A stretch of 39,918 bases of DNA. Origin: Solobacterium sp. (GTDB taxonomy: Bacteria; Bacillota_I; Bacilli_A; Erysipelotrichales; Erysipelotrichaceae). The notes under the pieces are model-generated. The model had not been told where the DNA came from and searched no databases. It saw nothing but the letters and a program-made list of their open reading frames with translations. Positions 1 through 39,918 of this stretch are shown piece after piece (the first letter of the stretch is position 1; the number at the start of each line of letters is the position of its first letter). The stretch lies in contig JAFYHC010000021.1 in the NCBI GenBank assembly GCA_017539385.1, positions 1 to 39,918 of the forward strand. Direction: 5' to 3'. The position numbers were made by a program, and so were the translations under genes.

Positions 1-357
1 ATTGGTGATTCTACCATTGATAGGCAGGTTATCGAAGAAATCCTTAAAGATAATGGGATCAACAAAGAACGGTTAGAATTGATAAATGATTTCAAAGACA
101 TTAAAAGATATGAATTCAAAAAGATGAGATTTCAAATCACTAAATATGCTGCAGTATTTGTCGGCCCAATCCCCCATAAAATAAAAGGTCTCAATTCTTA
201 TTCAAGCATGATTTCTCAAATGGAAAGAGATGAAGGTTATCCACCTGTATTCCGGCTAATTGATTCTCATAACCAGTTAATAATTAATAGGAGTACCTTG
301 TCAAAAGCCATTAAAGAAGCAAAAGATCGACGAATCATAATAAATGTCCTGAACTAA
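1..357 (+). CDS. Unknown protein, 5' end cut by the window
   Basis: The reading frame is open from base 1 to the TAA ending at 357, so the first 118 codons seen are the C-terminal part of a longer protein. An internal TTG at 79 is not a convincing start because coding continues upstream without a stop. The visible part is charged and basic, with a short hydrophobic stretch (AAVFVGPIPHKIKG) that could be a beta strand and Gly-Pro loop, then an amphipathic helix and a basic C-terminal tail. I do not recognise the family. It is AT-rich like the next 1.5 kb, and a strong terminator follows, so it ends its own transcription unit. Confidence 0.6.
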   Translation: MGDSTIDRQVIEEILKDNGINKERLELINDFKDIKRYEFKKMRFQITKYAAVFVGPIPHKIKGLNSYSSMISQMERDEGYPPVFRLIDSHNQLIINRSTLSKAIKEAKDRRIIINVLN

Positions 358-391
358 GGCAGGACATACAAAAGTATAATCATCTCTCGTC

Positions 392-426
392 AGCCCATTC
401 CGAATCAGTTAGGGAATGGGCTTTTA
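392..426 (+). terminator. Intrinsic terminator of the left-edge gene
   Basis: Perfect 10-bp stem AGCCCATTCC / GGAATGGGCT (392-401 and 413-422) with an 11-base loop, followed by TTTAAT. It lies 35 bases after the stop of the left-edge gene. Confidence 0.8.
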
Positions 427-499
427 ATGTGTTTCCAGTTTTTTCTTTTCGTACTTATGGTTTCAGAGTGTGAACTGTAACGCATATGTACCCGTCTTT

Positions 500-1012
500 T
501 CATTTCCAGGGTTTCAGATCGATTTCAGTAGCAATCCTTCTATATATCCGTTCCATTGGTGTAGAAGCATCTGGATCTATAACGAAAGATCCAACATACC
601 GGTACGGTTCTCTATGGAACTTTGCAAAGGTAAAACGGATGGTTTCGTCTACATTGAGCCCGTTCTCATCCGGAAAGTATTCCCGGATAGTTGTACCGTC
701 TGCCGATATGGTATTAATTATATTCACTGTGCTGCTTTGCGATTTCTCGATACCATTCTCATAAACTGCCAATTTGGGAAACCAAACAATGAACTTTTTA
801 CCATTGGTTTTAAGATCATAGCCTCCCTTTTGCCAACCTAAAAAATCTTTTCCAAAGCACTCGTTCAAAACATCGACTGACCGATCAAACAAGTACCCGT
901 CTTCAATACGGATCATTGTTGAGCTTCTCAACTCATCATTTTTCCGTCTTTCTTTTCTTCCCATACTCCCAGCATTATATCCCAGCATTATATCTAGGCA
1001 TACTTCTACCAT
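500..1012 (-). CDS. Small unknown protein downstream of the TIR gene
   Basis: Up to 170 aa. It is the last gene of the leftward cluster and starts 20 bases after the TIR gene's stop, so it is probably co-transcribed with it. The core runs from about residue 33 (MIRIEDG) and holds aromatic-rich motifs (FIVWFPKL, NIINTISADGTTIREY, RYVGSFVID). The wording resembles the beta-rich tail domains seen in some restriction or HNH-type proteins, but I cannot assign a family. The start is uncertain. The ATG at 1012 has only a poor A-rich ribosome site, and the N-terminal codons contain a 13-bp tandem duplication that changes frame. The ATG at 916 would give a 138-aa protein that begins at the conserved-looking part. 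Confidence 0.5.
   Translation of the reverse strand: MVEVCLDIMLGYNAGSMGRKERRKNDELRSSTMIRIEDGYLFDRSVDVLNECFGKDFLGWQKGGYDLKTNGKKFIVWFPKLAVYENGIEKSQSSTVNIINTISADGTTIREYFPDENGLNVDETIRFTFAKFHREPYRYVGSFVIDPDASTPMERIYRRIATEIDLKPWK
968..993. repeat. 13-bp tandem duplication
   Basis: The unit CCCAGCATTATAT occurs twice head-to-tail (968-980 and 981-993). Thirteen is not a multiple of three, so gain or loss of a copy changes the frame at the 5' end of the gene at 500-1012. Confidence 0.85.
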
Positions 1013-1032
1013 TCTTTTTCTTTTCTGTTTCT

Positions 1033-1938
1033 CTAGCGGTTCGTTACCTGCTTAATAAAGTCCTCTAACTGCCTCAAGTTATTAAACTGCAAATATATTT
1101 CCCTGTCATTACGCTGCCATTCTCTGCGATATATGGAAGTCTCTCCTATTCCATACCAGAAAGAACGATGCTTTCCTATCCAACAATTTACAATCTCGGA
1201 GTTTTCCTTAACCCAGAATTGGGCACGATCAGCAACAGATTTAACATTTCCAATATTGATATATGGCCCTTCTTTACGTTCATATCGTATCTCGCTTTCA
1301 ATCTGATACTTCGAAAGAATATCCTGTATATTTTGCAGTTTCTCAACAACACCCGTCGCTTTAAATTTATCCGCTTCTTCCTTTTCACGGACTATTACAT
1401 CATTTCGTAAAGAAGAAAAGTTATCTTTTGGCATTTTCTTTGTCGTCTGATGATCTGTTTTAACATAATCAGCTTCCTTGCGATCGGCTTTCTGATTATC
1501 CCTGCATTGATCAATACCATCGGCTAAGTAAGTTTTCTGATAAAACTTCTCTTCATCCGTATATTGCTTCTTATGTATGTTCTGCAGTCTTCCAAGTCTG
1601 AGACGCATTCCTGCAGGCATTTCTACTTCCTCAAGCAATATCAGGACACGCTTTTTATTCAGATCTCTTGCAAAATTAAGTTCATCCTTACAGTTATCAG
1701 ACTGCATATATTCAGCAGACATCAACGCAAAAAACAGTGCGCAGTTTTCAACATGGGTTGCGATGAATTCATCCCATTCTGATCCTGGATGAATGCCTTC
1801 GTCATACCATACCCGGTAGCCATCATGCTGCAGCCTTCCGATAAATGATTCTGCTTCAGCTTTGTTTTTATGCGAATAACTGATGAATATATATTTTTCA
1901 TCGCCTTCGTATGGTATTTTCGCTGAATATCCTGCCAT
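1033..1938 (-). CDS. TIR-domain protein
   Basis: 301 aa. Residues about 15-125 form a bacterial TIR domain: an opening FISYSHKN strand, a VWYDEGIHPGSEW loop region, and ALMSAEYMQSDNCKDEL, whose glutamate sits where TIR NADases carry the catalytic Glu. Bacterial TIR domains commonly cleave NAD+ or make cyclic ADP-ribose signals; NADase activity here is inference. A Lys/Asp-rich linker follows (about 140-190), then an unassigned C-terminal domain with many Trp and Tyr (about 195-301) that could be a sensor or a partner-binding module. An AGGGGG ribosome site precedes the ATG. It lies 67 bases after the 922-aa DUF4132 gene and 20 bases before the small unknown gene, all on the minus strand. No signal peptide, so it is cytosolic. 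Confidence 0.85.
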   Translation of the reverse strand: MAGYSAKIPYEGDEKYIFISYSHKNKAEAESFIGRLQHDGYRVWYDEGIHPGSEWDEFIATHVENCALFFALMSAEYMQSDNCKDELNFARDLNKKRVLILLEEVEMPAGMRLRLGRLQNIHKKQYTDEEKFYQKTYLADGIDQCRDNQKADRKEADYVKTDHQTTKKMPKDNFSSLRNDVIVREKEEADKFKATGVVEKLQNIQDILSKYQIESEIRYERKEGPYINIGNVKSVADRAQFWVKENSEIVNCWIGKHRSFWYGIGETSIYRREWQRNDREIYLQFNNLRQLEDFIKQVTNR

Positions 1939-2005
1939 ACAGTTGTCCCCCTCTTCTGATGGTATAGGTGCTATATTTCATTTTACCTGCATACAGTTCA
2001 TAGTT

Positions 2006-4774
2006 CTACTCTTGAGGATCCCATGTGAACTCTCCCATGGGATCAAAAGTACCGGACAGACTGTTCTTATAATCCAATAGCTTTGCCAGGACATGATATG
2101 CTTTGGCTTCAGTGGCAATATCAATGAATTCTGTGACCTGCTTCAGTGTGAAGCAACCAAGCCACTCCGCAGCGCTCATATCATCGTTTTCGATGAGGAC
2201 GGTAATGATGTGTTTGTTGAGATACGTGACAATGTGATTCACCTGTCTGTTCCATGTATCATAGGTGAATGACCTGATGTCATATCCCTGGATCCATTCA
2301 ATATATTCATTGTCAAATATCTGTATGTCAGCTCTGCAGTCTTTCATCACCAGCCAGTCATCTTCCAGTGTGAAGCCATGCCTCTTTTTTCCCCAGAACA
2401 GATGGGTAGGCAAGAAATGGGAGGCATACCTGTCCCCTGTCACACGCGCAGGATCTTCCACGGGCTCCCACACCTGGTCAAAGGCTTGCTTCAAATGATG
2501 CTTTGCGACGTATCTCTGCCATGCTTCGGTAACTGCTTTTCCCATTTCCATTGGATGTGCCACTTTGACTGGTGCATCTGTCATCGTATAGGGAATGCCG
2601 TCTGCTGTGACGGGCTTGCCGTTTTCATCCAGTATGAATGTACTGTCGTTCTGGCTCCATACGATCTTCTCTGCCAATATGCGCAGTACGGGATTATACA
2701 GATATGCATTCTTCCACTTTTCTGCTTCTTTTTGAGCACCGGACAGGAATGCATCAAAGAGAATTCCATTACGGCTGTCGGCAGAGGGAAGAATAATCTT
2801 CTGCAGATCTCTGTATTCCCTGGCTGCCTTTGCATGTTCCGCTGCCGTACCAATCTTCGGCATACTGCAGTATACCGTTCCACTCTCATCCGTAAGTGTT
2901 AAAGAGAGATCTTTGTTCAAAGAGGCAGTCAGTATCTTTCCTGCCAGTGTCCAGGAACGCTTTCCGCTCTGATCTAGATCAAAGCTGCAGATGATATGAT
3001 CCCGGATATCTTCTGCGTCCATATCATGTAATTCTGCATATTCCGTAAGAAATCCCGACACTTCCGCAAAACGCATTGCTGTTACCGTATCATTCAGCAG
3101 TACTGCACCATAGATCTGTGACTCATAGCCAAGCTGGTGAACTCTGCTTTTCCATTTCTTCATAGCTTTCAGCAATGCATCCAATTGACGGTCGTTCGCA
3201 ATGACTGCATATGGTATGTACCATATTTCACAATCTGCTTTTGCCCACCGTTTCAGCAAACGCGTCAAATACGCAGAATCGATGTCTTTTATGAGGGCAT
3301 TGTGTTCAGACTGGATGCGATATGGCTTGATCCGTCTGCTGCGCAGATCCGTATACCATCCGGCATCGTATTTCCGCTTATTCAGCGGTCTGACACCTTC
3401 CAGACTATGATTTGGTTCAAGATTCTCATCGGAATAATATGGAATAACTGCACGCATCAAAGACGCAAACATGGGCAGATGATCCAGTTCTTCCCAGTAT
3501 TTTTCGATGATCGTTTCCGATATCAGATTCCAGTCAAGAAGTTCCGTCTCAATACGCTCTTCATGCGGCTGTTCACATAAACGTATCTCCCGTTCCAGAT
3601 GTTTTTTCACACCGGCATCTGACGGATACAGCCTGTACAGTATCTCTGACAGTTTCTGCAGTCTTTCTTTTCCAAGCACCGGTGCAGCCGCAAGTGTAAA
3701 GCGAAGCAGGGCGATCCGCTGTGTGATTTCATCGGAAGTCTGGAAATATTCCAGGATGCAGTCCGCTACAGCACATGCGTTTTCTTCATTCAGATGATAG
3801 CGTATATGGTGATAGTAGGATTCATTGTAACCGTCTTCCTTGCTCACCAGACACAATGCCAATAGTCTTGGTGTCAGCGGCATATACTGCGAAGCCCAGT
3901 ATGCATGCTTCCATGTTTCCAGGTAATAGCTTTCCGGCAGGTTCAGATTCGGACAGTCTGAGAATGCATTATCTGCGATCTCCGGCATACTGCCTGACCA
4001 TGTGACTGTCTTCAGTTTTTCACACTTTCTGAATGCATTCGAACCGATTTTTCTGACTTCTGCAGGCAGTTCTATTTCTGTTAGTTCCGGATGCGCTGCC
4101 TTGATCATACCCTCTTCCATCAGGAATGCTTTACTGCGTATCATGCATTCCCCTGCATCATTTACGCAAAGCAAAGAACGTACGATCTCAGAATTCATAT
4201 TTAACCGGAAAGCTGGATAGACCGCCTCTTTGTTATCCACATCTCTTTCTTCCACCGTATACAGTTCGCTGATTGCCATGCTCAGCACCAATGTTGTTTT
4301 CGCAGTGCTTCCGGGTGAACGCGTCCGGATCGAAGTATATCCGTTATCCCATGACAAAAGATTCAGAAATTCCTCACTGTCATCCGGGATGGCATAATCG
4401 GTCCTGTATTTCTGTTCTTCTTCCTCACTCAGTATAAAAATCTGATCGTATGTATCGTTTCCGCCTTCTGTTCCAAATTCCGGATGATCATTTGTTTCTA
4501 CATGACTGACTGCGATCCCCTGCTGTTCCTGCTCATTGAATTCTTCCTGCAGAAACACAGTATTGAGCCATTTCCGCAATGAACACGTTTCCCATGTGAT
4601 CTCACAGTACTTCTCATGGTACGCATGAATACCGATGCTGAAACGTGACTGCACAAGCATCGTATGCGCAGTATCATCGATCTCCAATACCTTCCAGTAA
4701 CGCCTGCCGAAGGAGAATACGGTTCCCTGTTCCAATTTCAATTGTATTACCGGTTCCTGTATGTTCTTTGTCAA
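2006..4774 (-). CDS. DUF6273-LRR-DUF4132 protein (copy 1)
   Basis: 922 aa, cytosolic. Residues about 10-190 match the DUF6273 pattern (WKVLEID, TWETCSLRKWLN, EEFNEQEQQGI, IFILSEEE, YPAFRLN). Residues about 230-280 hold one BspA-like leucine-rich repeat (ELPAEVRKIGSNAFRKC). A long helical middle leads to the DUF4132 core (about 605-780: WTLAGKILTASLNKDL, AHPMEMGKAVTEAW, LKQAFDQVWEP) and a conserved tail ending FTWDPQE. The start is TTG at 4774, ten bases after AAGGAG; no better in-frame start exists before the DUF6273 domain. It follows the 751-aa paralogue by 20 bases and is closely related to the 870-aa protein at 16475-19087. DUF4132 proteins include E. coli YehI. Their biochemical role is unknown, and partnership with MoxR/VWA is inferred from the third copy. 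Confidence 0.85.
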   Translation of the reverse strand: MTKNIQEPVIQLKLEQGTVFSFGRRYWKVLEIDDTAHTMLVQSRFSIGIHAYHEKYCEITWETCSLRKWLNTVFLQEEFNEQEQQGIAVSHVETNDHPEFGTEGGNDTYDQIFILSEEEEQKYRTDYAIPDDSEEFLNLLSWDNGYTSIRTRSPGSTAKTTLVLSMAISELYTVEERDVDNKEAVYPAFRLNMNSEIVRSLLCVNDAGECMIRSKAFLMEEGMIKAAHPELTEIELPAEVRKIGSNAFRKCEKLKTVTWSGSMPEIADNAFSDCPNLNLPESYYLETWKHAYWASQYMPLTPRLLALCLVSKEDGYNESYYHHIRYHLNEENACAVADCILEYFQTSDEITQRIALLRFTLAAAPVLGKERLQKLSEILYRLYPSDAGVKKHLEREIRLCEQPHEERIETELLDWNLISETIIEKYWEELDHLPMFASLMRAVIPYYSDENLEPNHSLEGVRPLNKRKYDAGWYTDLRSRRIKPYRIQSEHNALIKDIDSAYLTRLLKRWAKADCEIWYIPYAVIANDRQLDALLKAMKKWKSRVHQLGYESQIYGAVLLNDTVTAMRFAEVSGFLTEYAELHDMDAEDIRDHIICSFDLDQSGKRSWTLAGKILTASLNKDLSLTLTDESGTVYCSMPKIGTAAEHAKAAREYRDLQKIILPSADSRNGILFDAFLSGAQKEAEKWKNAYLYNPVLRILAEKIVWSQNDSTFILDENGKPVTADGIPYTMTDAPVKVAHPMEMGKAVTEAWQRYVAKHHLKQAFDQVWEPVEDPARVTGDRYASHFLPTHLFWGKKRHGFTLEDDWLVMKDCRADIQIFDNEYIEWIQGYDIRSFTYDTWNRQVNHIVTYLNKHIITVLIENDDMSAAEWLGCFTLKQVTEFIDIATEAKAYHVLAKLLDYKNSLSGTFDPMGEFTWDPQE

Positions 4775-4794
4775 AGTACAGTCTCTCCTTCCCC

Positions 4795-7050
4795 CTATGA
4801 TTCCTGTGTACCGGAATCAGAATTCAGATTCAGATTCTCTAATGGATCATACTCCGGATACGCTTCCTTCAGATAATTCATCAGAACTGTCTGGGCTTGT
4901 GTCCTGTTCAGATCATTTGCTTCGTTCATAAAAGACAGGATCTGTTCCAATGAAAACAGACGTAATATATCCTCTCTGAGTTTTTCTCCGCTGTCATTTC
5001 TGATCATACTTTCCACAATTGCTTTCAGCATTGCCTGTATCACTGTATCCACAGCAGTATGATCAACTTCTTTTTTTACTCTGAAACTATGGAATGTCAC
5101 TGACCGGTCTCTATGCAGCGTATATTCCACCACAACAGCTTCTCCGCTGTGCATTGTATTTTTATCGCTGAGCTCATATCTGCGGCCGGTATGACCTACC
5201 ATGTAATCTGTATTCACATTGATTCCAGTCTTTTTCAGTTCTTTCAGATATTCGATTCGTTCCGGTGATGTGATCGTCAATCCAATCAGTCCGGATAAAT
5301 CATATATGTCTGTCAGATCTGTGACTTCCTGCCACATCTGTTCAAATGGCTGCTGTATGTTATGGGATCGTAAATACTTCTGCCATTCTATGACGTCCTG
5401 CGGCCTCATGCCTAAAGCACTTACGGCTGTGATGTCATCATGCAGGGAATAATACTCTTTTCCTCTGAAATCCATAAAGCCGTTTTCCGTGGGTATAAAG
5501 CATTTTTCTCTGTCTGCCCACACGATTCCGCAAGACAGCTGCTGAACGATGGGATTGTGTTCATATGCTTTCATCCAGTATTCTTTATGGACTGCTGTTC
5601 CGCTTATTTGCATCTGTTTCAGCACATGGATCCATTCTTTGGCAAAACGCTCTGCTTTTTCAGCGAATATTCTGTATTCCTCCCTCAGCTGTTCCAATTG
5701 CTCTGTATCTGTGCCTTTCTGCACATCTGGAAAAACGCTTATTTCTTTCTGTGCATTGCAGTCAAATATTGCTAGTGACAGATCAGGGCGCACAGTAACA
5801 CTGAGATCGACAGTATCACACTGAAACTTTCTTACACCGTCCACATCAAATCCAAGATCAGGAATCAGATCGTCATATCTGTAATCCACCTCTGTCATGT
5901 TTCTCAGTTCCGCGTATTTATTCAGTTTATTGTTACGGATATAGTATTCCCTTGCGGCTTCCGTATTGCTGTATTTGGCAGAAAAATCCATCACAAAGGA
6001 AAGGTTCTTCTGCTGGAAGAAGAGCTCCATTGTCTTTTCATCCGCATATCTGCAGATCGGATGCAGCACTAATTTCTTTTTGCAGGTTGTACCGATTCGT
6101 TCTAAAGCCATCTGAAAGCTGGATTGATCCAGTAATGAAACGACCTTCTTTGCCTCATCACGGATTCCCGGTGCTGCATATTTCACGTGAAAAAAATGAC
6201 CGGAAAGACTTTGGTGGCAGGTCAGCAGCCATGCCAGTACATATGGTTTCAATGCTTTCCCATAGTTATCCAGCACGGTCGGTAAATCTCTGAATGACAT
6301 ACCATACCCTGTTACAAGATCTGATTCCAGCTCATCAGCAGACTTCCATTCCGCTTTCAGCTGTATTTCGACCATCTTCTCTGCAGAATCCACCCAGCTT
6401 AATCGATATGCTGTATCCGGATCACGTTCCAGCAGTTCTAAAGCCTGTGCAGCTTTCCCGGCGTCCTTTCGTAAAAGCAGATACAGTTCTCTCAGAACAC
6501 TGTCCGATATCATCTGATGGAACAGGACCATAAACACTGCTGCACCAGTATATGTTTCACTGGAGCGCTCTTTTTTGATGATACCGGCAATCGCTTCAGC
6601 AATTGCCTCTTCGTTATCTAAAGCACTGATCTGTTCTTCATATGCCGGTAATATTGTCTTCCCATGCCGGAGTAAGAATACTTCTGCCTGTTGGTTTATA
6701 TCTAATGCATACCATTCCTGCAGCACGATATAATCTCTCACAGACTCATCCGGCAGATACTGTAGGAAAGACCGCCATTTGTCTCGCAGCCCAAACGGTA
6801 TCGAAGAACCAAATATGTTTTTTCCAAATACGATGGAATCTCCTGTGATCGTAAACGATCGAAGATCATCACAGTTTTCAAATGCATAATCACCGATACT
6901 TGTTACACTTGCAGGAATCGTGATACCGGTCAGACTTTCGCAGTTCCTGAACGCATACTCATTAATCCTAATTACGCCTTCCGGAATGCGTATTCCTCCG
7001 CCGCTTCCCGTATACGTTATCAGTACTTTATCTGCTATCACAAAATCCAT
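4795..7050 (-). CDS. LRR-DUF4132 protein (short paralogue)
   Basis: 751 aa, cytosolic. It begins directly with a BspA-like LRR_5 unit (residues about 15-75: IRIPEGVIRINEYAF, ITIPASVTSIGDYAF) and lacks the DUF6273 domain of its two relatives. The helical middle and a diverged DUF4132 core follow (about 390-590: DLSVTVRPDLSLAIFD, AYEHNPIVQQL, IQQPFEQMWQEVTD), then a tail (EQILSFMNEAN) matching the FTLKQVTEFIDIA block of copy 1. The ATG at 7050 follows AGAGGA. It is the first gene of the leftward cluster with copy 1, TIR and the small unknown protein, with a TATAAT box about 70 bases upstream. The family is secure; function is not known. Confidence 0.82.
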   Translation of the reverse strand: MDFVIADKVLITYTGSGGGIRIPEGVIRINEYAFRNCESLTGITIPASVTSIGDYAFENCDDLRSFTITGDSIVFGKNIFGSSIPFGLRDKWRSFLQYLPDESVRDYIVLQEWYALDINQQAEVFLLRHGKTILPAYEEQISALDNEEAIAEAIAGIIKKERSSETYTGAAVFMVLFHQMISDSVLRELYLLLRKDAGKAAQALELLERDPDTAYRLSWVDSAEKMVEIQLKAEWKSADELESDLVTGYGMSFRDLPTVLDNYGKALKPYVLAWLLTCHQSLSGHFFHVKYAAPGIRDEAKKVVSLLDQSSFQMALERIGTTCKKKLVLHPICRYADEKTMELFFQQKNLSFVMDFSAKYSNTEAAREYYIRNNKLNKYAELRNMTEVDYRYDDLIPDLGFDVDGVRKFQCDTVDLSVTVRPDLSLAIFDCNAQKEISVFPDVQKGTDTEQLEQLREEYRIFAEKAERFAKEWIHVLKQMQISGTAVHKEYWMKAYEHNPIVQQLSCGIVWADREKCFIPTENGFMDFRGKEYYSLHDDITAVSALGMRPQDVIEWQKYLRSHNIQQPFEQMWQEVTDLTDIYDLSGLIGLTITSPERIEYLKELKKTGINVNTDYMVGHTGRRYELSDKNTMHSGEAVVVEYTLHRDRSVTFHSFRVKKEVDHTAVDTVIQAMLKAIVESMIRNDSGEKLREDILRLFSLEQILSFMNEANDLNRTQAQTVLMNYLKEAYPEYDPLENLNLNSDSGTQES

Positions 7051-7086
7051 GGTATTTTCCTCTGATCTGTAAAAAGTATGATGAAA

Positions 7087-7175
7087 TCATGGTTACAGCC
7101 AATATGCCTTACTGATATTATACGGATACGCATACGCATGTATCTATGGGGATGCATATAAACCATTGTTAATAT
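7087..7175. repeat. Promoter-region repeat, copy A
   Basis: This upstream region of the 751-aa gene resembles 8030-8110 over roughly 80 bases. The best-matching parts share ATATGC, TTACT, ATTATAC and GATACGCAT in the same order. It contains a minus-strand TATAAT (7117-7122), the likely -10 box of the leftward cluster. Confidence 0.6.
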
Positions 7176-7187
7176 CTAATGAGTCTA

Positions 7188-7211
7188 TAAAAAAGGTCAC
7201 CTGCGGTGACC
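7188..7211 (-). terminator. Minus-strand terminator upstream of the LRR-DUF4132 gene
   Basis: Perfect 7-bp stem GGTCACC / GGTGACC (7195-7201 and 7205-7211) with a 3-base loop. On the minus strand it is followed by a T tract (A run at 7189-7194 on the plus strand). It would stop transcripts coming from 7377-7706 before the next promoter. Confidence 0.7.
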
Positions 7212-7224
7212 ACTATCTAACATA

Positions 7225-7250
7225 AAGCAGATACGAGTGTCTGCTTCTTT
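7225..7250 (+). terminator. Hairpin with T-rich tail
   Basis: AAGCAGA / TCTGCTT stem (7225-7231 and 7240-7246) followed by CTTTT on the plus strand. No plus-strand gene ends here, so it may be a secondary structure of the minus transcript or a decayed terminator. Confidence 0.35.
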
Positions 7251-7347
7251 TATAATTACAGTAATGATAAGTTTTCATCCGGCAAATATAACCATCGGTC
7301 AACACCGTATTTTCGACGACGCATTGAAATTCTTATTAGACGAAGAA

Positions 7348-7371
7348 AAAGAAGAACTCGCGTTCTTCTTT
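7348..7371 (-). terminator. Terminator of the small membrane-anchored gene
   Basis: Perfect 10-bp stem AAAGAAGAAC / GTTCTTCTTT with a 4-base loop, six bases after the stop codon at 7377 on the minus strand. A T-rich tail follows on that strand. Confidence 0.65.
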
Positions 7372-7376
7372 GCGTT

Positions 7377-7706
7377 TTATACTTTTGCTTCGTGGCTTAT
7401 ACCTGTACAGATATTATTCTCGTCAAAGAGCAATGCTAAATGATAACCCGTTGCCATCCACTGACACAGTTTTCCACCGGTACCTGTCGGCGATACAGAT
7501 GATGGAGTACCACAAGCCGCAACAATTTCATCATATGTTTTACCTGCAATTACCCCATTTGTATCTTTTGTCAGATTCGCAAACTTTGTCTGAAGAACAT
7601 CTCCTGGAGCTCTCACAAAGGCACTCATAATCAAATACCCAACAAGCGCAAGAAGCATTGTTCCTATATATGACATAATACCGTCAAATGAAAATAGTGA
7701 ACTCAT
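7377..7706 (-). CDS. Small membrane-anchored protein with SmpA/BamE-like motif
   Basis: 109 aa. One hydrophobic segment (about residues 9-30, GIMSYIGTMLLALVGYLIMSAF) anchors the protein. The remaining domain contains IAGKTYDEIVAACGTPSSV, which resembles the 'G.t..eV...lG.P' motif of SmpA/BamE-like domains, then CQWMATGYHLALLFDENNIC, a beta hairpin with paired cysteines. The ribosome site GAGGAGGG precedes the ATG. It is a single-gene unit whose promoter carries the GTCTAC-type operator also found at 12199 and 12266, so it is probably co-regulated with the zinc-ribbon and lipoprotein operons. No function can be assigned. Confidence 0.7.
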   Translation of the reverse strand: MSSLFSFDGIMSYIGTMLLALVGYLIMSAFVRAPGDVLQTKFANLTKDTNGVIAGKTYDEIVAACGTPSSVSPTGTGGKLCQWMATGYHLALLFDENNICTGISHEAKV

Positions 7707-7828
7707 CTTTTCCCTCCTCTTTTGTACAAGACACGCTCTTTATGTGCAAATACTATTTTGTACATTCCATACAGTAATAAATGAAATATAAAATTGGATT
7801 TGTACTTTATAACACTTGCTCTTTACAA

Positions 7829-7857
7829 AAGATAGCATAATAGTCTACAATTGTAAA
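7829..7857 (-). promoter_or_regulatory. Promoter of the small membrane-anchored gene
   Basis: On the minus strand, TTTACA (-35, 7852-7857) and TATCTT (-10, 7829-7834) are separated by 17 bases. The palindromic site at 7843-7858 covers the -35 and spacer. Confidence 0.5.
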
Positions 7858-7858
7858 C
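7843..7858. promoter_or_regulatory. Operator-like palindrome (site 1)
   Basis: GTCTACAATTGTAAAC is 15/16 identical to the perfect palindrome at 12199-12214 and contains the exact TACA-N2-TGTA core bound by BlaI/MecI/CopY-type repressors. It overlaps the -35 of the promoter for 7377-7706. Confidence 0.6.
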
Positions 7859-7865
7859 CCTATGG

Positions 7866-7881
7866 GTCTAATTTTGTAAAC
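7866..7881. promoter_or_regulatory. Operator-like half-conserved site (site 2)
   Basis: GTCTAATTTTGTAAAC lies 23 bases from site 1 and keeps both outer halves (GTCTA and TTGTAAAC-like) with a degenerate centre. Probably a weaker second site. Confidence 0.4.
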
Positions 7882-8029
7882 CTTATGTTCAGTAAATTAT
7901 GTTGCTGAGCTAGTACGTGCCTGTGCCTCATGTTTTATTGTAAATAAACACAGTGATTTGTACCACAACAGACCTGTTCAGTATCTCTACAATACAAATA
8001 TATGAAACAGGCATAAGCCGTTATATCTG

Positions 8030-8110
8030 ACTTGGTACTGCCCATATGCATTACTCAAATTATACTGATACGCATTCCACTCCAGAATGCAGATAAAACT
8101 ATTGATAATA
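8030..8110. repeat. Promoter-region repeat, copy B
   Basis: Resembles 7087-7175 in the same orientation, including TTACT, AATTATACTGATACGCAT and a downstream ATGCAGATAAA stretch. No DUF4132-type gene starts to its left, so it looks like a leftover promoter or duplicated intergenic segment. Confidence 0.5.
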
Positions 8111-8193
8111 ACCTGGAAGTCTGTAGTGGAAAAAGAACTCTGACATTGAATTCTTCTTTTGCGTTCCATGGATTATTACTTATCTCGAAGGAA

Positions 8194-10053
8194 TCATTTT
8201 TTCTTCATATAGAATGTTTGAGTCAGATAATCGCCTGAATCGGGACCATAATATGTTGGACACCAGACAACTTCTTCATCACCAGCCTTGTCTATAACCA
8301 GAACACCTTCTGAGTTTCCGGCTGTACCGTATTTATAGTCGTAGTAATCATAAAAACTAAATGAACTGCTGAAAGGTGTTTGTTCCGAAGTGGGTTGAAT
8401 GACACCTAAAGAGCTGCCATTTAAAAGACAATATACATACCCTTTTTTCACAGTAAATTTGAGTGTTTTTTCTTTGCTGCCGCTTGAATAAGATCTGCCA
8501 GAAGGTGTGTTTTTACTGATTTTATATGTCTTATAATCACCTGCATAGTATTTAAGATTATTACATAATTCATATAGTTTTCTAATATCTTCCGGCCAGG
8601 TATCCATCATATTCATTATCCTCATGGAATCATCTAAGTTATATCCAAGATCAGATTCAAATAGTATTGTATGAACCGCCGCATTTAACTTTTGAGAGGA
8701 GTCTAAAACTCCTTTTATGGAATACCAATCATTAATGGCTTCCAACAATTTACCTTCTTGTTCATTCACAGCTGCATGACAATAAGTACTGAGTTCTTTC
8801 GAGTTATTGTAATTTGGAATATATTCAAAAAGAATCTTTGCCTGGTCATAACTTTTTTTATCTATTAAACTATCCGCAATTTGATATATTTTTTCAGCAT
8901 TGGCTGAGACAAATTCACTTGGCAATAATGTATATCCGGATACATCCGATTTTCCTTCTGATAAATCGTTCAGAATAGAATTGTATGCATAGTTCAATAT
9001 ATAATCTGAGTCGTCTTGATTAGAAGCAGTCTTAAGAACTTCTATTGCTCTATCGTATACAGATTCATTTATAAGATCCATTGCCTGCACATATATATCA
9101 CTGTCTTTCACATGAGTCTTTTTAAACTTTTCATACGCATGTTCAATTTCGTTATTATGTAAATAAGTAATGGCATCGTTGTAGTTTTTCTTTGGGAGAA
9201 TTACGGTAAAAACAAGTATTAACACAGCAACAAACACAGCCGCCAAAGCTCCTGCAAGCAACTGTTTTTTATGCTTCTTTGATGCCTGGACTTCCTCTTC
9301 TGCTTTGATACGCTTCTGCTCCTGATGCACATCCAGTTCGCTCTGATATCTATTCTTTTCCTGTTCCAAATCCATTGCCACAAGCAGGTCTGCTTTTGGA
9401 ATAGACGGATGCTTTTGAACAAATGCATCTATATAGGAATTGAGATTATCGTCAAAACTTCTTTCCAGATCAAAAGACCAGCCGTCTGCCACATAATCCT
9501 GAATATATGCTTTATTCAGGTCTAACGAAAGAATTTCCTGAGCAAATTCAATTGTTCGTCCGCATCTGCAGGTTGTCTCATATGGTGCATGTATGCGGCC
9601 GCAGGTGCAGAACCAATAGTCTTCCCGGATTTCCGGATAAAATTCGATACTCTTCTTTTTGCGAAGATATTGGAAACGTTCTGCATTCGCATCAGGAAGC
9701 TCAAAACGCACCAGTTTGCCAGAAGCCTCATAGATCTGTCCGTTTACGATTTCCTGCTGTATTGAAAGATCATCGGAAGAATCATCCAGTTCTACCTCAA
9801 TGACACATCCTTTGTAGTTATCACTGCTGTATTTGCTAACAGGACGGAAATCGGTTCCTTCATAGTCCTTTCCATTATGTACAAATGTGATCCGGTTGAT
9901 CTCATCTCTGCTGCCGGTGCGGTCCATCAGATAAATCTTCAGATATCGCTTTGCCTTAACGACTACCTTTTCAACTGCATAGACCCAGATGGGCAGTGCT
10001 ATATCATTCTGAATGGATGACTGACTCAGTAAACTTAACGGTTCTCTTTCCAT
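8194..10053 (-). CDS. Zinc-ribbon, coiled-coil, single-TM protein with helical-repeat outer domain
   Basis: 619 aa from the ATG at 10053. An upstream in-frame TTG at 10074 would overlap the preceding gene and is less likely; GAGGAG lies just before this ATG. Residues about 1-145 are a beta-rich domain shared with the 501-aa neighbour. A CxCG...CxCG zinc ribbon follows (about 149-166), then a Glu/Lys/Gln-rich coiled coil (about 225-262) and one TM helix (about 264-287). The C-terminal half holds TPR-like helical repeats (AITYLHNNEIEHAYEKF, DRAIEVLKTAS, SYDQAKILFEYI) and ends in an unassigned, aromatic-rich beta domain. The basic residues before the TM helix favour the repeats being outside the cell. 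Third gene of the operon beginning at 12174. Confidence 0.75.
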   Translation of the reverse strand: MEREPLSLLSQSSIQNDIALPIWVYAVEKVVVKAKRYLKIYLMDRTGSRDEINRITFVHNGKDYEGTDFRPVSKYSSDNYKGCVIEVELDDSSDDLSIQQEIVNGQIYEASGKLVRFELPDANAERFQYLRKKKSIEFYPEIREDYWFCTCGRIHAPYETTCRCGRTIEFAQEILSLDLNKAYIQDYVADGWSFDLERSFDDNLNSYIDAFVQKHPSIPKADLLVAMDLEQEKNRYQSELDVHQEQKRIKAEEEVQASKKHKKQLLAGALAAVFVAVLILVFTVILPKKNYNDAITYLHNNEIEHAYEKFKKTHVKDSDIYVQAMDLINESVYDRAIEVLKTASNQDDSDYILNYAYNSILNDLSEGKSDVSGYTLLPSEFVSANAEKIYQIADSLIDKKSYDQAKILFEYIPNYNNSKELSTYCHAAVNEQEGKLLEAINDWYSIKGVLDSSQKLNAAVHTILFESDLGYNLDDSMRIMNMMDTWPEDIRKLYELCNNLKYYAGDYKTYKISKNTPSGRSYSSGSKEKTLKFTVKKGYVYCLLNGSSLGVIQPTSEQTPFSSSFSFYDYYDYKYGTAGNSEGVLVIDKAGDEEVVWCPTYYGPDSGDYLTQTFYMKKK

Positions 10054-10063
10054 ATACTCCTCA

Positions 10064-11569
10064 CTAATTATCAAGATTGATCCAGATTGCCGGACGGATC
10101 ATAATAGCTTCTGTTATATCTGTACCTGTTGGATTCACATTTCCCTTAAAATTAACATGTACAGCTTTCATGCGGGATTCTCCCATTGTCCGCAATACCC
10201 AGTTCACGGTCAGATTCTCGTCACTGGAACCTTTGTACTGGGATTTTTCTTTTGCATATGGTGTACAGGTACATGTTCTGTCACCTTTGAGCTGTATGAG
10301 ATCTACAGCCTGCGGATAACTCAGAAGGAATACATGATCCTGCGTCGCATTCCCCTGATCGGTCACATTATTATGGTCTGCTGTAATATTCATCAGACAG
10401 ATCTGATTCTGTTCCGCAGAAGTAAACGCACTGTTGTAGAAGTCTGTATTCAGCCAGCTTCGAATATCACTGCTCTCCCATGTCACTTCTTCTGCTGTAT
10501 TGTTGAACGGTTTGTAATCCAGACATTTTTCACTGATGACAAGGACTCTGTTTCCTTCAAACTGCAGTACTTGCCATGCAATTGGTTCTTTGCCGTTCAT
10601 TACGTTGTTATCCTGTTCGTACTCACCAAATGTAAAGATGTATCCTGTGCCGTTCTCTTTTATTTCTTTTATCAGTTGGTGTGACTGGATACGGAATAAA
10701 ATCTGATCTTTGAATATGAATCCGCCTGTGCCAAGAAGCGCGATCACAACAGCCGCAATTACAGCAATCTTTCTGATTTTCTTTTTGCGGGCCGCTTTTC
10801 TTTCTGCAGCTTCTTCTGCTTCTATGCGCCTTCTTTCGGCATCCTGTTTTTCCTGTTCATATCTTTTCTGCATCGAGACAGTATCCAGCTGCACAAGCAG
10901 TTTCTCCAGTGGAATATGGGGATATTTCTGTGTAAACGCTGCTGTATAGCGGTTCATATTGTCATCGAATGATATTTCCGGATCCAGGGTCATTGGTACT
11001 TTCAGATAGTCTTCAACAGCTACGGTATCATAATCAAAATCCAGAATATTCTGCATTTCATGCTTCGTTCTTCTGCATGCGCACACCGTATCTTCCGCCG
11101 CATGGATGCGTCCGCATCCGCACAGCCAGTAATCCTCCTGTATTTGCGGATATACCAGAAGACTGTGTTTTTTCTTCAGATAAGAAGTACGGGGAGACTC
11201 TGCAGGATCCATATGGAACGTGCATGCTTTCTGCTTACCATCGAAGATCTTTCCGCCGACGATCTCCTGCACGATCATGAGATCTTCAGCAGTATCTTCC
11301 AGATCCACCTCAATGACACATCCCATATAATTGGGATCATCGTATTTAGATACACGGCGAAAATCAGAAATAACATAATCTTTTCCCGCATGCTGAAATG
11401 TAATGCGGTTGATCTGACTGCCGTCTCCCGTTCGATTCAGCAGATAGACTTTGAGAAAACGTCTTGCAGTAACAACGATATTTTCAATCTGATAGATCCA
11501 GTACGGCAGGCTCAGATCATTGGTTATATAGGATCTGCTTAGTAATTCCAGTGGCTCTTTCTGCAGCAT
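10064..11569 (-). CDS. Zinc-ribbon, coiled-coil, single-TM protein with outer DUF6273 domain
   Basis: 501 aa. Residues 1-260 are paralogous to the 619-aa neighbour: the same opening (PLELLSRSYITNDLSLPYWIY), a CxCG...CxC zinc ribbon at about 150-165 and an Arg/Glu-rich coiled coil at about 235-262. A basic stretch (RKKKIRKI) and one TM helix (about 267-287) put the N-terminus inside. Residues about 312-498 are a complete DUF6273 domain (WQVLQFEGNRVLVIS, TWESSDIRSWLN, AFTSAEQNQI, HVFLLSYPQAV, MIRPAIWINLDN), here outside the membrane. GGAGG lies 12 bases before the ATG. A plausible role is signalling across the membrane, but that is inference. Second gene of the operon starting at 12174; its stop lies ten bases before the next start. 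Confidence 0.78.
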   Translation of the reverse strand: MLQKEPLELLSRSYITNDLSLPYWIYQIENIVVTARRFLKVYLLNRTGDGSQINRITFQHAGKDYVISDFRRVSKYDDPNYMGCVIEVDLEDTAEDLMIVQEIVGGKIFDGKQKACTFHMDPAESPRTSYLKKKHSLLVYPQIQEDYWLCGCGRIHAAEDTVCACRRTKHEMQNILDFDYDTVAVEDYLKVPMTLDPEISFDDNMNRYTAAFTQKYPHIPLEKLLVQLDTVSMQKRYEQEKQDAERRRIEAEEAAERKAARKKKIRKIAVIAAVVIALLGTGGFIFKDQILFRIQSHQLIKEIKENGTGYIFTFGEYEQDNNVMNGKEPIAWQVLQFEGNRVLVISEKCLDYKPFNNTAEEVTWESSDIRSWLNTDFYNSAFTSAEQNQICLMNITADHNNVTDQGNATQDHVFLLSYPQAVDLIQLKGDRTCTCTPYAKEKSQYKGSSDENLTVNWVLRTMGESRMKAVHVNFKGNVNPTGTDITEAIMIRPAIWINLDN

Positions 11570-11631
11570 AGTCTTATTTCACCTCCGCCATGATTCCGGT
11601 ATTATTACGTTTCATCATCGTTACCCTCTTG

Positions 11632-12174
11632 TCAGAATCTCAGTTCATCCGGCAATACATTCCTGGGCGTTCCTGATGTTTCTTTACGGAAAATCAGAAT
11701 GTGCTGACAGATGGTTGAATTTGTACCCATACCGCCATAAGAAGAGCTTTCTCTTCCCACTTCACTTGCATAGATATGATCCAGTTCCCAGCCTCTTGCG
11801 GCATACACCGAAATAATGTTTGTCATTTCTGATTTTTTGACTCTTCCATCATGACCGTCTTCCAGTATTTCTACTGCGTACTGGTATTTCGCTGTACCCG
11901 TTCCCAGTGCATCATCCAGTTGTTTTTCAACCCGATCTCTTTCCCGGCGCAGCGCTTCCATATGTCTTTGCGGAGCTGTTAATTCGTAATCTTCGTGTTT
12001 CATCCATGTTTCTGAATCAAAAAGAGCTTTCTGCTGTTCTTCTGTCATCCGCATGAAGGAAGATTGATCAACACGGGAAACACTCAGTTCATTGCCGCAT
12101 TCATCACATGCCTTTGCACCCCATGGCCGATATTGTATTTTTCCGCAAACTTTGCAAATACTTGCGTAATTCAT
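11632..12174 (-). CDS. Zinc-ribbon / DUF4177 protein
   Basis: 180 aa, cytosolic. Residues 7-30 form a CxxC...CxxC zinc ribbon (CKVCGK...CDECGN). A charged helix follows, then a DUF4177-like domain (about 95-165: KYQYAVEILE, MTNIISVYAARGWELDHIY, ILIFRK), typical of small Bacillota proteins of unknown function. AGGGGGT precedes the ATG. First gene of the leftward operon with the two membrane zinc-ribbon proteins (62 bases to the next gene). Its promoter overlaps the perfect GTCTAC palindrome and is divergent from the lipoprotein operon, so the two operons are probably regulated together. Confidence 0.78.
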   Translation of the reverse strand: MNYASICKVCGKIQYRPWGAKACDECGNELSVSRVDQSSFMRMTEEQQKALFDSETWMKHEDYELTAPQRHMEALRRERDRVEKQLDDALGTGTAKYQYAVEILEDGHDGRVKKSEMTNIISVYAARGWELDHIYASEVGRESSSYGGMGTNSTICQHILIFRKETSGTPRNVLPDELRF

Positions 12175-12198
12175 GTTTACCCCCTGTATTCGTTTATT

Positions 12199-12214
12199 GT
12201 CTACAATTGTAGAC
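12199..12214. promoter_or_regulatory. Perfect operator palindrome (site 3)
   Basis: GTCTACAATTGTAGAC is a perfect 16-bp palindrome with a TACA-N2-TGTA core. It overlaps the proposed minus-strand -10 box TACAAT (12206-12211), whose -35 GTGACA is at 12230-12235 (18-base spacer). A repressor bound here would block the operon starting at 12174. Confidence 0.7.
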
Positions 12215-12220
12215 CCTTTT

Positions 12221-12235
12221 GTGACAGTCTGTCAC
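12221..12235. promoter_or_regulatory. Short perfect inverted repeat in the divergent promoter region
   Basis: GTGACA-GTC-TGTCAC, a perfect 6-bp inverted repeat at the minus-strand -35, followed by a plus-strand T run. It may be another protein site or simply part of the promoter. Confidence 0.4.
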
Positions 12236-12265
12236 TCTGTTTTTTTTACTTCTTGACCAGTTCAA

Positions 12266-12281
12266 GTCTACGGTTGTAGAC
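12266..12281. promoter_or_regulatory. Operator palindrome (site 4)
   Basis: GTCTACGGTTGTAGAC differs from site 3 only at two central bases. It overlaps the spacer and -10 of the proposed rightward promoter TTGACC (12253-12258), 18 bases, TAGACT (12277-12282). It would control the lipoprotein operon at 12319. Confidence 0.65.
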
Positions 12282-12318
12282 TAAATTTAACATAACGTGG
12301 GAGGTTACGCACATCATC

Positions 12319-12735
12319 ATGAAAAAACTAAGATTATTAAGCATTCTTTTTGCTGTTGTGCTGATGATCGGCTGCTCTGGCGCAAAGTTCGACGGTACCT
12401 ATGAACTGACTGGTTTTATCGTTGACGGACGCAGTGAAGTAGTCCCTGTCGGAGACAACGGCAATGCCGGTTCCAGCATTGAGATCAAAGGCGACAAGTT
12501 CACCATTCACATTGCTCATACGGATAACTCCGGGCAGAAGGTAGTCGATGACTGGGACGGCACATTAACGGATATTGAAATCGAGGGTGAACCGAAGGAT
12601 TCCAATATCCGTACAGTATCTCTGATCCAGAACGGAGCAAACATGGGCATCGGTACACTGAATGCACAAAAGAAGGAATTCATCTTCACGCTTGGCGGCA
12701 CCGGTTCCACACACTGGCTCATGCAGAAGAAATAA
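12319..12735 (+). CDS. Small lipoprotein, first gene of the lipoprotein operon
   Basis: 138 aa. A lipoprotein signal peptide (KKLRLLSILFAVVLMIGC) has its lipobox cysteine at about residue 19, so the mature protein is anchored outside the membrane. The mature part starts FDGTYELTGF and is rich in alternating beta strands ending GTGSTHWLMQKK, which suggests a small beta-barrel or lipocalin-like fold; I do not recognise a named family. The lipoprotein at 13125 opens the same way (LDGTY), so the two are probably distant paralogues. The start follows GGGAGG. Co-transcribed with the next three genes from the promoter covered by operator site 4. Confidence 0.8.
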   Translation: MKKLRLLSILFAVVLMIGCSGAKFDGTYELTGFIVDGRSEVVPVGDNGNAGSSIEIKGDKFTIHIAHTDNSGQKVVDDWDGTLTDIEIEGEPKDSNIRTVSLIQNGANMGIGTLNAQKKEFIFTLGGTGSTHWLMQKK

Positions 12736-12750
12736 GGAGGTCTTACTCAC

Positions 12751-13110
12751 ATGAAGGATAAATTACTGTCTATTGTCGGAATCATCGGCGGAATCGTTTC
12801 TCTCGCCTTCTCTGCTTTTGTTTACAAACTGGATGTCGGTTCTACCGTAAGACAGCAAACCTATGGCGGAGATGCCTATACGGGCATTCAGAATGCCGGT
12901 GCTATAACCGCAACCAACATCGTATATATGAATACGATCCTGCGGACTGGATTAAGTGCACTGTTAGCAGTGATTGGCATTCACATGATCTGTTATTACA
13001 CGATGCATTTACTGGATAGTTCCCAGGCAAAAGCAATTGTCAATGCTGCACCGCAGCAGCTTCCTGCAAAGCCTGCTGATCAGGAATACGAAGAAGCAAA
13101 CAAATTCTGA
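12751..13110 (+). CDS. Small two-TM membrane protein
   Basis: 119 aa. TM segments lie at about residues 7-26 (IVGIIGGIVSLAFSAFVYKL) and 62-82 (ILRTGLSALLAVIGIHMICYY), with a Gly/Ala-rich outer loop between them and a Pro/Ala-rich acidic tail. AAGGAGG sits ideally before the ATG, 15 bases after the previous stop. Not recognised. Its place between three lipoproteins suggests a membrane partner or anchor for them. Confidence 0.72.
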   Translation: MKDKLLSIVGIIGGIVSLAFSAFVYKLDVGSTVRQQTYGGDAYTGIQNAGAITATNIVYMNTILRTGLSALLAVIGIHMICYYTMHLLDSSQAKAIVNAAPQQLPAKPADQEYEEANKF

Positions 13111-13124
13111 GGGGATACCACTAT

Positions 13125-13577
13125 ATGAAACGTATTTTTACTGCATTGCTTTCACTGTTTCTGGTGCTGACAACAGCCGGATGCTCCGCAGCATGGGACA
13201 AACTGGATGGCACATATCGCGGTGATTTTGGAAGTGTACTGGTTGGCGGCAAGCCAATGACAGGTGCCACTGATTTCACGGACTGGTCATTAAGAATCAG
13301 CGGTAACAATGTAACGTTCCATGATGCTTACAGCGGGGAAGAAAACAAAGGTGTATTAGAAGAATGCAAATACTCTGACGATAAAAATGAGTATGCATGT
13401 GAGATCAAATTTGAAACGGAACCGCAGCCTCTGCCCGGAACCCAAAGCAGCTCATACACCTTAACGGCCTATAAAAACGAAGGAAAACCTGCCAGTTACA
13501 TTTTGAATGTCATTCTGATTGGTAATTTTGGCAGTTCCTACGCTGCCGGCATGGTTGTCGAAATGAAAAAGCAATAG
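13125..13577 (+). CDS. Small lipoprotein, third gene of the operon
   Basis: 150 aa. A lipoprotein signal peptide has a TTAGC lipobox (Cys about residue 20). The mature protein opens WDKLDGTYRGDF and is beta-rich, with one Cys pair (CKYSDDKNEYAC) that could form a disulfide outside the cell, and ends GMVVEMKKQ. The layout is like the 138-aa lipoprotein at the start of the operon. GAGGGG lies before the ATG, and the gene follows the previous stop by 14 bases. Function unknown. Confidence 0.78.
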   Translation: MKRIFTALLSLFLVLTTAGCSAAWDKLDGTYRGDFGSVLVGGKPMTGATDFTDWSLRISGNNVTFHDAYSGEENKGVLEECKYSDDKNEYACEIKFETEPQPLPGTQSSSYTLTAYKNEGKPASYILNVILIGNFGSSYAAGMVVEMKKQ

Positions 13578-13601
13578 AGATTTATAACAGGAATTTTTAC
13601 T

Positions 13602-14447
13602 ATGAACAAATTTATCAAATGCATCGCAGCAGGCACCCTGTGTTTTATGCTTGCGTCCTGCAAAAGTGTTTCCCCGGAAGCACAGGCAGTCATTGATACG
13701 ATCAATACTGCCATGCAGAATACGGAACATACTGTACAGGAATACGCCGACATACAGGCACAGTACGAAGCACTGGATGAAAAAACACAAAAAGAAGTAT
13801 CCAACTATTCCGAATACCAGACAAAAGTTGTTTCTTACTTTGCTGATAAGCGAAACGAAGTGAATACTTCTTTGAAAGGACAGAAGTTCTATTTCAGTGA
13901 TACAGAAGGCAGTGTTACTTCCATGGTCTTCAATGGGGATACAGTCCATATGTCTCTCTATGATTTTGACGGCAATGGCAAGCATGAGACAGCTTCTGTT
14001 GATTATGAATATATCTGTGACGGCAGCAAGATCCGTCTCAACGCCTCACAGCCCATGGTGATTAGCTACAGCGTGTCGAACGGGAAAGTAACATTAGACA
14101 GTTCGTATCTGACCGAAGATGATATTATCAACGGTCTGCAGGGAAGCTGGACATTGCGTACCTCTTCCTTTGCCGGTGATACGGAGCGCAATATGGAAAT
14201 CTCCGGAAGAAATGCAACGTATGAACACGCTTCTGAAGCTTATGGCTATGATGGTGCCTATTACTATTACGGACCCTATTCCGGATCAATCACAATTGAT
14301 GACGGCAGTGTATCCATCAATGATACCCATGGTCAGGAATACTTCTTCAGCTGCAAGAACGGATCCGTACAGCTATATCACTATGACAGCAAGATGTCCC
14401 GCGGTTCCGGTCTGAAGTACGAAGACGGATACTACGACGCCTTCTGA
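13602..14447 (+). CDS. Lipoprotein with helical stalk and C-terminal beta domains
   Basis: 281 aa. A lipoprotein signal peptide has an LASC lipobox (Cys about residue 20). A predicted coiled-coil stalk follows (about 25-90, VIDTINTAMQNTEHTVQEYADIQ). Two related beta regions come next: about 95-175 (GQKFYFSDTEGSVTSMVF, ETASVDYEY) and about 180-275 (LQGSWTLRTSSFAGD, GSITIDDGSVSINDTHGQ, Tyr-rich end). The 'GSW.L' opening resembles small secreted beta-sandwich modules. Last gene of the four-gene lipoprotein operon; a strong terminator follows. Function unknown. Confidence 0.78.
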   Translation: MNKFIKCIAAGTLCFMLASCKSVSPEAQAVIDTINTAMQNTEHTVQEYADIQAQYEALDEKTQKEVSNYSEYQTKVVSYFADKRNEVNTSLKGQKFYFSDTEGSVTSMVFNGDTVHMSLYDFDGNGKHETASVDYEYICDGSKIRLNASQPMVISYSVSNGKVTLDSSYLTEDDIINGLQGSWTLRTSSFAGDTERNMEISGRNATYEHASEAYGYDGAYYYYGPYSGSITIDDGSVSINDTHGQEYFFSCKNGSVQLYHYDSKMSRGSGLKYEDGYYDAF

Positions 14448-14458
14448 TGAATCGTTTT

Positions 14459-14493
14459 AAGCAGCTGCTTCTTATGGAGTGCAGCTGCTTTTC
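14459..14493 (+). terminator. Terminator of the lipoprotein operon
   Basis: Stem AAGCAGCTGC / GCAGCTGCTT (14459-14468 and 14481-14490) followed by TTTTCATT, just after the stop at 14447. Confidence 0.8.
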
Positions 14494-14582
14494 ATTATGC
14501 CGTTTTATCATTTTCGGCATTTTCATTTTATGTTTTTCGGCTGTTGCGTTTTGAAAAGCATCCTTACGTGGATAACATCGTG

Positions 14583-14612
14583 CATCTGCTGCATCATATA
14601 TGTCTGCAGATG
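14583..14612 (+). promoter_or_regulatory. Leader hairpin upstream of the prephenate dehydratase gene
   Basis: CATCTGC / GCAGATG (14583-14589 and 14606-14612) could form a hairpin in the leader. A weak promoter TTGAAA-N16-TAACAT lies just upstream. No T run follows, so it is not a simple terminator. Confidence 0.35.
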
Positions 14613-14657
14613 GTACCATATCTGTATTATGAATATGATTATTACGGAGGCCGGTGT

Positions 14658-15578
14658 ATGAAGCAGAAAGCATTAATCATGGGACTTCTGGGCTGTTTAC
14701 TCCTGGCAGGCTGTCAGGGTGCTGCCTCAGATAAAGAAGCCTCAGAAACAGATACAGATCCAATCTCCTATACGGATGCCGTTGTCAGTTATCTTGGTCC
14801 TGAAGGAACCTATACCCAGGAAGCATGTGACCGGTTCTTCGGCGGCGAAGGAACGTATGTACCATATGCAACGGTTGCGGATGCTGTGAACGCACTGCAG
14901 GACGGAAAGAGCGATTATGCAGTCATTCCGCAGGAAAATACCATTGGCGGTCCTGTCATCGATTATGTTGATCTGCTGATCAGTGAAGAAGATGTATTTG
15001 TATGCGGAGAGACAGAACTGCCCATTACCCAGAATCTTCTTACTCTTCCGGGTGCACCGCTGGATCAGATCAAAACAGTCTATTCCCATAAGCAGGGCAT
15101 TGCCCAGGGAAAGGATTGGCTGGAAAAGAATCTGCCCGATGCTGAAGTCATAGAAGTATCCAGTACTGCAGAAGGTGCCAGAATGGTCTCAGAGGCCCAG
15201 AATCCCTCTCTGGCGGCCATTGCCTCCGCATCCAGTGCAAAGGTCTACGGACTGCAAATCGCTGCAGAAAGCATCCAGAACAGCGATGCAAACAAGACAC
15301 GCTTCTATGTACTGACAATGAATGAACCAAAGCAGAAAACCGGTGACAGAGCCGCATTTATCGCGTCTGGCAAAGCGAGTGACCTGCCGTCACTGATGAG
15401 TGAAATCGATAAACTGCACCTGTCCCTTGTTACCATCCACGCACGTCCCTTAAAGACCGAACTTGGCCAGTACTGTTATCTGATTGAATGTGCCCAATGC
15501 ACCTATGATGCATATGAAAAGCTGAAGAGCAACAGTCCCTTCAGCTTCCGGTATCTCGGCTGTTTTGATGTCCGCTGA
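14658..15578 (+). CDS. Exported lipoprotein-type prephenate dehydratase with ACT domain
   Basis: 306 aa. The family converts prephenate to phenylpyruvate in phenylalanine synthesis. The ATG at 14658 follows GGAGG and starts a clear lipoprotein signal (MGLLGCLLLAGC). The catalytic domain spans about residues 42-215: VSYLGPEGTYTQEAC, AVIPQENTIGGPVIDYVDLL, and the signature NKTRFYVL with its Thr-Arg-Phe. An ACT domain follows (about 225-300: HARPLKTELGQYCYLIE). Both domains are full length. The oddity is location: typical PheA is cytosolic. The frame stays open upstream for 38 codons, including a tyrosine-rich stretch. Single gene, preceded by a terminator. Moonlighting or sensing of aromatic compounds is possible. 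Confidence 0.88.
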   Translation: MKQKALIMGLLGCLLLAGCQGAASDKEASETDTDPISYTDAVVSYLGPEGTYTQEACDRFFGGEGTYVPYATVADAVNALQDGKSDYAVIPQENTIGGPVIDYVDLLISEEDVFVCGETELPITQNLLTLPGAPLDQIKTVYSHKQGIAQGKDWLEKNLPDAEVIEVSSTAEGARMVSEAQNPSLAAIASASSAKVYGLQIAAESIQNSDANKTRFYVLTMNEPKQKTGDRAAFIASGKASDLPSLMSEIDKLHLSLVTIHARPLKTELGQYCYLIECAQCTYDAYEKLKSNSPFSFRYLGCFDVR

Positions 15579-15594
15579 GTAATAACAGATACCC

Positions 15595-15867
15595 TCAGTC
15601 TTCCTTTTCCAGTACTACTGCTGTCCCCATAAGTATGGGAAGTGCTCTTTCCGGTCCAAGACACATACTGATGCCTAGTACTGCATTCGCACCCTTTTTC
15701 TGTGCTTTCTCCCATAGCAGTTCATATACCCGCTCCATACTTTCGTCCATCTGCCACAAATTCCGCAACATCTGGAAATTCTTATCAAATGCCCAGATGA
15801 TGCCAAGATCCTGTACAACTTTGTATCCAGGATATTCAGATAAAGTACTCATAATACGTTCGTCCAT
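15595..15867 (-). CDS. YbjQ-like small protein
   Basis: 90 aa. The C-terminal half carries the YbjQ/DUF74 hallmark (KKGANAVLGISMCLG...GTAVVLEKED) of a small cytosolic, pentamer-forming, putative metal-binding family. The N-terminal half (YPGYKVVQDLGIIWAFD) matches the usual first strands. AGGGAG precedes the ATG. It faces the prephenate dehydratase gene convergently, 16 bases apart. Biological role of the family is unproven. Confidence 0.75.
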   Translation of the reverse strand: MDERIMSTLSEYPGYKVVQDLGIIWAFDKNFQMLRNLWQMDESMERVYELLWEKAQKKGANAVLGISMCLGPERALPILMGTAVVLEKED

Positions 15868-15992
15868 GATTTTCTCCCTGTTACTCTGTTAATTTAAGTC
15901 ATTAATTTGTTTTTCCAGATCGTCTAATACTTTAATAACCTGAAGAATGAAAAAAAACAACACAATGTGGCTTGCTCTGATATTCCCAAGAT

Positions 15993-16050
15993 TAAAAAGC
16001 CTTCTGAGGATGTTCTGATATCTGATCTTTCCGAACACCTTCAAAAGGCT
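15993..16050 (-). terminator. Terminator of the broken aldo/keto reductase gene
   Basis: Imperfect 18-bp stem (15998-16015 with 16033-16050, about 15 of 18 pairs). On the minus strand the stem is followed by TTTTTAAT. It lies about 28 bases after the reductase stop codon. A CTTGTTTTA tail on the plus strand means it could work both ways. Confidence 0.65.
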
Positions 16051-16078
16051 CTTGTTTTAAATTGCCTGTGTCATGAAA

Positions 16079-16474
16079 TTACCACTGGGGATGAATAATT
16101 GCTTTTAATTTGCGGTCATAGATATCTTTGACTGCCTGCATTTGTTCATCGGTAAGTTTGGGCATTTCTGCTGCTTTGACATTGTCCATGATCTGGGAGG
16201 CTCTGGAGGCTCCCGGGATGACAACACTGACTTCCGGATGCATGAGGACCCAGCGGATGGCAATGGCAGAGAGGTTGTCTGTGCCGAAGAGCTGCTTCAG
16301 CTCATCTACTGCTTCCAGACCAAGCTCATAGGGGACACCGGAGAAGGTTTCACCTTTGTCAAAGGATGCTCCTTCGCGGTTGTAGGAACGGTGGTCCTTT
16401 GCGCCAAATACAGTGTCTTTGGTGAATTTGCCGGTCAAGAGACCGCTGGCAAGAGGAACGCGGGCAATGATGCC
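16079..16474 (-). pseudogene. Aldo/keto reductase, C-terminal fragment
   Basis: 131 codons matching only the last ~40% of an aldo/keto reductase, normally about 320 aa. It begins GIIARVPLASGLLTGKF, the strand and loop after the last third of the barrel, and continues through AIRWVLMHPEVSVVIPGASRASQI, the NADP-binding end. The N-terminal barrel with the catalytic Asp-Tyr-Lys-His residues is missing. The fragment starts at the base after the TGA of the DUF4132 gene and is in the same frame, with no start codon or ribosome site of its own before residue 14 of the fragment. This is a recombination scar: the reductase lost its 5' end where the VWA-MoxR-DUF4132 operon now lies. The native terminator is still present. 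Confidence 0.85.
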
Positions 16475-19087
16475 TCACAGATCCAGTGTGAATTCATCCA
16501 TGGGGTCAATGTCTTCAAAGTGGGAATTCTTATAATCCATTAACTGGGCAAGGACATTATGGGCATTGGCTTCTGCGGCAAGACGAATGAATTCGGTAAT
16601 CTGCGCCAGTGTGAAGTAGTCCAGCCACTGCACAGCAGTGATATCATCCTGTTTCACACGTCCGGCAACGGTACAGCGGTCCAGATACGTTACGATGTGG
16701 TTGACCTGACGGTCGTAGGTATCGTAATGGAAATTCAGGATCTCGAATTCATCTGTGAATGAGCCGTAGAAAGGGACACTGGCGGCTGACTGCAATTTTG
16801 CTGTGCATCCTTTGAGACGGATCACGTCGAGACCATCGAGCGTGATGCCGTGTTTCTGTTTATTCATTAACAGATACATGGCAATGGGATGGCCTTCGTA
16901 GCGGTCGGAGCGGATATTTTCCGGGTTTTCTACCGGTTCCCAGACCTGTTCAAAGGGCTGTTTCAGACCGTGTGCGGTGAAGTATTTCTGCCATGATCTG
17001 GTCATCTCCTGTCCCATTTCCATGGGGTGGGCGACGACGATCGGGGCATCTGTGATGGTATATGTTGTTTCATCTGCCTGGATGGGCTGTCCATCACGCA
17101 GTATGAATGAAGCGTCATCCTGCTGCCATACGATGAGCTCTGCCATGATGCGCAATACCGGCTTTTTCAGATAGGCATTTTTCCAGTCTTCTGCTTTTCG
17201 CTCTCGTCCGGACAGGAAGTCCTGAAACAGTCTGTCATTGCGTACTTTGGCGGTCTCATGGATTCCTTGCTTCAGATCGATGATCTCGTGCCTGGTGCGT
17301 TCATAGTCGATCAGTTCTGCACCCTTCTTTGAGATATACCGGCATGGCTTTCCCCTGTCATTTGTCAGGGTGACAGTGAGGTCTTTGTTTATAGAAGCAG
17401 TATATGTCCGTCCTGCCAATGTCCATGTACGATGACCTGCTTCATCCAGTCCGAAGTCACTGATGATCTGATCACGGATGGTATCTTCATCCATATTGCG
17501 GATCTCTGCATACTTTCCCAGTGTATCCATCTTATCCGCATGGCGCATGGCGATGATCGTATCATTGAGCAGATATGCGTCTTTGACCAGGCTGACATCT
17601 GCTTTTTTCGTCTCTGCCAGTAAGACATCCAGTTCCATATCATTCGCATATGCCGCATAAGGGACATACCAGCGCGGGCTGATCCACTGTGCCCATTTCC
17701 GCAAAAGCATCATCAGGGCACCATGGTCCAGCTGTGCACAGGCAGCTTCTGCCGCAGGATCTTTCCTGTAGGCGTGTTTCTTTCCGGTGCGCGATGCATC
17801 GACACTGGCAATTTTATACTGCATTGCATATTCACCCACTGCAGCGATGACTTCCGCAAGTCCATGGAGACGGTCCAGTTCACTCCATTCCCTGGAAAGA
17901 AGATCATATGTCACGATATTCCTGCGCAGGATATCTCTGCCGATGAGGGGAAGACGGTCCGTACGTTCCATTTCCCGTACAAAGCATGGTTGCCACTGGA
18001 AGCGGTTATAGCGAATCAGCAGAAGATACTTCTGAATGTCTCTTAAACGCTGTCTGCCAAGTACCGGAGCAGCCGCAAGTCCATACCGCAGGATCAATTC
18101 CCCGCTGTCGGTGTCTCTTCGCTCTTTGAGCACAGGAAAAACACGGTCAAACAGCTCTGCCGCATTGTCTGCACCCAGATTCTGTATGAGGATATCCCGG
18201 TATGCACTTTTCTCATGGGTATTGAGAAGCAGATTGCTCAGGATATCATGATCGATCGGCATATATGATGCATACTGGTCCGAGGGCAGTGTCTTTCCTA
18301 TATAGAATTCTTTGGGAAGCTGCAGACGGGGACAGTCAACGATGGAATTGTCTTCCAGGACCGGTGCGTTTCCTTCCCAGTGTATGTGTTCCAGCTGATG
18401 ACAATGGCAAAAGGCATGTCTGCGGATCTTTGTGACAGTGGAAGGAATCGTGACATCCGTGCAGATTTCCCGTACATATATCAGTTCATTGTTTTCAATG
18501 ACCATGAGCGGACCAGCCACACATACTTCACCCTGTGCATTCCGTTCCATTTGCTTCTGCAGTGCCGGGGATGACAGATTCACCCACATGGCAGGACGTA
18601 TGCCAAAAGCGTGCCACTGCCATTCTTCGGTCACATTTCCCTCTGTATCAACACACAGGAAGAAATCCTTCCAGTTCTTGCATCTATCACGCAGCCACCA
18701 GGATATCCCATGTGTATTTGGGATATATGCTTTATAGCGCATATATTCTTCTTCACTCAGTAAGAACATATGGTCTTCGACAGCCTTACTGCCGCGTGCA
18801 CGTATATGCGTAAGAAGAATACCCTTGGATTCTTCCGGCAGGAATTCCTTCCGCCGGCAATCATTCACCAGCCAGTTACGGATATTGCTGTTATGCCAGC
18901 CTGCATCTTTATGTTCAGCGTGCGCCTTTTCCCCAATGCATTCATCACTGATTACAAGCATGCGGTTTAACAGCACATCCACTTCCAGGATCCGCCAGCG
19001 TCTGCTGTGCAGTCCAAAATATACGCAGCTGCCCGGTGCAAGCGGTTCTTTCACGGTACCGGCAAAGACATTATTCACTGATGTCAT
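16475..19087 (-). CDS. DUF6273-LRR-DUF4132 protein of the VWA-MoxR operon
   Basis: 870 aa, cytosolic. Residues about 12-185 are DUF6273 (RRWRILEVDVLLNRMLVIS, NIRNWLVN, HMFLLSEEEYMRYK, FGIRPAMWVNL). About 205-260 hold one BspA-like repeat (TIPSTVTKIRRHAFCHC). Helical middle, then the DUF4132 core at about 545-725 (WTLAGRTYTASINKDL, AHPMEMGQEMTRSWQKYF, LKQPFEQVWEPVEN) and the tail block FTLAQITEFIRLAAEA. GGAGG precedes the ATG. It is the third gene of an operon with VWA and MoxR, 22 bases after MoxR, so it is probably the client or effector partner of that AAA+/VWA pair, as in the E. coli yeh cluster. The end (FTLDL) is slightly shorter than in copy 1 (FTWDPQE) and sits at a recombination junction. 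Confidence 0.88.
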   Translation of the reverse strand: MTSVNNVFAGTVKEPLAPGSCVYFGLHSRRWRILEVDVLLNRMLVISDECIGEKAHAEHKDAGWHNSNIRNWLVNDCRRKEFLPEESKGILLTHIRARGSKAVEDHMFLLSEEEYMRYKAYIPNTHGISWWLRDRCKNWKDFFLCVDTEGNVTEEWQWHAFGIRPAMWVNLSSPALQKQMERNAQGEVCVAGPLMVIENNELIYVREICTDVTIPSTVTKIRRHAFCHCHQLEHIHWEGNAPVLEDNSIVDCPRLQLPKEFYIGKTLPSDQYASYMPIDHDILSNLLLNTHEKSAYRDILIQNLGADNAAELFDRVFPVLKERRDTDSGELILRYGLAAAPVLGRQRLRDIQKYLLLIRYNRFQWQPCFVREMERTDRLPLIGRDILRRNIVTYDLLSREWSELDRLHGLAEVIAAVGEYAMQYKIASVDASRTGKKHAYRKDPAAEAACAQLDHGALMMLLRKWAQWISPRWYVPYAAYANDMELDVLLAETKKADVSLVKDAYLLNDTIIAMRHADKMDTLGKYAEIRNMDEDTIRDQIISDFGLDEAGHRTWTLAGRTYTASINKDLTVTLTNDRGKPCRYISKKGAELIDYERTRHEIIDLKQGIHETAKVRNDRLFQDFLSGRERKAEDWKNAYLKKPVLRIMAELIVWQQDDASFILRDGQPIQADETTYTITDAPIVVAHPMEMGQEMTRSWQKYFTAHGLKQPFEQVWEPVENPENIRSDRYEGHPIAMYLLMNKQKHGITLDGLDVIRLKGCTAKLQSAASVPFYGSFTDEFEILNFHYDTYDRQVNHIVTYLDRCTVAGRVKQDDITAVQWLDYFTLAQITEFIRLAAEANAHNVLAQLMDYKNSHFEDIDPMDEFTLDL

Positions 19088-19109
19088 TCTTCCTCCATGT
19101 AATACTGCA

Positions 19110-20660
19110 TCAGCTCAATGCTCCGCCAGGGGAAGAAATACCTCCGTCTTCCCCATCGTCATCATCTTCCAGACTTTCCAGTTCCTGCAGGATCTGCTGC
19201 TGTCTGTCGTAGAAAAGCAGTTCTTTGTTATGGCGGAAATAGGCATCACAGCCATAGCGGCTGATAAACTGTGCCGTGTAGTAATTGACCGTCAGTTCGG
19301 TTACGAAGATCACCATCTCCTGCCCGTTGCGGACTGTCTTTTCACAGAAGACAAACGCATTGTCCATGCCTTTTCTGCATGTATCTGCCATCTCACGCAG
19401 GTTCTGCGTACGTGCATCAAACATGTTTTTGATACATGTGAATGCCTCCTGGAAGTCAGTATATTTTTCTTTCCGCACGGTCTTCTGCATCTCATCGAGT
19501 GCCTGTATGACTTCGTGCAGGATGGCCTGCTGGTCATTGGACAGTGATTTGGAGATCTTTCCCTTCTGCAGTCTGTCACGGTGTGCAGCGATCTGTTTTC
19601 CCAGTGCATCTGCCGCATCACCGGATGCCTTCTTGACCTCTTTTAAAGCCGTCAGAAGCTCTCTTTGTGTGTTCTCCGATAAATATACCTGACGGCACAG
19701 ATCACCGATCCTGTCGATGATCAGGCCTACTACAGCCAGTCTCTCATCAAACTTCGCACCCATGGCACGCTGTACAATTTCCTCAGACGGTCTGCCGTCC
19801 AGGATATCCTGGATCTGATAGTCGGACTTATACTTTACAAACAGGTCATAATATACCGCAAAGTCCTTTGCGATCTTCCGGTTGCGCAGATACTGGATGA
19901 TCAGGCTTTCTTTCACCGGAATATTGTTCTGTTCATACAGATGGATCATATCCGAGAGATCCGACCATCCTCTTGCCGTAATATAGGTCTTTCCTTCAAT
20001 TGTTGTCTCGATCTTATAGAAGTTATCCCTCTTCAGATCCAGATATGACACAATCGAAGGATGAATTCCCTTCTGGTATGCATATTCTTTCCAGACTTCA
20101 TAATCCGGTTCAATATCAACTCTTTTTAATCTGTCCCATGTAACGATGTCATACTCATGTACGGAATTGTTGTACTCCGGCGGATTGCCTGCTGTGACGA
20201 CGATCCATCCCTCGGGCACTCTGTGCTTTCCGAAGATCTTATACTGCAGGAATTGAAGCATGGCCGGTGCCAGTGTTTCCGATACACAGTTGATCTCATC
20301 CAGAAACAGGATGCCTTCTTTTACACCGGTCTCTTCCATCATGTCGTATACCGATGCAATGATCTCACTCATGGTATATTCCGATACACTGTATTCTTTC
20401 CCGCCATAGGTCTTCTTTTCAATAAACGGCAGACCAAGCGCACTCTGTCTGGTGTGATGCGTCATGGAATACGATACAAGACCCACACCCAGTTCTGAAG
20501 CAACCTGTTCCATGACAGCTGTCTTTCCGATACCCGGAGGACCCATCAGAAACAATGGTCTTTGCCTCTCCAGCGGAATCACATATTCCCCATACCGGTT
20601 CTTGGTAAAGTATGCACGCATTGCATTGCGGATCTCTTCTTTTGCTTCTTTGATATTCAT
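19110..20660 (-). CDS. MoxR-family AAA+ ATPase
   Basis: 516 aa, cytosolic. MoxR proteins are hexameric AAA+ ATPases that remodel partner proteins together with a VWA protein. Walker A GPPGIGKT (about residues 39-46), Walker B ILFLDEIN (about 116-123), sensor-1 region VVTAGNPPE (about 155) and the VTWDRLKRVDIEP segment are all present, so it should hydrolyse ATP. The C-terminal ~230 residues form a long helical extension (about 320-430) ending in an acidic tail (LEDDDDGEDGG), larger than the roughly 380-aa YehL type. AAGGAGG precedes the ATG. Middle gene of the operon; the VWA gene ends 12 bases upstream and the DUF4132 gene follows by 22. Confidence 0.93.
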   Translation of the reverse strand: MNIKEAKEEIRNAMRAYFTKNRYGEYVIPLERQRPLFLMGPPGIGKTAVMEQVASELGVGLVSYSMTHHTRQSALGLPFIEKKTYGGKEYSVSEYTMSEIIASVYDMMEETGVKEGILFLDEINCVSETLAPAMLQFLQYKIFGKHRVPEGWIVVTAGNPPEYNNSVHEYDIVTWDRLKRVDIEPDYEVWKEYAYQKGIHPSIVSYLDLKRDNFYKIETTIEGKTYITARGWSDLSDMIHLYEQNNIPVKESLIIQYLRNRKIAKDFAVYYDLFVKYKSDYQIQDILDGRPSEEIVQRAMGAKFDERLAVVGLIIDRIGDLCRQVYLSENTQRELLTALKEVKKASGDAADALGKQIAAHRDRLQKGKISKSLSNDQQAILHEVIQALDEMQKTVRKEKYTDFQEAFTCIKNMFDARTQNLREMADTCRKGMDNAFVFCEKTVRNGQEMVIFVTELTVNYYTAQFISRYGCDAYFRHNKELLFYDRQQQILQELESLEDDDDGEDGGISSPGGALS

Positions 20661-20672
20661 CCTGTATCCTCC

Positions 20673-22085
20673 TTATTCCAGTTCATTCATCTGCAGTATC
20701 AGTTTGATTGCCCATGACGGCACATCGTAGTTATTTTTTCCGTCATCGATGAATACAAATGCTGTATCATATGCCGGCGGTATTTCCGGGAAATCTCCCC
20801 ATCCGTCGGTGAAGTAGATCATTCCCTTCAGATTTTCGAATTCTCCCTGTTCGATCAATGTATCGACATAGCGGAATACCGGGCGGAAGTCCGTCCCTCC
20901 CAGGCCCCGTATTTTCATGTTTTTGAGATACGCATCGAATTCTTCCTGACTGGTGATCTTTGCGTCTTCCTGTATCCTTGCATCGCATTGGATGATATGC
21001 AGGTTGATCCTGGAGAAGAAACTCTCTGTGGTTTTAAGTATGTTATATGTCTTCTGTATGAATCGCTGCACCAGTTCACCGGACGTTGATCCGGATGTAT
21101 CAATGGCAATGACAAAGTCTTTGACCCGGGTCACTTCCTTGTATTCCAATGGCTCAACTAACGGCACATTCTTGTACAATTGCAGTCCATAGGTATAGAA
21201 GATATAGTCAAACTCATCCATATCTACTTTCATGACTTCCCCGCGCACCGCAAACCTTCGCAGGAAATCCTCGTAATTAAAGGTTTCCCGGTTTACTTCC
21301 CGCAGATTCTGCATGAGACTTCCGGCCTGGTTTCCCTTTGTTTTGGAGAATGTTTCGAGGTCCATCTCCATATGTTCTGCAATACTCTGCCAGTCTTCTT
21401 CCAGCTCTGACTGCGACATCTCCGTGATACCGTTGTCACCATCGCCGGCACCGTCACCGCTGCTTTCACCGCTGTCACCGTTTCCGTCAGAGCCGTTCCC
21501 CAGTGCCAGCTCTTTTTCCTGGGGATCCATGTACCACAGGATATGGTTATCTGCGTAAAACAGCTTTCTCATTTCCTCTGTCTTTTCCTCAGACAGTCCT
21601 TCTTTCACATAATGCAGATAGATCCTGTCTGCTGTGATCACCGGCAGTGCATCATTGAGTGCATTGAATACCTGTTCCTGCTGTATTGCACGCTTTGCAT
21701 CTGCGGAGCGCAGACCAAGATCATGGATCGTCTTTTCCACCGCGATATCACATGCCAGATCCCATAAGTCCCACTGTTTCATATCATGCAGAAACATATG
21801 TTTATAGACGCAATGAAATACCACATGCAGGTAATCCCGCACCGATGCTTCTTTTTCTTCCCGGAATACCTGCAGGATGTACGCAGGATCATAGACCATA
21901 TGCGCACCGTCTGTTGAAAGCCGGATCTCTGTGTTTTCCACATACCGCAGACGGCTCAATGCCATATCCATGAAGCGCAGATTTACCAGCAATGTATTCC
22001 GGTCCAGATTTAGTACTTCTTCTGCCAGTTTTGACAGTTTATTCTTACGTTCACTCATAGTCTGTCTCATATGTCTTTTATGCAT
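20673..22085 (-). CDS. VWA-domain protein with DUF2201-like N-terminal domain
   Basis: 470 aa, cytosolic. The N-terminal part (about 10-170) resembles DUF2201, a zincin-like domain; HVVFHCVYKHMFLH (about 88-101) keeps a metallopeptidase-like H...H pattern but lacks a clear HExxH, so catalysis is doubtful. A Gly/Ser/Asp/Glu linker spans about 200-240. The C-terminal VWA domain (about 320-470) has a complete MIDAS: DTSGS, the threonine in GGTDFRPVF, and the aspartate in YFTDGWGDFP. Such proteins pair with MoxR ATPases as adaptor and substrate-recognition subunits. First gene of the operon. The start is uncertain because no strong ribosome site precedes the ATG at 22085; an internal ATG ten codons later (MSERK) is an alternative. 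Confidence 0.88.
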   Translation of the reverse strand: MHKRHMRQTMSERKNKLSKLAEEVLNLDRNTLLVNLRFMDMALSRLRYVENTEIRLSTDGAHMVYDPAYILQVFREEKEASVRDYLHVVFHCVYKHMFLHDMKQWDLWDLACDIAVEKTIHDLGLRSADAKRAIQQEQVFNALNDALPVITADRIYLHYVKEGLSEEKTEEMRKLFYADNHILWYMDPQEKELALGNGSDGNGDSGESSGDGAGDGDNGITEMSQSELEEDWQSIAEHMEMDLETFSKTKGNQAGSLMQNLREVNRETFNYEDFLRRFAVRGEVMKVDMDEFDYIFYTYGLQLYKNVPLVEPLEYKEVTRVKDFVIAIDTSGSTSGELVQRFIQKTYNILKTTESFFSRINLHIIQCDARIQEDAKITSQEEFDAYLKNMKIRGLGGTDFRPVFRYVDTLIEQGEFENLKGMIYFTDGWGDFPEIPPAYDTAFVFIDDGKNNYDVPSWAIKLILQMNELE

Positions 22086-22090
22086 TATAG

Positions 22091-22112
22091 TTTCGGAATA
22101 AATCGTCCGAAA
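22091..22112. promoter_or_regulatory. Inverted repeat just upstream of the VWA operon
   Basis: TTTCGGA-N8-TCCGAAA (22091-22097 and 22106-22112), perfect 7-bp arms, five bases from the proposed start codon. It could be an operator or a 5'-leader hairpin that masks translation initiation. Confidence 0.5.
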
Positions 22113-22163
22113 TACAGGGGGACATGTCTGTTATCAGTATATCATTGCATGCGTGTGTCCCAC

Positions 22164-22195
22164 GAAAAAACGCAAAACCACAATTGTTTTGCGTT
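22164..22195 (-). terminator. Terminator of the methyltransferase / ATC hydrolase operon
   Basis: Perfect 10-bp stem AACGCAAAAC / GTTTTGCGTT (22169-22178 and 22186-22195) with a 7-base loop. On the minus strand a T run follows. It begins two bases after the stop at 22198, separating this operon from the VWA operon. Confidence 0.85.
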
Positions 22196-22197
22196 AC

Positions 22198-22794
22198 TCA
22201 TCTGTAGCGGATCAGGAAGTCACAGCAGTCATCTCCCCGTCCCAGTGTTTTTGTACGTCCCCAGTATAACCGGGGATGCATATTCCCGTATCCTGCATCA
22301 TCCCCGTCGCAGAAGACATGTGTGAGTTCTTCGCAGCCATAGCGCCGGCATGCCTCATGGTAGGGACAGCGCACCATGTTAAAGCGTGCTTCATTGCCAT
22401 GACTTTGGAGGAATTCATATACAAAGCCTGCATTTGTTCCAAACATCTTCTCTGCGATCTTCATGAAGAATTTGGGCATCCTGGATGCCATGCCGGGAAG
22501 ACGTGCCATGCGCTGCACATGCGGTTCCATGACCCTGGCAATACGCTGGAAGTATTCCCCGATATACCCGTCTGCTTTCTTTGGATCGATGCCGTCATCG
22601 ATCATTGCCTGATACAGTGCAATACATGGATAGATGCGGCTGTATGTATGTGCCCGCAATGCTCTGGAATCTCCTGCATTTTCCGTACACAGTGCTTCAT
22701 AGCGCTTCTGTGCACGCTCCCTGATGCGGAGTGCCTGCCCTTTGCCGGTTTCTTCTTCCATGATCGCACATACACTGCGGATCACACGGTTCAT
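22198..22794 (-). CDS. L-2-amino-thiazoline-4-carboxylic acid hydrolase family protein
   Basis: 198 aa from the ATG at 22794, which follows AGGAAGG with good spacing; a longer in-frame start would overlap the methyltransferase. The N-terminal half is helical. The C-terminal half carries the family hallmarks: VRCPYHEACRRYGCEELTHVFC-type cysteines, the CDGDD motif, and a closing RTKTLGRGDDCCDF. Named members open the thiazoline ring of L-ATC on the way to cysteine, but most Bacillota homologues are uncharacterised, so the substrate here is unknown. It starts three bases after the methyltransferase stop, so the two are co-translated. Confidence 0.8.
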   Translation of the reverse strand: MNRVIRSVCAIMEEETGKGQALRIRERAQKRYEALCTENAGDSRALRAHTYSRIYPCIALYQAMIDDGIDPKKADGYIGEYFQRIARVMEPHVQRMARLPGMASRMPKFFMKIAEKMFGTNAGFVYEFLQSHGNEARFNMVRCPYHEACRRYGCEELTHVFCDGDDAGYGNMHPRLYWGRTKTLGRGDDCCDFLIRYR

Positions 22795-22796
22795 GT

Positions 22797-23423
22797 TCAG
22801 GCCTTCCTTGCAGTCACTGTGATCCATGGCTTTGACGGATGGCGGTCACTCTGCACCTGTGCAAAACCGGCTGAATGCAGTGCGGCTGTGATCTCTTCCA
22901 CGGTATAGCAGTGCATGCCGTCGATGATCTCTTCAAACTTTTTCCCGACCGCATCCACACCGTCGGATTCATTGCATATGAGGAAGACACCACCCTGCTT
23001 CAGGATCTTCGCTGCCTGTGCAAAGCATGTCTCAAGCCCCGGCCAGAAGTAGATTGTTTCAAACGCCGTCGCAAGATCATACGATTCTTCCGGCAGCGAG
23101 AGATCCGATACATCCCCCTGCAGGATCTCGCATCTGCCTTCCCGGATACTTTTCTGATTGTGTTTTCTGGACTTTTCCACTGACAATGCGGAATAATCCA
23201 CTCCTGTCACATGTGCTCTGGGATACTTCTTCAGCAGTATTCCAACATTGCGTCCGCCGCCGCATCCCAGATCCGCTGCCTTTTCCACATGCATGGCGGA
23301 AAAGTGCGAAAAACCCCAGTCCGCCAGTTTTGCATGTCCGCCATTCATTCCCAATAACATCATCTTTCCCAGAAACCCGGTCGGTTTTCTGGTCTGATTT
23401 ACATACTTGCGAAACAGTCCCAT
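22797..23423 (-). CDS. Class I SAM-dependent methyltransferase
   Basis: 208 aa from the ATG at 23423, five bases after AAGGAG; the upstream ATG at 23450 has no ribosome site. Rossmann-type methyltransferase: motif I ADLGCGGGRN (about residues 50-59), motif II TGVDYSALSVEKS, the acidic residue in EILQGDVSDLSLPEESYD, and a post-motif HSAGF near the C-terminus. Substrate unknown. First gene of an operon with the ATC hydrolase family protein, which suggests action on a common small thiol or amino-acid-derived compound (inference). The promoter carries a strong inverted repeat, so the pair is probably inducible. Confidence 0.85.
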   Translation of the reverse strand: MGLFRKYVNQTRKPTGFLGKMMLLGMNGGHAKLADWGFSHFSAMHVEKAADLGCGGGRNVGILLKKYPRAHVTGVDYSALSVEKSRKHNQKSIREGRCEILQGDVSDLSLPEESYDLATAFETIYFWPGLETCFAQAAKILKQGGVFLICNESDGVDAVGKKFEEIIDGMHCYTVEEITAALHSAGFAQVQSDRHPSKPWITVTARKA

Positions 23424-23438
23424 ATACGCTCCTTTATT

Positions 23439-23484
23439 GTTAGTTATCACTAACTATTGTAGTGATTGTATGTACTGTTTTCAA
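23439..23484 (-). promoter_or_regulatory. Promoter and operator of the methyltransferase operon
   Basis: Minus strand TTGAAA (23479-23484), 17 bases, TACAAT (23456-23461): a near-consensus promoter. Directly downstream lies the perfect inverted repeat GTTAGT-TATC-ACTAAC (23439-23454), placed over the likely start of transcription, as expected for a repressor site. Confidence 0.7.
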
Positions 23485-23546
23485 TATCCTCCTGCCTCTG
23501 TGATCTGTCATCTGTGCTATCATATTTTTAAGGAGCACATAAAAAC

Positions 23547-24269
23547 ATGACCGAAACATATACAGTTGGTAATACCGTATTGATCATCGTCAGTATTATC
23601 ACGGCACTTATATTTCTGTACAGTATTTCTTCGGGATGGCTGAATGGCGGAAAAAGGAACCTTTCCGACATTATCCGGACTCTCCTGCAGATCTCTATCA
23701 CATTGTACTGCACATACTATCTGACAACGCATTACAGCCTGTACAACGAACAGAATTTCTATAACTATATTACCAGCAACGGTGCTGCCTCCTATTCCGC
23801 ACACGATGTAAATGCGCTTCGCTTCCTGCGCTGCGGGTATATCTGGTTCTTTGTGTCCATGATCGCTGTGGAACTGGTCTTTGCCATCGTCTTCCACTTC
23901 ATCCGCAAACACCAGAAAAAAGAAGACCGGAAGCACCTGAGCACGCCCGACCGTGTGCTTGGCGCAGTACTAGAGGGAATGATATGCATGATGTGGCTGA
24001 CTCTGCCGGCACCGGCAATCATCAGTACGGAGAAGATCGGTCTCTTATCCAATGGTACGGATCTTATAAATAAGACCCTGCTCACGATTCCCGTAAATTA
24101 TATTGCAAAGCCAATTGTACAGACGGTCGCCAAGGATTCCCCTGCTGCGAGGATCTTCGACGATGGTCTTGAGGTACTGGCAACCGGTCTTTCTGATCTG
24201 GAAACATGGATGGGTGAACACGCTGACTCTGTTGTCGAAATCATGGACCTGACCAAACTGCATCAGTAA
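23547..24269 (+). CDS. CvpA-like integral membrane protein
   Basis: 240 aa. Four hydrophobic segments: about residues 9-27, 42-62, 97-120 and 143-163. The segment PDRVLGAVLEGMICMMWLTLP resembles the 'R..Gal.G...g' helix of the CvpA (colicin V production) family, followed by an amphipathic C-terminal region (IAKPIVQTVAKDSPAARIFDDGLEVL). AAGGAG lies 11 bases before the ATG. Single gene, divergent from the methyltransferase operon and closed by a terminator. CvpA assignment is tentative. Confidence 0.65.
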   Translation: MTETYTVGNTVLIIVSIITALIFLYSISSGWLNGGKRNLSDIIRTLLQISITLYCTYYLTTHYSLYNEQNFYNYITSNGAASYSAHDVNALRFLRCGYIWFFVSMIAVELVFAIVFHFIRKHQKKEDRKHLSTPDRVLGAVLEGMICMMWLTLPAPAIISTEKIGLLSNGTDLINKTLLTIPVNYIAKPIVQTVAKDSPAARIFDDGLEVLATGLSDLETWMGEHADSVVEIMDLTKLHQ

Positions 24270-24283
24270 GCCTGTTATCAAAC

Positions 24284-24314
24284 GAAGGAACTTGTACAGC
24301 TCCTTCTTTTTTTT
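24284..24314 (+). terminator. Terminator of the CvpA-like gene
   Basis: GAAGGA / TCCTTC stem (24284-24289 and 24301-24306) followed by eight T residues. Confidence 0.8.
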
Positions 24315-24329
24315 ATACCGTTTTACGTT

Positions 24330-24373
24330 TTCAGTTATTGTTCACTTTCTCATCATCGTGTCTTTAGAATGCT
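24330..24373 (+). promoter_or_regulatory. Four-fold 11-bp direct repeat upstream of the GT2-GtrA operon
   Basis: TTCAG (24330), TTCAC (24341), ATCAT (24352) and TTTAG (24363) recur at exactly 11-bp steps. The same set in the same order occurs at 29050-29093. Eleven-base direct repeats of TTCAC/TGTCA-like units are the hallmark of OmpR-type response regulator sites such as PhoB/PhoP Pho boxes. Confidence 0.55.
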
Positions 24374-24412
24374 CTGGCATTTTGTTAGTACACAGGAAAA
24401 GGAGGTGAAACC

Positions 24413-25462
24413 ATGACAGCTTATACAGCATTGATTCCTGCGTATTGTCCTGATGAGAAGCTGATTCAGCTGATTCAGCAACTTCAGGACCACAATATTG
24501 AATGTATCGTGGTAAATGACGGTTCACCGGAAGAATATAACGAATTATTTCGTACGATAGCCACAATGACCACAGTACTCACACATACCGTAAATAAAGG
24601 CAAGGGAGCGGCGTTAAAGACCGGTTTCCGCTATATACAGCAGCACCATGACCACTGCATCATCGTTACGGCAGATGCGGATGGTCAGCATCTGCCTGAA
24701 GATATCCTGCAGACCGCCCGGGAAGCGGCTGTGCATGAAGATGCACTGGTGCTTGGTGTACGCACGTTTGCAAAAGAAGACGTCCCGTTTCGTTCCTACT
24801 ATGGAAACAAGATCACAGAGACCGTCTTCCGCCTGTTTACCGGAACGCATATCACCGATACCCAAACCGGTCTGCGTGCATTTTCCAGCACATTGATCGA
24901 TGACATGCTTAAGGCAGAGGGTGAGCGCTATGAGTATGAGATCAACCAATTGCTCTATTGCGTACGGGAAAACATCCCCATCTATGAGACACCCATTACA
25001 GCCGTCTATGAGAATAACAATGCATGTTCGCACTTTCATCCGTTCCGGGATTCTTTCCTGATCTACCGGCAGATCCTGCGCTTCGGATTATCTTCGATCA
25101 CCAGTTTCCTGGTCGATCTGACTGCTTTTGAACTATTATCCCTGCTGTTTACCGGCAGTACCGGGATCCTTGCGGCCAATGTCATTGCCCGCGGGATCTC
25201 CGCCATATTCAACTATGAGGTAAACCGGAAGATCGTCTTCAAAGACGTCTTCAAACGAAGCACAAGTGCATGGAAATACTTCACACTGGCTGCCGGCATA
25301 CTGGCATGCAATACCTTGATCCTCTATGTACTGACGAGCTTCCTGCATATCCCTGCCCTTGCCGCAAAGATACTGACAGAGGCAATTCTCTTCCTGGTTT
25401 CCTGGACGATACAGAACCGGTATATCTTTACCGGTCAGACTAACAGATTGGAGATTCAGTAA
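24413..25462 (+). CDS. Glycosyltransferase family 2 fused to a GtrA domain
   Basis: 349 aa. Residues about 1-215 are a GT-A fold like polyprenyl-phosphate sugar transferases: LIPAYCPDEKL, CIVVNDGSPEEY, NKGKGAALKTGF, the metal-binding DADGQH, and DTQTGLRAF. Residues about 225-340 form a GtrA domain with four TM helices and the motifs FNYEVNRKIVFK and QNRYIF. Such fusions make a lipid-linked sugar and help move it across the membrane for modifying wall polymers. AAGGAGG lies before the ATG. First gene of an operon with the phosphodiester glycosidase (directly adjoining) and a four-TM protein, preceded by the 11-bp direct repeat array. Confidence 0.9.
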   Translation: MTAYTALIPAYCPDEKLIQLIQQLQDHNIECIVVNDGSPEEYNELFRTIATMTTVLTHTVNKGKGAALKTGFRYIQQHHDHCIIVTADADGQHLPEDILQTAREAAVHEDALVLGVRTFAKEDVPFRSYYGNKITETVFRLFTGTHITDTQTGLRAFSSTLIDDMLKAEGERYEYEINQLLYCVRENIPIYETPITAVYENNNACSHFHPFRDSFLIYRQILRFGLSSITSFLVDLTAFELLSLLFTGSTGILAANVIARGISAIFNYEVNRKIVFKDVFKRSTSAWKYFTLAAGILACNTLILYVLTSFLHIPALAAKILTEAILFLVSWTIQNRYIFTGQTNRLEIQ

Positions 25463-26503
25463 ATGAAAAAGAAACGCATGTTCTATATACTGGACTGCCT
25501 GATGATCCTTGCATTGACCGTCTATGCGCTTCTGGATACCTTCCTGATCCCGCAGGAATACCAGACGGTTGAAGCACATGAAGTCTCTTCCGAGATCGCT
25601 GCAGAAACAGCAGAGACAGAAGAAGATAACAGTACGGCTTCCCTGCAGGAAACAGCAGATCCTTCCCCTTCTTCCCATTCCCGTCACTCCCGCAGACATT
25701 CTTCGAATTCTTCTGAGAAAGGCAATCTGTCCGCTTCGGCTGCAGAAACCACGGTTTCCAAGATCAGCGCAGATGATTCCTCGTATGCGGATGAAAATAT
25801 CGAGATCACGATCAGTGAATACACATACAACGATACAGACATCTATGTCGCAGATGTCCAATTGAGTTCCATTGACTATCTGTACGCAGCCTTTGCGGAC
25901 AATGTCTATGGAAAGAATGTCACTGCAAAAACCAGCACCACTGCCGCCGCAAACAATGCTATCCTCGCAATCAACGGTGACTATTACGGTGCCCGCAACA
26001 GCGGCTATGTCCTGCGCAATGGCGTATTGTACCGCGACAGTGCATCGTCCGCTGACCAGGAAGACCTGGTGATCAACGCAGACGGTTCCTTCTCCATCAT
26101 TACCGAAGGCAGCACATCTGCCGCTTCTATTGAAGAAAGCGGTGCACTGCAGGTTTTCTCCTTCGGACCGGCATTGATCGTCGATGGTGAGATATCCGTC
26201 GGACTCAATGACGAAGTCGGCAAAGCCATGGCTTCCAATCCGCGTACAGCGATCTGTGAGATCGAACCGCTGCACTATCTGCTCGTTGTCGCAGACGGAC
26301 GCACCGATGAAAGCGAAGGCCTGTCCCTGTATGAACTGGCTTGTTTCCTGCAGGAGAATTACGATATCACTACTGCCTATAACCTGGACGGCGGCGGCTC
26401 TTCCACCATGGTATTCAACGGACAATTGGTCAATAACCCCACCACCAGCGGCAATTCCGTCTCGGAAAGGAGTGTAAGCGATGTTATCTGTATCGGCTAT
26501 TAA
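25463..26503 (+). CDS. Phosphodiester glycosidase family protein (NAGPA domain), exported
   Basis: 346 aa. An N-terminal signal anchor (about residues 6-28) leads to a Ser/His/Arg-rich low-complexity linker (about 60-90). The NAGPA domain covers about 125-346: AILAINGDYYGARNSGYVLRNG, PRTAICEIE, and the signature YNLDGGGSSTMVFNG. The family removes sugar linked through a phosphodiester, as in the mammalian uncovering enzyme; bacterial members are thought to act on phosphate-linked envelope sugars. The start codon directly follows the stop of the GT2-GtrA gene, implying opposing or sequential action on the same phosphoglycan outside the cell (inference). The 3' end overlaps the next gene by 23 bases. 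Confidence 0.88.
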   Translation: MKKKRMFYILDCLMILALTVYALLDTFLIPQEYQTVEAHEVSSEIAAETAETEEDNSTASLQETADPSPSSHSRHSRRHSSNSSEKGNLSASAAETTVSKISADDSSYADENIEITISEYTYNDTDIYVADVQLSSIDYLYAAFADNVYGKNVTAKTSTTAAANNAILAINGDYYGARNSGYVLRNGVLYRDSASSADQEDLVINADGSFSIITEGSTSAASIEESGALQVFSFGPALIVDGEISVGLNDEVGKAMASNPRTAICEIEPLHYLLVVADGRTDESEGLSLYELACFLQENYDITTAYNLDGGGSSTMVFNGQLVNNPTTSGNSVSERSVSDVICIGY

Positions 26504-26846
26504 GTCCAATAAAGCCGCATTGACGTGGCTGTTGATCAGTGTGTTCTGTGCTGTGTTTGCACTGATCTATGAATATTTCAGTTTTGGTGTCTATTCCCCC
26601 AGCATGATCTTCTTATTTGCCTGGCCATTATGCCTGGGCGTCCTGCCTGCTTTGTTTACAAAGCGCATGATGGGACGCTTGTGGAACGATGGTGTCCTGC
26701 TTCTTACTGCAGGAAGCCTGCTGACCGGCATCTTTGAGATCTACGGCACAACAAGTTCCCTGACGTATCTGTTCTATATCCTTGGCATTGCATGTCTGCT
26801 CATTGGCGGCATCTCTGCCATGATACACAGACCCCAGTCCCAGTAA
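26481..26846 (+). CDS. Four-TM membrane protein (copy 1)
   Basis: 121 aa, about four hydrophobic segments (LTWLLISVFCAVFALIYEYF, IFLFAWPLCLGVLPALF, GVLLLTAGSLLTGIFEIYG, LFYILGIACLLIGGISAM). GGAAAGGAG inside the end of the glycosidase gene gives an eight-base spacing to this ATG, so the two are translationally linked. The gene at 29128 is a clear paralogue with shared motifs FCAVFALIYE, FSFGV, RLWNDGVLLLTA and GIFEIYG. Unknown family; association with GT2-GtrA and glycosidase suggests an envelope role. Confidence 0.8.
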   Translation: MLSVSAIKSNKAALTWLLISVFCAVFALIYEYFSFGVYSPSMIFLFAWPLCLGVLPALFTKRMMGRLWNDGVLLLTAGSLLTGIFEIYGTTSSLTYLFYILGIACLLIGGISAMIHRPQSQ

Positions 26847-26851
26847 ACAAC

Positions 26852-26886
26852 GATGCCCATCGGTATTCCGATGGGCATCTCTTATT
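26852..26886. terminator. Bidirectional terminator
   Basis: Perfect 12-bp stem GATGCCCATCGG / CCGATGGGCATC with a TATT loop, then TCTTATTT on the plus strand. It sits between the convergent ends of the GT2-GtrA operon and the 68-aa minus gene. Confidence 0.85.
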
Positions 26887-27092
26887 TATCGTATGACCTC
26901 GATTGCATCCAGGATCCTGTTCAGATCCCTGCCTGTTACGTGCACACCTGCAGGATCCATTTCGATCCGGTATATTTCCTCATTGCCATGTTTGATTCCT
27001 TTCAGTTGTATTCGTGCGATGGCATTGAGATTGATGATCGTCCTGGTATTATTCTGCATGTCTGTGACTTCGATGAACTTTCCTGCACTCAT
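26886..27092 (-). CDS. Small hypothetical protein (68 aa)
   Basis: 68 aa from the ATG at 27092, nine bases after AGGAGG; the longer open frame to 27146 lacks a ribosome site. Sequence MSAGKFIEVTDMQNNTRTIIN then IARIQLKG and IEMDPAGVHVTGRDLNRILDAIEVI suggests a small beta-rich domain with one C-terminal helix, reminiscent of short 'FIEVTD' proteins found alone in Bacillota. No function known. It runs against the GT2-GtrA operon and is divergent from the SpoIIE phosphatase gene. Confidence 0.68.
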   Translation of the reverse strand: MSAGKFIEVTDMQNNTRTIINLNAIARIQLKGIKHGNEEIYRIEMDPAGVHVTGRDLNRILDAIEVIR

Positions 27093-27204
27093 GTGGATTC
27101 TCCTCCTGATGCCTTCATCATACCTGCATCCCTGTTTTTTCTGCACACCGGGGGATATTCTATATCACCACTGTCATTCTTAAATACGCAAACAGGGATA
27201 AAAC

Positions 27205-29019
27205 ATGCTAACATTGGTACATATGGAACCGACAACGAAGAAAAAAAGAGGTATATTACGGCAGATCTCCATGCTGTTTGCATTGGGTGTCATCCTCATC
27301 GGATTACTGACATTCTTTTCCCAGTATACATTGGCAATATCGACTGTCAGACGGCAGACGGAAGCCTTTGCATCTACTGTTTCCCGGGAAACAGCACAGG
27401 CAGTCACGGAATACCCTGCCTATCAATGGCTGATCCACTATTGGCATACCCATCCGGATGAGATGGAGATCGAATACGATGTGGATTACAAAAGCGATAC
27501 GATCACAAAAGAAAAGTGCGAACTCCTGCATAAGCACGCACCGGAACTGGAGCTGAAATATGCCACCGAGGCAGAGATCCGCCTTCTGTCCGAAGCAGAT
27601 CAGAAGCTGTATGCAGAGATCGCATACTCCTGGCTGATCACACGGGTAGATCAGATCAAGCAGTCCTACGGCATCGACTACCTGTTCTGTGTCATAACAG
27701 ATGATACGTACAAGAAGCAGTTCTTCTTATTCAGCGGTGCAGATCCCGGAGCTATCCGCGGCACAAACTATGAAGAAGTCTATACACTTGGCGTTGATAT
27801 CGAAGTCGCTGAAAGCCAGCAGGAAGCGATGAAGAACGCTGTTGCGACATCTTCCTACCTGACCGATGCCGGTGACTACATGGACTATTATTCCTATCTG
27901 GATACCGTTGCCGGACATCCTGTTCTGATCGGCATGACCTACAGTCTGACCGCATTAAATAACGAAGTCGGCATTATCACCCGAAACGGCTCTCTTGCGG
28001 CCATGGCATTCCTGATCATTCTGTCATTGCTGTGTCTTGGCCTGCTTGCGGTGCTGGTATTAATACCGCTTAAGAAGATACAGGTCAATATCCGCAATTA
28101 CCGGGATAACAAAAACAGTAAAGAAGTCAGAGAAAACCTCGCATCCGTACAAACAGACAATGAGATCGGCGAACTGTCCGAAGATATCATTGCCCTCACG
28201 GAAGCAATTGACAAATATGTCACGGAAAACAACCGCATCACTGCGGAAAAAGAACGTATCAGCACCGAGCTGGACATGGCAAGACAGATCCAGGAATCGA
28301 TGCTGCCGAGCATCTTCCCTGCGTTCCCGGAACGCAAGGAATTCGATGTCTATGCCACCATGGAGCCAGCGCGTGAAGTCGGCGGTGACTTCTACGACTT
28401 CTTCCTGATCGATTCCGACCATCTTTGCCTTGTCATTGCCGATGTATCCGGCAAAGGCATCCCGGCTGCTCTGTTCATGATGATCTCCAAGATCATCCTG
28501 CAAAGCTGTGCCATGCTTGGCCAGTCTGTCGCAGACATCCTGACCAAGACCAACGAAGCGATCTGTTCCAACAATGAGCTGGAAATGTTCATTACGGTAT
28601 GGGTCGGTGTACTGGAACTGTCCACCGGCAAACTGACTGCTGCCAACGCCGGTCACGAATTCCCTGCCATCCAGCGCAAAGGCGGCAAATTCGAACTGTA
28701 CAAAGACCGCCACGGCTTCGTCATCGGCGGAATGAAAGACATGAAGTACAAGGACTATGAGATCCAATTGCACCCAGGCGATAAGATCTTCGTCTATACC
28801 GACGGCATTACCGAGGCAATGGATGCAGAAAAGAACATGTTTGGTACATCCCGCATGCTGGACGCCCTCAACAGTGTCAATGATCCTTCTCCGGAAACAG
28901 CCCTGAAGACCGTCCGTGAAAGCATCCGTGTCTTTGTCAAAGATACCGAACAGTTCGATGACATGACCATGCTGTGTCTGGAATACAGCGGTCCTGACAC
29001 CATCAATTCTGCTTCATAA
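27205..29019 (+). CDS. Membrane-bound SpoIIE/RsbU-type PP2C phosphatase
   Basis: 604 aa. TM1 (about residues 22-42) and TM2 (about 265-290) flank a ~220-residue outer sensor domain. A HAMP-like linker follows (about 291-345) and then a coiled coil (ISTELDMARQIQESMLP). The PP2C domain of SpoIIE/RsbU type (about 365-598) has the metal-binding residues in EVGGDFYDFF, DVSGKGIPAALFM, ANAGHEFP and VYTDGITEAMD, and QFDDMTMLCLEY at the end. This family dephosphorylates anti-sigma-factor antagonists. No kinase or STAS partner is adjacent, so the target is encoded elsewhere. Single gene with its own terminator. A second in-frame ATG at 27223 is a possible start. Confidence 0.92.
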   Translation: MLTLVHMEPTTKKKRGILRQISMLFALGVILIGLLTFFSQYTLAISTVRRQTEAFASTVSRETAQAVTEYPAYQWLIHYWHTHPDEMEIEYDVDYKSDTITKEKCELLHKHAPELELKYATEAEIRLLSEADQKLYAEIAYSWLITRVDQIKQSYGIDYLFCVITDDTYKKQFFLFSGADPGAIRGTNYEEVYTLGVDIEVAESQQEAMKNAVATSSYLTDAGDYMDYYSYLDTVAGHPVLIGMTYSLTALNNEVGIITRNGSLAAMAFLIILSLLCLGLLAVLVLIPLKKIQVNIRNYRDNKNSKEVRENLASVQTDNEIGELSEDIIALTEAIDKYVTENNRITAEKERISTELDMARQIQESMLPSIFPAFPERKEFDVYATMEPAREVGGDFYDFFLIDSDHLCLVIADVSGKGIPAALFMMISKIILQSCAMLGQSVADILTKTNEAICSNNELEMFITVWVGVLELSTGKLTAANAGHEFPAIQRKGGKFELYKDRHGFVIGGMKDMKYKDYEIQLHPGDKIFVYTDGITEAMDAEKNMFGTSRMLDALNSVNDPSPETALKTVRESIRVFVKDTEQFDDMTMLCLEYSGPDTINSAS

Positions 29020-29021
29020 CC

Positions 29022-29044
29022 AAATCCCCTGCGGGGGATTTTTT
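29022..29044 (+). terminator. Terminator of the SpoIIE phosphatase gene
   Basis: AATCCCC / GGGGATT stem with a short loop followed by six T residues, directly after the stop at 29019. Confidence 0.85.
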
Positions 29045-29049
29045 ACATC

Positions 29050-29093
29050 TTCAGTGTATTTTCACTTTCCGTTCATCGCTTCTTTACGCACGC
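29050..29093 (+). promoter_or_regulatory. Four-fold 11-bp direct repeat upstream of four-TM copy 2
   Basis: TTCAG (29050), TTCAC (29061), TTCAT (29072) and TTTAC (29083) at exact 11-bp steps, matching the array at 24330-24373 unit by unit. GGCATT and a GGAG-type ribosome site follow at the same distances. A TATAAG (29103-29108) could be the -10. Confidence 0.6.
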
Positions 29094-29127
29094 ATGGCAT
29101 TGTATAAGCACGAAAGGAGTAATGAAC

Positions 29128-29493
29128 ATGCTGAAAAACAACAAAGCAGCCGGTACATGGCTGCTGCTCTCTTTGTTCTGTGCTGTGTTCGCACTGATCT
29201 ATGAATGTTTCAGCTTTGGTGTCTTATCCGCCAATATGATCTTTCTGTACTGGTGGCCGTTCTTCCTTGGTGCAATTCCCTGCATACTGCTGCAGCGAAG
29301 CACCAGCCGCCTGTGGAATGACGGCGTCCTGCTATTAACAGCAGCCAGTCTGCTTGCGGGTATCTTTGAGATCTACGGCACCATGAGCGCTTCTGTAACA
29401 TGGTTCCGCTATGCCGGAATTACCTGCCTGATCATTGCCTCCGGCATGAGCCTTGCCCGAAAATCCGCTGCCTTCCCAGAGAAAGCTCTGTAA
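29128..29493 (+). CDS. Four-TM membrane protein (copy 2)
   Basis: 121 aa from the ATG at 29128, eight bases after GGAG; the ATG six bases earlier is too close to the ribosome site. Paralogue of 26481-26846 with four hydrophobic segments and the same conserved blocks (LFCAVFALIYE, FSFGV, RLWNDGVLLLTAASLLAGIFEIYG). It has its own copy of the 11-bp repeat promoter, so promoter and gene were duplicated together or recruited to the same regulon. Single gene closed by a terminator. Confidence 0.8.
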   Translation: MLKNNKAAGTWLLLSLFCAVFALIYECFSFGVLSANMIFLYWWPFFLGAIPCILLQRSTSRLWNDGVLLLTAASLLAGIFEIYGTMSASVTWFRYAGITCLIIASGMSLARKSAAFPEKAL

Positions 29494-29494
29494 C

Positions 29495-29523
29495 AAACTC
29501 ACCGGAATCCCGGTGAGTTTTTC
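29495..29523 (+). terminator. Terminator of four-TM copy 2
   Basis: AAACTCACCGG / CCGGTGAGTTT stem (29495-29505 and 29510-29520) followed by TT, between convergent genes. Confidence 0.8.
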
Positions 29524-29535
29524 AAACGCTGCAGA

Positions 29536-30990
29536 TTATAATTTTATGCCTTTTGCAATGACATATTTCTGATTCTTGCTCTTAGGTTTATCAGGCATTG
29601 TCATCATCAGTTTTCCTGCCTGAATCAATGGCAGTACATACTGATTCATTGCATAATATATTGTTTCGAGACCGACAAATTCGGCTATTTCTTCCCGTGT
29701 TCTTGGAACACTGCAGAACTTCAGTATTTCATCCTGCAGTGTATCCTGTTTTTCATCTTCCCCGTCATTCACGGCATTTCGTTTCTGATTATACAAAATT
29801 ACAACAAACTCATTTCTTCTGTTAATAAATACCGGTTCTGACAATCCTGCTTCTGCCATTTCCCTTCGAATCGTAGGAATACCGGAATATCGGTTTTCTG
29901 TATGAAGTAAAGACTCCGCCATGATCGCCAAAGCAGGATTTCTGAGATCCGGTCTTGCTTTTCCCAAATCCTCTACCGTCATTCTTCCATACAGTCCTCC
30001 CGGACTATGTATTTCCAGACGATCCGTAAAGAAATCGATTTGAATCGGTGTTCCTTCGGTGTAATAACTGTAATCCCGATGAATCAATGCATTTAGAATT
30101 GCTCCGATCGGATATTCCGTCCTGTCTTCTCTCTTTCCTGTTTCCGGATTAATAATTGTACTGACCCGCATATTTCGCAGACAAAATGATATTGACTCTG
30201 AAAACATTTCCGACAATGTTCCTTCAATTCTTTTATTATCCACGAATCGTTCTGTGTTCCTGCCGATCTCACCTATTTCTTTTCCCGGCACAACAATTGC
30301 TGTAATTGCCAGCTGTGGAAAGTAGCCCTGAGGGTAAATGCCAAAATTCAGAATTGATGCCAGAGTTGGCACGCCATTCCTGGTAATTGCCAGCATTTCA
30401 AGTATCTGCTCTTCGTTTAATCTGGAAAATCCCGGACGTGACATTTTCATTCTGCTGATATACGCAGAAATCTTATCCTGATCAAGCATCTCCATCTGAG
30501 CCCTCTCAACAGTACGCTCATCATCATGCACATGCCTGCGGAATGCCTCATACGAATAGATTTCGTAATTTGTCATCGGCAGATCTGCATCCCCAACTCG
30601 TACATATGAGCCTTTTGTTTTACCAGCTCCGGCATAATAGCATGGACGTTCTGTTACATCCACCGCCGGAATTTCTGCAGAGCAGATATATTTCCCATCT
30701 ATTTCTGCACATGTAAAAACTGCACGTACAGGCGGTATCATCTGATTGCACTGTTCCGTTACTTTCTTTTGCAGATCCTGAAGATCGTACACACCGGTCA
30801 AAACGAAACCATTGCTTTCATCAATACCGAACAGCAATGTACCTCCGGTATCCTGATTAGAAAAACTTGAAAGCGTATCATAAAGACGTTTCGGACATCC
30901 TCCATGTGCAGCTTTTACTTTTATGATCTGTGTTTCTTCTTTTTGCAGAATAATCTTTTTTGCCAGGTCAATCAGTTCTTCACTCAGCAT
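29536..30990 (-). CDS. AlbA_2/Schlafen-type ATP-binding regulator
   Basis: 484 aa from the ATG at 30990, after AAGGTG; a GTG three codons upstream is an alternative. Residues about 10-135 form an AlbA_2 (Schlafen AAA_4) domain (SSFSNQDTGGTLLFGIDE, GSYVRVGDADLPMT). About 260-400 resemble the RecG-like/HATPase_c_4 region (PIGAILNALIHRDYSYYTEGTPIQIDFF, LEIHSPGGLYG, NPALAIMAESL). The end (about 415-480) looks like a winged helix (TREEIAEFVGLETIYYAMNQYVLPLIQAGKL type). This architecture is usually annotated as an ATP-binding transcriptional regulator. A long perfect inverted repeat lies just upstream, consistent with autoregulation. Confidence 0.8.
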   Translation of the reverse strand: MLSEELIDLAKKIILQKEETQIIKVKAAHGGCPKRLYDTLSSFSNQDTGGTLLFGIDESNGFVLTGVYDLQDLQKKVTEQCNQMIPPVRAVFTCAEIDGKYICSAEIPAVDVTERPCYYAGAGKTKGSYVRVGDADLPMTNYEIYSYEAFRRHVHDDERTVERAQMEMLDQDKISAYISRMKMSRPGFSRLNEEQILEMLAITRNGVPTLASILNFGIYPQGYFPQLAITAIVVPGKEIGEIGRNTERFVDNKRIEGTLSEMFSESISFCLRNMRVSTIINPETGKREDRTEYPIGAILNALIHRDYSYYTEGTPIQIDFFTDRLEIHSPGGLYGRMTVEDLGKARPDLRNPALAIMAESLLHTENRYSGIPTIRREMAEAGLSEPVFINRRNEFVVILYNQKRNAVNDGEDEKQDTLQDEILKFCSVPRTREEIAEFVGLETIYYAMNQYVLPLIQAGKLMMTMPDKPKSKNQKYVIAKGIKL

Positions 30991-31009
30991 TATGGTCACC
31001 TTCTTTATT

Positions 31010-31049
31010 TAGCAAAATATTTCCAATAAATATCTAAAATATTTTGCTA
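31010..31049. promoter_or_regulatory. Long inverted repeat upstream of the AlbA_2 regulator
   Basis: TAGCAAAATATTT (31010-31022) and AAATATTTTGCTA (31037-31049) are perfect 13-base arms separated by 14 bases. A related imperfect palindrome AGCAAAATAATTTTGG lies at 31083-31098. Likely operator(s) in the divergent promoter region. Confidence 0.65.
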
Positions 31050-31094
31050 AATTCGCATTTTAACTAAATTTTAACTGATTTCAGCAAAATAATT

Positions 31095-31514
31095 TTGGTA
31101 ATTTCTGATGAAACGTTTATAAGAAGCAGTGTGCTGCTGAGGAAGAAGACAGATGATCCAGCCTTGATGAACCGCATTGCCCGTAAATCTGCTATTCTTA
31201 TGCATATGCTGAAACCACTCACACCCTTACAGGCAGAATGGAAAGCTGCCAGAGATGAACTGATACAGGAAGTACAGAAACTGGGCTATCCCGCAGAATT
31301 TGCCGTTGTCATTGCCAGGAATCTTGGCAGTCCCCGTGCCATCCGCCGCATGAGCAGCTATCTGCGCCAGGTAAAGCCGAAGAAACCGGAAATGATTGCA
31401 GATGAGATGCTCGCCATCATGAGCGAGATCGAAACATGGAAACGAAAAAAAGAAGCAGAATCTGCCAATGCGGCATACAATGATCTGCTTCTTCACGGTC
31501 TGGATGAAGATTAA
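31095..31514 (+). CDS. Small hypothetical protein
   Basis: Up to 139 aa and helical, with blocks LMHMLKPLTPLQAEWKAARD, LGYPAEFAVVIARNLGSPRAIRRM and EMIADEMLAIMSEIETWKRKKE. The charged helices and a helix-turn-helix-like RNLGSPRAIRRM region suggest a small soluble protein. The start is unsure: TTG at 31095 is the 5' limit and lacks a ribosome site, and the ATG at about 31167 (MNRIARKS) is a good alternative. It ends in TTAA shared with the stop of the convergent lipoprotein hydrolase gene. Divergent from the AlbA_2 regulator. Family not recognised. Confidence 0.65.
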   Translation: MVISDETFIRSSVLLRKKTDDPALMNRIARKSAILMHMLKPLTPLQAEWKAARDELIQEVQKLGYPAEFAVVIARNLGSPRAIRRMSSYLRQVKPKKPEMIADEMLAIMSEIETWKRKKEAESANAAYNDLLLHGLDED

Positions 31515-32404
31515 TTGCTGAAGAACTGATACAGCCGTTCTTTATAGTCCGGTGCATTGTCATATGCCGCATGCCCATAGCCATCGTACATATACAGCAC
31601 ACAGTCGTCTCTTTGCGGCAGATGCTGTGCGATCTCACGGGCTGCTTCACTGCCAAGCACATGGTCGTCTTCTGCACCAATGACCAGTACCGGACAATTG
31701 ATCTGATTCAGATCACCGGTGATATCAAATCCTCTCATCGTTTCGCAAAGTGTTACAAAGCGTTCGAGTTCTTCCTTTGTTACTGTCTTGGCTGCAGCGA
31801 TGTAAAGGTCTTTGATCGGCTCAAAGATGCTTTCCGGATTGATTGCCTTGCCAAATGCAAGATACAGTTCTTCTGCTTTTCCTTCTTTTGCCAATTGGAG
31901 CCAATGGTCCACTTCGGCTTCTCTTCCCGTCATACTGGCAGCGGCAGAACCAACTGCCACTTTTTTAATGCGCTCCGGATATTGAACAGCCAGATCCAGT
32001 GCGATCATGCCGCCCTGCGAAGTGCCAAACAGATAGATATCTTTGAGATCCAGCGCTTCAAATGCCGCTTCTGCATCCTTCGTCATGTCGTCTATCGTAT
32101 ATCCTTCTGGAAGTTCCTTCCGCCTTTCAAACAGATAGACGGTATAATCCTCTGCAAAGATCTTATAGGCATCTGCGACGGCATCCGCAAGACCCATTAC
32201 ACTCTGCACACTGAGTCCGGGCAGGATCACCATTGTCTTTTTACCGGTGCCAAAACGGAAATAATCCATCGTAAAATCTTCTGTCTGTACTGTTTCGATC
32301 GGTATACTCATGGTTTCCTCCTGCTGTTTGCTTTCCTGCTTCTCAGCACAGCTGCATAACAGCATACATGCTGCAAACACCGCTGCTGTCATCTTTCGTT
32401 TCAT
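31511..32404 (-). CDS. Alpha/beta-hydrolase lipoprotein
   Basis: 297 aa. Lipoprotein signal (AAVFAACMLLCSC, Cys about residue 19), so the enzyme works outside the membrane. Alpha/beta-hydrolase fold: oxyanion strand MVILPGLS, nucleophile elbow FGTSQGG (Ser about 131), acid in LVIGAEDDHV, and the catalytic His in YGHAAYD. Length is normal for the family. GGGGGG precedes the ATG. It follows the TetR gene by 16 bases, so it belongs to the regulated operon divergent from the flavoenzyme at 33079. Substrate unknown. Confidence 0.87.
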   Translation of the reverse strand: MKRKMTAAVFAACMLLCSCAEKQESKQQEETMSIPIETVQTEDFTMDYFRFGTGKKTMVILPGLSVQSVMGLADAVADAYKIFAEDYTVYLFERRKELPEGYTIDDMTKDAEAAFEALDLKDIYLFGTSQGGMIALDLAVQYPERIKKVAVGSAAASMTGREAEVDHWLQLAKEGKAEELYLAFGKAINPESIFEPIKDLYIAAAKTVTKEELERFVTLCETMRGFDITGDLNQINCPVLVIGAEDDHVLGSEAAREIAQHLPQRDDCVLYMYDGYGHAAYDNAPDYKERLYQFFSN

Positions 32405-32420
32405 TGTATCCCCCCCATGG

Positions 32421-32960
32421 TCATTTCATCTGGAATCCGGAAATGCGTACATACATATCTGCCAGTTCTTTCGGACTTTCCTGAAAATCACTTTTCAGCC
32501 ATGTCTGCAGCATCATCAGCAATCCTCCTGCCACATAGGAAAAGACATATCTGCGCTCTTTGTCTTCAAACACATGCATGGTATCACTGTCCGTCTGGCT
32601 CATATATACATAGAACCGGTTCACCAGCATATATAATAAACCATTTTTCTCCAGCAGCCGTGCATATTCCCGGTGGTTATACCAGAATGTAAAGAAGTAC
32701 TCGGACTGCTTTCTCGGATCTCTTCCCATTTCTTCGGTAAACCCGGCATCATACTCTTTGATCAGAATTGCATAGTGCTGATCCAGGACATCCTCTTTCG
32801 AATCATAATTCAGATAAAAGGTACGCCGTGCAACACCGGCTTCCTGGGTGATCTCAGAGATCGTTATGGCATTGTAGTCGTCTTTCTGCATCAGGCGGAA
32901 CAATGCCTCTGTGATGTATTGACAGGACAGGTTCCTGTAGGCATGATCGGTCGGTTTCAT
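32421..32960 (-). CDS. TetR-family transcriptional regulator
   Basis: 179 aa. N-terminal helix-turn-helix (about residues 12-60): YITEALFRLMQKDDYNAITISEITQEAGVARRTFYLNY-type sequence with the typical TFYLNYDSKEDVL ending. The C-terminal helical ligand domain (about 70-175, TetR_C_33-like) is aromatic-rich. It is transcribed divergently from the flavoenzyme gene and upstream of the hydrolase lipoprotein. The palindrome at 33044-33059 is the best candidate for its operator, so it probably represses both directions. Confidence 0.88.
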   Translation of the reverse strand: MKPTDHAYRNLSCQYITEALFRLMQKDDYNAITISEITQEAGVARRTFYLNYDSKEDVLDQHYAILIKEYDAGFTEEMGRDPRKQSEYFFTFWYNHREYARLLEKNGLLYMLVNRFYVYMSQTDSDTMHVFEDKERRYVFSYVAGGLLMMLQTWLKSDFQESPKELADMYVRISGFQMK

Positions 32961-33003
32961 TTATGCTCACTTTCTGGAAATTGCGCAACATATACGTACT
33001 TCA

Positions 33004-33059
33004 TTGACGTCTCTTTTCTTCATTTTTATCATAAAAGTATAAGATGCACAAGTGTGCAT
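33004..33059 (+). promoter_or_regulatory. Promoter and TetR-type operator of the flavoenzyme gene
   Basis: TTGACG (33004-33009), 17 bases, TATCAT (33027-33032). Downstream lies a perfect palindrome ATGCACA-AG-TGTGCAT (33044-33059), placed over the early transcribed region and 20 bases before the start codon. Confidence 0.65.
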
Positions 33060-33078
33060 AATTGGAGGACATATCATA

Positions 33079-35031
33079 ATGAAACTATTGGAAAAAGGGT
33101 ACCTGGGTACCTGTCAGATCCGCAACCGTTCGGTTATGACTGCCATGACCACTGGTTATGCAGGACTGGATGGTGCACCGACGGAGCAATTGACACGCTA
33201 CTATGAAGAGCGTGCCAAGGGCGGTGTCGGTCTGATCGTTACGGAGATCTTCCGTGTCAACAATGTCCATGGTGTGGCATTCCCGCGCCAGATGTATGCA
33301 CTCAATCCGATGAATGTACAGCCGCTTGCACAGATGACTGCCCGCGTTCACCAGCATGGTGCCAGGATCTTCGCACAGATCCATCATGGCGGATCTACGA
33401 ATGTGCCGGAAATGAACAACGGGCGCATCGTTGCACCAAGTGCTGTACCAAATGTCAGCGGCATTATGCCGGATCCGCTGACACTCGAAGAAATCGAAGA
33501 ACTCAAACAGCAGTTCATCGGCACCGCTGCCGCCTGCAAAGCCGCTGACTTTGACGGTGTGGAGATCCATGGTGCCCATGGCTATCTGTTATGTGAATTC
33601 CTGTCACCGGCCTTCAACAAGCGTGAAGACCAGTATGGCGGGTCCCTGGAAAACCGGTGCCGTCTGATCAATGAGATCGTACAGGGAATCAAAGCAGTCT
33701 GCGGAAAAGACTTCCCGGTCGGCGTACGTTTCTCCTGCGATGAACATGATCCATTCCACGAAGATTCTCTCAAACTCCCCGATGGTATCGAAATTGCCAA
33801 GTGTCTGGAAGCAGGCGGTGCCGATTTCCTGGATGTATCCAACGGCAACTACTTCTGCCCGCACAGTGAAAACGAAGAGCCGTACTCCTATGCACAGGGA
33901 TGCCGCGAAGCAGAAACAAAGGCGATCAAGGATGCCGTAAGCATTCCGGTCATTGGTGTATCCAACATCAAATCCCCGGCTGTTGCAGAGAAGCTGCTGG
34001 AAGATGGTGCCTGCGACTTCGTCGGTGTCGGCCGCCAGCATATCGCTGATCCGGAATGGATCAAAAAGACAGCAGCCGGAAGAACCGATGATATCGCTCA
34101 CTGCATCGGCTGTCTGTATTGCTTCGAGTCACTCATGACCGTTGGCTATGTACGCTGCTCCGTCAATCCGAAGGCAGGCCGTGAAGGCATCTTCCACGAA
34201 CCACCGGCAAAAGACGGAAACGGACGCAAAGTCGCAGTTGTCGGCGGCGGTGTCGCCGGCATGGAAGCCGCTGCAGTCCTTGGACAAAGAGGCTTCGATG
34301 TTACTCTGTATGAAAAAGACAGCAAACTGGGCGGTGAAGTGAATCTTGCCTGTGCTACAGCACCATACAAAGACAAAGTCGGCTGGCTCGTTACCACCCT
34401 GGCCAACGCCATGGAAAAAGGCAATGTCAAAGTATGCCTCAATACCGAAGCCACACCGGACCTCGTCAAAGAAAATGCACCGGAAGCCGTATTCCTCGCT
34501 GTCGGCGGAAAACCCATCATCCCGCCGCTGCCCGGTACAGAGAAAGCGGTTCTTGCGGCAGATGTCATCCGCGGCACAAAGAAGATCACCGGCAAGACCG
34601 TGATCATCGGCGGCGGACTCACCGGTCTTGAGACCGCAGAAGTCCTCTTCCGCAATGACCCGTCCATGGACATCACCGTTGTGGATATGCTGCCAAAGAT
34701 CGGCATGACCATGTATCCTGCCATCTATGACGATGTCATGAAGCAGATGGACGGCAAGGCACTCACACTGTGCCCGGGACACATGCTGAAGGCAATCACC
34801 GACACCGGTGTCACTGTCACCAATACCACAGACGGCACTGATGCCTTCATTCCTGCGGACAATGTCATTCTTGCCATGGGTACAAGAGCCAATAAAGATG
34901 CCATCAGTGCCTTCGAAGCTGCATTTGACCGCGTTGTCCTGATCGGTCAGACCGCGAAGAACCCAGGCCGCATCGCCACTTCCATGTTTGACGGCTATGT
35001 AACGGCAAGGGGCTATGAACCCGGCATCTGA
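33079..35031 (+). CDS. NADH:flavin oxidoreductase / 2,4-dienoyl-CoA reductase-type flavoenzyme
   Basis: 650 aa from the ATG at 33079, which follows GGAGG; the frame extends 27 bases further upstream through the ribosome site. Residues 1-335 form an Old Yellow Enzyme barrel with FMN (AQIHHGG, HGAHGYLLCEFLSPAFN at about 164-180, YGGSLENR). Cysteines 342, 345, 348 and 360 (CIGCLYC...C) bind a 4Fe-4S cluster. About 384-650 hold FAD and NAD(P) Rossmann folds (VAVVGGGVAGMEAAAVL, VIIGGGLTGLETAEVL). The family reduces activated C=C bonds of enoates, dienoyl-CoAs or bile-acid intermediates; the substrate cannot be read from the sequence. Under TetR control by layout. Confidence 0.92.
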   Translation: MKLLEKGYLGTCQIRNRSVMTAMTTGYAGLDGAPTEQLTRYYEERAKGGVGLIVTEIFRVNNVHGVAFPRQMYALNPMNVQPLAQMTARVHQHGARIFAQIHHGGSTNVPEMNNGRIVAPSAVPNVSGIMPDPLTLEEIEELKQQFIGTAAACKAADFDGVEIHGAHGYLLCEFLSPAFNKREDQYGGSLENRCRLINEIVQGIKAVCGKDFPVGVRFSCDEHDPFHEDSLKLPDGIEIAKCLEAGGADFLDVSNGNYFCPHSENEEPYSYAQGCREAETKAIKDAVSIPVIGVSNIKSPAVAEKLLEDGACDFVGVGRQHIADPEWIKKTAAGRTDDIAHCIGCLYCFESLMTVGYVRCSVNPKAGREGIFHEPPAKDGNGRKVAVVGGGVAGMEAAAVLGQRGFDVTLYEKDSKLGGEVNLACATAPYKDKVGWLVTTLANAMEKGNVKVCLNTEATPDLVKENAPEAVFLAVGGKPIIPPLPGTEKAVLAADVIRGTKKITGKTVIIGGGLTGLETAEVLFRNDPSMDITVVDMLPKIGMTMYPAIYDDVMKQMDGKALTLCPGHMLKAITDTGVTVTNTTDGTDAFIPADNVILAMGTRANKDAISAFEAAFDRVVLIGQTAKNPGRIATSMFDGYVTARGYEPGI

Positions 35032-35054
35032 TCCAGCACACATATTGTCTCAAC

Positions 35055-35086
35055 AGTCCCATCCGATCCAGGATGGGATTTTATTT
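35055..35086 (+). terminator. Terminator of the flavoenzyme gene
   Basis: TCCCATCC / GGATGGGA stem (35057-35064 and 35071-35078) followed by TTTTATTT. Confidence 0.82.
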
Positions 35087-35100
35087 GACATACGTCAAAT
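35083..35100. promoter_or_regulatory. Perfect inverted repeat upstream of the HIT gene
   Basis: ATTTGAC-ATAC-GTCAAAT, perfect 7-base arms, 125 bases before the HIT gene. Looks like a dimeric repressor site but is far from a clear promoter; the regulator is unknown. Confidence 0.4.
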
Positions 35101-35225
35101 AATAACGGAGTATCTATGAGCTGGTAACCCACAGGCGCAGCACCTCTATGTTCCTGCCCATGATCTGCTTTGGTTATGCATCTGATATTGTGCTACGATA
35201 GATATAAAGAAAAGAGGACATAAAC

Positions 35226-35663
35226 ATGGATAAGAATTATAAAGATCCCAATTGCGCATACTGCGCCAAGGGAGACCTGGTCAATGCATTTGGCTATGAA
35301 GTATGCGAACTGCCTGCTTCTGTATTGTATGTATTCCGCGATCAGACCCATCCGGGACGCGTCATCGTCGCATCAAAGTATCATGTCTCGGAAATGCGTG
35401 AACTGACTGCTGAAGAACGTGCTGCGTTCATTGAAGATGTCAACGCCGCTGCTGAAGCGATCCACGCAGAATTCCACCCGGACAAAGTCAACTATGGCAT
35501 GTATGGCGACACCGGCCACCATCTCCACTGCCACCTGGTACCAAAGTACAAGGACAAGGAAGAGTGGGGCGGCACCTTTGCCATGAACTACTCCGATGAC
35601 AAGCTCAACGATGCCGGCTGCGAAATCATCGCTGAACGTCTTCGCAAACATCTGAACAAGTAA
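35226..35663 (+). CDS. HIT-family nucleotide-binding protein
   Basis: 145 aa. Histidine-triad signature HHLHCHLVPK (about residues 95-104) with the flanking core strands ASVLYVFRDQTHPGRVIVASKYHV. HIT proteins hydrolyse or transfer nucleotide phosphoramidates and related adenylates. An N-terminal CAYC pair is common in one HIT subgroup. Slightly longer than minimal HINT proteins because of the C-terminal helix. AAAGAGGAC lies before the ATG. Single gene with its own terminator, which overlaps the end of the convergent DUF5131 gene. Confidence 0.92.
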   Translation: MDKNYKDPNCAYCAKGDLVNAFGYEVCELPASVLYVFRDQTHPGRVIVASKYHVSEMRELTAEERAAFIEDVNAAAEAIHAEFHPDKVNYGMYGDTGHHLHCHLVPKYKDKEEWGGTFAMNYSDDKLNDAGCEIIAERLRKHLNK

Positions 35664-35664
35664 C

Positions 35665-36585
35665 TCACAGGCCATCAGGCCTGTTTTTTTCTGCCTTCTG
35701 CGTCTTTTCGCTGCATTTGCCGCATTTGCTGCAGCCATTGCAGATCAGACGCATGCCGCACTTCTGGCATCGTGATCCATAGTACGGTGTATACAGCTGT
35801 TCTTTGGGAATGAGATTCCCCCACACATCTTTCAGTTTGAAATCAATTGGGGTCCCCTGAAAGCTAAGCCCTGATTTATGTGCCTGTTCACTTTGCACGC
35901 TTCCTTCCAGATGGTACACCTTCCCGTCTTTTACAAACCTGCGCCCTGTTCCGCAGAATACAAAAGTCACATGATACGCTGCACATTCATCTCTTAGTGA
36001 CTTTACCCACTCATAATGACACGGACGTGCCCCGCCATAGTTTTCACCATCGCACAGTACCTGTTCGATCTGTCCTGCCGGAAGGTATTCCCGAATGGAG
36101 ACAGGACCGATAAACGGAGCACACATGATGCCCTTATGCTGAAAGGGAAGAGACAGCAGGATCGATATGCGCTCATCTGCCCGTTTCTGATTCTCACAGG
36201 TAACATTTAGCATCACATGATCCCATCCCTCACCCCAGTCATCCGGCAGATGATCTTTGATCCTCTGCGGACGCTTGGTCAGAAGAAAAAACTTTACATC
36301 CGGACGCTGACGGATCACATCCCATGCCTCATCCCGCCATGGATCTGCTTCTTCCAGAAAGAAGTCCGATGTCATGCACACCCGCAGCATTTCTCCGCTT
36401 TTTACCTTATACATACCTGTACGGTCTTTACTGAGGGGATAACGGAACCCTGCCTTTGTCCGGTAAATTTCTTCACCGTTTCTGCCCCGCTGCGCATCCA
36501 GAAAATACATGTAACAATTCTGACAGCCTTCACTGCACTTTTTACAGCCATGCCACGGATTCCAAATATCATGCACAGTGATCAC
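35665..36585 (-). CDS. DUF5131 (phage Gp37/Gp68-like) protein with C-terminal zinc ribbon
   Basis: 306 aa from a GTG at 36585 that overlaps the HxlR stop (GTGA), so translation is coupled. The opening WNPWHGCKKCSEGCQNCYM is the cysteine cluster of the DUF5131/Gp37-Gp68 family, which resembles a radical-SAM-like metal site. VCMTSDFFLEEADPWRDEAW, FFLLTKRPQRI and LNVTCENQKRADERI are further family blocks. The C-terminus adds an unusual Cys-rich ribbon (CQKCGMRLICNGCSKCGKC, about residues 276-294). The function is unproven. Confidence 0.82.
   Translation of the reverse strand: MITVHDIWNPWHGCKKCSEGCQNCYMYFLDAQRGRNGEEIYRTKAGFRYPLSKDRTGMYKVKSGEMLRVCMTSDFFLEEADPWRDEAWDVIRQRPDVKFFLLTKRPQRIKDHLPDDWGEGWDHVMLNVTCENQKRADERISILLSLPFQHKGIMCAPFIGPVSIREYLPAGQIEQVLCDGENYGGARPCHYEWVKSLRDECAAYHVTFVFCGTGRRFVKDGKVYHLEGSVQSEQAHKSGLSFQGTPIDFKLKDVWGNLIPKEQLYTPYYGSRCQKCGMRLICNGCSKCGKCSEKTQKAEKNRPDGL
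35668..35690 (+). terminator. Terminator of the HIT gene, inside the 3' end of the DUF5131 gene
   Basis: CAGGCC / GGCCTG stem with an ATCA loop, then seven T residues. It starts four bases after the HIT stop and lies within the last codons of the gene on the other strand. Confidence 0.85.
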
Positions 36586-36977
36586 CCCGTTTCTTTGCTG
36601 CGATAGAGTTCTTCTTCATGCTGATATCCCCAGTTCATAATCGCATAGAACACAGGAAGCAGATCACGGCCCATTTCCGTCAGAGAATATTCCACATGGG
36701 GAGGAATTTCATTGAACTGTTTCCGGCTGATCAGTCCATCCTGCTCCAGTTCCCGCAATGCCTTCGTCAGCATGGTATTGGTAATACCAGGCAGATCTTT
36801 CTTCAGCTGGCCGAAGCGAACCGTTTCATACATGCACATTTCATACATCAGCCGGGATTTCCACCGTCCCTGCAGCATGATCAGCAGCGGCGTCACAGGA
36901 CAATTGCCGTCTTCTGTTACAATTCCTTTTTTTATATTGATCAGAAATTCATCATAGGACATATACTCGCTCTTCAC
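36582..36977 (-). CDS. HxlR-family transcriptional regulator
   Basis: 131 aa from the GTG at 36977, eight bases after GGAGGG; an in-frame ATG at 37001 lacks a ribosome site. Winged helix of the HxlR type: CPVTPLLIMLQGRWKS with the conserved redox-type cysteine (about residue 26), RFGQLKKDLPGITNTMLTKALRELEQDGLI as the recognition region, and YSLTEMGRDLLPVF as the wing. HxlR proteins respond to reactive carbonyls or redox change. It is co-translated with DUF5131 and divergent from a four-TM protein; inverted and direct repeats in the shared upstream region suggest autoregulation. Confidence 0.88.
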   Translation of the reverse strand: MKSEYMSYDEFLINIKKGIVTEDGNCPVTPLLIMLQGRWKSRLMYEMCMYETVRFGQLKKDLPGITNTMLTKALRELEQDGLISRKQFNEIPPHVEYSLTEMGRDLLPVFYAIMNWGYQHEEELYRSKETG

Positions 36978-36999
36978 GTTGATTCCCTCCACGCTTCTC

Positions 37000-37020
37000 A
37001 TGGTATAAATTTTGTACCAT
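37000..37020. promoter_or_regulatory. Inverted repeat in the HxlR promoter region
   Basis: ATGGTA-N9-TACCAT (37000-37005 and 37015-37020). AAGTACG/CAGTACG direct repeats lie at about 37036-37068. Typical placement for an HxlR autoregulatory site. Confidence 0.5.
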
Positions 37021-37105
37021 ATATATTATTGGAATCAAGTACGCAGTTTTTTCATACTCAGTACGTTGTATGATACCGGTACTACGGACCCTATCACACA
37101 GTTCA

Positions 37106-37135
37106 TTGACGAATATGCATGTCAATTTTTATAAT
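37106..37135 (+). promoter_or_regulatory. Strong promoter of the four-TM gene at 37159
   Basis: TTGACG (37106-37111), 18 bases, TATAAT (37130-37135). An inverted repeat ATTGAC-N10-GTCAAT (37105-37126) overlaps the -35 and spacer. Confidence 0.75.
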
Positions 37136-37158
37136 TTATTATAGAGGAGGACGGAAAA

Positions 37159-37590
37159 ATGCATACGGAAACAAAGAAAGTATATTCGCGTATATTTGTA
37201 ATATCCGCTGCTGTATTCTTTGCGGCATTTATATTGGTCATGCTGTGGATCCGGCACAGATGGGGCATAAATTCTACAGCATTCGGGTCCAATTATCTGA
37301 TCTGCTTATTTCTTGAGCCGGGTGCCATACTGGCATCGCTTCTATGCTGGTATGCCGATTTCCGCAGGCGCGGTACCGCAGAAGAATTCCTGCGTCATAT
37401 GCTCTCTGTACTGAATAACGATTACCGGATACTGCTGATCGTGCAGGGAATCAGTATCATTGCCGCATTCTTTCATCCTTTGGCAGAATTATTTGCATAT
37501 ATCATTCTGCCGATCACAGCCATGGCGACTTCGCTGTATGTGCTGACAAATCAATACCGAAATGTAATTTATCCCGGAACAGAGAAATGA
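37159..37590 (+). CDS. Four-TM membrane protein, unknown
   Basis: 143 aa with hydrophobic segments at about residues 12-31, 45-65, 92-110 and 112-130. The second and third are joined by a basic inside loop (DFRRRGTAEEFLRHML). AGGAGG precedes the ATG. Divergent from HxlR, which may regulate it. Family not recognised. Confidence 0.75.
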   Translation: MHTETKKVYSRIFVISAAVFFAAFILVMLWIRHRWGINSTAFGSNYLICLFLEPGAILASLLCWYADFRRRGTAEEFLRHMLSVLNNDYRILLIVQGISIIAAFFHPLAELFAYIILPITAMATSLYVLTNQYRNVIYPGTEK

Positions 37591-37660
37591 CCTCTGTTTT
37601 TTTATGCATGACTGCTGCACAGGGGAATCTGCTATCGTAATGCCTGCAGCCTGATTCCAG

Positions 37661-37698
37661 AAGAAATGCCCATTCCATACGGGATGGGCATTTCTTCT
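37661..37698. terminator. Bidirectional terminator
   Basis: AAGAAATGCCCAT / ATGGGCATTTCTT arms (37661-37673 and 37684-37696) with an inner CC..GG extension. It separates the convergent 37159 gene and the XRE operon. Confidence 0.75.
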
Positions 37699-37741
37699 GT
37701 GTTCATCATGATGCAAAGATGCATTCACATGCATGTGACGA

Positions 37742-37915
37742 TCAACTGCGCTTTTTCCGCTCTGTCCAGATGCCGTATGCAAACAGCACGATAGCGACAC
37801 ATGTAGTGCCGATCGCTGTCATATCATTCAACGGCATCACAAACCGGTCAACCACGATGACCATGGCCGTCAGAAGCAGTCCTGCACAGGACCACAGATT
37901 CACATTCTGTTTCAT
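37742..37915 (-). CDS. 57-aa membrane protein coupled to the XRE regulator
   Basis: 57 aa starting MKQNVNLWSCAGLLL, with two hydrophobic segments (about residues 8-22 and 33-49) and a basic end TERKKRS. AAAGGA lies six bases before the ATG. The ATG overlaps the XRE stop as ATGA, a classic translational-coupling arrangement, which together with the ribosome site supports a real gene despite its size. Probably an accessory or regulated partner of the membrane-bound XRE protein. Confidence 0.7.
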   Translation of the reverse strand: MKQNVNLWSCAGLLLTAMVIVVDRFVMPLNDMTAIGTTCVAIVLFAYGIWTERKKRS

Positions 37916-38424
37916 TTTCTATCCTTTCCAATCAGACGCATTTTAAATGCATGCATCTTTTCCATTCTTCCGGTGGTGTACAGAAGTCCCAAAAGCATTG
38001 TACCAAGTGCAAGGCCGAAGGTACCGCCTTTTACAAAACCGATCCAGAATGTATCACCAAGTTCCATCATATGTATGATTGCATTGACAATGAGTGCTGC
38101 GATGCCGATCACGAAGTATACCGTGACGATTCTGGCACTGCGCTGTTTTTCTGCATTGCTGTATTCCGCTACCTGCAGTACTGTCTGTTCCAGTTCTTTA
38201 TCCATTTTCCCGCTTTTCCTTTCCCCATTCAGCAATTCTCTGAGGTCCACTGTGTAGAGATCTGCCATCTCGATCAGAAGATCGAGATCCGGCATATTCG
38301 TTCCGGTCTCCCACCGTGATACTGTTCTTCTTGACACATTCAGCTTTTCCGCCAACTGTTCCTGTGTCATTCCCTGTTCATTGCGCAATTGTTTCAGAAA
38401 GTTTCCAATTCTCTGCAGATCCAT
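37912..38424 (-). CDS. XRE-family regulator with C-terminal TM helices
   Basis: 170 aa from the ATG at 38424, six bases after AGGAGG. N-terminal HTH_3 (about residues 3-58: LKQLRNEQGMTQEQLAEKLNVSRRTVSRWETG). Linker, then two TM segments (about 101-120 and 133-155). XRE proteins with TM tails are common in Bacillota and usually regulate small neighbouring envelope genes. Its stop overlaps the start of the 57-aa gene. A perfect palindrome at 38511-38529 in the divergent region is a candidate operator. Confidence 0.87.
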   Translation of the reverse strand: MDLQRIGNFLKQLRNEQGMTQEQLAEKLNVSRRTVSRWETGTNMPDLDLLIEMADLYTVDLRELLNGERKSGKMDKELEQTVLQVAEYSNAEKQRSARIVTVYFVIGIAALIVNAIIHMMELGDTFWIGFVKGGTFGLALGTMLLGLLYTTGRMEKMHAFKMRLIGKDRK

Positions 38425-38510
38425 TGTGTTTCCTCCTGACAGCCACAGTATGCCTGTTCTTTCACTGCAGCAACAGGACACAAAGCGGGCAAAGTACCTG
38501 TTTTCTGCAA

Positions 38511-38529
38511 TGAGACAGCCTGTGTCTCA
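38511..38529. promoter_or_regulatory. Palindrome between XRE and LUD genes
   Basis: TGAGACA-N5-TGTCTCA, perfect 7-base arms, 87 bases upstream of the XRE start and 100 bases upstream of the LUD gene. Confidence 0.5.
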
Positions 38530-38629
38530 CTGATATTCTTACACATTTATGCACAGCTTCCCACTTTTCAGGCAATATCGTGTATATTTTCGTCTTTGCA
38601 TGCCATAATATGCCCAATAAAGGAGTGTA

Positions 38630-39265
38630 ATGAATATGGATGCAAATATCATCAAGCGCAATGAACTTCTTGCCCAGAAAGTCATTAAGGGCCTCGGCAC
38701 ACGCAATATGACCGGTTATTATGCGGCAGACAAAGAGGAAGCACTCAAGATCGCTCTTTCGCTGATCCCCGAAGGAAGCACTGCTACGATGGGCGGCGGT
38801 ATGTCCGTTCATGAGATCGGTCTTGTCCAGGCACTGAAAGAAGGCAATTACAATTACATTGACCGTGATGCTGCAGAAGACCGCAGAGCCGCAATGCTCG
38901 CTGCCTATGACGCAGATGTCTTCCTTGCATCATGCAATGCCATTACTGAGGACGGTGTCCTTGTCAACATTGACGGCAATGCCAACCGTGTATCTGCGAT
39001 TGCCTACGGTCCGAAGAAAGTCGTCTTCATCGTTGGAATGAACAAAGTATGCAATGACGTCGACGGTGCCATGAAGCGTGCACGCAACGTAGCAGCACCC
39101 ATCAACAACCAGCGTTTCAACGGCAATAATCCATGCAAAAAGACCGGTGCCTGCGCCAACTGCAAGTCTCCGGATACCATCTGCTGCCAGTTCCTGGTGA
39201 CCCGTTATTCAAAGCACCCCGGCCGGATCCATGTGATCTTGGTCAATGATGCACTTGGATTCTGA
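38630..39265 (+). CDS. LUD-domain protein (lactate utilization family)
   Basis: 211 aa, a single LUD domain (DUF162): GYYAADKEEALKIALSLIPEGSTATMGGGMSVHEIGL at the start, ITEDGVLVNIDGNANRVSAIAYGPKKVVFIVGMNKV in the core, then a Cys-rich stretch (CKKTGACANCKSPDTICC, about residues 168-185) before VTRYSKHPGRIHVILV. Related to LutC/LutB N-terminal parts, but stand-alone and not next to LutA/B. GGAG is four bases before the ATG at 38630 and ten before the next in-frame ATG at 38636; either may be used. Confidence 0.85.
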   Translation: MNMDANIIKRNELLAQKVIKGLGTRNMTGYYAADKEEALKIALSLIPEGSTATMGGGMSVHEIGLVQALKEGNYNYIDRDAAEDRRAAMLAAYDADVFLASCNAITEDGVLVNIDGNANRVSAIAYGPKKVVFIVGMNKVCNDVDGAMKRARNVAAPINNQRFNGNNPCKKTGACANCKSPDTICCQFLVTRYSKHPGRIHVILVNDALGF

Positions 39266-39280
39266 TGCGCATACAGCATA

Positions 39281-39317
39281 GATAACAACACTTTTGGACT
39301 CTTATTTTGTTGTTATC
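39281..39317 (+). promoter_or_regulatory. Inverted repeat after the LUD gene
   Basis: GATAACAACA (39281-39290) and TGTTGTTATC (39308-39317), perfect 10-base arms, followed by TGTATTTTT. It could act as a first terminator. Confidence 0.5.
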
Positions 39318-39372
39318 TGTATTTTTCCGATACAAAACAATGATTTAGAGCACTTATTCTGTTGTTATCTGT
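39301..39372. repeat. 20-bp direct repeats downstream of LUD
   Basis: Two copies of a 20-base unit ending TGTTGTTATCTGT (39301-39320 and 39353-39372) with one mismatch, 52 bases apart. The first copy also pairs with the inverted element at 39281. Confidence 0.7.
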
Positions 39373-39401
39373 GAATAAAATGCACTATGTCCTGTAAATG
39401 C

Positions 39402-39436
39402 AATGATCCCGTACAGATGTACTGTACGGGATCATT
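39402..39436. terminator. Strong bidirectional terminator
   Basis: Perfect 15-bp stem (39402-39416 with 39422-39436) around a 5-base loop, between the convergent LUD gene and the gene at 39440. Confidence 0.8.
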
Positions 39437-39439
39437 TGC

Positions 39440-39868
39440 TTATTCGTGAGGATACTGGGCAAGGAAATCGGTCAGGCCGGGGACCAGCTTGGTCTTGCGT
39501 CCCAGGCCTTTGCGGAAGATATACGATGTACCGTCAAATTCATCATAATCCGGGAATGCTTCCATGAAGACTTCACGGGAATGTTCATCCGCACAGACGA
39601 CATAATCGATCTTGACGCCTTCTTCACGGATACTGACTTCGGCATACATCAGTTCTACGTCTTTCTGCTTATGTCCCTCCGGCAGTACTTTCTCCAGACG
39701 CCTGGCCAGTTCTGCCGCATGTTCTTCATCGATCGCATTGGCAAGAGCAATGCCGAATTTCACATTGGATGCCTCATTCTTAACTTCCAGAGCCTTGCCC
39801 ACTAAACCGAATGAGAATGTTTGAAAATGGCCGAGAAATCGGCCATTTTTGTTGTTTTGAGTGGCCAT
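39440..39868 (-). CDS. Hypothetical protein
   Basis: 142 aa, soluble. Blocks SFGLVGKALEVKNEASNVKFGIALANAIDEEHAAELARRLEKVLPEG-type and VKIDYVVCADEHSREVFMEAFPDY suggest an alternating alpha/beta fold; the end KTKLVPGLTDFLAQYPHE is conserved-looking. No family recognised. The ATG at 39868 has no ribosome site. A TATTAT box seven bases upstream would start transcription at the ATG, so the message may be leaderless. Codons about 7-15 contain a perfect hairpin that reads as a plus-strand terminator, so the true start could be further inside. Confidence 0.6.
   Translation of the reverse strand: MATQNNKNGRFLGHFQTFSFGLVGKALEVKNEASNVKFGIALANAIDEEHAAELARRLEKVLPEGHKQKDVELMYAEVSIREEGVKIDYVVCADEHSREVFMEAFPDYDEFDGTSYIFRKGLGRKTKLVPGLTDFLAQYPHE
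39825..39858 (+). terminator. Plus-strand terminator-like hairpin inside the 5' end of the minus gene
   Basis: AAATGGCCGA-GAAA-TCGGCCATTT (39825-39848), 10-bp stem with a GNRA loop, then TTTGTTGTTTT on the plus strand. Confidence 0.55.
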
Positions 39869-39880
39869 GAATGCTATAAT
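39852..39880 (+). promoter_or_regulatory. Promoter of the gene starting at 39916
   Basis: TTGTTT (39852-39857), 17 bases, TATAAT (39875-39880). The same AT box read on the other strand (TATTAT, 39876-39881) could serve the divergent gene. TTAGT-N6-ACTAA (39883-39898) follows as a possible operator. Confidence 0.65.
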
Positions 39881-39915
39881 ATTTAGTGGGTATACTAACT
39901 AAATAGGAGGCCGCT

Positions 39916-39918
39916 ATG
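39916..39918 (+). CDS. Start codon of a gene that continues beyond the window
   Basis: ATG at 39916, five bases after AGGAGG and downstream of a consensus promoter. Only the start codon is inside the window, so the product cannot be named. Confidence 0.6.

Follow-up and report, generated by a model that had tools for sequence, protein, structure and literature searches.

A candidate BlaI-type regulon of four transcription units for uncharacterised cell-surface proteins in Solobacterium sp.

The genome assembly of Solobacterium sp. (GenBank accession number GCA_017539385.1; 2.70 Mb in 118 contigs, 85% complete) includes a 39,918-nucleotide stretch (contig JAFYHC010000021.1, designated C112), here called the window, that carries three transcription units relevant to this work. 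The zinc-ribbon operon, on the minus strand, begins with a gene for a 180-aa zinc-ribbon protein (11632-12174), whose resemblance to DUF4177 is weak and below cut-off. It continues with genes for a 501-aa membrane protein (10064-11569), composed of an N-terminal domain, a CxC..CxC zinc ribbon, a transmembrane segment and DUF6273, and for a 626-aa paralogue (8194-10074) that shares the first three of these elements and differs in its extracellular part. Divergent from it on the plus strand is the lipoprotein operon, which encodes a 138-aa lipoprotein (12319-12735), a 119-aa small membrane protein (12751-13110), a 150-aa lipoprotein (13125-13577) and a 281-aa lipoprotein (13602-14447). The third unit is a gene for a 109-aa membrane-anchored protein (7377-7706, minus strand). 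The predicted regulon described below thus comprises a zinc-ribbon protein, two zinc-ribbon membrane proteins, three lipoproteins and small membrane proteins in the window, and no known role was found for the regulon proteins in Pfam or NCBIfam. The structure model of the zinc-ribbon protein was poor overall (mean pLDDT 51.5), and the fold search gave no match below E 0.001.

A C-terminal tag (PDELRF, EEANKF, DEALKF or NDALKF) is common to small membrane and zinc-ribbon proteins, namely those encoded at 11632-12174 and 12751-13110 in the window, at L099:5514-5819 and at L100:9571-9957. The flanks of the window (2006-7050 and 16475-22085) encode DUF4132, LRR_5, DUF6273, AAA/MoxR-like and VWA (DUF2201) proteins, and these flanking genes resemble MoxR-vWA systems.

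The initial annotation had described four copies of a palindrome in three promoter regions, and all four were found. O1 (12199-12214, GTCTACAATTGTAGAC) is a perfect 16-bp palindrome with 0 mismatches and belongs to the minus-strand promoter of the zinc-ribbon operon. O2 (12266-12281, GTCTACGGTTGTAGAC), with 2 mismatches to the palindrome, is placed between the -35 TTGACC and the -10 TAGACT in the plus-strand promoter of the lipoprotein operon. O3 (7843-7858, GTCTACAATTGTAAAC), with 1 mismatch, lies in the minus-strand promoter of the small membrane-anchored gene, and O4 (7866-7881) is a degenerate copy, GTCTAATTTTGTAAAC, with 3 mismatches among the 14 outer positions (central two bases excluded). 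The TACA-N2-TGTA core is complete in O1 and O3, while one half of O2 reads TACG. When up to 3 mismatches are allowed, the window contains 3 copies of the 16-mer against 0.14 expected, and none of 100 dinucleotide shuffles of the window gave three such sites. The interval between the two divergent operators contains another perfect inverted repeat at 12221-12235, GTGACAGTCTGTCAC, with a T-run after it; this repeat is either terminator-like or a further operator.

The overlap of the sites with promoter elements was also borne out, as consensus promoter matches overlap O1, O2 and O3. The lipoprotein operon promoter (12253-12282, plus strand) reads TTGACC-N18-TAGACT and is overlapped by O2, and on the minus strand the matches are GTGACA-N18-TACAAT (12235, with the hexamer at 12206) and TTTACA-N17-TATCTT (7857, with the hexamer at 7829). 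A scan of the region gave 23 promoter-like sites against 21.4 in shuffles, which is no excess, and the -35 assignments at O1 and O3 are therefore weak. Read in the direction of the gene, O2 (plus), O1 (minus), O3 (minus) and a fourth site described below (C48:5870, minus) share the ending TGTAGAC, with T or A as the next base. A simpler interpretation is that the -10 hexamer comes in every case from the gene-side half-site TGTAGACT (TGTAGACA in O1). The putative -10 would then be TAGACA at 12198-12203 (minus strand) for the zinc-ribbon operon, with TACAAT inside O1 as an alternative, and TAGACT at 7842-7847 (minus strand) for the small gene, each from the gene-side half of its operator.

Across the whole genome, four places match the 16-mer when up to 3 mismatches are allowed, and three of these are in the window. 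The reversed pattern used as a control had 12 matches, such that the raw count is not above control level; the signal is in the location of the sites and not in their number. Each of the four precedes a member of a single gene family or a neighbour of such a member. The fourth, GTCTACATTCGTAAAC at C48:5870-5885, is accompanied by a second, degenerate copy, GTCTATACCTGTAGTC, at C48:5844, 26 bp away, and the operon that follows has the promoter TTGACA-N17-TAGACT; its first gene (5514-5819), 51 bp away from the site, encodes a small membrane protein. A protein search with the 501-aa protein (10064-11569) retrieved its paralogues at 8194-10074 of the window and at C48:3576-5504, the latter with 41% identity over 232 residues. 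The C48 site is independent of the choice of motif made in the initial annotation, and one of 12 control-level matches would fall in a 200-bp stretch of this kind with a probability of about 0.0009. The 16-mer is hence not scattered over the genome but confined to promoter regions, one of them preceding the unit of a paralogue. With TCTACANNTGTAGA and one mismatch allowed, the search returned the window sites and two further places, on C82 and C96.

DUF6273 was considered as the common factor and rejected, because a DUF6273 gene on C115 (L113) has no site; the site therefore tracks the zinc-ribbon family and its neighbours. A congener, Solobacterium sp. UBA3691 (G012), has a related operon with the same pair of small transmembrane and zinc-ribbon proteins and no such operator upstream, and no zinc-ribbon relatives beyond this one were found in the genome collection.

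The genome has a single match to Penicillinase_R (PF03965), a 122-aa BlaI protein encoded at C31:30642-31010 (70.3 bits, cut-off 22.6). Peptidase M56 (PF05569) has only two matches, one closing C31 and one opening C48, and these cover complementary profile positions, 104-196 and 205-296 respectively. C31 thus ends with blaI and the N-terminal portion of an M56 gene, and the C-terminal portion of a BlaR1 (M56) gene comes first on C48, the facing ends being ...LTEDETRFIL and RKRHDPMKKLIVFLITLIHWFNPVVWLL... A single M56 protein broken around its HExxH stretch would, we assume, read in this way. The two contig ends have no sequence overlap, and the join rests on their being two parts of one gene; on this basis the blaI-blaR1 locus probably adjoins the fourth unit across the assembly gap, with about 5 kb from the fourth operator to blaR1. 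No beta-lactam sensor domain was found in BlaR1, as Pfam gives M56 only in C48:21-872, and the structure model of this C-terminal part was poor (mean pLDDT 47.5). The expectation of a BlaI/CopY gene carrying the same site upstream was borne out in part: the genome does encode a BlaI together with a BlaR1 partner, but the promoter of blaI itself has no palindrome, whereas most blaI genes of the genus do carry dyads.

The comparison was extended to 70 genomes of the genus, in which BlaI-family proteins are common, and the upstream DNA of 44 BlaI-family genes was read. Most of these regions have dyads of the type xxxTAx-N4/5-xTAxxx just before the gene, with TA[C/T/A] half-sites. Half-sites with GTCTA were found for 7 of 11 proteins with a K[KRQ]ST recognition helix against 2 of 28 others (Fisher p 0.0006, uncorrected for kinship), and the recognition helix of the C31 BlaI is KKST. 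This protein belongs to a clade with those of G062, G041, G045, G004, G052, G064, G070 and G085 (support 93/91). Within the clade, G062 has TTCTACAAATGTAGAC and ATCTACAAGTGTAGAC as paired blaI operators 23 bp apart, the same spacing as between O3 and O4, and four other members have GACTAC- or GCTAC-type sites; the nearest relatives with clear sites (L047, L048 and L096) have GACTAC..GTAGTC. The 70 genomes together contain 6 copies of the composite TTGAC-N9-12-TAC-N4-GTAGAC, a count at control level: in the blaI promoters of G041 and G062, at 12253 in the window, at C48:5870 and twice inside ORFs. Four of the six are thus blaI promoters or belong to the present regulon, which links the composite to blaI.

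It is likely that the sites are operators for a BlaI-family dimer, that the repressor is in the first place the C31 BlaI, and that the four units are induced together. The shared BlaI-type regulon proposed in the initial annotation is supported by the rarity of the sites, their promoter position, the fourth unit, the presence of a BlaI with BlaR1, and the blaI sites of congeners. Several observations count against this reading: the C31 blaI promoter and the related G012 operon lack the site, the nearest relatives with clear sites have GACTAC..GTAGTC, O2 has an imperfect core, the contig ends do not overlap, and the 15% of the genome that is missing may encode another repressor. A dimer of the winged-helix Penicillinase_R repressor would bind the palindromes. 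Given that the half-site TGTAGACT also serves as the -10, the bound dimer would obstruct RNA polymerase at all four units, namely the lipoprotein operon and the zinc-ribbon operon divergent from it, the gene for the small membrane-anchored protein and the paralogous C48 operon. The single BlaI of the genome, encoded with a BlaR1-type M56 membrane protease, would be this repressor, and the protease would sense an envelope signal and inactivate BlaI, turning on all four units together. The position of the sites, their rarity and the comparison with congeners give good support to a small four-unit regulon of the BlaI type; from the same sequence data we infer that the contigs join, that BlaI binds and represses, that proteolysis induces the units, and what kind of signal is sensed. 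Our best guess for this signal is the cell wall, because a sibling BlaI gene in the genus precedes a gene for an M23/PcsB-like hydrolase (L114) and the BlaR1 of G062 carries a C-terminal M23 peptidase domain.

An unlikely alternative is that the sites are recognised by another BlaI-family repressor, whose gene falls in the 15% of the genome that is missing, and that the C31 BlaI has an operator of its own. Several genomes of the genus do have 2-5 BlaI-family matches, and the C31 blaI lacks an operator of the present type in a genome that is 85% complete, yet the C31 blaI-blaR1 locus abuts the fourth operon across the gap and the helix class of its BlaI suits the half-site. It is very improbable that the Xre/HigA-like HTH protein encoded in the fourth unit (C48:3260-3553) autoregulates via the palindrome and also acts on the window, as suggested by the presence of this small HTH gene, since six congener homologues (54-61% identity) have no palindrome within about 1.5 kb, whereas blaI genes have one. 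Control by a CopY-type copper repressor is extremely improbable. O1 and O3 fit the CopR/CopY operator consensus RNYKACANNTGTMRNY and O2 does not, and CopY proteins are distinguished by Cys-X-Cys (PMC7253601). Such C-terminal copper motifs are absent from the one Penicillinase_R protein that was found, which is therefore not a CopY, and the copper part of the initial annotation is not supported. The protein scores 45 bits against the CopY_TcrY cut-off of 122, and no copper gene was identified by Pfam or NCBIfam among the predicted regulon genes. That the palindromes are transcription terminators or chance repeats is hardly credible: 12199-12214 can form a 6-bp hairpin, terminator-like in the scan, but no strong T-run follows it, and the sequence itself, beyond its pairing, recurs at four promoters and never in shuffles.

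Among the closest described counterparts of the proposed control by the C31 BlaI is BlaI_0696 of Clostridium thermocellum, for which DAP-seq and EMSA support inverted GTCTAT repeats and a regulon of few genes, including BlaR1 genes and a hypothetical gene, with paired operators (PMC8457756). The present case shares the GTCTAT half-sites, the paired operators and the very small regulon, and differs in a half-site spacing of four nucleotides in place of five, in a C as the last half-site base, and in a blaI without a site where BlaI_0696 controls its own operon; it appears to be the same kind of system with other targets. The TACA-N2-TGTA core and a BlaI with an M56 membrane protease partner are also found in the BlaI/BlaR1 systems of Bacillus licheniformis and Staphylococcus aureus; unlike these, the partner here has no Pfam beta-lactam sensor domain and no beta-lactamase was identified among the predicted targets. 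The blaI-blaR1 locus of G062 (L116) has the TTGACA-N17-TAGACT promoter with overlapping operator seen at the C48 unit, but there the operator precedes blaI itself and BlaR1 has the C-terminal M23 domain. The switch thus appears to be of a known kind, controlling uncharacterised cell-surface genes rather than drug resistance. More tentatively, and with slightly less than even confidence, the pair may combine an undescribed sensor domain and a non-autoregulated repressor with a non-beta-lactam envelope-stress regulon of lineage-specific proteins (zinc-ribbon membrane proteins, lipoproteins and small membrane proteins). Four uncharacterised transcription units would in this way acquire a candidate regulator and a likely class of signal, envelope stress via an M56 protease, and there would be further evidence that the role of BlaI/BlaR1 pairs extends beyond the control of beta-lactam resistance.

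Further arrangements were noted at blaI loci of congeners. At L114, L115 and L117 blaI is directly followed by a gene for a large secreted protein; of these, only L114 was checked with Pfam for M23 and PcsB-like coiled-coil domains. In G043 (L010, 1501-1546) blaI has two GTTTAC-N4-GTAAAC operators 30 bp apart and is divergent to a second gene, MarR-like by eye.
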